This document shows positions 1 to 64,000 of a DNA stretch of 64,000 nucleotides, one piece after another. The stretch comes from Mycoplasmatales bacterium (lineage in GTDB: Bacteria > Bacillota_I > Bacilli_A > Mycoplasmatales > JABAAY01), in the NCBI GenBank assembly GCA_014238225.1, contig JABABL010000001.1, positions 15,915-79,914 of the forward strand, in the 5' to 3' direction. Every line of letters begins with the position of its first letter. Position 1 is the stretch's first letter. The notes beneath the pieces are model-generated. The model was given only the letters and a program-made list of their open reading frames with translations. It was not told the DNA's origin and did not search any database. The position numbers and the translations under genes were made by a program.

Positions 1-749
1 GTGTTTGTCCCGTCATTAGTTTGGAATAATCTTTCGCTTGTTTCATAGGTTTGATCGTATACGTAAGCGCCTCCAGAAATTCCAGAAACATAGTCATCAT
101 CACTTGGAGTTAAACCATATAAATCAGTGTTAATAATTGTGTTAAGAAGAGTATCTCTGCTTGTAGTATTGTTCAGTATGTCGCCTAAGTAATCTGGAAC
201 ATTAGTAGATGTTCCCGTTGTGCTCATTACTCTACCTGCTATAGGAGTTGATGTTGAATCATTAAGAGCAAAACTTGAAATAGCGTTTAAATTATCGTTA
301 TATTCGTAAACAAAAGTTGCATTTACATTAGTTACCGCATTACTTGGTGTAGTGTTGTTTTCTTCAACAGCGGATACAGTGAAATTAAATCGAAACGAAG
401 AACCGTTTGTTATTGCTGATTCCGATGCATTTCCACTTGTAACGGTTGACGCGGTAAGAGATATTGTTGAAAATTCATTTCCGACATTATCATCACCACG
501 AGATACTTGAATCGACTTCAAATTAACATTTGAATTTGCATCGTTAGGAACTGTAGGGTTTGTAGGATCCACCGCAGCGCCAAGACTAAATACATTTCTT
601 AAAACCGCATTTTGTGCCAAAATCACTTGTGCAGCTCCAGTAACTGTTATTTCAGCAGTGCATGATTGGGCTACAGTTGCAGCAACTAGCCCTCCTCCTA
701 TTGCAGCAGATGCTAGTGCTGCGGAGATAATTCTTTTTTTATTCTTCAT
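1..749 (-). CDS. Surface lipoprotein, 3' end outside window
   Basis: The reading frame opens at 749 and is still open at base 1, so only the first 249 residues are visible. The N-terminus is basic (MKNKKR), then a hydrophobic Ala/Gly segment, then the lipobox V-A-Q-S-C. This is a lipoprotein signal peptide, and the Cys should be lipidated after cleavage by Lsp. The mature part is rich in Ser, Thr, Asn and Val, and no known domain is recognised. The same VAQxC or VAxxC signal appears on four other proteins in the window (16328, 27089, 46783, 62748), so this is one member of a lipoprotein set. A TATAAT box ends 6 nt before the ATG. Function is unknown; a surface location is inferred from the signal. 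Confidence 0.8.
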   Translation of the reverse strand, partial: MKNKKRIISAALASAAIGGGLVAATVAQSCTAEITVTGAAQVILAQNAVLRNVFSLGAAVDPTNPTVPNDANSNVNLKSIQVSRGDDNVGNEFSTISLTASTVTSGNASESAITNGSSFRFNFTVSAVEENNTTPSNAVTNVNATFVYEYNDNLNAISSFALNDSTSTPIAGRVMSTTGTSTNVPDYLGDILNNTTSRDTLLNTIINTDLYGLTPSDDDYVSGISGGAYVYDQTYETSERLFQTNDGTN

Positions 750-755
750 GTTTAA

Positions 756-761
756 ATTATA
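756..761 (-). promoter_or_regulatory. -10 box for lipoprotein at 749, predicted leaderless
   Basis: Minus-strand TATAAT whose last base lies 6 nt before the ATG. Transcription would be expected to start at or next to the initiation codon. Confidence 0.55.
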
Positions 762-812
762 ACTTAAATATGAAAGAACTCTTTTTCACACAAACTATTA
801 AACCTTAATAGT

Positions 813-818
813 TATAAT
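813..818 (+). promoter_or_regulatory. -10 box for MFS transporter, predicted leaderless
   Basis: TATAAT ending 7 nt before the ATG at 826, with no Shine-Dalgarno motif between them. Confidence 0.55.
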
Positions 819-825
819 TTTTTAT

Positions 826-2283
826 ATGGAAGATAATAATAACTACAAAATTAAAAAGTACTTTCCAAAAAGAAACACCACTTTATTAATGATTATCTTT
901 TTCATTTATGGAATATTAATAGCAATTCCAGCAGTCATTGCACTTGTATTAACTGGCTATTTTGAAACAATACCTTCTAGTGGAGTTAGAGACATAGCTA
1001 CTTACTATCCGATTGCTTATGCAGGAGTTCTTCAATGATTAGGATTAATTATTGGAAACTACATAGCGGCAAGAACTAGAAATAAAATAAATACCAAATG
1101 AATATTGGTCATCGGACTTTTCATTGCCCTTATTTCATTGCTTTTTATTTCTATAATGACACAGCTTTGAAGACCCATTAATCCAACAACCATTATCGTT
1201 AGAACATTCTATTATCAACCATTCATTTACTATGCTGTCTTCGTTTTTTTATTTGGTATAGGCATAGGTCCGATTAATTTATTGACGCTTGATTATTTAG
1301 CTGAGGTTTATAAGGAACGTAAGAAAGAAATTTACATATTTGTATCCAATGGATTATTTAGTCTTGGAGCTTCTGTGATACCCTTCTCGGCATTTGGTGC
1401 TGCCAGAATTGTGCAAGCACATCCAGCAGAAACATTCGTTGGCTTTTATATCATTGCTCTTTTCGCAGCACTAGTTGCTTTCTTTATAGCTTTTTTCGTT
1501 GACTATAATTACGGTAAAATTTTAAAAATCACAAAGAAAAGCACAAAAAAGAAAGATTTTGATACTCATAAATTTAAAGTATGGGCCGTCCTTTTAATCA
1601 TAGGTCTAATAATTACCTTCTATAATATTCCAGAAAAAATCTTTCAGGCTTATTACAATACATTTGTGGGCGGCGCTATTTTGAAAATAGATGAATCAAC
1701 CCCATACAGTACATATTTCGCAGGAGGAACTAACGGGCTTGCAACGCCCACGCTTTTACTTGCCACTTTTATTGGAGTCTTCTATTTTATTCTTGGCACG
1801 TATAGAATTGTTAGTACTTTTACATTAGTAAAATGGATGAAACCAAAAAACTTTTTGCTTTTTTCAGCAATTTTTATGTTGCTGGGGTTTGTTCTTGTTT
1901 TAATACCTAATGTCATAATAACCATTCCTGGAGTTCTAGCTGTTATCGTTGTTTTTGCAATAGGTTTTGGTAATTTGTTACCAGTCTTGCAAGCATTCAT
2001 TACAGATGTAAAAGGAAAACTAAAGGAGTATTTTGTGGAAGCTGTTACAACAACTAATTTTGTTACTGTAATAATTGCAACACTATTGAATGCAGGATTC
2101 GGAACACTATTAACTACCGAAACGGACAACAATCCCATGGCTTCAAACTTATTAGCGATTGCTGAAAGTCCATGGATTATTGGACTTGTATTAACCACGG
2201 CATTAATCATTTCGTTAACGCTATCTTTCGTTTATTTAAAGAAACATCATCAAAATCTCCACCATTATAATTGAGCATATTAA
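826..2283 (+). CDS. Major facilitator-like membrane transporter
   Basis: A 485-residue polytopic membrane protein with about 12 hydrophobic segments. It reads through several TGA codons as Trp, including 1036-1038 and the third codon from the end; the true stop is TAA at 2281-2283. The short polar N-terminus, the paired membrane segments and the basic cytoplasmic loop near the middle (around residues 235-250) fit an MFS permease of the type common in mollicutes. The substrate cannot be read from the sequence. It stands alone between a divergent lipoprotein and a tRNA-Ser gene. MFS membership is inferred from topology and general resemblance, not from a diagnostic motif. Confidence 0.65.
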
Positions 2284-2310
2284 AAAAATTTTTAGTAAAA
2301 TACATTATAC

Positions 2311-2399
2311 GGAGATGTACTCAAGAGGCTGAAGAGGCTGGTTTGGAAAATCAGTAGGAGCAAACACTCGCAAGGGTTCGAATCCCTTCGTCTCCGCCA
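2311..2399 (+). tRNA. tRNA-Ser (GGA)
   Basis: An 89-nt cloverleaf with the long variable arm expected of tRNA-Ser, anticodon GGA in loop TTGGAAA, T-loop GTTCGAATC and encoded 3' CCA. The acceptor stem GGAGATG pairs with CGTCTCC. Confidence 0.95.
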
Positions 2400-2405
2400 G
2401 ATAGA

Positions 2406-2885
2406 CTACTTAAAATATAGATGAGAAAAATAAAGCATTGCTAGTGCATCACATTGATCATCATACAAAATAGATTGCGATGAAGAAAGTACATTAGCAA
2501 TATAGTTACATGTTTTCTGCTTTTTTCAATGTGTATAATCGGTGGCATTCTTTACTTCTTTAATTTTCTCGCAATTTGGAGCAATCTTTCTAAATCACTT
2601 AAGATCAAAAGATTGTTTGAAAATAACATTCACATTCAAAATATTTTTTAATTTTTCTATTTTTTCTACAGTTATTGTTCCTCCAGGATATCCACTCCAC
2701 AACACATGCGTTATTTTTCAGTAGTTTTGAATTTCAGAAACAGTTTTAACAATATCGATGTTTTTCTGTTTTTTGTAATCTATGAACCCATGTACTCAAT
2801 GTACAACGCCTCCATCAGAATCCACAATTCCTAGAGACCATCCTGTAATTACAGTTCCAAAATCAATTGTTAAAATGTATTTCAT
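2406..2885 (-). CDS. RuvC-like RNase H-fold protein (possible resolvase)
   Basis: A 159-residue protein with four TGA-encoded Trp. It begins with I-L-T-I-D-F-G-T-x-x-T-G-W, which resembles the first beta-strand and first catalytic Asp of RuvC-type resolvases (IDPGxxxTGxG). It ends with D-D-Q-C-D-A-L-A-M, which resembles the C-terminal acidic motif (D/A-x-A-D-A-L-A) of the same fold. RuvC-like nucleases cleave branched DNA or act on structured nucleic acids. Known mollicutes usually lack canonical RuvC and use RecU. The protein is close to RuvC length (about 165-190), but the middle is very divergent, so the exact role is open. It lies downstream of the DUF2130 gene on the same strand. A YqgF/RuvX-type or phage-type RNase H-fold protein is the alternative. 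Confidence 0.5.
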
Positions 2886-2943
2886 CACAATGTTTTAATG
2901 ATAACAAAACCAAACAGCTTAATTTAACTTACAAAATTCATTA

Positions 2944-4137
2944 CTAATCAATAATATCTTTTAATGTTAAGCGTATTTCACTTGTTACAATTTTCACCAT
3001 GTTTGAAACGATTACAGAAGATGAATCAATGTCGTTTTTTATTTTCTCTGTTTTTCTCAAAAAAGTGTTGTACATGTCAGATATTTTCTCTACATTTTCT
3101 TTTAAAACCGTTTTTTCTCAAGTGTTTAGTTTTTCAAGAGTCACTTGACTTTTCTCAGAACTATTTTTTATTCTTTTCTGAAAAACACTTCTTTCCATTC
3201 ATATTTTTCGATACACATCTACAACAGTTTTTATTGTGAATTCATCCGCTTCTAAAGCATAAATATTATTAGTTACTTCGAAGAATTTCAAATGTTTTTT
3301 ATCAGCAGGAAAAACAGTGGAGATTATAAGACCAAAATTTGCATTATTTAATTTTAGGTCGTCTTGAAATTTAGGAACTCAAGCGGGATCTCAACGAGTA
3401 ACATTTTTTATTTCATATAATAAAGTACAAATAGTGTTTTCCTCCCCATCTCTGATGTTTTGTACTATGTCTGCACCCTTTTTACCGGCGACAATCGTAG
3501 AAATAACGTCTTGTGGGGCATACATCATTTCCAGTATTTTTAAAATTTCAGTGTGTAGTTCTTCCCCTTTTAGACGAGAGTTTACTTGTGCATTCTTTTT
3601 TCTCTCAGCAACCTGCTTCAACTCAAAAATTTCTTTATCTTTTGAAAGTTCCATTGTTTTAAGAGCAATTTCCTTATCCTTTTCTCATCCGATTTCTTTT
3701 TTTTCTAGCGTTATTAATTGCTCTTGAGATGTAAGTAGTTTTTTGTACTCATCACTATTTTTAATTTCTTGTTCTATACTTTTGTGCAAGTCCAACTCTA
3801 ATCTTGTTTTTTGTGTTCTTAACTCATTTTTTAGATTATTTACTTCGAGTGCATGTTCAGATTTAACTTTTGTGAAACTGTTTTCTAATTTTAGTGTAAC
3901 GACTTTTTCCGTTCTAGTTTTTTCTCCCAAGAGAGCTGCATTTAGATTAGTTTTATTTTGCTCTTCTATTTCTCTTTTTTCTGCGTCTAAAGATTCGTGA
4001 ATAAAACTTCTGAAATTTCTTTTATTAGTGTCCTCATCTAAAAGTTCAAATAGTGTAAATTCTTCACCACATTTTTTTGGACACTTTAACTTTGTTTGTT
4101 TTTCTAAAAGAAGTAAGTCTTTTTTATTCATATTCAT
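2944..4137 (-). CDS. DUF2130 family protein, putative PD-(D/E)XK nuclease
   Basis: A 397-residue protein reading through several TGA codons, with stop TAG at 2944-2946. A C-P-K-K-C pair at residues 19-23 could bind metal. Residues about 40-220 are a long charged coiled coil. The following globular part has G-A-D at 221-223 and Y-E-I-K at 241-244, spaced like the D...(D/E)xK catalytic core of restriction-type nucleases. Conserved W-D-P-A-W follows. This arrangement is what I know from DUF2130 proteins, whose function is unassigned. Nuclease activity is inference from D223, E242 and K244. The next gene on this strand is the RuvC-like protein, 58 bp away, so the two may be cotranscribed. Confidence 0.65.
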
Positions 4138-4232
4138 AATTACTATATATTGAAAAAATTTATTATCTTAAGGAATACAAAATTTATTTCAATATATTTT
4201 TTATCATTTTTTGTAATATACTTATATTACAT

Positions 4233-4308
<76 letters not shown>

Positions 4309-4310
4309 TC

Positions 4311-4386
4311 GGTCCCGTAGTGTAGAGGTCAACACGCCTCTCTGTCACAGAGGAGATCGCGGGTTCAAGTCCCGTCGGGACCGCCA
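4311..4386 (+). tRNA. tRNA-Asp (GTC)
   Basis: Cloverleaf with anticodon GTC in loop CTGTCAC, acceptor GGTCCCG paired with CGGGACC, and encoded CCA. It begins 2 nt after the initiator tRNA. Confidence 0.95.
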
Positions 4387-4391
4387 TTCAG

Positions 4392-4467
4392 GGTTCGGTA
4401 GCTCAGTTGGTAGAGCAAAGGACTGAAAATCCTTGTGTCGGGGGTTCAATTCCCTCCCGAACCACCA
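4392..4467 (+). tRNA. tRNA-Phe (GAA)
   Basis: Anticodon GAA, acceptor GGTTCGG paired with CCGAACC, and encoded CCA. Third gene of the fMet-Asp-Phe-Arg cluster. Confidence 0.95.
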
Positions 4468-4480
4468 TGCTAATAAGTAT

Positions 4481-4557
4481 GCGCCTGTAGCTCAATTGGA
4501 TAGAGTGTCTGACTACGGATCAGGAGGTTGCGGGTTCGACTCCTGCCAGGCGCGCCA
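4481..4557 (+). tRNA. tRNA-Arg (ACG)
   Basis: Anticodon ACG, which normally needs A34-to-inosine editing by TadA to read CGU, CGC and CGA. CCA is encoded. Last gene of this cluster. Confidence 0.95.
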
Positions 4558-4561
4558 CATA

Positions 4562-5044
4562 ATGAAAAATACTAAACCCGAAAACAACAATCAAGAACAC
4601 TGACAATACTCGAAGAGAATTAAGTTATATTATCCTTTTAGAAAATGTTTTCCTCATGCTATGGACTTAATCAAAGAGGGATTCTCATTAAAAAGTGACT
4701 TTGAAAAAGGTACAAAGATAAAAACACAAGACCAAAAATTCACTTATTTTGTTGAAAAATACTTTCCTAGAAAACATCTAGTGGTTTCCACAGTAGTAAG
4801 AGACGACAAATATACCACTAGTTATAATTTTGGTGAGTGAGGACAAGACAGTTATCTTATTTACACAGAAGAGATTCATTTTGTATGGAAAACACAGAAA
4901 AGCGGATTTCAAAAATTTATACTTAAACACAAATGGCTGTGAAAAGTCAGGGGTAAAGCAAAATCTATTCGTCAAAAAATTGAAAAAAGAATGGTTAGAG
5001 AATTAGATCAAGAATATAAAATCTCGCACTTTAGCAAGAAATAA
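4562..5044 (+). CDS. Hypothetical basic protein
   Basis: A 160-residue protein with TGA-encoded Trp at four places, starting 4 nt after tRNA-Arg. It is rich in Lys, Phe, Tyr and Trp, has no signal peptide or membrane segment, and ends in a basic helix with many K/R residues. I recognise no family. It may be transcribed from the tRNA promoter, since there is no room for its own. Its stop codon TAA at 5042-5044 abuts the stop of the convergent ktrA gene with no gap. Confidence 0.6.
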
Positions 5045-5722
5045 CTATTCAGAAATAGTTTCTTCTACCATTTTTGAATAAAAATTATTTGCGTCTTTAT
5101 TAGATGCAAGAAAGTAAACTTTATCGCCTAGTTCAAAAGTTTCGTAACCTGAAGGGATTATGAATTTATTTTTTCGATTAATTCCAACAATATTGACGTT
5201 ATCCTTTTCAACCAATTGCATATTTTTTAAAGGAATGCCAACTATATTTATGTTTTCTACCACTACTGTTCCTACAAAGTGCCTTATGTCAATGGGAATA
5301 AAATCAAATTCAATGTCATAAGATATTTTTTTTGCAATCGCTTTTCCAGAAATAACATCTGGAGAAACAACATTCTTTATCCCAAGAGAACGTAAAACTT
5401 TCTCTTGTCTTTCTGTGTCAGCTTTAGCAATTATATTAGGAATACCCATTTCAACAAGAATTGTTGCCGTTATAATGCTTGCGTTGACATCCTTGCTAAT
5501 TCCAAGAACAACATTATCGTATGTTTGTACACCAGCAGCTTCTAAAGATTCAGACTCAGTTGCATCAGTTGTTATTGCACTATCAACTATGGTTGCTATT
5601 GAATTTACCTTTGCGCCATCCTTGTCAATAGCTATAATTTTTTTATTTAATGCTGCAAGTTCTTTAACAACAGCAATTCCAAATTTACCCAGTCCGATCA
5701 CACAAAAGTCTTTTTCAGTCAT
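5045..5722 (-). CDS. ktrA: Potassium uptake regulator KtrA (TrkA-N/TrkA-C)
   Basis: A 225-residue cytoplasmic protein. The N-terminal Rossmann domain begins V-I-G-L-G-K-F-G (residues 8-15), the nucleotide-binding glycine motif of RCK/TrkA-N domains. Residues about 140-220 match a TrkA-C (RCK_C) domain. KtrA forms an octameric ring that binds ATP/ADP and gates the KtrB ion channel. Length is typical (about 220). ktrB lies divergently 82 bp away, so the pair is split over two strands but keeps its neighbourhood. A TAAAAT box ends 7 nt before the ATG. Confidence 0.92.
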   Translation of the reverse strand: MTEKDFCVIGLGKFGIAVVKELAALNKKIIAIDKDGAKVNSIATIVDSAITTDATESESLEAAGVQTYDNVVLGISKDVNASIITATILVEMGIPNIIAKADTERQEKVLRSLGIKNVVSPDVISGKAIAKKISYDIEFDFIPIDIRHFVGTVVVENINIVGIPLKNMQLVEKDNVNIVGINRKNKFIIPSGYETFELGDKVYFLASNKDANNFYSKMVEETISE

Positions 5723-5729
5723 ACTGGTT

Positions 5730-5735
5730 ATTTTA
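5730..5735 (-). promoter_or_regulatory. -10 box for ktrA, predicted leaderless
   Basis: Minus-strand TAAAAT ending 7 nt before the ktrA ATG at 5722. Confidence 0.4.
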
Positions 5736-5804
5736 AACTATTCAAAAAAGTAATACTAAAAGATATTTATTATTTTATTTAGTTTTACTTATAATATTGT
5801 AATA

Positions 5805-7415
5805 ATGAAACGCAACAAAGATAAAAAAAATAAAAACAAAAATCTTGACTTTTCTCAAAGCGTTAAACCTAAATCGTCATCCGAAAATAATAAATTAGCA
5901 AACAAACAAACTTACAAAAAATTGTACTGGGAAGAATTATCAAAAAACATAAAAACAATTATTTTTGGGGATACCACTCCCAAGAAAATCTTAAGATATT
6001 ACATTGTAATTATTGCTATTGGCGTAGTACTGTTTCTTATACCTGGACTTTCATACAACCCCGATGTTCCTGGAATTAATCCAGGTAATTTTATTGTTGC
6101 CTTGTTTACAGCTAGCAGTTCTTTTAGTGATACAGGATTAAGCTTTTTTGATCCAGCGACAACACTTACGGTTTTTGGCCAAGTTGTTATGCTCGCCTTG
6201 ATACAACTCGGAGGACTGGGATTCGTGTCTCTTAAAATATTCATTTGAATTCTAATTCGAAAAAAAGTAGGAATAAACGAAAGAGAATTAATAAGAGCAG
6301 AAAGAGGTTATTCCAAAATAGGTGGTAGTCTAGAGTTAATAATAATTGCGATTATAGTTATTATTTTTTCAGAAGTTATTGGAGCATTTTGTATAGCAAT
6401 ATTTCTAATAGTCTCGCCTAATGTTGGTGTCGCCTTTCCCAATCAAACTTTTTTAACGGCACTATGACAGGGAATATTTACAAGTGTAAGTGCTGTTAAC
6501 AATGCGGGGTTTGAAATTATATCTGGTGGACGGTTCTCCGTATCAATTTTTAGATACGACGGAGGAGTCTTTATACAAGTGGTTTTGATAATATTGTCAA
6601 TAATCGGGGGAATAGGATTCCCGGTTTTTTATGACTTGTACCGTAAAGTTATTGCTAGACGAAGAGGGCACAGACATAAATTCTCTCTATTTACAAAAAT
6701 TTGTTTTTATAGTTACTTTATTTTTGGATTTTTCTTTTTTGCAGCAATAACACTAATTGAATTATTCAATCCTAACTCCCAGGTTATTGGAAGTACCGCA
6801 CCTCAAAGTTCGATATTTTATCAATTAATGGACATAATTTTTACTGTTAATTCTTCGAGAAGCTCAGGTCTTTCAGTAACTGACCCCTCCACTTACTCCG
6901 TAACTTCAAGAGTCCTCTTAAGCATTTCAATGTTTATCGGTGCCTCACCGGCTTCTACGGGTGGAGGAATTAGACTTACAACAATTGTCGTTGTTGTGTT
7001 TACAATTTTTGCTTATTTAAGGGGTAAAAAGAGCGCCATCATAGGTGGTAAACAAATTCATCAGGAAACCATTTTCCGTTCTTTTGCAGTTATTGCCGCT
7101 GCATTCTTGTTTGTGCTGTTTGGTGCTATTATTTTCTATGAATATGCTCAAATTGCAAACTCCAGCGAGACCAACCTTAATTTTGTTGATTTTATTTTTA
7201 TAGCGGCGAGTGCTTTTGGAACTTGTGGACTAAGTCTCTCCCCACAAAGCCGTGCAACTTTTTTTGGAATATCAAACTTTTCTTATTTTGTAACCATATA
7301 TTTTAGTTTCCTAATGTTTTTAGGACAACTAACAGTTTCAGGATTTTTACTAATACTGCGTCCTATAAAACGAGAGAATATTGAGTATTCTCAGGAAGAC
7401 ATTGTGGTTGGATAA
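5805..7415 (+). CDS. ktrB: Potassium/sodium uptake channel subunit KtrB
   Basis: A 536-residue TrkH/KtrB superfamily K+ transporter. After a Lys/Asn-rich N-terminal tail of about 45 residues it has four M1-P-M2-like repeats. Filter-type segments are visible: S-F-S-D-T-G-L-S in the first, S-A-V-N-N-A-G-F-E in the second, N-S-S-R-S-S-G-L-S in the third and S-A-F-G-T-C-G-L-S in the fourth. The third also carries the S-P-A-S-T-G-G-G-I-R-L-T-T stretch typical of this family. It acts in the membrane with KtrA. TGA-encoded Trp at 6246 and 6466 join what would otherwise look like broken ORFs. folD follows with a 1-nt overlap. Confidence 0.93.
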
Positions 7416-8200
7416 TGCGTCTGTATTCTAAAGAGATATACAAAAGAATTGAAAATGACTTGAGCAATAAAGCTACTCAAAGAGCTTTTAGTTTGGCTGT
7501 AATTGTTTCTAAAGATGATTTTGCCACTAGTGTGTATATAAAGAAAAAGAAACAGTTTGCTGAGAGAAATGGATTTCATGTTGATGTTATTGATTGCATT
7601 GGAGCATCTGAAGAAAGAATTATCCAAACAATACAAACTTGTAATAATGAAGAAAATATAAATGGAATCATTATACAATTGCCACTCAATGAAAATCACA
7701 ATGAAAAAAAAATACTGCAGACCATCAACGTAAACAAAGATGTAGATGTTTTAAACCCCAATAATCCTAAAGATGTGTTCACTCCTTGTGTTTTACAATC
7801 TATTTTGTGGTTATTAGAAAGCGAAAACAGAAACTTCGAAAATCAAACACTTGTTTATGGATCAGGCAAGTTAGTGGGTACTCCTGTAATGGATTATTTA
7901 CAAAAACAAAAATTTAGTTTTGTAAATATAAATAGAGAAGAAACCCCAACATTGAAGAACCTTAGTAATGCTAAAGTCATCGTTGTTGGGATAGATAGCA
8001 GAGTAGAAATAGACTCCAAGGCATTGAATAACGATGTTATCATTTTTGATGCGGGAAGTCAATTTGTAAATAACAAGTATTGTGGAAGTGTTGTTTTAAA
8101 GAACAGCAATGACTTCAATGGTTTTATAACAGCCAATCCTGGCGGAATAGGACCATTAACAGTTGTCGCTCTTTTTAACAATTTAGCCAAGTGTAAATAA
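7415..8200 (+). CDS. folD: Methylenetetrahydrofolate dehydrogenase/cyclohydrolase FolD
   Basis: A 261-residue FolD, slightly shorter than the usual 280-290. It interconverts 5,10-methylene-THF and 10-formyl-THF in one-carbon metabolism. The family motif G-I-I-I-Q-L-P-L-N appears near residue 85, and the C-terminal P-G-G-I-G-P-L-T-V near residue 245 is diagnostic. The conserved N-terminal catalytic Tyr/Lys region is seen as S-V-Y-I-K-K-K. The start codon overlaps the ktrB stop by one base (TAATG), suggesting coupling. 5-formyl-THF cyclo-ligase is also present in this window (30478). Confidence 0.93.
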   Translation: MRLYSKEIYKRIENDLSNKATQRAFSLAVIVSKDDFATSVYIKKKKQFAERNGFHVDVIDCIGASEERIIQTIQTCNNEENINGIIIQLPLNENHNEKKILQTINVNKDVDVLNPNNPKDVFTPCVLQSILWLLESENRNFENQTLVYGSGKLVGTPVMDYLQKQKFSFVNINREETPTLKNLSNAKVIVVGIDSRVEIDSKALNNDVIIFDAGSQFVNNKYCGSVVLKNSNDFNGFITANPGGIGPLTVVALFNNLAKCK

Positions 8201-8201
8201 A

Positions 8202-10025
8202 ATGTACATAACTAAAACTGATTTTTTACAATATTTCACTTCTTGTAAAAATATCGTTGGATTAAGATGAAGCGAAGTTCAAGAATATGGATTGTTCAGC
8301 AATAAATTAGACAATGAAGACGAAATTGGAGTGGATACGGACCCCATCGGAACTCAAGATATTGAATTTGGAGAAATACACCCCGATTTTCCTATGCCAA
8401 TTATCGAGGGAATGATAGTAGGAAAAAAATTTATATATTTTGTGAGGAACGAGCATTTAAGAGGGAAAAAAGTCAATTTCTATGATTTAAGTAAGTTGGG
8501 TTCTAAAAATGCCATTGACAAAACAAATGAATTGATACAGAGCAAGGATGACTTTTGTATTTTTGAGGCATATTTTAAGACCAACAATTGCGTAATGAGG
8601 CCGGATGCTCTCTATAGAATTAATGGCAAATGAACACTTATAGAATGTAAAGGAGTTACTAAAACAAAAAAACTGTACTATTTAGACACTCTTTATCAAT
8701 ATCAAATACTAAAAAAACTGGGAATTCATATAAGTAAAATATACCTCGCTTATGCAAAAAAAACAGGTTTAAAAAAACACGGGATACAATTCCAATTAAA
8801 TGAATACAGCTCTTTGGCAAAATCCGGAAGTAAAATTCTACCTTCGCTGAAAATTATTGATATTTTTGAAGGTGGTGTGCCAACCACATACCAGGGTGGA
8901 AAAAAAATGCCCAGTCGCTTAAGTCTGCCTGGTTACCTTTTAAAAGATGAAAATTTTTGAACTGTTGTTCCTAAAATCGCAGAAGTAAAAAAAACCAAAG
9001 AACAATTCAAAAACTTACCTTCCGTTCTAGAGGCTGGTAAATTTTGCAAAGAAGAATGGGAAAACTGCCGCTATTATTATTCATGTCGCGATAACTACCT
9101 AAATAAAACGAATGAATACTTAGACATATGTGGACATTTATTAAAGTTTCAAAACATATACTTTCAAAGAACGAAAAATTTTTGTGAAAACAAACAAACA
9201 AACAAAGTGTTAATTTCAGAAATCAAGAACGTGGATAAACAAAGGATGGTTAGTCGAATTTTTGATAAAGATAAATACAATCAAACAAGAGATATTATCT
9301 TTAATCCAGCCAATTTGAAAGACTATGTTGATGTAACAAAAAACAAAAGAATAGTTTACTATGACTTTGAAACCATCAATACAGTTATAAGTTCTGTTGA
9401 TGGGGCTTTTCCATATCAACAAATACCTACACAATGCTCATATATTGTGGTTGATGAAGAGGGTAAAGAAATAGAGAAAAATAATCTGATAATTGATCCA
9501 AAAAAAGTTGACATCAAGTGACTAGAGAATATTATTGAAAAACTTTATCATCCCCAGGCCATTTATGTTGTATACAATGCATCATTTGAAAAAACAGTTC
9601 TAAAGCATATCTCTTCAAGAATTGCAATTTCTCAACACCACAGAAATTTAGTTTTGGAAATCAATAAAAAAACCGTTGATCAAATGGATGTTTTTACAAC
9701 ACATTCTGTTGGAAAAAACAGCATATTGATACCAGAAGCTAATGGAAGATACTCGATTAAAATTATTAGTAAATTTGTGCCAAAAACAATTAAAGAGAAT
9801 GCTAAATACATTAGCTATGAAGATCTAGAAATTAAAAATGGTGGTGAAGCATTAGAAATGGCGAAGAAAAGATTTTATAACTCCACTGATCTTAATTTAT
9901 GTGATGACCAGGAGTGAAACTCGGCAGTTGGAAACCTAAAAAAATATTGTGAAAACGACGTTAGAGCGATGATAGCTATTCAAATATATGTAGAATTTAT
10001 TTATAACTCGACAAAAAACGGGTAA
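8202..10025 (+). CDS. DUF2779 protein: Cas4/RecB-like plus DEDD exonuclease domains
   Basis: A 607-residue protein joined across about nine TGA-Trp codons. The N-terminal half carries I-E-C-K-G at 147-151, the E-x-K core of Cas4/RecB-type PD-(D/E)XK nucleases. It also has a cysteine set between about 282 and 312 (C...C...C...C) that could hold an iron-sulfur cluster. The C-terminal half begins Y-Y-D-F-E-T-I-N with D388 and E390, the ExoI motif of DnaQ/DEDD exonucleases. A late N-D-V-R-A acidic motif follows near 593. This two-nuclease layout matches the DUF2779 family known from mollicutes and other bacteria, whose function is not settled. It follows folD by 1 nt. Repair or defence roles are inference. 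Confidence 0.7.
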
Positions 10026-10038
10026 ATTTCTAGAATAA

Positions 10039-10114
10039 TGGTGGAGTGTACTGGGCTTGAACCAGCGACCTTCTGCGTGTCGAGCAGATGCTCTCCCAGC
10101 TGAGCTAACACTCC
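10039..10114 (-). tRNA. tRNA-Val (GAC)
   Basis: Minus-strand cloverleaf, acceptor GGAGTGT, anticodon GAC in loop TCGACAC, encoded CCA. A second tRNA-Val (TAC) with the same acceptor stem lies at 31471. Confidence 0.93.
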
Positions 10115-10118
10115 TGAA

Positions 10119-10194
10119 TGGTGACCCGTACGGGATTCGAACCCGTGCATGCAAGGATGAAAACCTTGTGTGTTAACCTCTTCACCAACGGGCC
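10119..10194 (-). tRNA. tRNA-Glu (TTC)
   Basis: Minus-strand cloverleaf, acceptor GGCCCGT paired with ACGGGTC, anticodon TTC, encoded CCA. It precedes tRNA-Val by 4 nt. Confidence 0.95.
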
Positions 10195-10246
10195 AAGCAT
10201 AAACATTATATAAAAATTAAACAGGCAAGGGACAATAAAAATATTT

Positions 10247-11260
10247 TTATTTTTCGTCTTCTTTAAGTGTTGTGCTCTTTATTTTTTTAATTTTAATAAT
10301 GCCTTGATCTCTTGAGGGATTAAAGCCATGTATTTTGTTTAATATAACAGCATTTATACAGAATCCTATGAAAATTGACCTGCTTATTCAAAGCAACAGT
10401 ATTGAAAGGGACATTACTAACGCTATAGAACCGTAGATATTCGTGTAAGCAAATAAAAGGGAATATAAACCTATAAAAACTGTAAAAACCAACGACACAA
10501 GGAGTGATGAAACAAAAGCTCCCCCATGCACCTTTCTTCAAGTTAATTTTATTGAAGGAGTAAACAAGTGTAATAGAGTGAAAAGAACATAGAGAAAAAC
10601 AATAACAACAAGAAACTGTGAAAGAATAGCTACAGGAATATAGTTAGCATTCTCGGTAAAAACAAAACTTATACCAAACAATATGAAAAGCATTGCAACA
10701 GCAGTTAATAAAAAAATAACATACAAAAAGTAGCTTTTTAGAAAAGAAGAACCACCCTTTCTTACACCATACAACGTATTTGCCATTTCAATAATTTTAT
10801 TCATTCCCTTGGCCGCTATATGAACAGAGCCAAAAACAACCGAAACGCCTGCAAAAGCAGCCAACACTATCTCTCCACTATTACGGAAATTGCCCAAGAA
10901 ATTGTTAAATATTTCTTCAATTGTCGTGACTATGGAAGCATCATTGATTAAAGAAAATAATTGAGTTAAGATTCTAATTACAAAGACCCTTACCTCCTCA
11001 CTTGAAAAAACAATTACTAAAAAAAGTGCAGCAGTTGGTATAAATGCTATCAGTAAGTAAAAGGCTAAGGATGTTGTTATTCACTTATTCTCTTGTTTCA
11101 AAGCAAGTTCTTTGGTCTGCAAGGAAATTGTTTTCATTTCTTTTTTGGTTACCTTGAATCTATAAAAAGAACTTTTAATGGCTATTCAAGAAAGAACAAA
11201 ATAATAAAAATCTAAGATTACAGTATATAAGTTGGTGAATCAAGCAACAGTTTTATTCAT
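10247..11260 (-). CDS. YihY/virulence factor BrkB family membrane protein
   Basis: A 337-residue membrane protein with about six hydrophobic segments. It shows the family pattern of a large cytoplasmic N-terminal part, an S-L-A-F-Y-L-L-I-A-F-I-P entry helix, and a late R-K-V-H-G-G-A-F stretch before the last helices, like W-R-x-x-x-x-G-A in YihY proteins. The role of the family is not established, despite old labels as RNase BN or BrkB. An AGGAG Shine-Dalgarno sequence lies about 9 nt before the ATG, unlike most first genes here. It ends 53 bp from tRNA-Glu on the same strand. ORF pieces are joined through TGA at 10538. Confidence 0.75.
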
Positions 11261-11299
11261 AGCACTGCTCCTATTTTACATTTAAAAAAACAATAGTTT

Positions 11300-12085
11300 T
11301 TATGTTTTGGAAGGGGAAACCTGAACGATAGTTTTTTGAGTAGCAAGTGACTGAAAAAAATGATTTTGGAAATCTAAGAAAGTGTACGCATTACAATTTT
11401 TGGCACAGTCTATAAAGTATGTGCAAGCAGCTACCACGGAGTTAAAAACGTTGTTTAAATTTTTACTTACAAAGCTGGAAACCACCGCACCTAATACACA
11501 ACCCATGCCAGTCAATTGAGTTAACTGCAAAGAGTTTTGTTCTATTTTTATAGTGGTATCGCCATTTGAAATATAATCGGTTGGACCGGTAGCTACAACT
11601 GTTGCATTATATTTTTTAGCAAGTTGTTTAACTATCTCTTCCATGCCTTTTTCAGTTTCATTACTATCTACACCCATTTGATTACTTTTTTGATGATAGA
11701 TATATTTAATTTCACTGTAATTTCCCTTTAACACACTAACGGCATTTGTTTTTAAAATTTCAAATGTTGCCTCGCTTCTCAACGAAGATGCTCCAACACC
11801 TACTGGGTCTAAAATAACTTTTATTTTTTTATCTTTAGCTATCGTTGCAGCCGTTACAAATATTTTGGAACTAGACAAAGTTCCAATGTTTAAATACAGA
11901 ACTTTTGAAATAGCTAAAATATCGTCTAATTCTTTGTAACCATTTGTAATTATGATTGGGGAAGTTTTCAAAAATATACAAACATTTGCACAGTTATTAA
12001 CTGTTACGATATTGGTTATTTGCGGCACTAAAGTCGTATCTTTTAGAAATTGTGTTTTAACGATTTGATTTAATTCTTGTTTCAT
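11300..12085 (-). CDS. thiM: Hydroxyethylthiazole kinase ThiM
   Basis: A 261-residue ribokinase-like enzyme that phosphorylates the thiazole alcohol THZ so that it can be joined to HMP-PP. Diagnostic stretches are P-Q-I-T-N-I-V-T-V-N-N-C-A-N near the start, V-I-L-D-P-V-G-V-G-A in the middle, K-G-N-Y-S-E-I after it, and the C-terminal anion hole L-T-G-M-G-C with the catalytic Cys. Length fits ThiM (about 260-270). Its ATG lies inside the end of the tenA-like gene (29-nt overlap), so the four thiamine genes form one operon read from 14381 downward. Confidence 0.92.
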   Translation of the reverse strand: MKQELNQIVKTQFLKDTTLVPQITNIVTVNNCANVCIFLKTSPIIITNGYKELDDILAISKVLYLNIGTLSSSKIFVTAATIAKDKKIKVILDPVGVGASSLRSEATFEILKTNAVSVLKGNYSEIKYIYHQKSNQMGVDSNETEKGMEEIVKQLAKKYNATVVATGPTDYISNGDTTIKIEQNSLQLTQLTGMGCVLGAVVSSFVSKNLNNVFNSVVAACTYFIDCAKNCNAYTFLDFQNHFFQSLATQKTIVQVSPSKT

Positions 12086-12707
12086 ATTGTTTTATAAGTT
12101 GATTAAAAAGTGTAATTTCTGAAGCAACACTCTCTAAAAACACGCTTAATATTTTCTGTTGAGTTTTTCAGTCAGATTTTAAAAACATAATATCTGCAAA
12201 TGCTACATTATCAACATTCATCTTTTTTGCAACAAAAGAAACATTGTAATTATAAATAAGACCGAGAAAAGTAGATGTTTTATTTTTGTTTTGACTCATT
12301 GAAGAAAATATTTCGAAATATCCTAACAGAGATGGCAAGAAAGCAAAACGACTTACCGCATAATTATTTTTCATGGTAACTGTTTTCACACACTTTGCAT
12401 ATTGCCTTGTTGTTTTTTCTATTTTTGATGTTTCCTGATTTTCGGATTTTTTTCACTGATTACGATACTCCATAAAACTAAGCGCTCATTCCAAAATTCT
12501 TATTTTATGTTTTTCTTTGATTTCTGTTTTAAATCCCAAAATTATCGATGGTAAACACTGTTCTATGAAATATAAACGTTGATTGTTTCAAAAAGACAGT
12601 AGTTCAGGACACAATTGATTTTCACTTATTATTTGAATTCAAGGGTGATAAATGTAGTTATTTCATTTCCCAGGGTATTGTGTTTTAAATTGTTTTAAAA
12701 ATGTCAT
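12057..12707 (-). CDS. TenA-like protein lacking the active-site Cys
   Basis: A 216-residue all-helical protein. Its place in the operon, its length and the motif G-Y-F-E-I-F (TenA: G-Y-x-E-I-G) identify it as a second TenA/THI-4 paralogue. The Cys that begins the active-site motif in classical TenA (C-x-x-x-Y-x-E-I) is replaced, reading L-P-S-L-L-G-Y-F-E-I. A C-terminal Glu remains (A-S-E-I-T-L-F-N-Q). Cys-less TenA_E proteins in other organisms act on amino- or formylamino-HMP to salvage pyrimidine. Whether this copy does so, or is a non-catalytic partner, cannot be told. It starts on the last base of the tenA stop and overlaps thiM. Confidence 0.65.
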
Positions 12708-13348
12708 TATTCTATTCCTTGATTGAAAAAGTTAATTTCGCACTCCAAACCTTTTTTGTAAGCATCTTCTGCCGTTATTTTCTGATCAGGTGATAACAAT
12801 TCATACTGTTCATTTAATCTAGTTATTCAGTTTTGTGAATTTGCTTGAAATTGAGAAGAACTGTATAATTTTTTTCACGTAGCAAGATATGTTGATTTTT
12901 TAGGTCTTAAATTTACAAATTTAAGACCTATTTCTGCATAGGATACAGGGCAAGCACCAAAAGCAAAAAGACATACGGAATAGTTATATTTTTGTAAAGA
13001 ATTCTCCAAAAAAGTTAAATACTTTTTTGTACTAACGGACGTCACGTCATTAAAATCACTTTGACTAAAAACTTCATTTCTTTCCTCTTCTTTAATTTCA
13101 TAAAAAAATGAAATCATTTCTTCTAAAAGACTTTTCTGTAATTTGCGTTCTGTCGTCTTACAAATTAAATCCATGAACAAGGAGTTATATTTATTCAAAA
13201 ACAAATCATCTTGTTCTAAATAAACTTGATATTTTTTCGGATCGAGAGTATCGTTAATTAATGAATTAATAAATGGATGTTCCACATATCCTTTGACAAT
13301 TGATTTGTTATTTTCAAGGAAGTTTGTATAGAAACTCATGTTTTCCAT
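12707..13348 (-). CDS. tenA: Thiaminase II/aminopyrimidine hydrolase TenA
   Basis: A 213-residue TenA family protein, the usual length. The start Y-V-E-H-P-F-I-N-S-L is the typical substrate-pocket helix. F-G-A-C-P-V-S-Y-A-E-I-G carries the catalytic Cys and the Tyr/Glu of the active site, and E-I-N-F-F-N-Q near the C-terminus supplies the conserved Glu. TenA hydrolyses degraded thiamine or aminopyrimidine to HMP for reuse. It sits 10 bp after thiD2-thiE and overlaps the second TenA-like gene by one base. It therefore belongs to a salvage rather than de novo pathway; no thiC or thiG is seen. Confidence 0.88.
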
Positions 13349-13358
13349 TTTAACTTAT

Positions 13359-14381
13359 TTAAGTTAGAGAGTTTACAATTTTTCTTTTTCTTTCACCAAT
13401 ATCTTGGGCATCAACAAAGATGTCTATTCCGCTAAAAACTTTAAAATCAGGACATAATTTTTTAATTTCTTTTATCCGGGGAATTGTAAAACCACCTATT
13501 AAGAAAACAGGAATAAGAGGATTATATTTATTGAAAAGACGTGCAGCACTTTCTACACCCATTACCTTCGCATCTGGTTTATTTTTGGTTTGTCAAACAG
13601 CACCTATACCAATGTAATCAGGCTTTAAAGAAATTGCTGCAATTACTTCGCGTTCATCAGAGCAACTAATACCAATTATAGGGAACACTCCCCTAAGGGA
13701 AGACCACTGATGAATGTTTTTCTTGAGATCTTCTTGTCCAAGGTGTAATCCGATAGACTTTGTTTTTCATGCCAATTGAATATCATCGTTAATTATTAAT
13801 AGAACTTCTTTCCTTTTATAAAAATCTTTAATTAAAGAAACATCGGCTTCCTTTTCTTTTAAAGAACCCTTCTTGTTTCGGTATTGCACTAATTTATAAT
13901 GATGATGACCTAACTTTTTAGCATTTTGGCAATAGTTGGAGCTTAAGATAGGATACAGTTCATTGCGCAAATACCGAAGATAGTAGTTTTTTGAAAACTC
14001 ATTTTCACTTTCGTAACTTTTGTAACGGCACTTTCTAAAAAAAGAAATAGAGTCACTTTTTGCTTCTAAGCGAGAATATTCCTCCAAGTTTCTTATTGCC
14101 TCACCAGCCCTTTTAAAATTTGCCATCAATAAACTGTAAAGGGTCTTGTGTGCAGAGTATGTTTGATTATACTCTTCGTCTTTTGAAATATTTCTAGAGT
14201 TTAATAAACTAGCATCTAACTCATTCAAATGTTCACGTATAGAATGGCGAATACGAGATATTTTTTTTGCCAAATCATCTCAATTTTGAACTCTTGCGAA
14301 ATCTTCAACAACTCTAAGGCCTTCACATGCTCGATTTACATTCATGTCTATAATTTGAAGTATCTTATCTTTGTTTTCCAT
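13359..14381 (-). CDS. thiE: ThiD2-ThiE fusion (HMP-P kinase/thiamine phosphate synthase)
   Basis: A 340-residue two-domain protein. Residues about 1-115 contain paired N-R-A-C-E-G-L-R-V-V-E-D-F-A-R and N-F-K-R-A-G-E-A-I-R-N-L-E-E-Y motifs, the mark of the ThiD2 domain found fused to ThiE in several phyla and described as a monofunctional HMP-phosphate kinase. Residues about 130-340 are ThiE: the S-I-G-L-H-L-G-Q-E-D-L and G-I-S-C-S-D segments, D-Y-I-G-I-G-A-V, and late F-L-I-G-G-F-T. The enzyme couples HMP-PP with THZ-P to give thiamine phosphate. It is the first gene of the operon; TATAAT ends 6 nt before its ATG, leaving no space for a TPP riboswitch. Confidence 0.85.
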
Positions 14382-14387
14382 AAAATT

Positions 14388-14393
14388 ATTATA
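14388..14393 (-). promoter_or_regulatory. -10 box for the thiamine operon, predicted leaderless
   Basis: Minus-strand TATAAT ending 6 nt before the ATG at 14381. Confidence 0.55.
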
Positions 14394-14450
14394 GTTCCTT
14401 TTAAATTAAAATTGAATTTTTTCAATAAAACAAAATACAGTAAAACAATT

Positions 14451-14456
14451 TATAAT
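14451..14456 (+). promoter_or_regulatory. -10 box for nitroreductase, predicted leaderless
   Basis: TATAAT ending 7 nt before the ATG at 14464. Together with the box at 14388 it forms a compact divergent promoter pair within 82 bp. Confidence 0.55.
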
Positions 14457-14463
14457 TAGTTTT

Positions 14464-15240
14464 ATGAACACAACTGAAAGAATAAAAAATCATCAATCAA
14501 TAAGAAAATATAAAAACTCACCAATACCAAAAAAAATAATCAATGAAATATTGGAAGCAGCTCAATACACAAGCACATCTGGTAATATGCAAAGCTATTC
14601 TGTTATTATTACATCCGACCAAGAAATCAAGAAGAAATTGTTTGTGCCACACATGGAACAGTCCATGATTTTGGAAGCACCACTGTTTTGAACTTTTTGT
14701 GCCGACTTTAACCGAATAAAAAAATGAATGTTATTAAGCAAAACAACCTTTAACTACGACAATTTCATGGCTTTTATGATTGGTGCAATTGACGCAATTC
14801 TCTTTTCACAAAATGTTTCACTCGCTTCAGAAGAAAAAGGACTAGGCATTTGTTACATGGGTTCTACTCTTGCTAACGCACACTTAATAGCACCAATTCT
14901 GAAGTTACCGAAAAACGTTATCCCCGTTTGTGGTTTTTCAATGGGGTATCCCGACGAGAATCCAGAATCCAGAGATCGCCTACCAGTTGAAGGCATTGTT
15001 CACTGAGATGTTTACAATGATTATAAGGACGAAGATATTCAAAGAATTTATAAGCAAAAAAATGAAATGTTTGAAAAAAGACTTCTGAAAAACGAGTCTT
15101 TAGCAAAACAAATTGAAGAAAAATCAGTTAAAAATACTGCGCAAGTTTACAGCATTTTAAAGTACACACAAGAAGCATACAAAAAATACAGCAAACAACT
15201 ACTTAGTTTAATTGATGAAAAAGACTTCTTCAATAACTAA
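14464..15240 (+). CDS. Nitroreductase family flavoprotein (NfsA/Frp-like)
   Basis: A 258-residue FMN-dependent nitroreductase. The start R-I-K-N-H-Q-S-I-R-K-Y is the family FMN-phosphate motif (H-R-S-I-R-x-Y/F), followed by A-A-Q-Y-T-S-T-S-G-N-M-Q-S. G-L-G-I-C-Y-M-G-S near residue 130 and P-V-C-G-F-S-M-G-Y-P near 155 match the NfsA/Frp subgroup of NAD(P)H oxidoreductases, which reduce nitro compounds, quinones or flavin. The substrate in the cell is unknown. The gene stands alone, divergent from the thiamine operon. TGA-Trp codons at 14689 and elsewhere join the ORF pieces. Confidence 0.85.
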
Positions 15241-15385
15241 AAGTCAGAACTTAAGATCATATTGTCCCAGCTAGATGTACCCACTTAGTCCATAAAAAAC
15301 CATAGATTTACAAGGAACGACAGTAACAGTTGTAAAAAAACTCGCTATTTGTTTAAACTATATACAGAGATATATACAGATAATT
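15241..15385. other. Intergenic segment with possible mobile-element end remnant
   Basis: No gene. Bases from about 15262 (TCCCAGCTAGATGTACCCAC) resemble 25976-26030 in order: CCCAGCTA, ATGT, GTACxCA, then TCCA and an A-run. The segment also has a direct repeat of TATACAGA just before the ZIP transporter ATG. This may be a decayed insertion-sequence end; no transposase is left. Confidence 0.25.
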
Positions 15386-16294
15386 ATGAATAACACAAAT
15401 CTTATAGCAATTCAAAGTGTTTTTGGGGTAACGATTTTTGTGGTTGCAATTGTTTCAGGTTTAATTCCCTTTTTAAATCACAATAAACCCAAAATATTTT
15501 CCTCTATTTTCTTTAGAGTGGGAGAAGCACTTGCTGCAGGGGTTTTTCTTGGAGCTGGCCTTCTTCATTTAATTCCAGATGCTCAAGAAAGTTTTAGTAA
15601 TTTTCCTGTTTTCTTAACAAACAGCAGTGCATATCCCATAGTTTTATTTATTGCCGGCATATCTTTCCTGTTGTTTTTAGGCATTGAACATGTTTTTAGC
15701 TACTTAAACATGAAAAAAAACACTGTTCACATCACCGGAAGCGGAATAAAAAATTTAAATGGAATCAACATAAATATAAAAAATCCTAAACATAACGAAG
15801 ACACTTGTGAAAAGCAAGAAGAACACGCTAAAAATAACACAGTCATTGCCATTAGTGCAGCACTAGCACTATCACTTCATTCATTTTTTGCGGGCACAGC
15901 GTTGGGTTCAACTTCAATAGTAGATGGAGGTGTAGGCTCCTTAGTGACAATATTTGTTGCAATCATTGCTCACAAATGAGCAGCCTCTTTCTCGCTTTCG
16001 ATCACACTAAACAAAAGTGGTCTAAAAAGGTGACAGGGAATCATATTATTCATTATTTTTTCACTTATGACACCACTGGGTGTTATGGCAGGAACTGTAC
16101 TAAACTTAAGCAGTGTTGCTAGCGGGGTTGCCCCAGCAATACTGTTGTCCATATCAGCGGGAACATTTCTTTATCTAGGAACCCTACACGGACTAGAAAA
16201 GTCTATCCTAGCGAAAGAGTGTTGCGACTGAAAAATATTTTTATTTGTAATTCTGGGTTTTGTCATTATGGCTATTATTGCAATCTTTACATAA
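15386..16294 (+). CDS. ZIP family metal (zinc/iron) transporter
   Basis: A 302-residue membrane protein with about eight helices and a hydrophilic loop after the third (residues about 115-155). Helix 4 has L-S-L-H-S-F-F-A-G-T-A-L-G, which matches the ZIP signature (H-S-x-x-E-G-x-A-L-G, here with Ala for Glu). Helix 5 has the paired A-H-K-W metal-binding His. An earlier H-L-I-P-D-A is another conserved piece. ZIP proteins import Zn2+, Fe2+ or Mn2+; which one cannot be told. The Glu-to-Ala change at a usual metal ligand is notable. TGA-Trp codons join the two halves. Confidence 0.85.
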
Positions 16295-16315
16295 CTTTAT
16301 TCAAAGCTATTCCTT

Positions 16316-16321
16316 TAAAAT
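16316..16321 (+). promoter_or_regulatory. -10 box for lipoprotein at 16328, predicted leaderless
   Basis: TAAAAT ending 6 nt before the ATG. Confidence 0.4.
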
Positions 16322-16327
16322 AATAGT

Positions 16328-17707
16328 ATGAAAAAGCGCAAATTTCTATCTTTGCTTGGCATCACAACCATGGTTGGAAGTGCTGTAATTGCCTCTGTAG
16401 CGCAGCAATGTTCTGACAACATAAATCTTTCTAGAAGAGAAATTTTAAATTCAGCGATGAATCAGATTAATACTTATAACAGCGCTGTTGAAAACAATTT
16501 AAGTAGAAGTTCTGTAGCATTAGTAAATAGTTTTAACAGTTTTGGTCGACAGATTTTTAAAAACAGTGATGTTACTCTTGAAACAGTGTCATTCAGTACT
16601 AGTCAAATTGAAATAGATGCAATAGGGTCATCTGTTATTGTTTTGGACCGCAATGCTATCTTTTCTTTTTCTAACGGAATTTCTTTTACACCCAATACCG
16701 AAGCCACTAACACAGGTCTAAGCGAAGGATTTCAATTAACTAACATTACTTTTACTCCAGGAAACGATATTGAAAATGCTCTAGTGAATAACTTATCTTC
16801 ACCGCCCGAATTGGATTTATTAAATAATGTTTTATTTAATAACCCCTTTTCTTCAGCAAGAACTTACAATGTTCAAAATTTTATAAAGATTTTTAATGAC
16901 GGAATTGGAGCTTCAACAACACAACAGACAGGAATAACAACATCAAACCCCGATTTTTTTGGATCTGATCCAAACTCGTTTAACTATTCCTTTTCAATAA
17001 GAGATCTCGCTAACAGTGAAACAAGTGTAAATGCTTATGACTTTTCGCTTGTTGTTGTCTCGTTGAATGGAAACATTTTAAACGCGGGTGAACAAAGTTT
17101 TGTAAGCCAAGAAGATTATCTTTTTAGAATTGACTTTGAGAATTATTTGACAGACGAATCTATTGAAAGTAACAGTAAGTATGCCGTTTCCTCTTCTGAT
17201 TTTTCTATTGATTCCTCTACTTTTGTTCAATCAGCTACTAGTACGTTCTTTTCGCTATCACGTTCCAATTCAGAAACTGAGCAAAACGTAATCAGACTTA
17301 TACAAAGAGACACTGCTGGACTGTTTTTTACTATTACAGATCCAAGCACAAACTCCCCAAATAACGCAGCATTTGCTGACGAAGATGTTGAAAGCATAAC
17401 CAGCGATATTGCTATAGAACAAATTAGAACACAAGCTATTTCAACCAGTGATGATAATTTTAATATATTTTTAGTGATTGATAATTTGCGATTTTTTTAT
17501 AATTCTCCTCCTTCAATATCTCCAAGTGTAAACACATTTGTTTCTAGTGACCGAATAGGACCATATGCAGAAACACCTCAAAATGCTGAAGTGGGTACAC
17601 CAATTATTTTGAGTTTTTCTCTTAGTGCCCGCGACGACATTGATTTACCAGGAGACGGTGAAGTTTTTGGAAATGTTTTTATAAATGCAGAGCCCAGTCC
17701 TAACTAG
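16328..17707 (+). CDS. Surface lipoprotein with one repeat-family module
   Basis: A 459-residue predicted lipoprotein: MKKRK, a hydrophobic segment, then the lipobox V-A-Q-Q-C at residue 28. Residues about 35-145 follow the same plan as the modules of the large lipoprotein at 59689-62748. That plan is an N-terminal helix (L-N-S-A-M-N-Q-I), a linker, V-S-F-S-T-S-Q-I-E-type strands, then F-x-L-x-N-I-x-F. The C-terminal two thirds are Ser/Asn/Thr-rich and unlike anything I recognise. No Trp codons of either type occur. The last eight bases overlap the 3' end of convergent manA, so both transcripts are antisense to each other there. Location at the outer face is inferred from the signal. Confidence 0.75.
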   Translation: MKKRKFLSLLGITTMVGSAVIASVAQQCSDNINLSRREILNSAMNQINTYNSAVENNLSRSSVALVNSFNSFGRQIFKNSDVTLETVSFSTSQIEIDAIGSSVIVLDRNAIFSFSNGISFTPNTEATNTGLSEGFQLTNITFTPGNDIENALVNNLSSPPELDLLNNVLFNNPFSSARTYNVQNFIKIFNDGIGASTTQQTGITTSNPDFFGSDPNSFNYSFSIRDLANSETSVNAYDFSLVVVSLNGNILNAGEQSFVSQEDYLFRIDFENYLTDESIESNSKYAVSSSDFSIDSSTFVQSATSTFFSLSRSNSETEQNVIRLIQRDTAGLFFTITDPSTNSPNNAAFADEDVESITSDIAIEQIRTQAISTSDDNFNIFLVIDNLRFFYNSPPSISPSVNTFVSSDRIGPYAETPQNAEVGTPIILSFSLSARDDIDLPGDGEVFGNVFINAEPSPN

Positions 17708-18641
17708 GATGAGTGATAAATAATTTGTTTTTCCCCGTGATGAAAAGAGAGTCAACCTCGTTATTTTCAACTATTCAAGTTTGTCCCTTTTGGAAATCAA
17801 AACCGTTAATAGTTCCTTCTCCTTCATAGCAAGTCATTACTAAAAACTGTGCAGAATATACGTTTTTCATTTTTACTTCTGAAGAAACAACAAGTCGGTC
17901 AGTAGCAAAATACTGGTTTTTAATCATGTGTTGATAATAATTTATCTTGTTATAAGTAATTGTTTTAGAAGGAGAAATTTTTTCATTATCCTGCGGGGAA
18001 TAAATATTATCAAGAGATTGTTTAATATGTAAATCCCTTAATTTTCCATTCTCTAATCTATCGTAGTCATATAATCGATAAGTTATGTCAGATGACTGTT
18101 GAACCTCGTAGACAAAAGTTCCTGATTTAATGGCATGAACAGTACCAGGGTCAACATTAAAACAATCACCATTACTTATTGGAAGTTCTCTTAAAAAATT
18201 TTTTCAATCTTTATTATGGACCATGGTAGCGGCCTCTTCATTTGTCTTGGCGTTGTGACCAAAGACGATATTATTTAGAGGTTTAGTTTCAAGGATAAAT
18301 CAAGCTTCAAATTTACCATACTCTTGACCTTCGTTTTCTTGGGCATATTTGTCATCAGGGTGCAATTGAACACTTAAGTTTTGCTCAGCATCCAGAAACT
18401 TAATTAGTATAGGAAAAAGAGTTGTTGTCTGTTTTCCAAATATTTGTGGACAGTTTTTTCATAAGAAAGTTAAGGATTTTCCTTTGTGTTCTCCATTAAT
18501 TACAATGCTTTCCTTACCATCAACAGCACTTGCTAATCATGCCTCACCAATGTTTTTGTTTTTGTCGATAGGAATGTTGTAAGCACTTAATTTTTGTCCT
18601 CCCCATATCTTCTCTGATAAGAAAGGCTTTAAAAAAATCAT
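17700..18641 (-). CDS. manA: Mannose-6-phosphate isomerase (class I)
   Basis: A 313-residue cupin enzyme that interconverts mannose-6-P and fructose-6-P. The start L-K-P-F-L-S-E-K-I-W-G-G is typical. Zn ligands are visible in L-S-V-Q-L-H-P-D-D (Gln, His) and in D-P-G-T-V-H-A-I (His), with K-F-E-A-W between them. Length matches the short Bacillus-type ManA (about 315). It connects mannose to glycolysis; pgi and sugar kinases lie 3-8 kb away. Its stop TAG overlaps the stop of the convergent lipoprotein by 8 nt. Five TGA-Trp codons lie at conserved positions, so no piece is long enough to stand out under the standard code. Confidence 0.92.
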
Positions 18642-18693
18642 AAATCAACATTAACATATTTTTTTAAAACAAGTATAATTAATGTGAAATGTT

Positions 18694-18768
18694 GCCGACT
18701 TAGCTCAAGGGTAGAGCACTTGCATGGTAAGCAAGGGGTTGTAGGTTCAAGTCCTACAGTCGGCACCA
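18694..18768 (+). tRNA. tRNA-Thr (GGT)
   Basis: Anticodon loop ATGGTAA, anticodon GGT; acceptor GCCGACT paired with AGTCGGC; encoded CCA. Confidence 0.93.
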
Positions 18769-18771
18769 TAT

Positions 18772-18847
18772 GTCTCCGTAGCTCAGTTGGCAGAGCAACT
18801 GACTCTTAATCAGTGGGTCGTCGGTTCGAGACCGACCGGGGGCACCA
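18772..18847 (+). tRNA. tRNA-Lys (CTT)
   Basis: Anticodon CTT; acceptor GTCTCCG pairs with CGGGGGC including two G-T pairs; encoded CCA. A tRNA-Lys (TTT) lies at 31800. Confidence 0.92.
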
Positions 18848-18851
18848 TCGT

Positions 18852-18935
<84 letters not shown>

Positions 18936-19009
18936 TAAAAAACAAACATTAAAAATAATTCTTTATTTTTACAAAAAACTATTAGAATAGAACCCATAGG
19001 AGTAAAAAA

Positions 19010-19324
19010 ATGATTAAAAAAGTAAACGAAAAGAAATTTAGTGCAGAATTAGCAAATAACAAGCATGTTGTTTGTAAGTTTTTTGCAACGTGATGTGGGC
19101 CTTGTAAAATGACCGCACCAATATTTGAAGAGGTTTCTGAAGAAATAAAGAATGTTGCCTTCTTGGAAGTCAATATAGATGAAGAGGAAGAACTAACCAA
19201 ACAAAACAAAGTTGAGGTTCTACCAACCATCATTGCATACGAAAACGGTAAAGCTAAAGAAATAATTACAGGTTTTCGTGGCAAGACTGACATAATTGCT
19301 TTTGTTAAAAGGAATAGTCAATAA
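19010..19324 (+). CDS. trxA: Thioredoxin
   Basis: A 104-residue thioredoxin, the standard length. The active site W-C-G-P-C lies at residues 28-32 and its Trp is encoded by TGA, one of the best proofs of the alternative code here. V-L-P-T-I near 76 holds the conserved cis-Pro. It reduces protein disulfides in the cytoplasm. The start is chosen by an AGGAG Shine-Dalgarno 6 nt upstream and by homology; a start at the internal Met (19109) would miss the active site. The HAD phosphatase follows after 12 bp. Confidence 0.96.
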
Positions 19325-19336
19325 ACGATCTAGTTG

Positions 19337-20176
19337 ATGGATAAAGAAAAACTAAAACAAATAAAAATAGTGGCTTTTGATTTAGACCACACATTGTTGT
19401 CTGATTCACACACTTTAAGTGATTATGCTGTAGACACATGCAGAAAATTATTAAAACAGGGATACTATGTAATAATAAGCACCGGCAGACCACATTTTAA
19501 TACTGACTGAGTACTTGAAAAAATAGGAAAGAACCAACCAAATCTATTTCAAGTGTCCTTAAACGGTGCTTTTATAAAAGATGTATCTAAGGATAAGTTA
19601 CTCTACCAAAACTTTATAGACCCAAAGATATTAGAAGAAGTTTATGCCTTCCTTGAACAAAACAAATTTAAGACAAATGTTTACACTGATGTAGACATCA
19701 TAGGGTCTAAAAAAACATTTTTAACTAAATGATTGACTAAAGTTTCAAAAAGAGATGTTTTAATAAAACCATACAGTGACTTTCCTACAAAAAACATTTC
19801 AAAAATTGTTTCGTATGTTGAAAGAGTTATTTTCATAAGTAAAAAATTAGACAGACTGGAGTCAGCATGAGCAGGAAAGCTTGAATTTTTCAGAAGCACA
19901 TGGGGCGGATTTGAAATTTGTAGCAAAGGAATCTCCAAGAGTTTTGGTGTTGAATACATAGCGAAAAAACATGGTTTAACCTTAAACAACGTAATGGCCT
20001 TCGGAGATAGCGGAAACGATGTTTGTTTAATTTCTCATAGTGGAATTGGTGTTGCTATGTCGAACGGTACAGGAGCAGCTGTAAAATCGTCTGACTACAC
20101 AACAAGATACACTCACTTGAGAGATGGTGCAGCTAGATTTGCTGCTGAACATCTCCTTAACGAGAAAGATTATTAG
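19337..20176 (+). CDS. HAD-superfamily phosphatase, Cof type
   Basis: A 279-residue Cof/YidA-type hydrolase. Motif I is F-D-L-D-H-T-L-L (residues about 14-21) with the Asp nucleophile. Motif II is I-S-T-G-R-P. A cap domain follows, and motif IV is A-F-G-D-S-G-N-D-V near residue 225. These enzymes dephosphorylate sugar phosphates, FMN or similar small molecules; several paralogues are usual in mollicutes, and the substrate cannot be named. It lies in a plus-strand run trxA, this gene, GH1, pgi with 7-12 bp gaps. TGA-Trp codons occur at three places before the visible C-terminal part. Confidence 0.87.
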
Positions 20177-20184
20177 CAATATTG

Positions 20185-21567
20185 ATGACTTGCTTTCCCA
20201 AAAATTTTATATGAGGTGCTTCTTCTAGCGGAATACAGACCGAAGGAAGTTCCCACAAAACATTAAAGAATAATTGAGAACATTGATTTGATACTAATCC
20301 AGAACTGTTTTTTGATAACGTAGGTCCTTACAAAACAATAAACTATAGAGAAAAAATGCTTGATGATGTAAAACTGATGAAAGAATCAGGGATAATGGCG
20401 TACCGCACGAGCATTCAATGAACTAGATTTTATGATGATTTAGAAAAAAGGATTATAAATCCAGATGCTGTTGCGTTTTACACGGAAATGATTAATGAAT
20501 TTAAAAACGCAGGAATAAAGTTAATCATTGGATTAAATCATTTTGAAATACCCTTGTTTTTTCAAAACAAAGGCGGTTTACTTTCTAGGGATTTTCCAAA
20601 ATGAATTTCCGACTATGCAGAGGATGTTTTTAAGACTTTTCCGAATGTTGATGAATGAACCACTTTTAATGAACCCATAGTGCCATGTGAAATGGGGTAC
20701 TTGATGAAATTACACTTTCCCGCTCTTGAACCTTCTCTTTCTAATTATTTTCTTTCCTCTTTTAATATAATGATGGCTAATGCTAAAATTATTAAGGTTT
20801 TCCGAGAAACCATTAAGAACAAAACAATTGGAATTATTGTAAATATGACACCTTGTATCTCAGCTGATGATTCAATAGAAAATCAGGAAGCAACGGCAAC
20901 AGCAGAACTAATTTTCAACGAATATTTTTTAGCTACAGCAATCAAAGGAATAATTCCAAAAGAATATATTGAGCGATTTTTGAATAAGTACATTGATGGA
21001 TTCAAAGTTTCTAACGAGGAAGCAAAAACATTAAAAGAAAATGTAGTTGATTTTGTAGGCATAAACTACTACTTTCCAAGAAGAGTTAAGGCTCCTGAAC
21101 CTAACAAAAAGTATGGTACTTTGGAACCATTTTCTAACTTTTTTGTCTCGCACCACAACAAAAACGGAGTTTTCAATAAAAGTCGTGGATGAGAGATTGC
21201 TCCTGAAATGATATACAAAATTGCAAAAAACATGGAAAACCTGTATCCCGACACACCTTGATTTATAAGCGAAAGTGGAATAGGTATTCAGGATGAAAAA
21301 AAACTCTTTACTGATAAAGAAGGTGTTGTAGTGGATGATTACAGAATCGAGTTCTTCAAACAACATTTAGATTATTTACATAAGGCTATTCAGGAAGGAA
21401 GTCAGTGTCAAGGGTTTTTTGTGTGAACTTTCATTGACAATTGATCATGGCTCAATGCCTTTAAAAATAGATACGGACTTGTAGCAGTTGATTTGGAAAC
21501 ACAAACAAGGACACCAAAAAAATCTTTCCATTGGTTTAAAAACGTTATTTTAAACAACGGATATTAG
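20185..21567 (+). CDS. Glycoside hydrolase family 1, probable 6-phospho-beta-glucosidase
   Basis: A 460-residue GH1 enzyme. The start [18 protein letters not shown] is diagnostic. The acid/base Glu is in T-F-N-E-P near residue 156, and the nucleophile Glu is in F-I-S-E-S-G near 357. [18 protein letters not shown] is the conserved aglycone/glycone region. The late K-K-S-F-H-W-F-K is like the phosphate-binding end of 6-phospho-beta-glycosidases, so the substrate may be a PTS-imported phospho-disaccharide. That is inference; no PTS permease is adjacent. About fifteen TGA-Trp codons are used. pgi follows 7 bp later, fitting release of glucose-6-P. Confidence 0.88.
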
Positions 21568-21574
21568 GGGAAAA

Positions 21575-22861
21575 ATGATAAATTTAAAACAATCTTCAGG
21601 GATAAAAATTGAAGAAACAAATGAATGAAAACGTAGAATTTCTGAGTTTAATCAATTAATACAAACAAAAGAATATTCTGAATGAAAAAAGCAAGCTTGA
21701 CTATCGGTAAATGAGGAGTACTTTCAAACAATTTTTAACAAAATAAAAATAGTTAAAGAAAGCCTATGCAAAGACTATGACTACATAGTTTCTTGTGGAA
21801 TTGGAGGAAGTTATCATGGAGCAAAAGCCTTTATAGAAGCTAAATACGGAGTTGATAGTATCGAAAGCAATCGTATGATTTATGTTGGTAATAATCTCTC
21901 CTCAAATCACATTCACTCTGCATTAAAGAAAGTAAGAGGGAAAAGCTTTTTACTAGTTGTTATAAGTAGATCAGGAACCACTTTTGAAACAGCAGCTTCT
22001 TATAGACTTTTTTCCGATTTATTGAAAACACAATGTCCTGACAGTTATAACAAACACATTGTGGCCATAACACACCCAACAAACGGGAAGTTAAGAGAAA
22101 TTGTGAATGCAGAAAATCTTTTATCTTTGCCAATTCCAGATTTTTACGAAGGACGAAACACAATTTTAACTCCTGTTGGATTATTTTTGTTGGAACTAGC
22201 AAATTTTAATACTAAAACATTATGTGATTCTTTTCTTGAAAGCAGACAGCATGCATTTAACAAGGGAACCAAATATGAGGGGTATCGCTATGCTGCTTAT
22301 CGTACAGAGTTTGTTAAGTCACTTCCAATCGAAGTTATGGGAGCATTTGAAACGGAATATGAATCCTTACAAGAATGAGTCATCAATTTGTTTTCCGAGA
22401 ATGAAGGGAAAGAAAGAAGAGGTGCGTACTTAGACCACGTCCTTTTCACAAGAGAATTACACAGCTTGGGGATATTTTTACAAGAGGGAACTCAAAATAA
22501 TTTTGAAACTCTTTGATGGTTTAAAAAGGCAAAGAATGATGTCATATACCCAATGTGAGATATAGATTATGACCTAACCAATGTTGTGGCAGGAAGAACA
22601 TTGCATAGCATAAACAAAGATATTTACGAGAGTGTTTGCGAAGCCCATAAAAAATCCAAGCCTTTAATAACAATTGAATTTGAAGGATTTGATGAAAAAG
22701 AATTAGGAGAATTAATTTTGTTCTTTTATATATCTTCAATTGCCTCTTCTCACTTCATGGGAATAGTAGCTAGTTTAACATCGTACAAAGACCCAGAATG
22801 GGGTGTGGATGTTTATAAATCAGAAATGCAAAAACTATTCGCACAAAATCAAAAACCTTAA
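21575..22861 (+). CDS. pgi: Glucose-6-phosphate isomerase
   Basis: A 428-residue Pgi, the length of the short Bacillus/mollicute form. S-C-G-I-G-G-S-Y-H-G-A, V-I-S-R-S-G-T-T-F-E-T-A and L-F-L-Q-E-G-T-Q-N are the expected phosphosugar-binding and catalytic segments. H-S-I-N-K (residue about 345) matches the catalytic His region. It converts glucose-6-P to fructose-6-P. AGGGG lies 5 nt upstream of the ATG as Shine-Dalgarno. It is the last gene of the plus-strand sugar run and converges on the ROK kinases. Confidence 0.95.
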
Positions 22862-22896
22862 TCTTATTTCCTAGAACCACAAGAAGACAAATAATT

Positions 22897-23937
22897 TTAA
22901 TTGCAACGAAGGATTTTATTTTTTAAAGCGTCGTTATTTACGTTTGGACTTTCATCAACAGAATGTAACTTTGTTTTAGTAATGTAATCATTATATTTGC
23001 GAGCTGCAACAAAAATTGCTCCATACACTCCAGCCTGATTCCCTAGTTTAGCAAGGACAATTTTAACTAGTTCATGAGTGAAGGGAAGAGTATATTTTCT
23101 CACGATTTTGGTTATGATATCTAACAGAGGCTGCCCTAAAGCGCTTGGTCCTCCACCAATAATCACGGCATCGGGATCTAAAGAGTGTATCATCACAGCA
23201 ATGTGACTTGCCAGCGGGAATAATGCTTTTTCCAAGCATAGTATGGCATCAAAGTCATTCTTTTTTATCAAAGGAACAACATTTTTAACTGTTAATTTAT
23301 TTTTTGTTTTAAGTTGTAATTTCGCAATTGATGAGGACGGGTGCTCTTTTATATATGATTGAAAAGTTTGCTCAATTCCTGTTGCACTAGACATTGGTTC
23401 TATACATCCAGAAAGTCCACATCTACAAACTAAAGAATCTTGCATTTTCCCCCCATGGCCTACTTCATTGGCATAGTTATGAGAACCCACAAATACTTGT
23501 TTATTAATAACTATTCCTCCACCAACACCAGTTCCTAAGGTATACATTAGAAAATTATTTAATTTTCGGCCAGCACCTCTTCACTTTTCACCAATGATTG
23601 CGGCTCGAGCATCGTTTACCAAGTATACGGTTTTTTTGAAGTATTTTTTTGCAATTTTTGAAACTGGAAAATCAATTCATCCAAATCTTGCATCTTTTAT
23701 AACGTCTGTTTTTTCATCTACGGGACCAACACACGCTAGTCCAATCGTTTCAATATGTTCATCGCGAGTATTTATTGCTGCTAATCAACTAACGTAATGG
23801 TCATACAAAGCTTTAATCACTTGTTCACCATATAACTTTTTTGTTTCCAAAACACTATGCTCAACGATTCTCATTGTTTTTTCGTCATATAAACCAAATT
23901 TTGCAGTTGTACCGCCTAAATCTATTCCAACAATCAT
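22897..23937 (-). CDS. glk: ROK family glucokinase
   Basis: A 346-residue sugar kinase of the ROK family, longer than the usual 310-320 because of a C-terminal tail of about 30 polar residues. I-D-L-G-G-T-T-A-K near the start binds ATP phosphate. N-D-A-R-A-A holds the catalytic Asp. G-T-G-V-G-G-G-I, E-V-G-H and the zinc site C-R-C-G-L-S-G-C-I-E are all intact. It most likely makes glucose-6-P in the cytoplasm for the neighbouring pgi. Unlike most first genes here it has an SD (AGAGG) located inside a tiny upstream ORF. Two further ROK genes lie directly upstream on the same strand. Confidence 0.88.
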
Positions 23938-23938
23938 T

Positions 23939-23962
23939 TTATTTACCTCTTAATGTTTTCAT
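23939..23962 (-). promoter_or_regulatory. Seven-codon leaderless upstream ORF before glk
   Basis: ATG AAA ACA TTA AGA GGT AAA TAA, seven codons plus stop, ending one base before the glk ATG. A TATAAT box ends 7 nt before this ATG, the same spacing as at true leaderless genes. The glk Shine-Dalgarno AGAGG lies inside it, so translation of the mini-ORF would cover or feed into glk initiation. This is read directly from sequence; function is inferred. Confidence 0.4.
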
Positions 23963-23969
23963 GCAGTTT

Positions 23970-23975
23970 ATTATA
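23970..23975 (-). promoter_or_regulatory. -10 box upstream of glk leader ORF
   Basis: Minus-strand TATAAT, 7 nt before the mini-ORF ATG at 23962 and 32 nt before the glk ATG. Confidence 0.45.
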
Positions 23976-23997
23976 GCATTTCAATATTTACTAAAAC

Positions 23998-24987
23998 TTA
24001 GTAAACCGATTCAATTTGTTTTGTAATGTCATCGGTGTATGCACACAACACTGTATATAAAATACCTAAAACTCCAGAGTTTTCTCCAAGAAAACTAAAC
24101 CTTATTTTTAGTAAATTGTAAACGAAGGGAGTTGTTAATTTTTTTAAATTATACTTAAAAGCTCTAAGTCCTAAATCACCAAATTTAGTAATAGGTCCTC
24201 CTATTATTATTGCCTGTGGGTCAAGTGCATAGATCATTGTGCTCATATGAGACGAAACATTCAACATAAGCTTACAAAGTATATTAAAAAGATCTTTGTC
24301 ATTGTTTTTGATTAAGGAGTCTAAATCTTTTAAATTCAGAAAGGCACCTGATGATTTTTTTAATTTTCCCAGTGCAGAATCAACATTTTTGTCGGCGAAA
24401 TCATTGATAGTTTTTACAATACTATCCAAGTTGGTCTCGTTCTCTAAATAATTTTTTGATTCATGAAGAGGAGAAGTGTCTCTTTTTTGACTAATTACTT
24501 GATGAAACCCAGATGCTAAATTATGAGCACCGGAGTAGATTTTTTGATTTATAACAATTCCATTACCAATGCCGTTACCAATTCCATAGTATATGAAATT
24601 ACTAAAATCTTGGGCAGCGCCTTTTCATAATTCCCCGATTGTGCGTGCTCGGAAACCATCAGTTATATAGACCGGTTGCTTGAAGTATTTTTCAACAGCT
24701 TTTTTTATCTTAAAACCATGTCATTCAAATTGGTTATCGTCGACGATTAAAGATTCGGTCTCCAAAAACACTTTTCCTATTGTTCCGATTCCAATTGCTT
24801 TAATAGAGGACGGTTGCAATTTGTTTGCTTTACATAACTTTTCAAAATGTTGGCTTATTTTGAAAATGACATCTTCACCAACTAACTCTTTTGTTTCGAG
24901 AGAAGAACGATACAGTATTCTGTTCTCTTTTTCACTATATAAAGCAAACTCTGCTTTACAACCCTCTAAATCTATTCCTACTATCAT
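23998..24987 (-). CDS. Divergent ROK-family protein, degraded zinc and glycine motifs
   Basis: A 329-residue paralogue of the flanking kinases. The fold is recognisable (I-V-G-I-D-L-E-G start, G-I-G-N-G-I-G-N-G-I, A-L-D-P-Q-A-I-I-I-G-G late), but key sites have changed. The ATP loop reads D-L-E-G instead of D-L-G-G. The CxCGxxGC zinc site is missing. E-x-G-H reads S-G-F-H. A candidate catalytic Asp remains in I-T-D-G-F-R-A. It could be a kinase for another sugar, a regulator, or a decaying duplicate that is still open. The ATG at 24987 fits the other ROK starts and has a weak TATACG box 6 nt upstream; an ATG at 25005 is possible. Confidence 0.75.
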
Positions 24988-25034
24988 TTCATCCGTATAA
25001 GACAATTGTAAATAAAAAAATAAGTCAATCTGAT

Positions 25035-25949
25035 TTATTTAAGATATTTTTTTTCTTTTGTAAGAAAATGTGCGCCGTATAGTCCAGCATCATGCTGGTA
25101 TTTACCCACAACTATTTTGGTTTGATTATGAAAGACAAAGCCGGTATTTAAATACTCCTTGACTTTTACTGTTAGAAGTTCAACCACGTTAGGTAACTTG
25201 GAACCCCCACCAGCAAGAACAAAAAGCTCGGGATCTCAACAAACATGCAAATTATAGACAATTCTTGCTAACCTGGAAATGTATTGGTTTGCGGCTTTTT
25301 TTGCTATTGGGTCTCCCAATTCAACAAGTTGAGAAATATATTCTCCGTTGACATTTTGTGGATGTTTGCCCTTTAACATCTTGATATAGCCTTTTATATA
25401 AGATGTCACACTAGTAAATAAGGAGGCATTATAATTAAAAACATTTATTTTTGTTGTTAATCCAATCATGTAACCAAATTCACCAGCAAAACCATTTGCA
25501 CCAGTCCATATATCGTGATTCATTGCGACAGCACCACCTAGCCCCGTACCTATAGCCAACAGAACTACTGAAGAACAATTTTTTGCAACACCCCCACGTA
25601 ATTCAGCAAGAAGAGCGCAGTTGGCATCATTCATTCCTATAAATCTCACGTTGTCCCCTTTTAACAAAATTTTTAAATCATCATATAAATTAAAATTTCG
25701 GTAGTCTTTGATTGCGGAGTTACCAACAATTTGACCAGTTAAAGAATTTATAGAACCAGGAGTGGATATTCCTATTTGTTCTATAGAGTAAGTTTTTTTA
25801 AAACTTCTATAAACAGAAATCATTTTTTTTAAGGTTTGTTTTTTGTTTAAATCAACAGTTGAAAAATTGGTTCGTTTTATTATCTCTTCCTTTTCATTGA
25901 AGACAGCCATTTTGCAACTCGTGCCTCCAATATCAACTGCAAAAATCAT
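25035..25949 (-). CDS. ROK family sugar kinase
   Basis: A 304-residue ROK protein, normal length. I-F-A-V-D-I-G-G-T-S-C-K at the start, M-N-D-A-N-C-A with the catalytic Asp, I-G-T-G-L-G-G-A and G-E-F-G-Y are present. The zinc-binding cysteines after G-E-F-G are absent, as in N-acetylmannosamine or fructokinase-like ROK members. F-V-L-A-G-G-G-S is the late glycine motif. The substrate is not readable; glucose, mannose or an amino sugar are all possible given manA and pgi nearby. It is the first of three ROK genes in a row. A TACAAT box ends 6 nt before the ATG. Confidence 0.83.
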
Positions 25950-25955
25950 AATTTT

Positions 25956-25961
25956 ATTGTA
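25956..25961 (-). promoter_or_regulatory. -10 box for ROK kinase at 25949, predicted leaderless
   Basis: Minus-strand TACAAT ending 6 nt before the ATG. Confidence 0.45.
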
Positions 25962-25971
25962 ACAATATTAT

Positions 25972-26130
25972 ACTATCCCAGCTAAATGTTACATTGCCCA
26001 GCAATGGTACTCATCCAAGTATCCAAAAAACAAACGGAATAATGTTATATTGTGCCCTCCTGGCCTGTAAAATTAATCATGTTTTCGTGTTCTAGGCGGG
26101 TACATTTAACCGAGTAGCACAGTAGATGTT
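25972..26130. other. Possible decayed insertion-sequence ends
   Basis: No gene. The left part (25976-26030) matches the segment at 15262 in order. The right part has GCGGGTACATTTAACCGAG near 26097, which resembles the reverse complement of the 15262 segment (GGGTACATCTAGCTGGG). Together these look like inverted ends of one element with the interior lost. GGGTACATTT-type ends are reminiscent of IS21-like elements, but no transposase remains. Confidence 0.3.
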
Positions 26131-26165
26131 TCACAAAAGTAAAATAACAATAACACCCAAACAGC

Positions 26166-27089
26166 TTAAGGGGCGGAAAGAGATCAAGAAGAAGAAATTA
26201 GTACATCGGTTGAAGAATCTTGGAAAGCTAAATTAGATATATAAATGGGCTCAAACGTCTGTTGTGAACTACCACTCGCGATCTCATAATCCATAAAAAC
26301 TCCTGTAGTCAATTCACCAGAAACGACTACTGTTCCTATCCTGATATAAAAACCCAGTGGTTCGCTCTCTTGCGCAACAATTTCCACCGATTGATTCAGA
26401 AAGCTTACTCTGGAAATGTTTGTAGCAGGACCGTCTGGAAAGATATTCGAAGATAAAGCTTGAGTTAGTAAAGCAGTACCTACAGTTGCGTAGTTTGTAT
26501 TGGGGGGTGTTATAGCAACATTAAAATTACTCAAATAACTAAAAGCAAAGAACAATAAGCTTTGTCTCGTTGAACCTGTTCTGTTTCTGTTAGGAAAAGA
26601 AGATCAAGTTCCTGAATACAGTACATTTGTAGATGTGTCGAAAAATATGCCAGAAATAATATATTGAGCAGCAGAACTTTGAATCACGAAATTGGAGACT
26701 GTTGAACTCGAAAATAGACTTATAGTAACAGGAGAATTAATAGTTATTACAAAAAAATTATCATCAAAGGAAATACTTGTTTGACTATTGTCAAAACTAA
26801 TTGTTCGAATGAAAGACGGACTATCAATTGTTCCAAGTCCTGCGACACTTCTTGATAAGAGGTTAATTAAGTTTTCTGCTGATAATTGAGCAACAGTTCC
26901 ATCCGCAAAAGGAGTTTGAGAAGAGTCATAATTTGATAACAAAGCAACGCTTGAAGTCAATATCTGTTCTCTTTCTTCTGAAAACTGGTTTTCTGTTTCT
27001 GGATTGCACTGTTGAGCTACCGCAGCAACTCCTATAACTGAAACAGGCAATGCACTTGCCAGTATTTTTATTGACTTATTTTTTCGCAT
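26166..27089 (-). CDS. Surface lipoprotein with two repeat-family modules
   Basis: A 307-residue predicted lipoprotein: MRKNKSIK, hydrophobic segment, lipobox A-V-A-Q-Q-C at residue 28. Two halves (about 40-165 and 168-300) each follow the module plan of the 1019-residue lipoprotein: an amphipathic helix, Ser/Asn-rich linker, I-x-x-I-S-F strand, then alternating beta pattern. TGA-Trp at 26604 and 26184 join the pieces. The ATG at 27089 is preferred over 27101 because the other family members start M-K/R-basic; it overlaps the upstream membrane-protein gene by 14 nt, so the two are probably cotranscribed. Confidence 0.75.
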
Positions 27090-27321
27090 TACTTTTAGCA
27101 CTACCTAGTTCTTTTTTTATTTTTGGAAGAAAAAAGTTAATAAACAAAGAGACTATAATTAAAGACAAAAACATTATCAGTCCTATTGATAAAAAAGCAA
27201 TTCCAACAAATTCCTGAGCCATGGAGGAAGTAAATGTGGCAAAAAGAGCCCCAAAAAGAATAAAAACGAGGGAAATAAAAATAAAAACTATGTCTAAAAT
27301 TTGAGCTACTATTTTTTTCAT
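27076..27321 (-). CDS. Small two-helix membrane protein
   Basis: An 81-residue protein with two hydrophobic stretches (about 7-30 and 37-65) and a basic Lys-rich tail. I recognise no family. It overlaps the start of the downstream lipoprotein gene, implying a shared mRNA and perhaps a role in placing that lipoprotein, which is speculation. It is divergent from sufS, 53 bp away. Confidence 0.6.
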   Translation of the reverse strand: MKKIVAQILDIVFIFISLVFILFGALFATFTSSMAQEFVGIAFLSIGLIMFLSLIIVSLFINFFLPKIKKELGSAKSNAKK

Positions 27322-27362
27322 TTGTAAGTTAATTTTAAATTAAAATTATGAATTTAAATTTA

Positions 27363-27368
27363 TATAAT
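27363..27368 (+). promoter_or_regulatory. -10 box for sufS, predicted leaderless
   Basis: TATAAT ending 6 nt before the ATG at 27375. It supports that ATG over the in-frame ATG at 27348, which would place the promoter inside the gene. Confidence 0.55.
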
Positions 27369-27374
27369 TTACTT

Positions 27375-28601
27375 ATGCTAAACGACAAATTGAGAAATGA
27401 CTTTCCTCAACTGAAAATAAAAAACAACAATCATAACCTAGTCTATTTAGATAGTGCTGCAACCACTCTAAAACCACAAAAAATAATTAATTCCATTACA
27501 GAGTACTACGAAAAATTCTCTTGTAGCACAGGAAGAGGAAACTACTTTTTGAGTTCTCAACTTGAATCAAGAGTAAGTGAATCCACAAAAAGCATTGCAA
27601 AGTTTTTAAACTGCGACGAAGAAGAAATAGTTTTTTCTTACAATACAACATACTTAATCAATATTATTAGTAAAATTTTATCTGCCAATGTTAAAGAAAA
27701 CGACGAAATAATACTTAGCCACGCAGAACACTCTTCTAATCTTTTACCCTGATACATGATTGCAAAGGCAAAAAAATTGAAGATAAAGTTCTGTCCTTTT
27801 AACGAAGACTTGACAATTGGTGTCAGAGAAATTAAATCCGTTATTTCTCCCAAAACAAAAATTGTATCTCTTGCCCACATGACCAATGTTCTTGGCAACA
27901 CTATCGATGTTAATGGAATTGGCAAGTTCTTAAAAGAAAGAAATATTTACTTTGTTGTTGATGGAGCACAATCAATCTCTTATTATCCTGTGGATATAAA
28001 AAAAATACAATGTGATTTTTATGTTTTTTCTGCCCATAAGATGTGCGGACCAACAGGTTTGGGAATTATGTATGGCAGGAGGGAAATTTTAGAAAAGAGT
28101 GAAGCAGTTATAGCGGGCGGACACATGCTTAAGTCATTAACAACCGACGGAAGTCATGATTTTACAGTTCTTTCAAGCAAAAGAAAGTGACAACCAGGCA
28201 CCTCCAATTATGCGGCTATTTTTGCTATGAAAGAAGTCATTAATTATCTTCAAGAAATAGGAGTAGACAATATTAGAAAACACTGTATTGAGTTGAAGAA
28301 ATATCTTGTTTCAGAATTCAAAAAACTTCCAAATATTGTAATGTATAATGAAAAACTTGAATCATCTATTCTGACATTCAATGTAAAAAACTGTTCTGCA
28401 GAAGATGTGAGTTTTGATTTATCTAGTAAAGGAATTTGCGTGAGACACGGAGATCATTGTTCAAAAATACTAAAAAACGTCATCAAGACGCAAGCGTCGT
28501 TAAGAATTTCATTTTATCTGTACAACCGCAAAGAAGAAATTGATTACTTAGTAAAACAAATTAAAGAAGGAAAAGATTTTTTGAATCATTTATTTGAATA
28601 A
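27375..28601 (+). CDS. sufS: Cysteine desulfurase SufS
   Basis: A 408-residue PLP enzyme that takes sulfur from cysteine for Fe-S cluster assembly. L-R-N-D-F-P-Q-L and V-Y-L-D-S-A-A-T-T begin it as in SufS. H-A-E-H-S-S-N near residue 115, V-D-G-A-Q-S-I near 200 and S-A-H-K-M-C-G-P-T-G near 222 (PLP lysine) follow. R-H-G-D-H-C-S near 365 has the persulfide Cys. The start at 27375 fits the family and the promoter. It overlaps sufU by one base. In mollicutes SufS/SufU may serve tRNA thiolation as well as clusters; sufB downstream argues for clusters here. Confidence 0.93.
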
Positions 28602-29035
28602 TGAGTTTATTCCACGATCCAGAACTTTTAAAACAAATTATAATCGATCATTATCGTAATCCACAGCACCAAGGGTTAACTAAGGGCAAAGATTATTCCT
28701 GTATTGACTCTAATGTAGAAACTTGCCTCGATGATTTTAAAATTGAGATGTTGATAAAAAACAATTCGGTGGAAGATGCAAATTTTGAAGGGGTGGGATG
28801 TGCCGTTTCCACTGCTGCAATAGACATCCTCATCTCATTGATTAAGCACCAGAAATTAGAAGAAGCGATAACAATTTTATCCGAATACTTTAAAGTCATA
28901 GAAGGAATTCAATACAACGAAAACATGATGAAAGAAGCAAACGCTTTTAAAACAATTTACCAACACGCAAACAGGATTAACTGTGCTAAAATGCCCGCCA
29001 TAAGCTTACTAAGGCTAATAAAAGAAAAATTCTAA
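28601..29035 (+). CDS. sufU: SufU, zinc-dependent sulfur transfer protein
   Basis: A 144-residue IscU-like protein. D-P-E-L-L-K-Q-I-I-I-D-H-Y-R-N-P-Q-H-x-G is the typical SufU start. The three Cys ligands are in E-T-C-L-D-D (usually N-P-x-C-G-D), G-V-G-C-A-V-S-T-A-A and R-I-N-C-A-K-M. SufU accepts persulfide sulfur from SufS through its zinc site. The CGD motif changed to CLD keeps both ligands. It starts on the last base of the sufS stop codon. Confidence 0.92.
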   Translation: MSLFHDPELLKQIIIDHYRNPQHQGLTKGKDYSCIDSNVETCLDDFKIEMLIKNNSVEDANFEGVGCAVSTAAIDILISLIKHQKLEEAITILSEYFKVIEGIQYNENMMKEANAFKTIYQHANRINCAKMPAISLLRLIKEKF

Positions 29036-29075
29036 ATAATTTTTAATATAGTTTATTATATATTTGTAAATAGTA

Positions 29076-30485
29076 ATGAGTAAAACAACTGATTTTATAA
29101 AAAACCAAAAATATAATTATGGATTCAACGATGGGGAAATGGCGCTTATCAAAAGCGAACCCGGTCTTAATGAACAAGTTGTTAGGTTTATTAGTAAGCA
29201 AAAAAATGAACCAGAGTGAATGACTAATTTTAGATTAAAGTCACTGAAGCATTTTTTTAACAGACCAAACCCTTCATGAGGGCCAGATTTAGACAGAATT
29301 CTTCCTGATTTTAACAAGTTTACTTATTTCGCTAAATCTTCTGAAAAACAGGAAACAAAATGAAAAGATGTTCCGGTAAAAATAAAAAACACTTTCCAAA
29401 GACTTGGTATTCCTGAGGCAGAACAAAAATTTCTTGCGGGTGTAAGCACACAATACGATAGTGAAGTTGTTTATCATAACATGCTGAAAGAAACAAGAGA
29501 CAAAGGTGTTATTTTTACCGATACTGATACCGCACTAAAGGAATATCCCGAACTTTTCAAAAAATATTTTAATACTGTTGTTCCCTATAACAATAATAAG
29601 TATTCCGCACTTAATGGGGCAGTCTGAAGTGGGGGATCATTTATATATGTTCCTAAGGGAGTTGTTCTTGATAAACCACTACAAGCTTATTTTAGAATGA
29701 ATGCAGTATCTTTTGGACAGTTCGAAAGAACCCTAATTATTGTTGATGAAGGTGCACAGGCTGACTATGTTGAAGGGTGCACCGCACCTATTTATCAAAA
29801 AGACTCAATCCACGCTGCTGTTGTGGAAATTTTTGTTCATAAAAATGCTCAAATGAGATACACGACAATTCAAAATTGAAGTAACAACGTTATTAATTTA
29901 GTTACCAAAAGAGCACACGTTTGTGAAAATTCTTACATGGAGTGAATTGATGGAAACATAGGGTCAAAAATAAACATGAAATATCCTTGTTGTGTTTTAG
30001 CTGGAAAAAACGCAAGTGGAAAAACAATTTCTATTGCTGTCGCTAGTAAAGGAATGACTCAGGATTCAGGTGCAAAAATGATTCATTTGGCTCCTAATAC
30101 AAACAGCCAAATAATAAGTAAGTCTATTGCACACACCGGTGGGAAAACAGACTACAGAGGAATGATACTAATTTCTGACAAAGCAACCAATGCAATAAGT
30201 AAAGTTGAGTGTGACACATTGCTGCTTGATGATGAAAGCACTTCAGATACAATGCCTACCAACATTAACAACTCTAGTTCAAGCACAATCGAACACGAGG
30301 CATCCATAAGCAAATTGAGTGAAAAACAACTTTTTTATCTGATGTCTCGCGGACTTTCAGAAGCAGAGGCTACTCAACTTATAGTAATGGGTTTTATTGA
30401 ACCTTTTACGAAGGAATTGCCTATGGAGTATGCAGCAGAATTAAATCAATTACTAAAATTAGAAATGGAAAATTCAATTGGTTAA
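29076..30485 (+). CDS. sufB: Fe-S cluster scaffold SufB
   Basis: A 469-residue SufB, normal length. [38 protein letters not shown] and I-E-H-E-A-S near residue 407 are the conserved SufB beta-helix segments. The core Cys is in V-E-G-C. SufB builds clusters with SufC (ATPase) and usually SufD. Neither sufC nor sufD is in this window, although Firmicute operons run sufC-sufD-sufS-sufU-sufB. It is 40 bp after sufU. Its end overlaps the next gene by 8 nt. Confidence 0.95.
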
Positions 30486-31065
30486 ATCAGCAGTAAGAGC
30501 GATGATGGTTGCAAGAAGAAAGCGACTTTCAAGAGGGTTTATAGAATATACATCACGTATTATTGCTGATAAATTAGTTCAAAGCGAACAATTTAAAAAA
30601 GCAAAAGCTATTGCTTGCTATTATCCACTTGGCAAAGAAGTTAGCACAGTCCCATTTATTGGTGAGTGCTTTAAAGCAAACAAAACAGTTTTAATTCCAC
30701 GAGTAACAGACGGAACCAATATGGTGTTCGAAAAAATTTCACCAAACCTTGAACTTCGAAGTACTCCAGGATACTGTTTTTTAAAGGAACCTGTTAATGG
30801 TGAAAGCTTTGATTCAGACAAAATAGACTGATATATTGTTCCTGCTATATCCGGAGATTTCCAAGGAAATAGAATAGGGAAGGGATACGGATTCTTTGAT
30901 AATTACTTTTCGAAACACAACCATAAAGTTAATGCAATAACAATGGTTATTTTTGATGACTTTTTGTTTGATAAAATTAATAAAGAAGACAGCGATGTTC
31001 CTGTAGACAACATCTTTACGGAACGAAAAATCATTGATTGTAAAAATTTGAAGGTCACCTATTAA
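30478..31065 (+). CDS. 5-formyltetrahydrofolate cyclo-ligase
   Basis: A 195-residue 5-FCL (MTHFS) that returns 5-formyl-THF to 5,10-methenyl-THF using ATP. K-S-A-V-R-A...R-R-K-R at the start, [18 protein letters not shown] and [12 protein letters not shown] (the ATP/folate loop) are visible. The TTG at 30478 is chosen because it keeps the N-terminal K/R helix; ATG at 30502 would remove it. Together with folD (7415) it shows folate one-carbon recycling. Confidence 0.88.
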
Positions 31066-31066
31066 A

Positions 31067-31423
31067 ATGGAAAACTATGAAAAGCTAGAAGTAGGCCAAA
31101 CAGTAAATGGAGTTATTAGAAAAATAGAAAAGTCCTACATAATTGTTCAAATCAACGAGACTAAAATATTTGCTCTTTTGCATATTTCAGAAGTTTCACA
31201 TAAGTTTATTTCGGACTTGAAAATGTTTTTTTCTATTGGACAGAAAATTAAGTGTGAAATAATATTGATCGATAATAATAACAAAAATATTAAATTAAGT
31301 ACTAAAAATATCAAGGGATTTGAAATTAAAGACAAAGATAACAACACAATTGAGGAAACAGTGTCTGGATTTTTAACCTTAAAAAAGAATATTCCTATAT
31401 GAATTTCTAAATTCAACAATTAA
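31067..31423 (+). CDS. S1 RNA-binding domain protein (YugI/GSP13-like)
   Basis: A 118-residue protein. Residues 6-80 are one S1 domain: L-E-V-G-Q-T-V-N-G-V-I at the start, L-L-H-I-S-E-V-S in the middle and I-K-L-S-T-K at the end. The rest is a short polar tail. Small single-S1 proteins of this kind in Firmicutes associate with ribosomes or RNA, and a general RNA-binding role is the most that can be said. It starts 1 nt after the cyclo-ligase stop. TGA-Trp near the end extends it to TAA at 31421. Confidence 0.82.
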
Positions 31424-31470
31424 ATATTTTTGTGCGACGAATATTTTAATCTTTGTTAAGATTATATTAC

Positions 31471-31546
31471 GGAGTGTTAGCTCAGCTGGGAGAGCATCTG
31501 CCTTACAAGCAGGAGGTCACAGGTTCGATCCCTGTACACTCCACCA
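31471..31546 (+). tRNA. tRNA-Val (TAC)
   Basis: Anticodon loop CTTACAA gives TAC; acceptor GGAGTGT; encoded CCA. First of eight tRNA genes in a row. Confidence 0.95.
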
Positions 31547-31548
31547 TT

Positions 31549-31624
31549 GCCGACTTAGCTCAACTGGCAGAGCAACTGCCTTGTAAGCAGTAGGTTGTAG
31601 GTTCAAGTCCTATAGTCGGCACCA
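31549..31624 (+). tRNA. tRNA-Thr (TGT)
   Basis: Anticodon loop CTTGTAA gives TGT; acceptor GCCGACT paired with AGTCGGC; encoded CCA. Confidence 0.95.
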
Positions 31625-31633
31625 TTTTTTGCC

Positions 31634-31717
31634 GGAGGGGTAGCGAAGTGGTTAAACGCGGTTGACTGTAAATCAATTCCTTAGGGTTCGGGGGTTCAAA
31701 TCCCTCCCCCTCCACCA
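31634..31717 (+). tRNA. tRNA-Tyr (GTA)
   Basis: Class II tRNA with long variable arm, anticodon GTA, acceptor GGAGGGG paired with CCCCTCC, encoded CCA. Confidence 0.95.
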
Positions 31718-31723
31718 TGAAAT

Positions 31724-31798
31724 TGGGGTATAGCCAAGCGGTAAGGCACCTGGTTTTGATCCAGGCATGCGGTGGTTCGAATCCACCTACCCCAGCCA
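31724..31798 (+). tRNA. tRNA-Gln (TTG)
   Basis: Anticodon TTG in loop TTTTGAT, acceptor TGGGGTA paired with TACCCCA, encoded CCA. Confidence 0.95.
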
Positions 31799-31799
31799 T

Positions 31800-31874
31800 G
31801 TCCCCGTAGCTCAGTGGTAGAGCAACTGACTTTTAATCAGTGGGTCGGACGTTCGAATCGTCTCGGGGACACCA
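31800..31874 (+). tRNA. tRNA-Lys (TTT)
   Basis: Anticodon loop CTTTTAA gives TTT; acceptor GTCCCCG paired with CGGGGAC; encoded CCA. Confidence 0.95.
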
Positions 31875-31877
31875 CCA

Positions 31878-31964
31878 GCCCAGGTGGCGGAATGGTAGAC
31901 GCAAGGGACTTAAAATCCCTCGGGTTTTTTACCCGTGCCGGTTCAAGTCCGGCTCTGGGCACCA
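31878..31964 (+). tRNA. tRNA-Leu (TAA)
   Basis: Class II tRNA with long variable arm, anticodon loop CTTAAAA gives TAA; encoded CCA. Confidence 0.95.
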
Positions 31965-31967
31965 CTA

Positions 31968-32041
31968 GCGAGTGTAGTTTAGTGGTAAAACATAACCTTG
32001 CCAAGGTTAAGTCGGGAGTTCAATTCTCCTCACTCGCTCCA
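31968..32041 (+). tRNA. tRNA-Gly (GCC)
   Basis: Anticodon GCC in loop TTGCCAA, acceptor GCGAGTG paired with CACTCGC, encoded CCA. Confidence 0.95.
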
Positions 32042-32043
32042 AC

Positions 32044-32129
32044 GCCCAGATGGCGGAATTGGTAGACGCAGAAGACTCAAAATCTTCCGATTTTTAATCT
32101 TACGGGTTCGAGTCCCGTTCTGGGTACCA
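32044..32129 (+). tRNA. tRNA-Leu (CAA)
   Basis: Class II tRNA, anticodon CAA, acceptor GCCCAGA; encoded CCA. Last of the eight-gene cluster; third tRNA-Leu in the window. Confidence 0.94.
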
Positions 32130-32167
32130 AGTCTTTAAAGTATTAAACTTTATTTTTACTTTTTCTC

Positions 32168-32173
32168 TATAAT
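32168..32173 (+). promoter_or_regulatory. -10 box for ABC ATPase gene, predicted leaderless
   Basis: TATAAT ending 6 nt before the ATG at 32180. Confidence 0.55.
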
Positions 32174-32179
32174 ACCTTT

Positions 32180-33424
32180 ATGACTTCTGCTAATAAAGAC
32201 ATTAAAAAAGACATTATTTTCGAAATTAAGAACCTAACCAAGTCATATGGCAGTTTCAAAGCTAACAACAACATTAGTTTTAAAATTTATCGCAATGAAA
32301 ACATTGCTATTGTGGGTGCAAACGGGGGTGGCAAGACTACACTTGTGGAGCAAATTGCAGGTGTTAAAATTCCAACAAAAGGAAGTATTACTTCTGTTTT
32401 TGGAAAAAAAGTCACAGAAATCGCGGAACATATGGGCGTACAGTTTCAAGATAGTAAATATCCTGACGGAATGACAGTTTCAGACATGATCACTTTTTAT
32501 CTAGACATCTATAATGAAAGATTTCAAAAAAGTTCACGTGCTAAAATTAAGAAAAGAAGAACGGAAAGAATAGAATATCGAAAAACCATTCCCGCTAAAA
32601 TAAAAGAAGTAAGACAAAAACAAGCAACAACCAATAAGAAATATAACAAGAAACTTACTGAACTACAAAAACAAATAAAAACTGCTAAAGCGGAAGATAT
32701 ATCACCCCTTAAAAAAGAGCTTTCAGGAGCTCTTAAAAGCAAAAAAGAGTTTTCAAAAGTATGTAAAACCAAAATTAAAATAATAAGGGCTCCTTTGGAT
32801 AGTGCAAAAGCTAGACGCAAAACAAATAAGGAAATCAAAATTAAGCGCAGAGATTTAGAACGCAAAATAGTCATGGAATTTCTAAGAAACAGAAAAGCAA
32901 AAGTAAAAGAATTGCTTAATGAAAAAAACAGTCACAAAAGAGAAAATATAAAAAACGATATTCGAGATCTAAAAAAGCAATTTAAGTATGAAAAAAAGCG
33001 TAGTCCCAAAACAGCTCGTCAAAAAAGAGTTGTTGAGTATGTCCAACTATTTAATTTGGAAGGTTTAGAAAAAAGACAAATAAAAAAACTTTCCGGTGGA
33101 CAACAACAAAGATTAAATGTTTTATTGGCCTTGATACATAAACCTGAGTTCATGATTTTAGATGAAATATCTACAGGATTAGATGTTCAAAGCAGAGGAG
33201 ATATAAAAAACTTTGTTAAAAAAATTCTAGATGAAAATGATGTAACATTACTCTTGGTTTCTCATAATATGAATGAAATTGAAGAATTGGCTGACAGGGT
33301 TTTATATATGTTAAAAGGAAGAATAGTTGAGGACTGCATGGTTAAAGACCTAATGCAAAAACACGGAAATCTAACAAATTGAGTAAACAAAATGTTTAAA
33401 AAACACATGGAAAGACTGCATTAG
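32180..33424 (+). CDS. ABC transporter ATPase with long coiled-coil insertion
   Basis: A 414-residue ABC ATPase. Walker A is G-A-N-G-G-G-K-T-T at 46-54 and the Q-loop Gln is at 90. Signature L-S-G-G-Q-Q-Q begins at 303; Walker B L-D-E and the D-loop follow, then the H-loop V-S-H-N. Ordinary ABC domains have about 50 residues between Q-loop and signature; here there are about 210. The extra part (about 115-285) is nearly all Lys, Arg, Glu and Gln with heptad-like spacing, predicting a long charged coiled coil within the helical subdomain. The permease gene starts on its last stop base (TAGTG). The substrate is unknown; the DrrA/multidrug-type layout suggests ABC-2 export. Confidence 0.88.
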
Positions 33425-34392
33425 TGGATATTTTTAGAACTTGAATCGAAAATAGAGTAATATCCGTAGTAAGGATTCATTCACTTATAAAACTTGTGGC
33501 TAAATCCTGGGCTCGAAATTTTCAAGGATTTTTCTTCACATTTATTTTGCCCACAATTTTTCTTCTTGTAACTGTTGAATTAACAAGGAACAAGTTACCA
33601 ATTTTTGCTTCCATAATACCTGGTTTATTAGCTCAAACTGCTATATCCATAGGACTTATTTCTTCCAACAATCTTATATTATCCTACAAAGAATCGGTGG
33701 TTATAAAGCGAATTGGCATAACACCTCTCCCCAAAACAAGTTTCATTGTTGCAATTGTTTTATTTTCCTCGGCACTGACAATTGTTTCTGGTGCATACAT
33801 TTTTGGTTTTACCGAGTTAATTTACGGGACAACCAATACTTTTGCTGGAACCGGTGCGGCTAGAGAAAATTTAGAAAGCGCCTTGCCTCAATCTGCAGGG
33901 GGTTGACTTTTATTTATTCTAGGGTACTTGACCATAATTGTTATGTCTAGTAGTTTTGGGTTAATAATAGCTGCTGTTTCTAAAAATCTACCTACCGCAC
34001 TTTCTATTGCTTTTGTAATCTACTTTCCTTCGTTGTTTTTAATAGGAACATCAATTCCTTACGACTTTGTTGTAACTTCTGGAAGTGCCCCCCTCATTTG
34101 GATAAGCTATTTTATACCATTTAGATACGGCGCTGAAATGCTTACACTAGGATGGAACGACATTAACTATTTTCAAACAGCTGCAATCGCAACTAATACT
34201 ATAGGCAACGTCAGAGGTGGAATGGTTAACCAAATAGCTTCTGCATACTTCTTTCAAACTATAACAAATACAGACGGTTCGGTATTGTTTACTCCCGCAG
34301 CAGTTCCACTTTACTGCGTTCCAGTAATAGCCTGAGGATCGATAGGTATTACCTTAACTGGCGCAAAAATTCTTTGAAAATGAGAAGTTTAA
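33424..34392 (+). CDS. ABC-2 type transporter permease
   Basis: A 322-residue membrane protein with about six helices in the ABC-2 order. An N-terminal cytoplasmic helix (K-S-W-A-R-N-F-Q-G), a first membrane segment and a loop follow; then S-Y-K-E-S-V-V-I-K-R-I-G-I-T-P-L-P resembles the E-K-E-x-G-T-L-x-x-L-x-x-T-P coupling segment of ABC-2 permeases. An extracellular loop of about 35 residues lies near 120-155 and another near 235-285. GTG start overlaps the ATPase stop. It forms the membrane part of the exporter with the preceding ATPase; the substrate is unknown. Confidence 0.85.
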
Positions 34393-34428
34393 TACATAAA
34401 TAATTAACTTTGTTAAAATATTTTTGTT

Positions 34429-34935
34429 ATGCAAAAAACCAAAATCAGAATAAGTTTACTTGTAGTATTCTTTCTTTCATTTTTACCAACAATGCTAATT
34501 TGAATTTTTCTAGGCAATGATTTTTCTATTTCTGCTGCAAATAATTTTCTCGATTTAGGTGGAGCGTTAGGAGTTTATTTTGGTAGTTTTGTTTTACTTA
34601 TCTTAGTCACCATATTAACTAAATTTTTGAATTGACACCAATGAGATCAATTATCCTATTCGCTACCCATAGGCATTATTGGATTGACCATTTTTATAAC
34701 TGGTTTTGGAGGTATTAGGGACAGTGAAATAATAAGAGTTGGTATAATATTTGCTTGTATACTTATTGTTCTTATTCCGACAAATGTTTTAGTTAACTTT
34801 GTGCTTGCTAAAGCTAGCACTTATGAAATCAGACAAGCGGAAATAGTTAAATTAAAAAGCAAGCCTAAACCCAAAAAGGATTTTGTCGCTTATATTGATG
34901 CAACAAAATCTACGAAAAAAAAACGAAAAAAATAA
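34429..34935 (+). CDS. Hypothetical four-helix membrane protein
   Basis: A 168-residue protein with four predicted membrane helices (about 8-28, 45-65, 82-100, 104-128) and a Lys-rich cytoplasmic tail ending K-K-K-R-K-K. I recognise no family. It lies 36 bp after the ABC permease on the same strand and may be an accessory part of that exporter, which is a guess from position. It converges on acpP with a 5-bp gap. Confidence 0.6.
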
Positions 34936-34940
34936 AGGAA

Positions 34941-35168
34941 TTATTTTTCTCTTGATTCTATGTACTTAATTAAGTCAGCGACTGTTTCTATTTTTTCTAT
35001 ATCTTCTTCAGGTATTTCTACATTAAATTCTTCTTCAATGTTCATTATTGCCTGAACTACGGATAATGAATCCATGTTTAAATCGTTAATGATGTGTTTT
35101 TCGGGAGTTATTATTGATTTATCAACACCAAATTCTTCCGCTAGTATTTCTATAATTCTTTCTTTCAT
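34941..35168 (-). CDS. acpP: Acyl carrier protein
   Basis: A 75-residue acidic four-helix protein. The phosphopantetheine site is D-S-L with Ser34, preceded by N-D-L-N-M as in bacterial ACPs. It carries growing acyl chains in fatty acid synthesis. The ATG at 35168 is chosen because AGAGG lies 9 nt upstream; the in-frame TTG at 35177 would add three residues inside fabV. The SD sits within the last codons of fabV, one base from its stop, so the two are cotranscribed. A holo-ACP synthase gene is needed elsewhere. Confidence 0.95.
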   Translation of the reverse strand: MKERIIEILAEEFGVDKSIITPEKHIINDLNMDSLSVVQAIMNIEEEFNVEIPEEDIEKIETVADLIKYIESREK

Positions 35169-35169
35169 T

Positions 35170-36330
35170 TTATTCAACCTCTTTTATATTAAAATCTTTT
35201 TCATAATTAATGGTATCAAAATAAAAACCATTTATTTGATAAAAATCTTTCACAAAAGAATCAACACCCAATATATCATTAAAATTATCTTCATTTGTTT
35301 TCGCAAGTGTTTCACGAACTATCTTTTGATTTTCTATACTTAATTCCCAACTATCCGGTCTGTACAAATATCCTTCTTCAGGATCAACATCACCATATAA
35401 CATATCACTAAAGAAACGATAGATATGCTGGCTAGGTGTTTCGTGGGTATCCGTAATGTTCATCGCCTTTACTAGAGCGGAAAAATACAAAGGAAAAGTA
35501 GGAATGAAAACGCTTGCTTTAGATACTATCGCTTTTGCAGCAACCACATATGCCTCTACAGCGTTATTTTGGAGCTTTAATGCGGTTTTTTCAAGATGTT
35601 GTTTTGCCTTTCCAATAGTTCCGTGGCGATAAATCTTTTCAGTAATAGGGCCACCGAAATATGTAAAGGCAATTGTTTTGAATTCCGAAGATACATTTTT
35701 GTTATTTATAAACGACTGTACTCAAAGATTTCAATCTTCTCCTCCCATAACTTTTATTGTGTTGTTGATTTCCTCCTCCGTCGCAGTGTTAATTTCAACA
35801 GATTTCATGTTTCTTTTTGCTATGTCGATGGTTTTGGAAAGTAGTGGTTTTCCAATAGTTTTTAATGTTGAACTATAAAGAACTCCGCTTTCAGGGTCGA
35901 CTCTTTTGGGGGCCGCCACCGAGTAAATTAGTAAGTCTACCTTTTTATCTAAAAACGACACAATATATTCATTCACAGTTTTTTTCGATTCGGAAGCAAA
36001 AGCATCAATGTTTAAAGATTTATAATTTTCTGAACCTAGTTTTTTTCCTAGTCAAAAGTCATTTCAATATCCAGCGGTACCAACACTTCTTTCGCTTTGG
36101 TAAGGTTTTTCAAAAAAAACATTCAGTATTTTGGCATTAGAACCAATCGCTAGATTAATGATAGAGGCTAATCCATAACCACTACTGCCCCCTATTACAA
36201 CAACATTTTTAGGTCCTTGAAATTTTTCTTGTTTTTTTGCGAACTCAATTTGCTCATCTATATATTTTTCAATTCCCATAGGATGACAAGTAAGGCAAAC
36301 GTTTCTCATTATAATTGGTTTTATTTTCAT
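35170..36330 (-). CDS. fabV: Enoyl-ACP reductase FabV
   Basis: A 386-residue single-domain short-chain reductase, the size of FabV/TER (about 395-400). It reduces trans-2-enoyl-ACP (or CoA) with NADH, the last step of each elongation round. The start I-K-P-I-I-M-R-N-V-C-L-T-C-H-P-M-G matches FabV (I-x-P-x-x-x-G-F-I-C-x-x-x-H-P-x-G). V-I-G-G-S-S-G-Y-G-L-A-S is the NADH loop, and Y-x8-K is in I-Y-R-H-G-T-I-G-K-A-K (around 235-245). FabV is best known from Gram-negative bacteria such as Vibrio, Pseudomonas and Treponema, so its presence in a mollicute suggests transfer. It pairs with acpP, opposite to the main fab operon. Confidence 0.95.
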
Positions 36331-36336
36331 ATACTT

Positions 36337-36342
36337 ATTATA
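36337..36342 (-). promoter_or_regulatory. -10 box for fabV-acpP, predicted leaderless
   Basis: Minus-strand TATAAT ending 6 nt before the fabV ATG. Confidence 0.55.
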
Positions 36343-36393
36343 TTGAAGAACGATTAAACAGTGAAGTTTTTATGTTTTTTTTAATATTCATAC

Positions 36394-36399
36394 TACAAT
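36394..36399 (+). promoter_or_regulatory. -10 box for the acc-fab operon, predicted leaderless
   Basis: TACAAT ending 6 nt before the ATG at 36406. With the fabV box it makes a divergent promoter for all fatty acid genes within 75 bp. Confidence 0.5.
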
Positions 36400-36405
36400 A
36401 TATAT

Positions 36406-36741
36406 ATGGAAATAAATGCTCAAATTGCAGGCTTCAAAAAAAAGAAAAAAAATTATGCTTTTATCCTAAGCATACCATTAGCTGTTCTAGGAATCATACC
36501 CCTGCTATATTTAATTCCGTATTTTTTATATATTGATGTGAGACAACAAGAACTGGAAATACATCATTTAGAAGAAACGAAGTCAACAGATAAAGATATA
36601 AAGGAACTGAGGGACAAATTTAACAACCGAAGAACCTTATCTATATACATGTTCTTAATAATTAGTTTCATAATTGTGTCTTTTTTTATTACACTAATTA
36701 CAGTGATAGTTACTGGAGGGAATTTAAGCGTACCACAATAA
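36406..36741 (+). CDS. Small membrane protein heading the acc-fab run
   Basis: A 111-residue protein with two membrane helices (about 18-40 and 78-102) around a charged central helix (D-V-R-Q-Q-E-L-E...). Basic residues K-K-K-K-K-N come before the first helix. No family is recognised. It is the first gene after the divergent promoter with fabV and may be cotranscribed with the acetyl-CoA carboxylase genes; nothing in it shows an enzymatic role. Confidence 0.55.
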   Translation: MEINAQIAGFKKKKKNYAFILSIPLAVLGIIPLLYLIPYFLYIDVRQQELEIHHLEETKSTDKDIKELRDKFNNRRTLSIYMFLIISFIIVSFFITLITVIVTGGNLSVPQ

Positions 36742-36808
36742 TGATTGTTTTGATAGTACCAAGCTATTTCACAGGATCATTTTTTAATGTATTTTATAAA
36801 ACCTAACA

Positions 36809-37042
36809 ATGAATAATTGAAAGAACAATAAATTTAAACACAAAAATAATAGAAACAAAAAAAAGTTTAACCGACATGGACAGAATAGAAAAATTGTATT
36901 TGAAAGCGACATTAAAAGAAATTTTCAGTATATTCTATTGCCTGCAGAACAAAAAGAAATTAAAAAACTCAGAGAGGTTTTTTTAAAAACAAACTGTGAA
37001 CCCATTGAAACAGAAAATAACGAGAAGGAAATAAAAGCATAA
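36809..37042 (+). CDS. Small basic hypothetical protein
   Basis: A 77-residue protein starting M-N-N-W (Trp by TGA). The first half is Lys/Asn/Arg-rich, the second half is a charged helix ending K-E-I-K-A. It is unlikely to be chance: the stop TAA overlaps the accB ATG (TAATG), the same coupling seen at other junctions of the operon, and only this frame is open across the gap. No family recognised. Confidence 0.45.
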
Positions 37043-37467
37043 TGAAAAACTTTGACGACAAAATTAGTATGATTATCCAACAATTACAGAGGAATAAGTT
37101 AGGCAGCATTAGATATAAATCAGGAGATGAAGAAATTGAAATAACACAATCTTCTATGCAAATGTCAAATCTCATAAATCCAAACAACAATACACAAAAT
37201 TTTCCTAATCCACCGGAATCACAACTTGAAACAGGACAGTACGTTAAGTCACCTATTATTGGTACATTTTATGGAAGACCAGCTCCTGATAAACCTCCAT
37301 ATGTGAAAAAAGGTGAAACTATTAAGAAAGGACATATTGTTTGCATCATAGAATCTATGAAAATAATGCATGAAATTTCATCGCCTTATGACGGTAAAAT
37401 CATTGATGTATATCCAGTTGATGGATTATTAGTTGAATTTGATGCAAATCTTTTTAAAATAGAATAG
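37042..37467 (+). CDS. accB: Biotin carboxyl carrier protein of acetyl-CoA carboxylase
   Basis: A 141-residue BCCP. The C-terminal biotinyl domain has E-S-M-K-I-M with biotin-accepting Lys107 (the usual motif is E-A-M-K-M). The middle is a Pro/Asn-rich linker (residues about 45-65), and V-K-S-P-I-I-G-T-F-Y begins the domain. It shuttles CO2 between AccC and AccAD. Biotin ligase must be encoded elsewhere. It starts on the stop of the small basic gene and accC follows after 2 nt. Confidence 0.95.
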   Translation: MKNFDDKISMIIQQLQRNKLGSIRYKSGDEEIEITQSSMQMSNLINPNNNTQNFPNPPESQLETGQYVKSPIIGTFYGRPAPDKPPYVKKGETIKKGHIVCIIESMKIMHEISSPYDGKIIDVYPVDGLLVEFDANLFKIE

Positions 37468-37469
37468 TA

Positions 37470-38822
37470 ATGTTTGCAAGAGTATTAATAGCAAATCGGG
37501 GCGAAATTGCCGTACGAATCATTAGAGCATGCCACAATTTAGGAATAAAAACTATTGCAGTATATTCAATAGCTGATCAAGATTCTTTATTCACGAGATT
37601 AGCCGACGAAAAATATTGTATCGGAGGAACATCACCAAAGGAATCCTATTTAAACAAGAAATTAATAGTAGAATTGGCTGTAAAAATAAGAGCACACGCA
37701 ATTCATCCCGGATATGGTTTTTTAAGCGAAGACTCTGAATTTGCAAAACTGTGTGAAAAGGAAAAGATTATATTTATTGGTCCTAGTGCTCACTCAATTG
37801 CTTTAATGGGGAATAAAAGTGTCGCAATCACACAAGCAGCCGAATGCGGGATGCCCGTATTACCAGGAAGTAAAGGAATTGTAAAGAGTCATCATGAGGC
37901 AATAGAATTCGCGAGAAAAATTGGCTTTCCTGTTTTAATTAAGGCTACAGCAGGTGGTGGAGGAAAAGGAATGAGAGTTGTACAAAAAGAAGAGAACTTT
38001 ATTGCTTCATTGCAAAGTGCTCAACTAGAGGCTAAAAATGCCTTCGCTAATGGGGATGTATATTTAGAAAAATTTCTAATCCAACCAAAACACATAGAGG
38101 TACAAGTTATTGCGGATAAATATGGCAATGCTATTACGATTTCTGATCGCGATTGTTCCATACAAAGAAACTCACAAAAAGTTATAGAAGAGGGACCTGC
38201 TTGTTCGGTTGTAGCGTCTGTACGTAAGAAAATGGGCGAAGCCGCTTTAAGACTTGTAAAGTATGTTAAATATGTAAACGCTGGAACAGTTGAATTTCTT
38301 GTAGACAAGAAAGACAAATTTTATTTTATGGAAATGAACACCAGAATACAAGTGGAACATCCTGTAACTGAAATGATTTCAAACGTTAATTTAGTTGAAG
38401 AACAAATTAGAATTGCCTTCAGCAACAAACTATCTTTTAAACAAAGTTCAGTAAATCCACGAGGACACGCAATAGAAGTAAGAGTTAATGCTGAAAAACC
38501 AAAACTCAATTTTATGCCTTCGCCAGGAAAAATAGAGAAATTACACTTACCAGGAGGGCCCGATGTTAGATGTGACTTTGGATTCGAAGCAGGTGATGAA
38601 ATTCAGCCTTTTTATGATTCTTTAATCGGTAAAATCATTGTGTGGGGAAAAACAAGAACAATGGCAATTAATAGATTAAAAACAGCTATTGAAGAATTTT
38701 TTATTGAAGGGATTGACACCAATATAGAATTTATATATAATATTATTGATAGTCAAGAATTTTCTAGCAATAAGTACTACACTTCTTATGTTTCTGAAAA
38801 TTTTAAAAAACTTATAGAATAA
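37470..38822 (+). CDS. accC: Biotin carboxylase subunit of acetyl-CoA carboxylase
   Basis: A 450-residue ATP-grasp enzyme, the standard length. L-I-A-N-R-G-E-I-A-V-R-I-I-R-A begins it. A-G-G-G-G-K-G-M-R is the glycine-rich ATP loop, followed by F-M-E-M-N-T-R-I-Q-V-E-H-P-V-T-E with catalytic Glu, Asn and Arg. It carboxylates biotin on AccB using bicarbonate and ATP. It overlaps accD by one base. It contains no TGA codon, so it appears as one intact ORF in any code. Confidence 0.97.
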   Translation: MFARVLIANRGEIAVRIIRACHNLGIKTIAVYSIADQDSLFTRLADEKYCIGGTSPKESYLNKKLIVELAVKIRAHAIHPGYGFLSEDSEFAKLCEKEKIIFIGPSAHSIALMGNKSVAITQAAECGMPVLPGSKGIVKSHHEAIEFARKIGFPVLIKATAGGGGKGMRVVQKEENFIASLQSAQLEAKNAFANGDVYLEKFLIQPKHIEVQVIADKYGNAITISDRDCSIQRNSQKVIEEGPACSVVASVRKKMGEAALRLVKYVKYVNAGTVEFLVDKKDKFYFMEMNTRIQVEHPVTEMISNVNLVEEQIRIAFSNKLSFKQSSVNPRGHAIEVRVNAEKPKLNFMPSPGKIEKLHLPGGPDVRCDFGFEAGDEIQPFYDSLIGKIIVWGKTRTMAINRLKTAIEEFFIEGIDTNIEFIYNIIDSQEFSSNKYYTSYVSENFKKLIE

Positions 38823-39670
38823 TGAACACAAACAATCTACGACAAAAAAAATACTCTAGACGACTAGGGATAACACTCAAAGAGAAAGAAAATCTTGATG
38901 CCTCAAATAAACTAGTTCACGAATGCAATGTTTGCAAAAACACAATATTGGAGAGTGCCTACATTAAGCAAAAATACATATGCGGAATATGCGGATTAAT
39001 GGAAAGAGCATCTGCAAAAAAAAGAATTGGATTTGTTGTAGATTCTTTTGAAGAATTTAATAAAAGTATAGAGAGTGGGAATCCTCTTGACATCAAGGAG
39101 TATTCAAAAAAAATTGAAGTCGCTAGAAAATTAAATCACAATGCCAAAAGTGCGGTTATTACCGGATATGCTCGTATTTCGAAGGAGAATTTCGTTCTTA
39201 TTGTTATGAACTCAAAATTTATGATGGGTTCAATGGGTTCAGTTGTTGGTCAAAAAATAAGTAAAGCTTTCCGCATGGCTACAAAAAAACAACTACCCGT
39301 TGTTCTTTTTGCGGCTAGTGGTGGCGCACGAATGCAAGAAGGAGTATATTCATTAATGCAGATGGTTAAAACCTCATGTGCAGTTGAACAACATTCACAG
39401 AAAGGTTTGTTGTATTTGAGTATTTTAACTGATCCCACAACTGGTGGTGTATCTGCTTCTTTTGCTATGCTTGCGGATATAATAGTTGCCGAACCCAAAG
39501 CATTAATATGTTTTGCGGGCCCAAGAGTCATAGAACAAACCATAAGAAAAAAATTACCAAAAGGATTCCAAAGAAGCGAGTGACTTTTAGAAAGAGGGTT
39601 TTTAGACGATATCGTTCCTAGAGTGAAATTAAAAAAATATATTCACAAAATGATATATCTACACGCTTAA
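38822..39670 (+). CDS. accD: Acetyl-CoA carboxyltransferase subunit beta
   Basis: A 282-residue AccD. The N-terminal zinc ribbon is C-N-V-C...C-G-I-C (residues about 39-60). The carboxyltransferase core has M-G-S-M-G-S-V-V-G and A-A-S-G-G-A-R-M-Q-E-G-V, then L-T-D-P-T-T-G-G-V-S-A-S-F-A, the crotonase-fold oxyanion segment. A-G-P-R-V-I-E-Q-T follows. With AccA it moves CO2 from biotin to acetyl-CoA to form malonyl-CoA. One TGA-Trp (39583) lies near the end. accA starts 1 nt after the stop. Confidence 0.96.
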
Positions 39671-39671
39671 T

Positions 39672-40478
39672 ATGAAGAACACATGTAAGACACCTTTTCA
39701 AAAAGTGCAAATGTCCAGAGACATAAATAGAAAAAAACCGAAAGACTTTGTTGAAGAAATATTTAAACATTACACACAACTTCACGGAGATCGTGCTACT
39801 GGAGATGACAAAACCATAAGTGGGGGAATTGGTTTATTAGATAATAAACCTGTTACTGTTATTTTTCAAAACAGAGGAAAAAATTTAAAAGAAAATCTAC
39901 TATACAACTATGGAATGGCAAGTCCATCAGGTTATAGAAAAGCCATGAGGTTAATGAAACAAGCAGAAAAATTTCAAAGACCGATTATTTGTTTTGTTGA
40001 TACTCCAGGCGCAGCTTGCGACATGGAGTCGGAAAACTTTGGTCAAGCCAGTGTGATTGCTAACAGTATTAGAACAATGATTACATTGTCCGTTCCAACA
40101 ATAACAATTATTACTTCTGAAGGAGGGAGCGGGGGAGCGTTGGGATTGTCTAGTTCAGACAAGCTATTTATGTTGGAAAATGCTGTATTCTCTGTAATCT
40201 CACCGGAAGGATATTCCGCTATAGTTTGGAAGGACTCATCAAAGGCCAATTTAGCAGCAAACGAGTTAAAGCTAACCGCTCAAGATTTGTATGAACGAGA
40301 ATTGATTGATGGAATTATTTCGGAAATGGGCGATGGATTAGAAGCAAACTTTTCAGGTGTTTGCGAAAACATTAAAAAAACATTAGTCTCAAACATAAGA
40401 GAACTTTCTAAATTAGATAAAAGTAAATTATTGAAAAATCGCTATAAAAAGTATTATTCCTTTGGAGAGTATTTGTAG
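39672..40478 (+). CDS. accA: Acetyl-CoA carboxyltransferase subunit alpha
   Basis: A 268-residue AccA, shorter than the E. coli protein (319) mainly at the N-terminus, as in Firmicutes. H-G-D-R-A-T-G-D-D, F-V-D-T-P-G-A-A-C-D-M-E-S-E-N-F-G-Q-A and I-T-S-E-G-G-S-G-G-A-L are the conserved segments; the P-G-A-Y-P loop is changed to P-G-A-A-C-D. It completes the four-subunit carboxylase encoded here in the order B-C-D-A. Its stop TAG overlaps the GTG of fabH. Confidence 0.96.
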   Translation: MKNTCKTPFQKVQMSRDINRKKPKDFVEEIFKHYTQLHGDRATGDDKTISGGIGLLDNKPVTVIFQNRGKNLKENLLYNYGMASPSGYRKAMRLMKQAEKFQRPIICFVDTPGAACDMESENFGQASVIANSIRTMITLSVPTITIITSEGGSGGALGLSSSDKLFMLENAVFSVISPEGYSAIVWKDSSKANLAANELKLTAQDLYERELIDGIISEMGDGLEANFSGVCENIKKTLVSNIRELSKLDKSKLLKNRYKKYYSFGEYL

Positions 40479-41401
40479 TGAAAATCATCGGAAGTGGAAC
40501 ATATATTGGTGGCAAGAAAGTTTCGAACAATGATTTATCCCAAACGTTAGATACAACAGATGAATGAATCTATTCACGAACAGGAATTAAAAATCGCTTT
40601 TTTTCTAATATAAATATCGATGAAATGGCAACAATTGCAGCAAGAAATGCCATAAAGGACGCTGGTATTGATAAAAATGCAATTAGTTATATAATTGTTA
40701 CAACAATAACTGCTGATAGCACTATGCCTTCAATAGCATGTAAAGTGCAAAAGTCACTGCAAATTATAAATCAATGTATGTCACTAGATTTAATCGCTGC
40801 CTGCACAGGGTTTATATACGGAATGGATGTTCTTGTTTCGCTTTTAGAAAAACACAATAAAAAAATAGGACTTATTATTAGTGTAGAAAAAATGAGTGAT
40901 GTTTTGAATTTTAAAGACAGAAATACAGCTGTCTTGTTCGGAGATGGTGCAGCCGCAGTGGTAGTTGAAAACATTGGGAATAATGTTGGTGAAATATTTA
41001 ACTTTGCCGAAGGAGATGATAGTAATTCTTTAAATCTTGCTACTTCTGGGGATTCCTTTGTAACGATGAAAGGGAGAGATATTTATAAATTTGCTATTAA
41101 AACCATTAAAAACAATGTTCTACAAGCTTTGGAAGCAGAAAATATTTCTTTAGAAGAAATAGACTATTTTCTTTTACATCAGGCTAATTCTAGAATGAAT
41201 AATTTGGCATTATCTTCACTAGGAGTACCAATAGAAAAAATCATCTCAAATTTAGAGACAATTGCCAACACCTCGTCTGCATCTATTCCGCTACTTATTC
41301 AACATATGAAAGAAAACGGTTTATGAACGAGTGGAAAAAAAATACTGTTTATTGGGTTTGGGGGAGGATTAACATGAGGAAGGTTTATTTATACAATTTA
41401 G
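40478..41401 (+). CDS. fabH: 3-oxoacyl-ACP synthase III (FabH)
   Basis: A 307-residue KAS III that starts chains by joining acetyl-CoA to malonyl-ACP. The catalytic Cys109 is in I-A-A-C-T-G-F, His in L-L-H-Q-A-N and Asn in A-N-T-S-S-A-S-I-P. D-E-W-I-Y-S-R-T-G-I near residue 30 is the FabH N-terminal signature. GTG is the start codon (TAGTG junction with accA), and TGA-Trp codons lie at 40565 and near the C-terminus. fabD starts 1 nt after the stop. Confidence 0.96.
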
Positions 41402-41402
41402 C

Positions 41403-42323
41403 ATGAAAATAGGTATTTTTGGAGGACAAGGAACAGAGTATCAAAATATGGGAATGGACTTTATTGAAAAATTTCCACTGGCAAGAGATATTTTTACGAA
41501 AACAGAAAAAATATTGAGTGATTATTTTTCTTTAAAAAACATTCTACAAGATAGCGGGAGCAAAATTCATGAAACACAGTATGCACAACCACTAATTGTG
41601 ATGTTTAATTACATTATTTCTTCTTGCCTTGAAAAATACGACAACATAGTTTTTAATGAAGTTTTCGGTCTTTCTCTTGGCGAATATAGCTCCTTGATAA
41701 ACGCACAAGTTATTAAATACGAAGAATGTTTGCGATTGGTGGCAATCAGAGGAAGATTAATGCAAGACGCTTGTGAAGAACAACCCTCTGTGCTCGCTGC
41801 AATTTTAATAAACGAGATAAGTGCAATAGACAGTTTGATCAATCAGGGATTTAGGACTAAAATCTTCAAAGCAAATTTTAATTCAAATAATCAAATTGTT
41901 GTCGGCGGTTCTACTAAAGATATAGATGATTTTCTGATTTTTTTAAAAGCTCAAAAAATCAGAGGAATAAAACTGAAGGTTTCCGGAGCATTTCACACTG
42001 TATTTATGAAAAGTGCGGAGCAAAAGTTTATCCAATATTTGAAAAATGTTGAATGAAAAAAACCAATTAAAAGGGTACTGTCTAATTTAACAGGAAATTA
42101 TTACAATTCTGATTTTAGTTATAGTGATGTTCTTTCTAAACAAATAACACACCCAGTCCTACTAACAAAAATAATATCTAAAATTTGTGATTCTAAAAAT
42201 GAATACTACGAAATAGGTCCCAAAAAAATAATTAGTAAATTGTTGGTAGCCAATTGCAAATCAAGTGAAAAATACACAACTTACATAGGAACAGTAAAAG
42301 ACATAGGAGAAAGAAATGGATAA
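41403..42323 (+). CDS. fabD: Malonyl-CoA:ACP transacylase FabD
   Basis: A 306-residue transacylase that loads malonyl onto ACP. G-I-F-G-G-Q-G-T-E near the start corresponds to F-P-G-Q-G. The nucleophile is Ser91 in G-L-S-L-G-E-Y, where the usual motif is G-H-S-x-G: the His before Ser is Leu. The partner His is in S-G-A-F-H-T. The distal Q-I-T-H-P-V and E-I-G-P-K-K segments fit FabD. Activity is likely retained since Ser and the second His remain. It overlaps fabG by 8 nt. Confidence 0.92.
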
Positions 42324-43065
42324 AAAAAGTATTTTGATAACAGGAGCAACAGGAGATATCGGAAGAGAAATATCTTTTAATTTAGCAGAGGAAGGGTACA
42401 TAATTATCGTTAACTATCCGATGCCGTCGCTTAAAGAAAATGCTGATGAGCTTATAAAGGAATTGAGTCAAAAATTTCCCAATAGCCACTATGCAGTTGA
42501 AGCAGATGTTACATCTGAAGAAGATGTAGCAAACCTTTTCAATGTTATTGGAGAAAAAGACCACCAACTGTATGGTGTTATAAATAATGCAGGTATTACA
42601 AAAGATAAGTTATTAATGCGCATGTCCTTAGAGGATTTCCAACAAGTTATAAATGTTAACTTAACAGGGGCATTCATTGTTTGTAAATATGCAGTTAAAA
42701 CACTGGCAAAGCATCGTGACGGAGTAATTATTAATTTATCTTCTGTTGTGGGGCTTGCAGGAAACGCAGGACAAATTAATTACTCTTCTTCCAAAGCTGG
42801 ACTATTAGGGTTAACAAAGTCCCTTGCATTAGAGTATGCAAGCAGAAATATACGAGTTAACGCTATTGCACCAGGGTTTATAAAAACCAAGATGAGTGCG
42901 AAAATTCCTGAAAATATAGCTGCCAAAATTATTGATGCTATACCATTGAAAAAATACGGAACACCTAAAGATGTTGCTGGAGTGGCAAATTTTTTAGTAA
43001 GTGAAAAGGCTAATTATATTACAGGCACTACCATAGTTGTTGACGGAGGGTTAACTAGAAAATAA
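42316..43065 (+). CDS. fabG: 3-oxoacyl-ACP reductase FabG
   Basis: A 249-residue short-chain dehydrogenase. T-G-A-T-G-D-I-G-R binds NADPH, N-N-A-G-I-T is the structural motif, and the catalytic set is Ser143, Tyr156 and Lys160 (Y-S-S-S-K). Length and the C-terminal I-T-G-T-T-I-V-V-D-G-G are typical FabG. It reduces 3-oxoacyl-ACP in each round. Start overlaps fabD; its stop overlaps the fabF start (TAATG). Confidence 0.97.
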   Translation: MDKKSILITGATGDIGREISFNLAEEGYIIIVNYPMPSLKENADELIKELSQKFPNSHYAVEADVTSEEDVANLFNVIGEKDHQLYGVINNAGITKDKLLMRMSLEDFQQVINVNLTGAFIVCKYAVKTLAKHRDGVIINLSSVVGLAGNAGQINYSSSKAGLLGLTKSLALEYASRNIRVNAIAPGFIKTKMSAKIPENIAAKIIDAIPLKKYGTPKDVAGVANFLVSEKANYITGTTIVVDGGLTRK

Positions 43066-44315
43066 TGAAAAAGGGTAGAAGAGTAGTTATTACAGGAATG
43101 GGTGCCGTAACGGCAGTAGGCAACAATGTTAAGGAATTTTGAAAAAATATTCTGGAAGGAAAAAACGGAATTGACTACATTACAAAATTTAATCCGGAGT
43201 TTTCAAAAGTAAAAATTGCTGCTGAAGTTAAAAATTTCAATTATGATTCCTACAGTATAGATGCAATTAGAAAAAACCGTGTCGATTTATTTTCACAGTA
43301 TTCTTTAGTCGCTTCAAAAGAAGCGTTAAAGGAGGCAAATTTTAACTGACAAAGTAACGACAGTGATCCTTTTAGAAGAGGAGTATTGATAGGAAGCGGC
43401 ATTGGAGGATTAACGGTTATTCAGAGTGCTGCGCAGGACGGAAGGCATTTAGGACACAACACCGTGAAAATGCAACCACTTTTTATTCCCAAGGTTATTT
43501 CTAATATGGGAGCTGCCAATGTTTCTATAGCGTTTAACTTTAAAGGGCACGTTGTTTCACCAATTAGTGCCTGCAGCTCAGGAAGCCACGCGATAGGTGA
43601 TGCATACAGACTAATAAAAGATGACTATTTAGATGTAGCGATAGCCGGTGGTACGGAGTCCAGTGTTATTGACTTTGGAATTTGTTCTTTTTCTGCATTA
43701 ACAGCACTTAATAGTTCTAATGACATCAACCGGTCATCAATTCCTTTTGATAAAGAGCGTAAGGGCTTTGTAATGGGAGAGGGAGCTGGAGTTTTAATGA
43801 TGGAAGACCTGGAGTCTGCTCAAAGGAGAAATGCAACAATTCTTGGAGAAATAGTTGGATACGAGTCATTTAGTGATGCACACCACATTACCGCTCCCAC
43901 AGGAGAGGGAATTATTCATGCAATGAATAGTTTATTTTTGAATTATAATTTACAAAAACACGAAGTTGGACATATTAATGCACACGGTACAAGCACAATT
44001 CTGAATGATAAAACAGAAACTGAAGCCATTAAATCAACATTTAATGAACATGCTTATAAAATATCAATTTCTGGAATAAAGTCCATGATTGGTCATTGCC
44101 TTGGAGCAGCAGGCGGTATAGAAGCAATAGCAACAGTGTTAGCGTTAAGAGATCAGGTTGCCCCACCAACAATTAATTATAGGGTTAAGGATCCAGAATT
44201 GGACTTAGACTATACCACCAATGAAAAGAAAGCATTAAATACAAAGTATGCAATTAGCAACTCATTAGCCTTTGGTGGCCATAGCGTTTCCTTATTATTC
44301 AAGAAATGAGACTAA
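43065..44315 (+). CDS. fabF: 3-oxoacyl-ACP synthase II (FabF)
   Basis: A 416-residue condensing enzyme. R-R-V-V-I-T-G-M-G-A-V-T begins it. The nucleophile Cys170 is in S-A-C-S-S-G-S-H-A, and the two His are in N-A-H-G-T-S-T and I-G-H-C-L-G-A-A-G. N-S-L-A-F-G-G-H near the end is the FabF C-terminal signature. It elongates acyl-ACP with malonyl-ACP. The last TGA (44307) is Trp, so the protein ends at TAA 44313, directly before fabZ. Confidence 0.97.
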
Positions 44316-44741
44316 ATGAAAAAAATTTTAAAAGAAGATATTAAAAAAATAATCCCACATCGTGAACCGTTTCTTTTAATAGATGAAATAACAGAAATTA
44401 CGGAAACCACGTGTAACGGGCTTAAATACGTGGGAAAAGATGACTTTTGAGTTCCGGGACACTTTCCAGAAAAACCCATAATGCCAGGGGTCTTACAAAT
44501 TGAAGCACTTGCACAGGTTGGGGCGTATGCTGTTCTTTCTAAACCACAGTTTCTTGGTAAAATAGCTTACTTTGCCGGCATAAACAATGTTAGGTTTAAA
44601 AAAATGATTGTTCCAGGGGATGTTTTAGAATTAAAAGTGGAATTAACAAAAATCAAATCTATTGTAGGTATTGCAAGCGGAAAGGCATATGTTAATGGTG
44701 AAATGGCTATGAGTTGCGAACTTACTTTTATCATTAAGTAA
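44316..44741 (+). CDS. fabZ: 3-hydroxyacyl-ACP dehydratase FabZ
   Basis: A 141-residue hotdog-fold dehydratase. I-P-H-R-E-P-F-L-L-I-D near residue 13 is the family start. The catalytic His49 is in P-G-H-F-P, and Glu63 is in V-L-Q-I-E-A-L-A-Q. It removes water from 3-hydroxyacyl-ACP before FabV reduction. It starts immediately after the fabF stop. TGA-Trp at residue 45 follows the family (F-W/F-x-G-H-F-P). Confidence 0.96.
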
Positions 44742-44743
44742 TT

Positions 44744-45352
44744 ATGAAAGAAATCATATTTTCGACCCACAACAACCATAAACTAAAAGAAGTTCAGGAA
44801 ATAGTAAAAGATATTCATTATAGTGATGCCATCAAAATCATATCACTTGAACAATTAAATGTAACATTAGAGCCCGAAGAAACGCATTTAACATACCGAG
44901 GGAATAGCGAACTAAAAGCCGTATTTTACGGAAATCTTTTGAAGAAAAGTGTGGTAGCAGATGATAGCGGTTTCGAAGTAAAAACCTTAGGTAATTTTCC
45001 TGGTGTTGCAAGCGCCCGTTGGATGAAGAATAAACCGTACAATGAAAAGTGTAAAAAAATTCTGGAAATGTTTAGAGAGACTAAATCAGACAACAGAGAT
45101 GCAAGATTCGTTGCTAGCGTATGTTTTTACGATTACAACCATCAAAAAAAATATTTTTTTGATGGTTACTGAAATGGCAGTATTTCTTCTAGACAAAAAG
45201 GCACAAACAATTTTGGATACGATCCTATATTCGTTGACAAAATATTTCGATTAACAGCATCAGAATTGCCCACTTTTGTAAAAAACAGCATCAGTCATAG
45301 AAGAGAGGCAATGGAAAAGTTTTTAACTTTTTTTCATAATTATGAAAATTAA
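44744..45352 (+). CDS. rdgB: XTP/dITP diphosphatase (RdgB/HAM1)
   Basis: A 202-residue non-canonical purine NTP pyrophosphatase that cleans the nucleotide pool. [12 protein letters not shown] at the start, [10 protein letters not shown] near 70, [10 protein letters not shown] and the late F-G-Y-D-P-I-F and S-H-R-R-E-A are diagnostic. It starts 2 nt after fabZ, so it is carried on the lipid operon although unrelated in function. It overlaps trmL by 11 nt. Confidence 0.93.
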
Positions 45353-45863
45353 TGTTGTTTTATTTGAGCCTGAAATTCCCCAAAACACAGGCAATATTAT
45401 TAGAACGATAATTGCAACTAATGGATGTCTACACTTAATAAAACCATTTGGATTTTCATTGGAAGATAAATTTGTAAAAAGAGCATCTGCTAACTTCATT
45501 AAAGATTGCAAATATTTTATTTACGATAATTGAAAACAGTTTTTAACCATGTATAAAACAGAGCAAATTGCTTTTTACACACGATTTGGAAAGAAAGTGT
45601 ACACAGATTTTGCCTTTGATACAGGGAAAGATATATACTTGGTTTTTGGAAGTGAATCAAAAGGCATCGATAAAAATATCTTATGTGAAAACATTAATAA
45701 ATGTTACCGACTTCCCATGTCTCCCAAAATGCGAAGTCTTAATTTAGCAAACACTGTAATGACAGTTGTCTATGATTGCATAAGACAAACTAATTTTCAA
45801 ACACTGTCTCTTCAGGAAATTCAGTATGGTGAAGACTATTTAGAAAAATACTGTAAAAAGTAA
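45342..45863 (+). CDS. trmL: tRNA (cytidine/uridine-2'-O)-methyltransferase TrmL
   Basis: A 173-residue SPOUT methyltransferase that 2'-O-methylates the wobble base of certain tRNA-Leu. [18 protein letters not shown] begins it. V-F-G-S-E-S-K-G-I and [14 protein letters not shown] form the knotted SAM-binding part. Two of the possible substrate tRNAs, Leu (CAA) and Leu (TAA), are encoded at 31.9-32.1 kb. It is the last gene of the acc-fab run and converges on a lipoprotein with a 2-bp gap. Confidence 0.9.
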
Positions 45864-45865
45864 AA

Positions 45866-46783
45866 TTAAGTAAATTTTCTAGCGAGTACAACTTGATTTA
45901 CGTCGTTATTGTTAAGTACGGTAGTTAAAAAAGTAACACCCATAGCTAGATGAGGGTAGTAACTTCCAAGAGAAGAATTTTGAAAGGTAATGAACTGAGT
46001 CAAACCTTTGTTCAATGCGGTGCCTGATAAGTCACCAATTGTTCATGCAGCAATATTTCCGCCTGACACCCACAAAGTAATAGGAATTCCAAGGCCACTA
46101 TTTTCTCCTTCTCCTGAAGCGGGGACACTAGCACTAACAAAGATATTTTCAGACGCATCATAATTGTAATATGTTTCATTATATAATCCTGACAAAGGCC
46201 TTTCGCTGGCTGTTAAACCGTTTGGATTCATAGTGACATTTAAAAGGGAAGGGTCATTACGAAGCCAATAAGCATAATAAAGAGCAGGTTGTTGATTAAT
46301 AATAGTCAAACTTTCGTTTGAAGGACCTAACAAAGCTTCAGGACTTCCCGTCTCAGTAGTTCTAAAATTATCGATCAATCCATAAGTTCTAATACCATTA
46401 TTCGCAGCCGCGCCACGAGCAAAATTATTAAATGCTCCCGTTCCGTGACCTATGAAGGGAATGATAAATTCGTTTACAAATCCAGCACTATTTTCTCCTG
46501 GGAAAAAAGCGCTAACCCTTGTTCTTTGTTCTCTTACGGAATCATCATAATCTAAATAATTACGACAGACAGGACATAATTCTGAACCAATTACAGCAAC
46601 AAAAGTATTGTCTGTGCCTTGATTTACTCCATTTGAAAATAAGTTATTGAATCCAGCTACATCGGGTCTTTCATAACCAAGCGGCTCTGCGCACGAAACA
46701 GCAACACTTGCCAAGACTGCGCCACCACCCACAACCGATGTTGTAAGGGCAGCAAGAATTTTATTTTTTTTCTTTTTGGTCAT
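45866..46783 (-). CDS. Surface lipoprotein with C-P-V-C thiol motif
   Basis: A 305-residue predicted lipoprotein: MTKKKKNK, hydrophobic segment, lipobox S-V-A-V-S-C31. Besides the lipid Cys, the only cysteines are in C70-P-V-C73, preceded by T-F-V-A-V-I-G-S-E-L. A beta-strand leading into C-x-x-C is how thioredoxin-like proteins look, so an extracytoplasmic thiol-disulfide role is possible. The rest (G-I-P-I-T-L-W-V-S-G-G near 240) could carry the cis-Pro strand of that fold, but this is weak. It lacks the repeat module of the other lipoproteins. A TACAAT box ends 6 nt before the ATG; the CNNM gene diverges from it. Confidence 0.72.
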
Positions 46784-46789
46784 AATATT

Positions 46790-46795
46790 ATTGTA
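46790..46795 (-). promoter_or_regulatory. -10 box for CPVC lipoprotein, predicted leaderless
   Basis: Minus-strand TACAAT ending 6 nt before the ATG at 46783. Confidence 0.45.
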
Positions 46796-46840
46796 AATAA
46801 AAAAAATGTATTTATGTAAAAAAAAGAAATTTTATATATA

Positions 46841-48148
46841 ATGAAAAACAATATGATTAATGAAATAACACGGATTATTTTCATTATTATTATTGTAATA
46901 TCGCTACTTTTATCAGGCTTTTTTTCTAGTGCTGAAACAGTTATTACAAGTTTCTCAATACACAAAGTTAGAAATCGACAAGACAGAAGAAAAAAAACTA
47001 AGAACCAAAAATTCTTAAATGTTTGTAAAAAAGTTATTGAAGAATATACAACTACAATAACTATTATTTTGATTTTTAATACAATTTTTAATGTTTTGAT
47101 TGCGTCCCTTATAACTGTTCTTTTTACAACTGACCAAGACGGTGGAATTGAACCTGTAGCAGGAGTTTTGTATTCTACAATTACTACAACAGTGGTTGTT
47201 CTGGTATTTGCTGAACTTCTTCCCAAAATAATATCACGCAAAATAGTTTACCCATTACTCAAGTTTTATGTGTTTCCTATTCATTGACTTTCTTTCATTG
47301 CTTTCCCTTTCACTTTTTTAATCAAAAAAGTGAAAAAAAACAAAACCAAAATCACTGTTTCCGAAAAAGAATTATCCGAAATGGTTAATATTGCAGGGGA
47401 AGAAGGTGTGCTAGAGGATAAAGAGAAATTTCTTATTCAGTCAGCAATGAGATTTGATAATGTCCTTATAAGGAATGTTATGATTAATTTAAAAAATGTT
47501 AAGCATCTTAAAATTAATCAATCTTTTGAAGAAGTAAAAGAGTTTATGCTGAAAACTCCCCATAGCAGAATTCCGGTCTTTAGTATTGAAAATTTTAAGC
47601 CCGTGGGTGTTTTGTATACGAAAAAATTCTTGCGAAACTGTATAGATGACAAAATAGTAGATTGAAGAAAACTAATTAGTCCACACTACACAATCACCGA
47701 AAGAACTAAATTAGATTCTGCTTTGGAAACCTTTCAACGTAAAAGACAACATTTAGCCTTTGTAACTAAAACTAAAAAGAAAGAAGTTATATCCGGAGTT
47801 GTGACTATTGAAGATTTATTAGAAGAATTAGTTGGGGAAATATACGACGAAGAAGACAAAAAAAACAAAATTTCAGAGATTGGACTATATGTTTATCAAA
47901 TACAAGGTTCAGCATTAGTAGAAAAAGTTTTTGATAACTATATCGAAAGAATTAGAATTCCCAAACATTCAAAAATATCCTTTTCTGAATGAATGTGTCG
48001 TCAATTTAAAATAAAAAAATGGATTTTAAATAAAACATACATTTATAAAAAACTAGAAATAAAAATTATTAAAATTGCCAAAAACGATAATGAAGTGATA
48101 TTTGAGGTTAACAATAGGGCAAATGCTAATCTAAATGTTCATTGATAA
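46841..48148 (+). CDS. CNNM/CorC (HlyC) family membrane protein with CBS pair
   Basis: A 435-residue protein. The N-terminal DUF21/CNNM domain has three to four membrane helices with S-G-F-F-S-S-A-E-T near residue 27 (the conserved S-x-x-x-S-A-E) and F-A-E-L-L-P-K near 127. A CBS pair follows (I-R-N-V-M-I, H-S-R-I-P-V-F, V-S-G-V-V-T-I-E-D-L-L-E-E-L-V-G-E-I-Y-D-E-E). The C-terminus is a CorC-type domain. Relatives mediate Mg2+ efflux or homeostasis; direct evidence for the ion is not in the sequence. It reads through several TGA codons and ends T-G-A T-A-A (Trp then stop). Confidence 0.9.
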
Positions 48149-48486
48149 CAGGATAGAAAACAACTAAGTTACTTTTTTCTTCATTATCAAAAAAGTTTAG
48201 TTTAGAAGGTGAGATTCAAGGCAAGGGCCCATTATAATCTAGTAAAGTACCCACCTCCTTGAAACAGCAAGAAGATGGGTACTTTTAATTGTATATTAAA
48301 GAGTTACAAAACAGGCAAAATTACTTCAAATACTCCGGCTTGTCGATTTTCGTTGAAAACAAGTTTATCATTAAAAAAAATCACGAACCTGACTTTGAAG
48401 AAATCATTAACAACTAGTTAGGGGTGTAGTGTAATAACTCAAATAAATAATGAAAATGAATTAATATATATAGAATATTTTATATA
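48149..48486. other. 338-bp gene-poor region with hairpin and possible gene remnant
   Basis: No convincing gene. A TATAAT at 48233-48238 is followed by a hairpin: AAAGTACCCA (48244-48253) pairs perfectly with TGGGTACTTT (48276-48285), with further inner pairing. The T-rich end makes it a candidate terminator for the CNNM gene, or the start of a small RNA. Directly after it, 48289-48417 is a 42-codon open frame from TTG (L-Y-I-K-E-L-Q-N-R-Q...E-I-I-N-N) with no relative I know, possibly the tail of a lost gene. The GGGTAC end resembles the remnants at 15262 and 26097. Confidence 0.35.
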
Positions 48487-49620
48487 ATGCCACCAAAAAG
48501 CAACATTAAAAATAAGTTTAAAGTGCGAACAAGAAGTGAAAAAGCAACAAACGAAGTCTTTGAGCATGTTAGTAAAAAAATTGATGATCCTAATAAACTC
48601 AAAGCTTTAAAAAATTTATGTGAAAAATCACCATATTCCTCATTAAATATTTACTGACAAATATTTCTTGCCACATTCGGGGGAATTTTAATATGATTTG
48701 CAATTTTCTTTTTCATTACACCTACAAATATTTTCGTTGGTGGAGTTACTGGAATAGCAATCATCATCGTTGGTATTGACGAAAATTTATTAAGGCCATA
48801 TTTTTACATTTTCTTAACCATTCTTCATGTGCCATTTATTATTCTTGGATTTCGGAAAATAGGAAAACGATTTACAGCACTTACCGTTTATATAATAATT
48901 ATTCAACTAATTGTTGGCACTATCTTGTCTTTTTTGCCACAAATAACCCAACAACCCGACATTATTAACAACTTGATTAATGCAGTTTTTAACATTAACG
49001 GCGCTAACGGATTGATTGATGAATCTAGAAGAATTATCTCCGCTATTGTCGGATCACTAATATTCTCTGTAGGAGTTGGATTATGTTTCATCGGCGGACT
49101 TTGTAGTGGCGGTACTGATTTTCTTAACACTTATTTAAGCGTTAAGAAACAAAAGTCAGTTGGGTATTCTTTGTTTTTGGTTAATGGCGCAATTATTGTT
49201 TTGGGATTTTTTATTGTCATACCACTGCAAATTGCAAACGGGCAAAACCCAAACATTGATCCAAATGATGTTCCCGCATATATATTTGCAATTGGCATCC
49301 CTACAGCCATTTACCTAGCAACGTTCTCTTTGGTTTTGGATTTGGTTTTTCCAATAAACAAAAAGATCAGTTTAAACATTGTTACGAAAAGAAAAGATTA
49401 CATAATAGAGATGATAAAAAAAACTGGTTTCAACAGAAGTTTCACTGTTATAGAAACACAAGGTGCATATTCTAAAAACAACATTATAAACGTTGTAACT
49501 AGATATCGAGAGGCACGTTTTCTCATTAAATTTATAGGGCTTGTCGATGAGGATGCTTTTATTACAGCGACAACCGTAAAATTTCTTCATGGTAAATTCA
49601 AAGCTTGAAAAGCAGAGTAA
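48487..49620 (+). CDS. YitT family membrane protein (DUF161/DUF2179)
   Basis: A 377-residue protein. A polar N-terminus of about 55 residues comes before five to six membrane helices. F-V-G-G-V-T-G-I-A-I in the first helices and G-L-C-F-I-G-G-L-C-S-G-G-T-D-F-L-N near residue 205 are YitT signatures (G-G-x-x-G-x-D). The cytoplasmic C-terminal DUF2179 domain has the G-F-N-R-S-F-T-V-I-E-T-Q-G-A-Y-S segment. The function of the family is unknown; a transport role is often assumed. TATAAT overlaps the ATG, so transcription must start further upstream or the true start may lie downstream. Confidence 0.85.
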
Positions 49621-49625
49621 TAATT

Positions 49626-50621
49626 TTACACTAGACCAATTTTGTCTTTTACAGACAATAATTTTTCTACTGCCACTGATGAAGCAATTCGCAAGCCTTT
49701 TTGAGTGACTTTTTTTCATTCCATAGTCTCGGTAATAATTTTAAATCTTTCCTGAATGGGAGTTAACTTACTAACCAAAAGAGAGGACAATTGTTTCTTA
49801 AAACTACCGTAATCTAAGTTAGCAACCTTTTTAAGAGTCTCTTCAATTGTTAGGTTGGAGAAACCCGAGTAAATCGTGATCAAATTACTTATTCCCGGTT
49901 TGTGAGTAACATCATAATAAATTCTATTTTCAGAGTCTGTTTTAGCTCGCATGATTTTCTTTGTAATTGTTGATGCATCATCTAAAACAGAAATGTAAGA
50001 GTTTTTGTCTTCACTACTTTTAGACATTTTTTTTGTAGGGTCCGTTAAACTCATTATTTTTGATAAACGCGGTTGAGTAACAAATTCAGGAATTTTAAAT
50101 ACTTCACCATACTTGTTATTCATTCTTGTAGCAATGTTTCGAGTTAATTCAAGATGTTGTTTTTGATCTTTTCCCACAGGAACAAAATGTGCATCATAAA
50201 GTAGAATATCTGCTGCCATAAGCGTAGGATAAAATAAAATGCCTGAAGGGACGGTGTTGGTTTTGTTTTTGAGTTTAAATTTTTCACTTTTTTCCTTATA
50301 TTGGGTCATTCTTAGTAGTTCACCAACCGTGGTGTGGCAAACTAAGATATAAGATAATTCAGAGTGCTGAATAACCTGATTTTGAAAAAATATATGGTTT
50401 GATGAAACATCCAAACCACAAGCAATCAAAAATGAAGCTAAATCGACAGAATTTTTTGTTAAGTTTTCTGGTAAAAAAGGAACGGTTATTCCGTGCAAGT
50501 CGGCAATGACCAAAAATTGTTCGTATTTTCCCCCATTGTTTATTAATTGTTTTATCGACCCTAGATAATTACCAATTGTTAGAGTTCCTGTGGTTGTGAG
50601 TCCTGATACTATTCTTTCCAT
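49626..50621 (-). CDS. trpS: Tryptophanyl-tRNA synthetase
   Basis: A 331-residue class Ic synthetase, the normal length. The HIGH-type motif is T-I-G-N near residue 15, the same form as in Bacillus TrpRS, and K-M-S-K-S is present near 200. D-L-H-G-I-T near 42 and P-V-G-K-D-Q-K-Q-H-L-E-L-T-R are family segments. This enzyme must charge the tRNA that reads TGA as well as TGG here; no tRNA-Trp lies in this window. A TATACT box ends 6 nt before the ATG. Confidence 0.95.
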
Positions 50622-50627
50622 ACTTCA

Positions 50628-50633
50628 AGTATA
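50628..50633 (-). promoter_or_regulatory. -10 box for trpS, predicted leaderless
   Basis: Minus-strand TATACT ending 6 nt before the trpS ATG. Confidence 0.4.
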
Positions 50634-50686
50634 AAATAATAAATTTAATAGTAATAAACAACTTATTATTTATATAATAAATACTC

Positions 50687-51109
50687 ATGAAAAACAGTAT
50701 TGGAACTATAGAAGATAGGGTTATTGTCTATACAAGTGCCAGTTGTGTGAGCTGTCGTAAAGTTATTGAATGGCTAAAAAATCATGAAATTGAATATTTA
50801 GAAAAAAGAATCTTAGTCACCGCACTTAAAGTAGAAGAGATTAAAAGAATTTTGAGATTTAGCCATAACGGTCTTGAAGATATAATTTCCAAAAGAAGTA
50901 AAATCATTCGTGAAAAAAAAATTAAAATAAATAAATTGACAACTGACGAGGCTATAAACTTAGTTCAAACACATCCTTCAATTTTGAGAAGACCCATACT
51001 AATACAAGAATCTATGACACAATTAATTGTGGGATTTAACGAAGAAAGTATTGAAATATTTTTACGTTATAAAAAAATTGCTGCAGAAAAAAGTGATTTC
51101 ATAATTTAG
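50687..51109 (+). CDS. spx: Spx/ArsC family transcriptional regulator
   Basis: A 140-residue Spx-type protein. A redox C-x-x-C (Cys20, Cys23) starts the thioredoxin-like fold, and L-R-R-P-I-L near residue 100 matches the conserved R-R-P-I. Spx binds RNA polymerase alpha and redirects transcription on thiol stress. ArsC-like reductases share the fold, but the CxxC and length favour Spx. It lies divergent from trpS and 1 nt before nadK. Confidence 0.88.
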   Translation: MKNSIGTIEDRVIVYTSASCVSCRKVIEWLKNHEIEYLEKRILVTALKVEEIKRILRFSHNGLEDIISKRSKIIREKKIKINKLTTDEAINLVQTHPSILRRPILIQESMTQLIVGFNEESIEIFLRYKKIAAEKSDFII

Positions 51110-51110
51110 C

Positions 51111-51884
51111 ATGTTTAAAACTTTTAAAATTTACACAAGACATAGAAATAACTATGTAGATATAATAGAAAAAGTCCTTAAGGAAAATGATAAAAAACAG
51201 GTAACCAAAAACCCTGACCTTTTAATATCAATAGGAGGCGATGGAACATTTTTAAAAGCCATAAAAGACAATTCTTATTCACCCGATACTCTGTATGTTT
51301 CATTAAAAAGCGGCAAACTAGGATTTTATAGTGATTACTCTGTAAGTGAAATTGATGTTTTGTTAAAAGAAATGATAAATGATGATTTCTCTGTAGAAAA
51401 AACACCATTAATCAAAGCCTCATGAACTAACGGATATTGTTATGCCATAAATGAAATTAAAATAATTAATCATAAACAGACAACAAATATAGAAATAATA
51501 ATTAACGATGAGCACTTTGAAACAATAAAGTGTTCGGGCATATATATTAGTTCTGCACAGGGAAGCACTGGATTTAATCGTTCTTGTCATGGCCCTATTA
51601 TTTATGATTCCTATGAAAACATTATTTTGGGTGAATTACATCCTGTCAGCAATGTTTTACAGAGATCTTTACAAAACCCTCTAGTTCTAAAAAATGAAAA
51701 CAAGTTGATTGTTCGAACTCTTGACAGTGAATGTGCTATCATTCCCGACAATTTAGAGAGAAATTTGTGCCTGCACAATAATGATATTTTCCTAACACAC
51801 TCTTCTAAAATGATCAACATTTTAAGAAAAAATAACTTTAGTAGACTAAAAAAGATAAAAGAGAGTTTTATTACTTTAAAATAA
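51111..51884 (+). CDS. nadK: NAD kinase
   Basis: A 257-residue NAD kinase that makes NADP+, needed among others by FabG. I-S-I-G-G-D-G-T-F-L-K-A near residue 40 is the GGDG phosphate motif and A-I-N-E-I-K-I near 110 is the conserved N-E motif. G-S-T-G-F-N-R-S with G-P-I near 160 stands for the usual S-T-G-S-T-A-Y. Length is typical for short bacterial forms. It follows spx closely and precedes the EIIB-like gene by 4 nt. Confidence 0.92.
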
Positions 51885-51888
51885 AAAC

Positions 51889-52302
51889 ATGGATCTTGCC
51901 CTTACTACAGGAGAAATAGCAGCGATAGTCATCGCATTAATTTTTACAGTAATTTTAGCGGCTGTCACTCTATACTTTGTTCTCGCTAGAAACAAAAAGT
52001 TTAAAAACAGAGAATACAAAAATGAGAAAGTTGGTAAGAAACTACCCTTTCCCCCACAACTCTTTATTAATGCTTTTGGCGGTATTAAGAATATCAAAAA
52101 GATAGAACACAGTTTGACTAAAATAACTGTTTTTATCGAGGATAATAAACTTATTAATCATAGCGGGATTCAAGGGTTAAAAGCCAGCGGAATTATGGAA
52201 GGAACTGATAAAATTAGTTTGGTGTTGGGAAAAAATTCTGTTTTGATTGCTGAAACCATGAATGAAATTATCAGCAAACATTCTGGTCAGCCAAATAAAT
52301 AA
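51889..52302 (+). CDS. Membrane-anchored PTS EIIB-like domain without active Cys
   Basis: A 137-residue protein. Residues 8-32 are one membrane helix and 35-52 a basic linker. Residues 55-128 match the glucose-type EIIB domain (L-F-I-N-A-F-G-G-I-K-N-I-K-K-I-E-H-S at the start, S-L-V-L-G-K-N-S-V near the end). The phosphocysteine position (C-I-T-R-L-R in EIIB) reads S75-L-T-K-I-T, so it cannot carry phosphate in the usual way. It may be a sensor, an assembly factor or an inert relic kept as a membrane protein. Its TAA stop directly abuts base 1 of tRNA-Arg. Confidence 0.7.
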   Translation: MDLALTTGEIAAIVIALIFTVILAAVTLYFVLARNKKFKNREYKNEKVGKKLPFPPQLFINAFGGIKNIKKIEHSLTKITVFIEDNKLINHSGIQGLKASGIMEGTDKISLVLGKNSVLIAETMNEIISKHSGQPNK

Positions 52303-52377
52303 GCTCGCGTGGTTCAACGGATAGAACACACCCCTCCTAAGGGTGAAATAGAGGTTCGATTCCTCTCGCGAGCGCCA
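52303..52377 (+). tRNA. tRNA-Arg (CCT)
   Basis: Anticodon loop CTCCTAA gives CCT (reads AGG); acceptor GCTCGCG paired with CGCGAGC; encoded CCA. Its first base directly follows the TAA of the upstream gene. Confidence 0.94.
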
Positions 52378-52382
52378 TTTCC

Positions 52383-52457
52383 GCCCGTATAGTTCTAACG
52401 GTAGAACATGCCTCTCGTAAAGGCAAGGTCCTGGTTCGATTCCGGGTACGGGCACCA
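52383..52457 (+). tRNA. tRNA-Thr (CGT)
   Basis: Anticodon loop CTCGTAA gives CGT; acceptor GCCCGTA paired with TACGGGC; encoded CCA. It ends 1 nt before the stop codon of the convergent rnj gene. Confidence 0.94.
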
Positions 52458-52458
52458 T

Positions 52459-54114
52459 TTAGTTTTTTTCAACAAATGTTACGATTATTTCTGGCTGTTT
52501 TTTATCTATAAGCTTCATGTATTTTTGAATAATTCATTCTGCTTTTTGTTTTACAACTGTTATTTTTGCTTCTCTTTTTAGTAATTGATTTACTTCATTT
52601 TTTATTGTCCCTAAAGTTTGCATAATTTGTTTTTCGTTTTTTTGAAATGAATAATTCCCCACCATTTGGACAACAGGTGTTCCTGAAATTGTTTTGTTTG
52701 TTGCATCATAAAAGAATAAGAAACAAGCCGCACCGTTTTTTCCCATTGAGAGTCTCTCTTTTATGGTTGTGCCATTCATAAAGTTTGAGTCAAAAACAAT
52801 ATACTGGGGAGAGCACTCAATAGTTTGGTTTGTCTTGGTAACTTTTCCGTTTTTCATTTCTAGAACATCACCATTAGAAATAACAAACCCATTGTCTTTG
52901 TTTAAACCTGTTGAAATCGCTGTTTGAACATGTGCAACCATCATTCTGTAATCACCATGCATCGGCATAAAGTATTTTGGTTTCATTAGATTAAACATTA
53001 TTTTTTGGTCATCACTATTTGCATGTCCGCTTGAATGAAGTAACGAAGTTGACTCCTTTTCTAAAACATTAGCCCCGATTTTAACAAGTTTATTAATTAA
53101 GGACTTTACACTTTGAAAATTACCAGGTATTGGGCTTGATGAGAAAATAATAGTGTCGCCGGGTATTATGGTCATGTCTCTGTGTTCACCGTTTGCTATT
53201 CTTGTTAATGCGGCCAATGTTTCTCCTTGAGAACCTGTACACAGAATAACTATGTTTTTGGCAGGAGTTTTTTTTATGTCTGATTTATTTATAAATAAAC
53301 TTTTCTTTTCAGAAACATAACCTAGTTCAGAAGCAATCTTAATAGATTTCTCCATACTTCTACCAATCAAGGCAATTTTACGATTATTCTTTTTAGCAGC
53401 TTCAATCATGATTTTTATTCTGTCAATGTTACTAGCAAATGTGCTAACAATCAATCTTCCTTTTACAGAGTCAAACATTTGTAAAATTTGTTTTCTTACG
53501 AAGTATTCACTAGGAGTACTACCAGGAATTAAGGAATTGGTGGAGTCTGACAACAATAAATCAACCCCTGCATTACCGATTTGTGCCATTTTAAATAAAT
53601 TTGCCTTTTGATACAGAGGAGAAAAATCAAACTTGTAATCTCCCGTTGAAACAATGGTCCCATTTCTAGTTTTTAATCGCACACCAAAGGCATGAGGAAT
53701 TGAATGATTGGTTTCATAAAAGTCTATAGTGAAGTTCTTTGTTTTTACCACAGATTTAGAATTTACTATGGTTAATTTCGGAAGAGCTATTCTAGCATCT
53801 ATTAATTTTGATTTTATGAAAGCTATAGACATAACAGATCCCACTATTTCGGGAATTTGTACTTTTTGCAACAAAAACGGTATTCCTCCAATATGATCTT
53901 CATGTCCATGAGTGATAACAAGACGTTTGATTTTGTTTTGATTTTTTTCCAAATACTGATAATCAGGAATTATTAATCTTACCGACACTAACTCTTCATC
54001 AGGAAATTTAACTCCAGCATCAACAATTATAATTTCGTTACCTTCTTCAAAACAATAGGTATTTTTACCTATTTCATTTAGTCCACCTAAAGCAAAAATT
54101 TTTGTACTATTCAT
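52459..54114 (-). CDS. rnj: Ribonuclease J
   Basis: A 551-residue metallo-beta-lactamase/beta-CASP ribonuclease, normal RNase J length. H-G-H-E-D-H-I-G-G near residue 73 binds zinc. S-T-G-D-Y-K-F-D near 160, the beta-CASP S-D-S-T-N, and S-S-G-H-A-N near 370 followed by P-M-H-G-D-Y-R complete the active site. It degrades and processes mRNA from 5' or internally. The start at M-N-S-T-K (54114) is chosen by homology; the open frame continues upstream only because it overlaps def. It overlaps def by 8 nt. Confidence 0.95.
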
Positions 54115-54670
54115 TTTTAACGTCTCCCAATGGTATTCATTCAGGGTCAATCTTGTCGGAAGATACACTACGTTGATAGTAAAGCATTCCATTGAGGTGA
54201 TCAAATTCATGCTGGGCAACAATTGATATCAATCCGCTTCACTCAGCGTCAAAGTATTTTTTCTCTAAATAATCGTAACCTCTTATTTTGATTTTTTGAT
54301 GTCTTGGCACCACTCCTTCATAGGAAACATCAACACTTAAACACCCTTCTCCGGTCGTAATATATGTTTTTTGATAAGAATAGGAATATACTTCGGGATT
54401 TACAATAATTTTCTCTAAAAAAGTATCATTTTCCTCTTTAATCAGGATGCAGAATACTTTATAGAAAAAATCCATTTGACATCCAGCTAGACCGACACAA
54501 GGGGTCAAATTATATTTTTTTGCTTTTTTTGCGTCTTGGGATTGTCAGCAGTATTCACGTAGTTTTTCTATTATCTTTTCCTGTTCTTTTTTCAGAGGAA
54601 TAGGTAGTTCAGATGATTTTCCAAAAATTCTTTTTTCTGTGTCTTTAACTAGGCTGTTGTTGTTTAACAT
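54107..54670 (-). CDS. def: Peptide deformylase
   Basis: A 187-residue deformylase that removes formyl from initiator Met. Motif 1 is V-G-L-A-G-C-Q (usual G-x-G-L-A-A-x-Q), motif 2 E-G-C-L-S-V with the metal Cys, motif 3 Q-H-E-F-D-H-L-N-G with the HExxH. The position agrees with common mollicute genomes where def is near rnj or gmk. It begins at a long palindromic divergent promoter shared with rsmD. Confidence 0.94.
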
Positions 54671-54683
54671 TTATATAATATTA

Positions 54684-54718
54684 TTATATGTATAATAATT
54701 TCATTATTATACATATAA
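54684..54718. promoter_or_regulatory. 16-bp perfect inverted repeat between def and rsmD
   Basis: Bases 54684-54699 (TTATATGTATAATAAT) and 54703-54718 are exact reverse complements with a 3-nt spacer. Each arm holds a TATAAT, reading outward: 54691-54696 on plus, 54706-54711 on minus. It may be a symmetric divergent promoter or an operator for a dimeric protein. Confidence 0.5.
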
Positions 54719-54729
54719 AATATAACAAT

Positions 54730-55278
54730 ATGATAAAGATTATAGGCGGAACGTTAAAAAAATCTAATATAGATGTTGCATCAAACGGCATTACTAAGCC
54801 TACTACCAACAGAATTAGAGAAAATATTTTCAACATAATACAACGAAACCTTATCAAAGGAGCTGTAGTGCTTGATTTATTCTCAGGAAGTGGAGCGTTA
54901 GGAATAGAGGCAATTAGCAGAGGAGTAGACAGATGTACTTTTGTTGAGCAAAATCCCCATGCACTTAAGATTTTGCATTCCAACGTAGAGAGACTACATA
55001 TTCAAGAGCAAACAGCCATAGTTAATGACTCCGCAGATAATTATTTGAAAATTTTGGCAAAATCAAGACTTATTTTTGACATCATATTTTTAGACCCCCC
55101 TTACAAGTACGAACATTCAAAGGAGATAATAAATTTTATCTTTTCGAAGGGTATCTTGTCAGAAGACGGGATATTAATATTACAGAGACCCAAACTTGAT
55201 ATAATAGAATCAAATTTTACTGTTAAAAACAAGACATATGGAGAAAACACAATATATATACTAAAACATGAAAAATAA
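54730..55278 (+). CDS. rsmD: 16S rRNA (guanine966-N2)-methyltransferase RsmD
   Basis: A 182-residue SAM-dependent methyltransferase. I-I-G-G-T-L-K-K begins it as in RsmD, K-P-T-T-N-R-I-R-E follows, D-L-F-S-G-S-G-A-L-G-I-E-A is the SAM-binding loop, and D-P-P-Y near residue 118 is the catalytic motif. The ATG at 54730 matches the family; the in-frame ATG at 54688 lies inside the palindrome. It overlaps coaD by 11 nt, a common rsmD-coaD arrangement. Confidence 0.93.
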   Translation: MIKIIGGTLKKSNIDVASNGITKPTTNRIRENIFNIIQRNLIKGAVVLDLFSGSGALGIEAISRGVDRCTFVEQNPHALKILHSNVERLHIQEQTAIVNDSADNYLKILAKSRLIFDIIFLDPPYKYEHSKEIINFIFSKGILSEDGILILQRPKLDIIESNFTVKNKTYGENTIYILKHEK

Positions 55279-55759
55279 AGCAATTTTCGCTGGGTCTTTT
55301 GATCCGATTAGTTTAGCGCACATAGATATTTTAAAGAAATCCGAAAGTTTGTTTTCAAAGGTGTATCTTTGTGTTTCAAAAAACATAGCTAAAAAACCTC
55401 TTTTCACGATGGAGGAAAGAACACAGATAGCAAAGGCCGCAACTAAAGATTTTCAAAATGTTGAAATTATTAATTCCGAAGATAAACTAACAGCAATAAT
55501 TGCAAAAGAAAAACAGGTGGGGTACTTGATAAGAGGACTTAGAACAGATCATCTTTTTGTCAATGAATATGAACTTGCAGGAATTAACAGAGTTATTAAT
55601 CCAGGATTGGAAACGTTAATTTTTTTCACAGCACCTGAGTACAGTTTAATTTCCAGTACAGTCATTAGAGAATTGTTGATTCGGAAACTACCTATTGATA
55701 AATATGTTGTTGAATCCTCTATTGAAACTATTAACGCGATAATGAAAAGGAAACAATGA
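55268..55759 (+). CDS. coaD: Phosphopantetheine adenylyltransferase CoaD
   Basis: A 163-residue PPAT of the usual length, making dephospho-CoA from phosphopantetheine. A-G-S-F-D-P-I-S-L-A-H-I-D-I holds the T/HxGH-type motif (here L-A-H), R-G-L-R-T is in the middle and I-S-S-T-V-I-R-E-L is the C-terminal ATP motif. CoA supports the fatty acid pathway and ACP activation. It overlaps the next gene by 4 nt (ATGA). Confidence 0.94.
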   Translation: MKNKAIFAGSFDPISLAHIDILKKSESLFSKVYLCVSKNIAKKPLFTMEERTQIAKAATKDFQNVEIINSEDKLTAIIAKEKQVGYLIRGLRTDHLFVNEYELAGINRVINPGLETLIFFTAPEYSLISSTVIRELLIRKLPIDKYVVESSIETINAIMKRKQ

Positions 55760-57063
55760 AAAACAACATTTTCGCAATAACTGGATACAGCGGAGCTGGC
55801 AAGACAGCAACAATAAAAGGACTGTTGTCAAATGAATCGTTGAATATTCGTCTCTCCGTTTCTTGTACTACTCGTCCAATGAGAGAGGGAGAAAAAAACC
55901 ATCGCGAATACCATTTTATTTCTAAAGAAAAATTCATGTCTCGAAAAAAGAAAGATGAATTTATTGAGATTACGGAATACAATGGATTTTTGTACGGAAC
56001 ATTAAAATCTGAAGTATCTGCAATTTTGCATAATCGTAATGATGTAATAGTTGAGGTGGATATTTTTGGGATTGAAGCCATTAAAAAAACATTTCCTCAG
56101 GCTGTAACCATATTCATTAACGCATCAAATAGAGAGATTTTAAAAAGACTAAAACAGAGAGGCACAGAAACTGAAGAAGTTGTAAAGGGAAGGCTCCTTA
56201 AAAACGAAGAGCTAAAGAGTATTCAATACCCGTTCGATTTTATCTTTCACAATAAAACACTCAAAAGAACCATTGCAAAAATTAAAAATATTATATTAAA
56301 AATTACTGAAAGTAGAACACAAATTAATTACTCAATGAAATCTATAGTTGGTAATTTTAGATCAGAAAACCAAGATAGAGTTCAAGTTACGCAGAATGAT
56401 TTAGGAGAAGTATTGTGTGTGGTATGCGATGGAATGGGAGGGCATATTGGTGGAAATTTTGCTGCTGAAGTAGCAATAAATAGTTTGTCTGATGAATTTA
56501 AACAACAGTCATTTCAAAACCTTAATTCAAAGGATATTTCGGAATGATTGACAGGTGTTGTTAAACAAATAAATTCTAATTTGAAAACACAAAGCAAAAT
56601 GAAAAGAGAGTTATATGACATGGGTACCACTCTTTCTGCTGCAATTATTTTGGATTCAATTGTTTATATTTTACATGTCGGTGACACTCGAGTGTATTGA
56701 ATAAACGAAGGGTACATACAGCAAATTACCGCTGATCACAATGTTAAAAATGTCTTAATTGAAGAAAAAAAAATACCTAAATTCGACATTTTAAAGTCTA
56801 GAATAGGAAATGCCTTGACAAGTGCATTGGGACCCAACAAGCAAACTAAAATTGATGTGTTTTCCATGCCTTTAAAAAATGGAAAAATGCTACTTACAAC
56901 AGATGGTGTTCACGATTCTATAAGTAATGATGAAATGCTTTCGATATTGAATGCAAAGGACAGTAAGCTCGAAGACCAGGTATCTGATTTAATAGTTGTC
57001 GCCGAAAGAAACGGTAGCAAGGACAATCTAACAGCTCTACTTGTTGGAATTCAAAATGCCTAA
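55756..57063 (+). CDS. gmk: Guanylate kinase fused in frame to PP2C phosphatase (Gmk-PrpC)
   Basis: One uninterrupted frame of 435 residues. Residues 1-190 are guanylate kinase: P-loop G-Y-S-G-A-G-K-T at 10-17, S-C-T-T-R-P-M-R-E-G-E and Y-H-F-I-S in the GMP site, and the lid R-L-K-Q-R-G. Residues 194-435 are a PP2C Ser/Thr phosphatase: S-E-N-Q-D, metal site C-D-G-M-G-G-H at 224-230, H-V-G-D-T-R-V-Y, T-T-D-G-V-H-D, D-N-L-T. In related genomes gmk and prpC are adjacent separate genes; here no stop lies between them under table 4. An internal ATG at 56335 (residue 194) is exactly where PrpC would begin, so a second start is possible. prkC follows with an 8-nt overlap. Confidence 0.9.
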
Positions 57064-58135
57064 TTCCAAAAATATTTTAATTAAAAATCGTTATAGAATT
57101 GAGACCGAAATAGGAAGTGGCGGAATGGCCAAGGTTTTTCAAGCAACAGATGTTTTGTTGAAAAGACAAGTTGCAATCAAAATATTGAAAAAAGATTTTA
57201 AGACAACGAAAGAAGAAATTATTCAAATTAGGCGATTTAATAGAGAAAAAATTTTAATGAGCAAACTTGTCAGTGCTAATCTTGTTGAGATTTATGATGT
57301 CTTTGATGAAGAAGGCTTAAATGGCTATGTAATGGAATTAATCGATGGCTACACGTTGAAGGAATTAATTAAAAAATATGCTCCCTTACCCTGTGATCAA
57401 GCAATAAAGATAATGACCAAAATAATTTCAGGAGTCACTATTATGCACAAGGCCGAAATCGTACATAGAGATTTAAAACCCCAAAATATATTAATTACAG
57501 ATTCTGGTGAAATAAAAGTTGCTGACTTTGGTATTGCTTTTCTACCTAATTTAATTGAAATGACAGGGAGTAGTGAAATAGTGGGAAGCCCACAATACAT
57601 TTCCCCAGAAATGCTTACAAGAGAAAACATGGACAAGCGAAGTGATATTTATGCATTAGGAATAATACTATTCGAAATGTTAACAGGAGAGCTTCCATTC
57701 CACGGGAAATCACCAAAGGAAGTTGTTCTAAAACATTTGCACAATGTAATACCCAATCCACAAGTTTTAATTGATGTAATCCCAAATTCATTAGTCAACG
57801 TTATTTATAAATCTACAATTCGTGATTTTACCAAAAGATACAGTGACGTTTCTAAAATGCTTGCAGATTTAAGTGTCTGTATGGACGAAAACAAAAAAAC
57901 CCAAAAACTCATTAATATAAAGAGCAATTACGACAATGTTATGTTGAGAACAACTGATAGAAAAAATGCTTCGAAAAGAGAAAGAACGATCGAACCTCGC
58001 CTGGAAAATAAATTTAAGGATCGAACCTTAAAAAACAATGGAACATATTTTTTATACGGAGGACTAGTCATTACTTTTATAGCAATTATAGGGGCCATCA
58101 TCGCACTGGTTTTGGACATAACAGGAGCAATCTAA
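57056..58135 (+). CDS. prkC: Membrane-anchored Ser/Thr protein kinase (PrkC/Stk type)
   Basis: A 359-residue kinase. G-S-G-G-M-A-K-V near residue 20, catalytic Lys42 in V-A-I-K, H-R-D-L-K-P-Q-N and D-F-G-I-A are all intact. S-P-E-M and D-I-Y-A-L-G complete the domain, which ends near 265. A Lys/Arg/Asn-rich linker leads to one membrane helix (about 332-355). There are no PASTA repeats, as expected for a cell without peptidoglycan. It is the partner of the PrpC phosphatase immediately upstream. The ATG at 57056 is preferred over 57041. Confidence 0.93.
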   Translation: MPNSKNILIKNRYRIETEIGSGGMAKVFQATDVLLKRQVAIKILKKDFKTTKEEIIQIRRFNREKILMSKLVSANLVEIYDVFDEEGLNGYVMELIDGYTLKELIKKYAPLPCDQAIKIMTKIISGVTIMHKAEIVHRDLKPQNILITDSGEIKVADFGIAFLPNLIEMTGSSEIVGSPQYISPEMLTRENMDKRSDIYALGIILFEMLTGELPFHGKSPKEVVLKHLHNVIPNPQVLIDVIPNSLVNVIYKSTIRDFTKRYSDVSKMLADLSVCMDENKKTQKLINIKSNYDNVMLRTTDRKNASKRERTIEPRLENKFKDRTLKNNGTYFLYGGLVITFIAIIGAIIALVLDITGAI

Positions 58136-58136
58136 G

Positions 58137-59000
58137 ATGGAGTATTTCGATGCAAAAGTTATAGAAACCTCTTCCGAAAATTTTCTTGTCTGAGGAAAAA
58201 ACAAAAAAATCTTTGTAAAGATGAGTGGTAAGTTAAGATTATCTTCAAAAAGACCTGCAGTAATTAACGACAAGGTTAAGATTTTATGCGACGGCAGTAG
58301 TTGTTTGATTGAGAAGATTTACGAACCCATTAATTATTTTTCGCGACCTAGATGTGCCAACATTACCAGAGGCATCATAGTTGTTTCGCTTATTGATCCA
58401 GTTGTGGACATAAGAAAGGTTTATTTAATGATTATGTCTCTCGCGTTAAAGTTTGTTTCTGCAACAGTATGTTTTACAAAGAAAGATATTGCAAAAGACA
58501 ATCACGAGAATTTAAAACACTTTGAAAGCTTAAAAACAGATGGATTTCCATATATTATCATTAACAATAATGATTTTAAAGAAATTGATTTTTTTGCAAA
58601 GCAAATTAAAAACAAAACAACGGTTTTAATGGGAGAGTCGGGTGTTGGCAAAAGTTCTTTATTTAATAATTTATTAGGTTACAAAAAAGCAGTAGAAGGA
58701 ACAATAAACAGAAAATTGAAAAGAGGAAACCACACGACATCTCATCACGCCCTGATTCCTATATTGGGAGGTTTTTTAATTGACACTCCTGGTTTTATGA
58801 AAATAAGAATTGATAATGAAAACAAAAACGTCTTGAGTAAAGCGTATTTAGACTTCAATAAATACGCAACAAAATGTAAGTTTAGAAATTGTCTACACAT
58901 AGAGGAAAAAGACTGTTTTGTAAAGAAAAAATTAAAAGAGAATAAAATTAGTGATGTAAGATACAATTTATACAAGAAACTTATTAGGGAGAATAGATAA
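58137..59000 (+). CDS. rsgA: Ribosome small subunit GTPase RsgA
   Basis: A 287-residue circularly permuted GTPase for late 30S assembly. An OB-fold N-terminus (residues 1-70) with two TGA-Trp is followed by the G4-like T-K-K-D, then G1 G-E-S-G-V-G-K-S-S, G3 D-T-P-G-F and the zinc finger C-K-F-R-N-C-L-H-I-E-E-K-D-C. The order G4-G1-G3 is diagnostic. It starts 1 nt after the prkC stop, in the conserved prpC-prkC-rsgA-rpe cluster. Confidence 0.95.
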
Positions 59001-59660
59001 ATGAACAAAACTATCATTGCACTAAGCATTCTAAATGTAAATATTTTTGAATTAGATTCCGTTTTAAAAAAAGCCAAGAAGGCTAAAATTGACTGACTTC
59101 ACTTTGATATGATGGATGGTTATTTTGTAAAGAACTTTAGTTTTAGTTTGAATATGATGAAACAAATCAAGGAAAAATATGATATTTTTACTGATACTCA
59201 TTTAATGATAACTAACCCTGAACACCATGCAGTGCAATTTGCAAATGCCGGGAGCAATTTGGTTACATTTCACTTTGAAGCGTGCACTTATTCAGAGATT
59301 ACACATTTGTTAAACGAGTATTCTTATACAAAAAAAAGAATAGGAATTGTTCTAAATATAAACACTAAGATTTCACAAATATATGAATATTTACCAAGAT
59401 TGGATGTTGTTGTTCTTATGGGAGTGGAGCCAGGTAAAGGCGGCCAAAAATTCAATGAAAAAGTATTGAACAAAATAGTAAAGTTAAAGGAATATATTCA
59501 AAAAAACAATTTAAAAACGTTAATAGAGATAGACGGAGGCATTAAAATAAAAGAAGCTAAACTTTGTAGAGAAGCAGGCGCTGATATTTTAGTTGCAGGA
59601 ACTTTTTTAACCAAATCTGACAATTTCTCTTCTGATCTTCTTAAATTGAAGGGTCAGTAA
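59001..59660 (+). CDS. rpe: Ribulose-phosphate 3-epimerase
   Basis: A 219-residue TIM-barrel epimerase of the pentose phosphate pathway. A-L-S-I-L start, H-F-D-M-M-D-G-Y-F-V near residue 36 (metal His, Asp), D-T-H-L-M-I, M-G-V-E-P-G-K-G-G-Q-K-F and E-I-D-G-G-I are the conserved strands. It starts on the base after the rsgA stop and ends 28 bp before a convergent lipoprotein gene. Confidence 0.95.
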
Positions 59661-59688
59661 ACTTTATACTAAACGAGACATTAAAAAT

Positions 59689-62600
59689 TTAGCCGCCAGC
59701 ACCAGCAAAAAACAAACCACTAATTGTTGAAGCGCTAATAATTTCAAAATTTTCAACAATAATACCGGAAATTACAAAATCTGCAACAGGAGATGTCCCC
59801 GGAGGATCGTTACTAAATAATACAAGCAAACCAGGTGAAGTCGAAAATATTGTCAAAATGAAAGAAGGGGCGGGCAAGGTAATGGTGCTGCCATCTTCCG
59901 TCACTTGAAGAACACCTCTTAAGGTGCGTCCCGCTTCTTGAGAGACACCAAGAGTCACAGAAGAAAGCTCAAAGCCAGAGGTATTTAGACTTTCTGCTGT
60001 CTCAAAAAGCAAATTTTCTAAAACCGGATTAGCGATCTGGTCTTGGGCTCAGTCTACAAAAGCATTGGTTACTACTTCTGCGTTTGTAGGTGTTTGATTA
60101 ATAAAAGAAGTAGTTGATGCAGCCATGATGGAATTTCCTGCAGAATTTAAGGTCGTTGTAATTACGAATGAATTATCAGTATTTTGATAGGTACGCACCC
60201 TTATCCCGTTAGTAGTTATTGTTAAAGAATTCTGAGCAAACGTTATGGAGCTATTGGTGGAGCTCACTGAATCAAAAGGCTCAGAAATTGTGATTGAGTC
60301 AATTAAAGTAATAGAGGAATCAAAATTACGTAGTCTATTAAGCAACACTTGATACAAATTATTTAAAGAACTGTCTTCTGGAATTCCGTTAATTCCATTT
60401 AAAAATACTCCAAAATTTTTATTTACTTCATTCAACGTAGGTAACTGATTTATTTCAGAACTAGATGATGCCTGAGAAATTATATTGCCTTCACCATTAG
60501 ATGTTATATCTAACGTAAAAGTTTGATTGAAATTAGTGTAAATCCTTGAATATTTACTATCGGTAAACACAAACAAGCTATTAACCGCAAAAGACAAAGA
60601 GGTAGGGCTTGCTGTTACAGAGGTCAATGGTAAAGAAATGGAAATTTGCGTGATTGTTGTTATTGTTTCATCAACATCTTTTAATCTGTTCAATATTCCG
60701 TTATACAATGTGCTTTGAGATATGTTACTAGGGGAAGGGATGCCGGTAATGTCAACTAACGAACGACCAGAATTAATAATATTCTCTGTTCTTGTTGGAG
60801 ACGGAATTATGCTAGAAACGGAAGATGACATTGATATTGCTGAACCAGTGTTATCAAGCGTTATATCAATAACAAAGGTATCATCTGAATTTACAAAGGT
60901 GCTCACAATTGGACTATCAGTTGAAACTGACAAAGAGTCCTGTGCAAAAGTAAGTGTTGAGGCTGTGCTACTAACTGATGTTAACGGATTGGAAATGCTT
61001 ATTGATGTTATATTTTGAACTTCGGGAGAAATGAGCTTAATTCTTTCCAAAATTGTAAAGTATAGACGGCTCAATGAAACATTTGTAGGTACATTACTTA
61101 CTCCATCTAGTGCTCTTCCAAAATTTGCTATGATGTCTTCTTCAGAGGGAGTAGACTCTAGTCCTGAAATAACTCCGATGCTTGTGATTACATCATTACT
61201 TATTTCAACATTTGCCATGGTAACAATAGAAAGAGGATTACTAAAACTATTTGAATTTGTTCCCCCAGCAGTTAGTATGGATAATCTGTTTTGCAAGATT
61301 CCGGCAAAATTTCCTGCCCCGTCACTGAATACCGAGTCACTCTCAGCATCTATAATTGTTACTAAACTAATATTGACAATAGAAGTGTCAATCACTTGAG
61401 TAGCGTCTAGCAATGCATCTCACAGCACGGCTTGACTAGATATAAGTGGTCTTTCTGTAGCTCCGTTCAATCCGTTAACGGCATTTAAAATAACTTCATT
61501 ATTTAGTGGTTGAGCCAAGATGCTGTCTGTTGGAGCCGCTATTTGAGGGGTCCCAGTAATTAAACCTGTTGTTATGTCAACATCAATATTGGAAATAGTT
61601 ATTTCTGAGTTCGGGTTTCGATAGTTTTCGAAAGATCCACCGACTGTTTGAAAGGAAATACTTCCAGCAGAAATATAAGCCTCTGTTCCAGATGTGTTTG
61701 TTGTAATGAAAGTATTACTATTGGAAATACTAATATCTACAATTCCTGTTATGCTCCCGTCAACACTTCGCAAAGCTTCCAAAAAAGCATCAAAAAATAA
61801 AGCAGCATTATTGTCAGAAGGAACAGAAGTAACCCCATCCAAACTTCTAACACTGGATAAAATTGTTTGAGTGGAACTATAAACAGGAAGAAGCCCTAAA
61901 ACAGTTGTAGAATCACTAGTTATGATATTAGTTCCGTTTACCACTATTCCCGACATTACAAAATCATCATTGGAATTTTGCAAAACGGAAATTCCTGGAA
62001 TATTAGTAGTCATGGAAATAACCCCTCTTGCAATTGTTATAGATGAAGCGTCTTCTGAAACTTCTATGAAGTTTCGTATTTCAGTATTTGCAACCAACAA
62101 ACTAATGGACAGTAATTGAGCTGAAGAAAAGCTTTCATCAAAGCTCTGTATTTGTCTAACAAGCGGAGCTAATAATTGTAATTCATTCAAATCAATTGGT
62201 GGAGAAGCAGAATCATATTGAGTTATTAAGTTAATCAAAGTTTCTTCTAAAAGTTCGCTAGCTGTTACTTGCGGCTCAAAAACATTTCTAGTAATTGTAA
62301 TATCTCTAATCTGATTATTGACAACCAGTATTTGTGTAATAATCAAACTTTCTGCATTGGTGTACGTTTGAAAAGAACCACCGATTGTTTCAACAGTAAT
62401 AGAATTAGCAGTCACCGTAACAAAATTTTCTAGACTATTTGTAACAATTGAAGTTTCCGGATTTGAAATATCAATAGAGGTTATATCACTAACTGTGCTT
62501 CCGTTTAAAGCAAAAGATCTTATAATTTCATTTAGCACAACCCCTGCATTAGTGGATGATTGAGGAAGAATAGAAAGAGAATTTAGATCAAGCAAAGCTA

Positions 62601-62748
62601 AACGCACAGCAGCTACCCGACTGTTTTCACCGGGTTCAGGTACAACATTAGTAGTGTTCCCGCAAGCTTGCGCCACAACAGAAATTCCAATTCCCCCTGC
62701 AACAGCAGCAGCAAGTAAACTAGAAATTTTTCTTTTTTTACTACTCAT
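59689..62748 (-). CDS. Large surface lipoprotein of eight ~115-residue repeats
   Basis: One 1019-residue gene; standard-code stops at 61420 and 60049 are TGA-Trp in the same frame. MSSKKRK, hydrophobic segment and lipobox V-V-A-Q-A-C29 begin it. Eight modules follow, beginning near residues 45, 165, 291, 421, 535, 655, 775 and 892. Each has a short helix, S-L-x-x-L-Y-x-x-x-L-x-R-L, then I-T-S-I-S-I-S-x-P, T-F-A-x-N-S-L-x-x-x-T and T-F-V-I-x-I-T-L. Modules 5-7 are the most alike. The protein is very rich in Ser, Thr, Asn and Ile and has one Cys. A repeated surface adhesin or variable antigen is the natural guess. TATAAT ends 6 nt before the ATG. Confidence 0.85.
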
Positions 62749-62754
62749 ACTTAA

Positions 62755-62760
62755 ATTATA
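62755..62760 (-). promoter_or_regulatory. -10 box for large repeat lipoprotein, predicted leaderless
   Basis: Minus-strand TATAAT ending 6 nt before the ATG at 62748. Confidence 0.55.
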
Positions 62761-62890
62761 TTATTTTAATGAGAAAAAAAATAAAAATAAGAATTACAAC
62801 CATTCATTCGGAAAGTTCAATATTAAATAAACAACCGTAAATTTAGTTGAATAATGTAGCATCTAATACAACGAACAATAATACTAATTA

Positions 62891-63874
62891 TTACAATGCA
62901 TTTTTTATTTTTTCCAGTGTTTTGAATTTAACAGTTTTATGGGCAAGTTTTAATGCGTTAACCATGGCTTTACAGTCTGTTGAACCATGTGCCTTTACAA
63001 CAACACCATTCAAACCCAGAACCAATGCCCCGCCTACTTCTCTATAGTCTAGTTTTTTTCTAATTTTTCTAAAAATATTAAACGATAATAAAGCAGCAGT
63101 AATTCCCAATGGGGATTTCAAAAGGCTTTCCTTCAAAACTTTAGAAATACTTTTTGCTGTTCCTTCTATTGCTTTCAAAAGTATATTTCCGGTAAACCCA
63201 TCACAAAGAACAACGTCTATTTCTCCGCCCAGCACTGTTCTAGCCTCGACATTTCCTACAAAGTTTTCTATTTTACTTTTCAAATAATCATGGTATTCAA
63301 TATATTTCTTTGTGCCCTTGCCTGGCTCAGTTCCAATATTCAATAATCCAATTTTTGGGCTTGGCTTATTTAAAACAAGTTTAGAAAAAACACTACCAAG
63401 AACGGATCATTGTCTTAACACCTCGCTATTGACTTCCAAAAAAGCCCCTCCGTCCAATAGACAAAAAGGTTGATTTGTGATAGTTGGTATAATAGGCATG
63501 AAAACAGGTCTTATTACATTTCTCATTGTTTTCAAAGTCAGTGTTGCACCACCTACAAAAGCCCCACTATTACCAGCACTAATAACAGCATCAGCGGTTT
63601 TGTTTTTTACGAGATTAACAGCCACTTGCATGGAATTGTTTTTTTTTCTGAAAAAAGCCAAATGAGAGTCATTACTATCTAAGTATTCCGAAGCCGAAAT
63701 AAATTCACCATTGAATTCTAGATTTTTTAAATCTTGATACTCGCTGACTTTTTCCTTGCTTCCCACAATGTATAAATAAACATCTTTATTGTTTTTACTA
63801 AATTTTTTAGCAGCTTTGATCAAGGGACCTGGGCCAAGGTCTCCGCCCATTAAGTCCATCACTATCTTTATCAT
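62891..63874 (-). CDS. plsX: Phosphate acyltransferase PlsX
   Basis: A 327-residue PlsX, which converts acyl-ACP to acyl-phosphate for PlsY. I-V-M-D-L-M-G-G-D-L-G-P start, V-I-S-A-G-N-S-G-A-F-V-G-G-A, L-L-N-I-G-T-E-P-G-K-G and V-L-C-D-G-F-T-G-N-I-L-L-K are the conserved segments. The usual L-D-x-G-A-N is L-D-G-G-A-F. It links the Fab pathway of this window to membrane lipid. A TGA-Trp at 63407 joins both halves. A TATAAT lies 8 nt before the ATG at 63874. Confidence 0.95.
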
Positions 63875-63974
63875 GTAATAGTATTATAGTTAAAATTGTA
63901 GAAAAAAATGTCTATCTCAACAAAATCTCAAATACACGAAAAGAAAAGAAAAAGTAGTGTAGAATAATTTTACT

Positions 63975-64000
63975 ATGAGTAGAAAATGCGACCTGTGTGG
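63975..64000 (+). CDS. rpmB: Ribosomal protein L28, 5' end only
   Basis: Only nine residues are inside the window (M-S-R-K-C-D-L-C-G). This start, with a C-x-x-C zinc pair, matches the Cys-containing form of bacterial L28, and plsX next to rpmB is a frequent neighbourhood. A TAGAAT box lies 9 nt upstream. The call rests on these few residues and on context. Confidence 0.55.

What the first reader, a model, noticed from the sequence alone, without database searches (positions are those of the whole stretch)
59689..62748. Novel lipoprotein repeat module shared by at least three proteins
Eight modules of about 115 residues make up this 1019-residue protein, and the same plan is visible once in the 16328 gene and twice in the 26166 gene. 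I know no named domain with this pattern (helix, S/N-rich linker, I-T-x-I-S-I-S strand, F-A-x-N-S-L, Y/F-x-N-x-x-x-F-x-I). Copy numbers of 1, 2 and 8 suggest growth by duplication, a likely basis for surface variation.
Basis: partly seen in the sequence, partly recalled or inferred. Interest (0 to 1): 0.8.

Follow-up and report, generated by a model that had tools for sequence, protein, structure and literature searches.

The report
Modular surface lipoprotein family, genus-restricted
A wall-less (mycoplasma-like) bacterium makes at least a dozen membrane-anchored surface proteins built from one to eight copies of a ~117-residue module, confidently predicted to fold but matching no database family and found only in this genus, so it is a new lineage-specific building block of the bacterial surface.

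Summary
The repeat is real. The protein at 62748..59689 (- strand, TGA=Trp) is a 1019-aa lipoprotein made of eight ~117-131-aa modules; an HMM trained only on other proteins finds all eight. The gene at 26166 carries two weak but significant copies. The single copy claimed at 16328 is not supported. Pfam, NCBIfam and PHROGs have no match. AlphaFold2 gives a confident helix-helix-beta-meander (pLDDT 95); Foldseek against PDB has no hit with E<0.1 (TM below 0.4). It is not Ig-like. Modules cluster by position across paralogues: the array is old and spread by whole-gene duplication; only modules 5-7 here are a local triplication, already ~50% diverged in DNA. Selection is purifying (dN/dS 0.12-0.3) and no DNA-level repeat or clear phase-variation tract exists, so "surface variation by copy number" is weakly supported. 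Best reading: an expanded, genus-specific family of membrane-anchored modular surface/adhesion proteins; biochemical role unproven.

The parts
59689..62748 (-). 1019-aa modular lipoprotein gene (code 4; two TGA=Trp)
62662..62748 (-). signal peptide and lipobox VAQA|C (Cys29)
   Evidence: sequence; lgt and two lspA genes found in the same genome
62263..62619 (-). module 1
61873..62262 (-). module 2
61510..61872 (-). module 3
61144..61509 (-). module 4
60793..61143 (-). module 5 (local triplet 5-7)
60436..60792 (-). module 6 (local triplet 5-7)
60085..60435 (-). module 7 (local triplet 5-7); structure modelled
59692..60084 (-). module 8, divergent C-terminal module
   Evidence: 17.5 bits with the leave-out HMM
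62755..62760 (-). TATAAT, 6 nt before the ATG (leaderless-like promoter; inference)
26604..26954 (-). divergent module 1 of the 26166 lipoprotein
   Evidence: 12.6 bits, 0 of 500 shuffles; coordinates
26322..26540 (-). divergent module 2 (partial match) of the 26166 lipoprotein
   Evidence: 11.5 bits

Best explanation
The gene encodes a lipid-anchored surface protein: exported, lipidated at Cys29 by Lgt/LspA, and displayed on the outer face of the wall-less cell as a chain of eight small globular alpha-alpha-beta domains. It is one of about a dozen paralogues that share an old, ordered array of the same genus-specific module. The chain most likely acts as a spaced surface stalk or coat that contacts host or neighbouring material (adhesion-type role), and the paralogue set diversifies by whole-gene duplication and divergence under purifying selection. 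Shown: module, family, position-specific paralogy, lipobox and processing enzymes, purifying selection, confident predicted fold. Inferred: outer-surface display, stalk geometry, adhesion.
For: All eight modules found by a HMM that excluded this protein. About 45 copies in the genome. Signal peptide plus lipobox in nearly every member with an intact 5' end, lgt, two lspA. Position-wise clustering m1-m7 across paralogues, with support of 95 or more for several groups. Orthologues in the sister genome at 82% aa identity with dN/dS 0.12-0.15, against 0.02 for groEL. Confident single-module model, pLDDT 95.3, pTM 0.88; the two-module model repeats nearly the same elements twice with pTM 0.62, compatible with separate beads whose relative placement is not fixed. 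One module sits at the N-terminus of a 788-aa lipoprotein whose middle resembles a GH18-type lipoprotein (DFDIEG region, blastp E 0.006), a weak hint of carbohydrate contact.
Against: No direct evidence of surface exposure or binding. No structural relative to transfer a function from. The GH18 resemblance of the 788-aa protein is not seen by Pfam. Two-module geometry is uncertain.
Confidence: 0.55

Rival explanations
1. Antigenic-variation family: module number and gene copies vary between cells or strains through recombination or phase switching, as in Vlp/Vsa/vlhA-type mycoplasma systems.
For: Large paralogue family; a tandem cluster of 80-84% aa-identical genes on short contigs C5 and C10; local triplication of modules 5-7; contigs break inside these genes.
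Against: No tandem or long direct DNA repeats in this gene; modules 5-7 about 50% identical in DNA; dN/dS 0.12-0.3; no shared repeat tract upstream of the genes, only T8 before this one; no strain data.
Confidence: 0.2
2. Substrate-binding or enzyme-accessory lipoproteins: the module is a carbohydrate- or ligand-binding domain whose copies feed transporters or hydrolases.
For: A single module precedes a possible GH18-like region in one lipoprotein; the very weak fold neighbours are NTF2/SnoaL-like pockets.
Against: TM below 0.4 and no hit with E<0.1 to any pocket protein; no conserved polar cluster stands out in the consensus; the window gene lies between rpe and plsX, not beside a transporter.
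Confidence: 0.15
3. Structural or assembly role: the modules polymerise laterally into a surface lattice or shape-supporting coat.
For: Beta-rich repeated domains, large copy number, wall-less cell (inference).
Against: Nothing specific; not tested here.
Confidence: 0.1

Closest known systems
Expanded mollicute surface-lipoprotein families (Vlp of M. hyorhinis, Vsa of M. pulmonis, MBA of Ureaplasma, vlhA of M. gallisepticum; from general knowledge)
   Same: Lipobox anchor, many paralogues in a small genome, repeated units, lineage-restricted.
   Different: Here the unit is a ~117-aa folded domain, not a short low-complexity repeat; copies are highly diverged and position-specific; no DNA repeat or switch tract found.
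Mycoplasma mobile Gli349 and Mvsp proteins (large surface proteins reported with ~100-aa repeats; general knowledge, titles in the reference list of PMC6935860)
   Same: Long surface proteins made of tandem ~100-aa repeats in a mollicute.
   Different: These are lipobox proteins with an alpha-alpha-beta module.
NTF2/SnoaL-like and LDB1 dimerisation folds (best PDB neighbours)
   Same: Helices packed beside a curved antiparallel sheet.
   Different: E 0.1 or worse, TM 0.38 or less; not the same fold by usual criteria.

Membership tests
Bacterial lipoprotein (Lgt/LspA substrate) | N-terminal signal peptide with lipobox Cys | tested here: met
   KKRKISSLLAAAVAGGIGISVVAQA|C; same pattern in paralogues
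Bacterial lipoprotein (Lgt/LspA substrate) | Processing enzymes in the genome | tested here: met
   LGT Pfam E 3e-27; two LspA above cut-off
Bacterial lipoprotein (Lgt/LspA substrate) | Lipid attached and exposed outside | not testable with these tools
   needs labelling experiments
Ig-like repeat or DUF31 surface domain | Pfam profile match | tested here: not met
   no family for the whole protein; 27 modules give only single chance hits
Ig-like repeat or DUF31 surface domain | All-beta sandwich (Ig-like) | tested here: not met
   model starts with two helices, then seven strands
NTF2/SnoaL-like fold | Significant structural similarity (TM about 0.5 or more) | tested here: not met
   best TM 0.38, E 0.1 or worse
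Phase- or size-variable mycoplasma lipoprotein | Near-identical tandem DNA repeats in the gene | tested here: not met
   TRF and direct-repeat search; modules 5-7 50% nt identity
Phase- or size-variable mycoplasma lipoprotein | Homopolymer or short-repeat switch tract at the promoter | tested here: inconclusive
   T8 just upstream of TATAAT here, not shared by paralogues
Phase- or size-variable mycoplasma lipoprotein | Variation within or between strains | not testable with these tools
   single MAG per species; plsX locus not found in the sister MAG

The most novel reading that the evidence does not exclude
The module is a protein fold not yet represented among solved structures, invented within one mollicute genus and expanded into a dominant part of its surface proteome (about 45 copies in a 680-kb genome), with more diverged descendants (such as the 26166 protein) among its other lipoproteins.
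Probability: 0.25. Interest if true: 0.65.

Novelty: new variant of a known kind. Interest (0 to 1): 0.45.

Why it matters
Expanded lipoprotein families are how wall-less bacteria build and diversify their surface, but the units usually have no structural definition. Here one genus shows a compact module with a confident predicted fold, an ordered multi-domain array, gene duplication stages from 1 to 8 modules, and orthologues in a sister species. That makes the origin and spread of a lineage-specific surface domain directly traceable.

Tried and rejected
A link between the 16328 protein and the module (HMM, hhalign and shuffles): rejected. A second, related "type B" domain in other lipoproteins (26166, 16328, C33 and C59 genes): leave-one-out scores are mostly within the null, so not claimed. 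Two weak hits in other genera are judged false: one is an RmuC-like protein, the other could not be reproduced in any ORF. A GH18 assignment for the middle of the 788-aa paralogue is suggestive only. Genome contigs, viral contigs and plasmid searches with this protein found nothing. An attempt to name the organism through FabF failed. Foldseek against viral structures gave nothing. A first two-module alignment was out of register and discarded.

Full report
What is there. Under genetic code 4 the window encodes, on the minus strand at 62748..59689, a 1019-aa protein with a basic N-terminus, hydrophobic segment and lipobox VAQA|C. In-frame TGA codons throughout the window's genes mark a TGA=Trp mollicute (inference from the code); the genome is a MAG of 679,536 bases in 60 contigs, 88% complete. 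The gene lies between rpe (59001-59660, +) and plsX (62891-63874, -) (gene names from reading the translations).

The repeat. Cutting the protein by eye gives eight modules of 117-131 aa. Pairwise local alignments against shuffled sequences give z up to 24 within modules 5-7, 5-14 for many other pairs, and a link from module 8 to module 2 (z 11). The strict test is a HMM trained only on modules of other proteins: it finds all eight (62.8, 34.7, 74.7, 60.0, 46.3, 42.0, 47.6 and 17.5 bits), against a best score of 9.8 in 200 shuffled versions.

The 26166 lipoprotein has two similar halves (z 8.2). hhalign saw no relation to the module, but two of four held-out true modules were also missed, so that test lacks power. 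A full module HMM that never saw this protein gives 12.6 and 11.5 bits; none of 500 shuffles reaches this (max 10.3) and non-member lipoproteins of the same genome reach at most 2.1. I accept it as a divergent two-module member at moderate confidence. The 16328 protein scores at chance and is dropped.

The family outside the window. A profile search of the whole genome found 40 matches; iterated HMMs found 44 copies, and two further genes on contig C59 were found later. Members: C6 1025 aa (7-8 modules), a C5 gene interrupted by an assembly gap (7 modules over both parts) with a tandem second copy cut by the contig end, C10 two partial genes, C44 (cut, at least 4), C33 914 aa beside groEL (6), a C33 gene split by a 1-nt insertion relative to an intact 797-aa orthologue (about 6), C59 425 and 408 aa (2-3 each), C55 788 aa (1), C6 218 aa (1). 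Several contigs end inside these genes, so the true number is uncertain.

Distribution. Single-sequence searches found nothing outside the genome. The profile rang in the only other genome of the genus (seven matches, two genes: orthologues of the groEL-linked and the split gene) and in no other of 320 genomes of the order apart from two weak hits judged false, nor in 395 genomes spread over the class. The family is restricted to this genus as far as these collections show. The plsX neighbour of the window gene was not found in the sister MAG (77% complete), so the presence of this particular paralogue there is unknown.

History. In a tree of 52 modules, copies group mostly by position in the array and not by protein: m1 with m1, m2 with m2, and so on to m7, many with support of 95 or more. 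The ordered array therefore predates these paralogues, which arose by whole-gene duplication. The exception is the window protein, whose modules 5, 6 and 7 all fall with the position-5 modules: a local triplication that stands in place of positions 6-7. These copies are now about 50% identical in DNA, and no tandem or long direct DNA repeat remains. dN/dS is 0.12-0.15 between orthologues and 0.22-0.32 between recent tandem copies (groEL control 0.02): relaxed compared with a housekeeping gene but purifying on average.

Structure. AlphaFold2 on module 7 with 27 module sequences gives pLDDT 95.3 and pTM 0.88: helix 2-11, helix 22-38, then seven strands. Foldseek against PDB has no hit with E below 0.1; the weak top entries are NTF2/SnoaL-like and LDB1 domains with TM of at most 0.38. 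Viral structures: none. Modules 6-7 modelled together repeat nearly the same elements twice, but with pTM 0.62, so the relative placement is not determined. Pfam, NCBIfam and PHROGs have no match beyond single chance hits, and PDB sequences none of note.

Mechanism. Lgt and two LspA genes are present, so lipid anchoring at Cys29 is expected. Without a wall, a chain of eight independent domains would project from the membrane. The most likely role is contact or adhesion as a surface stalk; this step is inference. The 788-aa paralogue, in which one module precedes a region resembling a GH18-type lipoprotein (blastp E 0.006, DFDIEG), hints at carbohydrates but does not show it.

Novelty. The module is undescribed in the libraries searched, and its predicted fold has no close solved relative. 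The kind of system, an expanded lineage-specific lipoprotein family in a mollicute, is known. I rate it a new variant of a known kind, interest 0.45.

Noticed in passing
window 37042-44741: accBCDA-fabH-fabD-fabG-fabF-fabZ cluster in a TGA=Trp mollicute; fatty-acid synthesis is unusual outside Acholeplasma-type mollicutes (general knowledge; gene names from reading the translations).
   Followed up: no
window 62755-62760 and upstream of C5, C10, C44, C55 paralogues and plsX: TATAAT lies only about 6-8 nt before the start codon, suggesting leaderless mRNAs for several lipoprotein genes.
   Followed up: partly
L071:391-2505: 704-aa lipoprotein with a GH18-like domain (DALDFDIEG ... GVTPMIGQND) preceded by two mutually similar N-terminal segments (z 5.6); PF00704 below cut-off.
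   Followed up: partly
L035:1904-2869 and L036:1079-1987: Exported proteins without lipobox, 68% identical to each other, near module lipoprotein genes on two contigs.
   Followed up: no
L038:2623-5017: Module gene split into 209- and 576-aa ORFs by a 1-nt insertion relative to the intact 797-aa orthologue in the sister genome: recent pseudogene or assembly error.
   Followed up: partly
L038:570-2546: 658-aa exported protein with a long GEEPGDGN repeat linker, beside a module gene, with a similar gene beside the orthologue in the sister genome (L067:5223-7253).
   Followed up: no
window 11300-14381 and 27348-30485: ThiM-, TenA- and ThiE-like thiamine genes and Suf genes, from reading the translations; unusual content for a 680-kb mollicute.
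   Followed up: no
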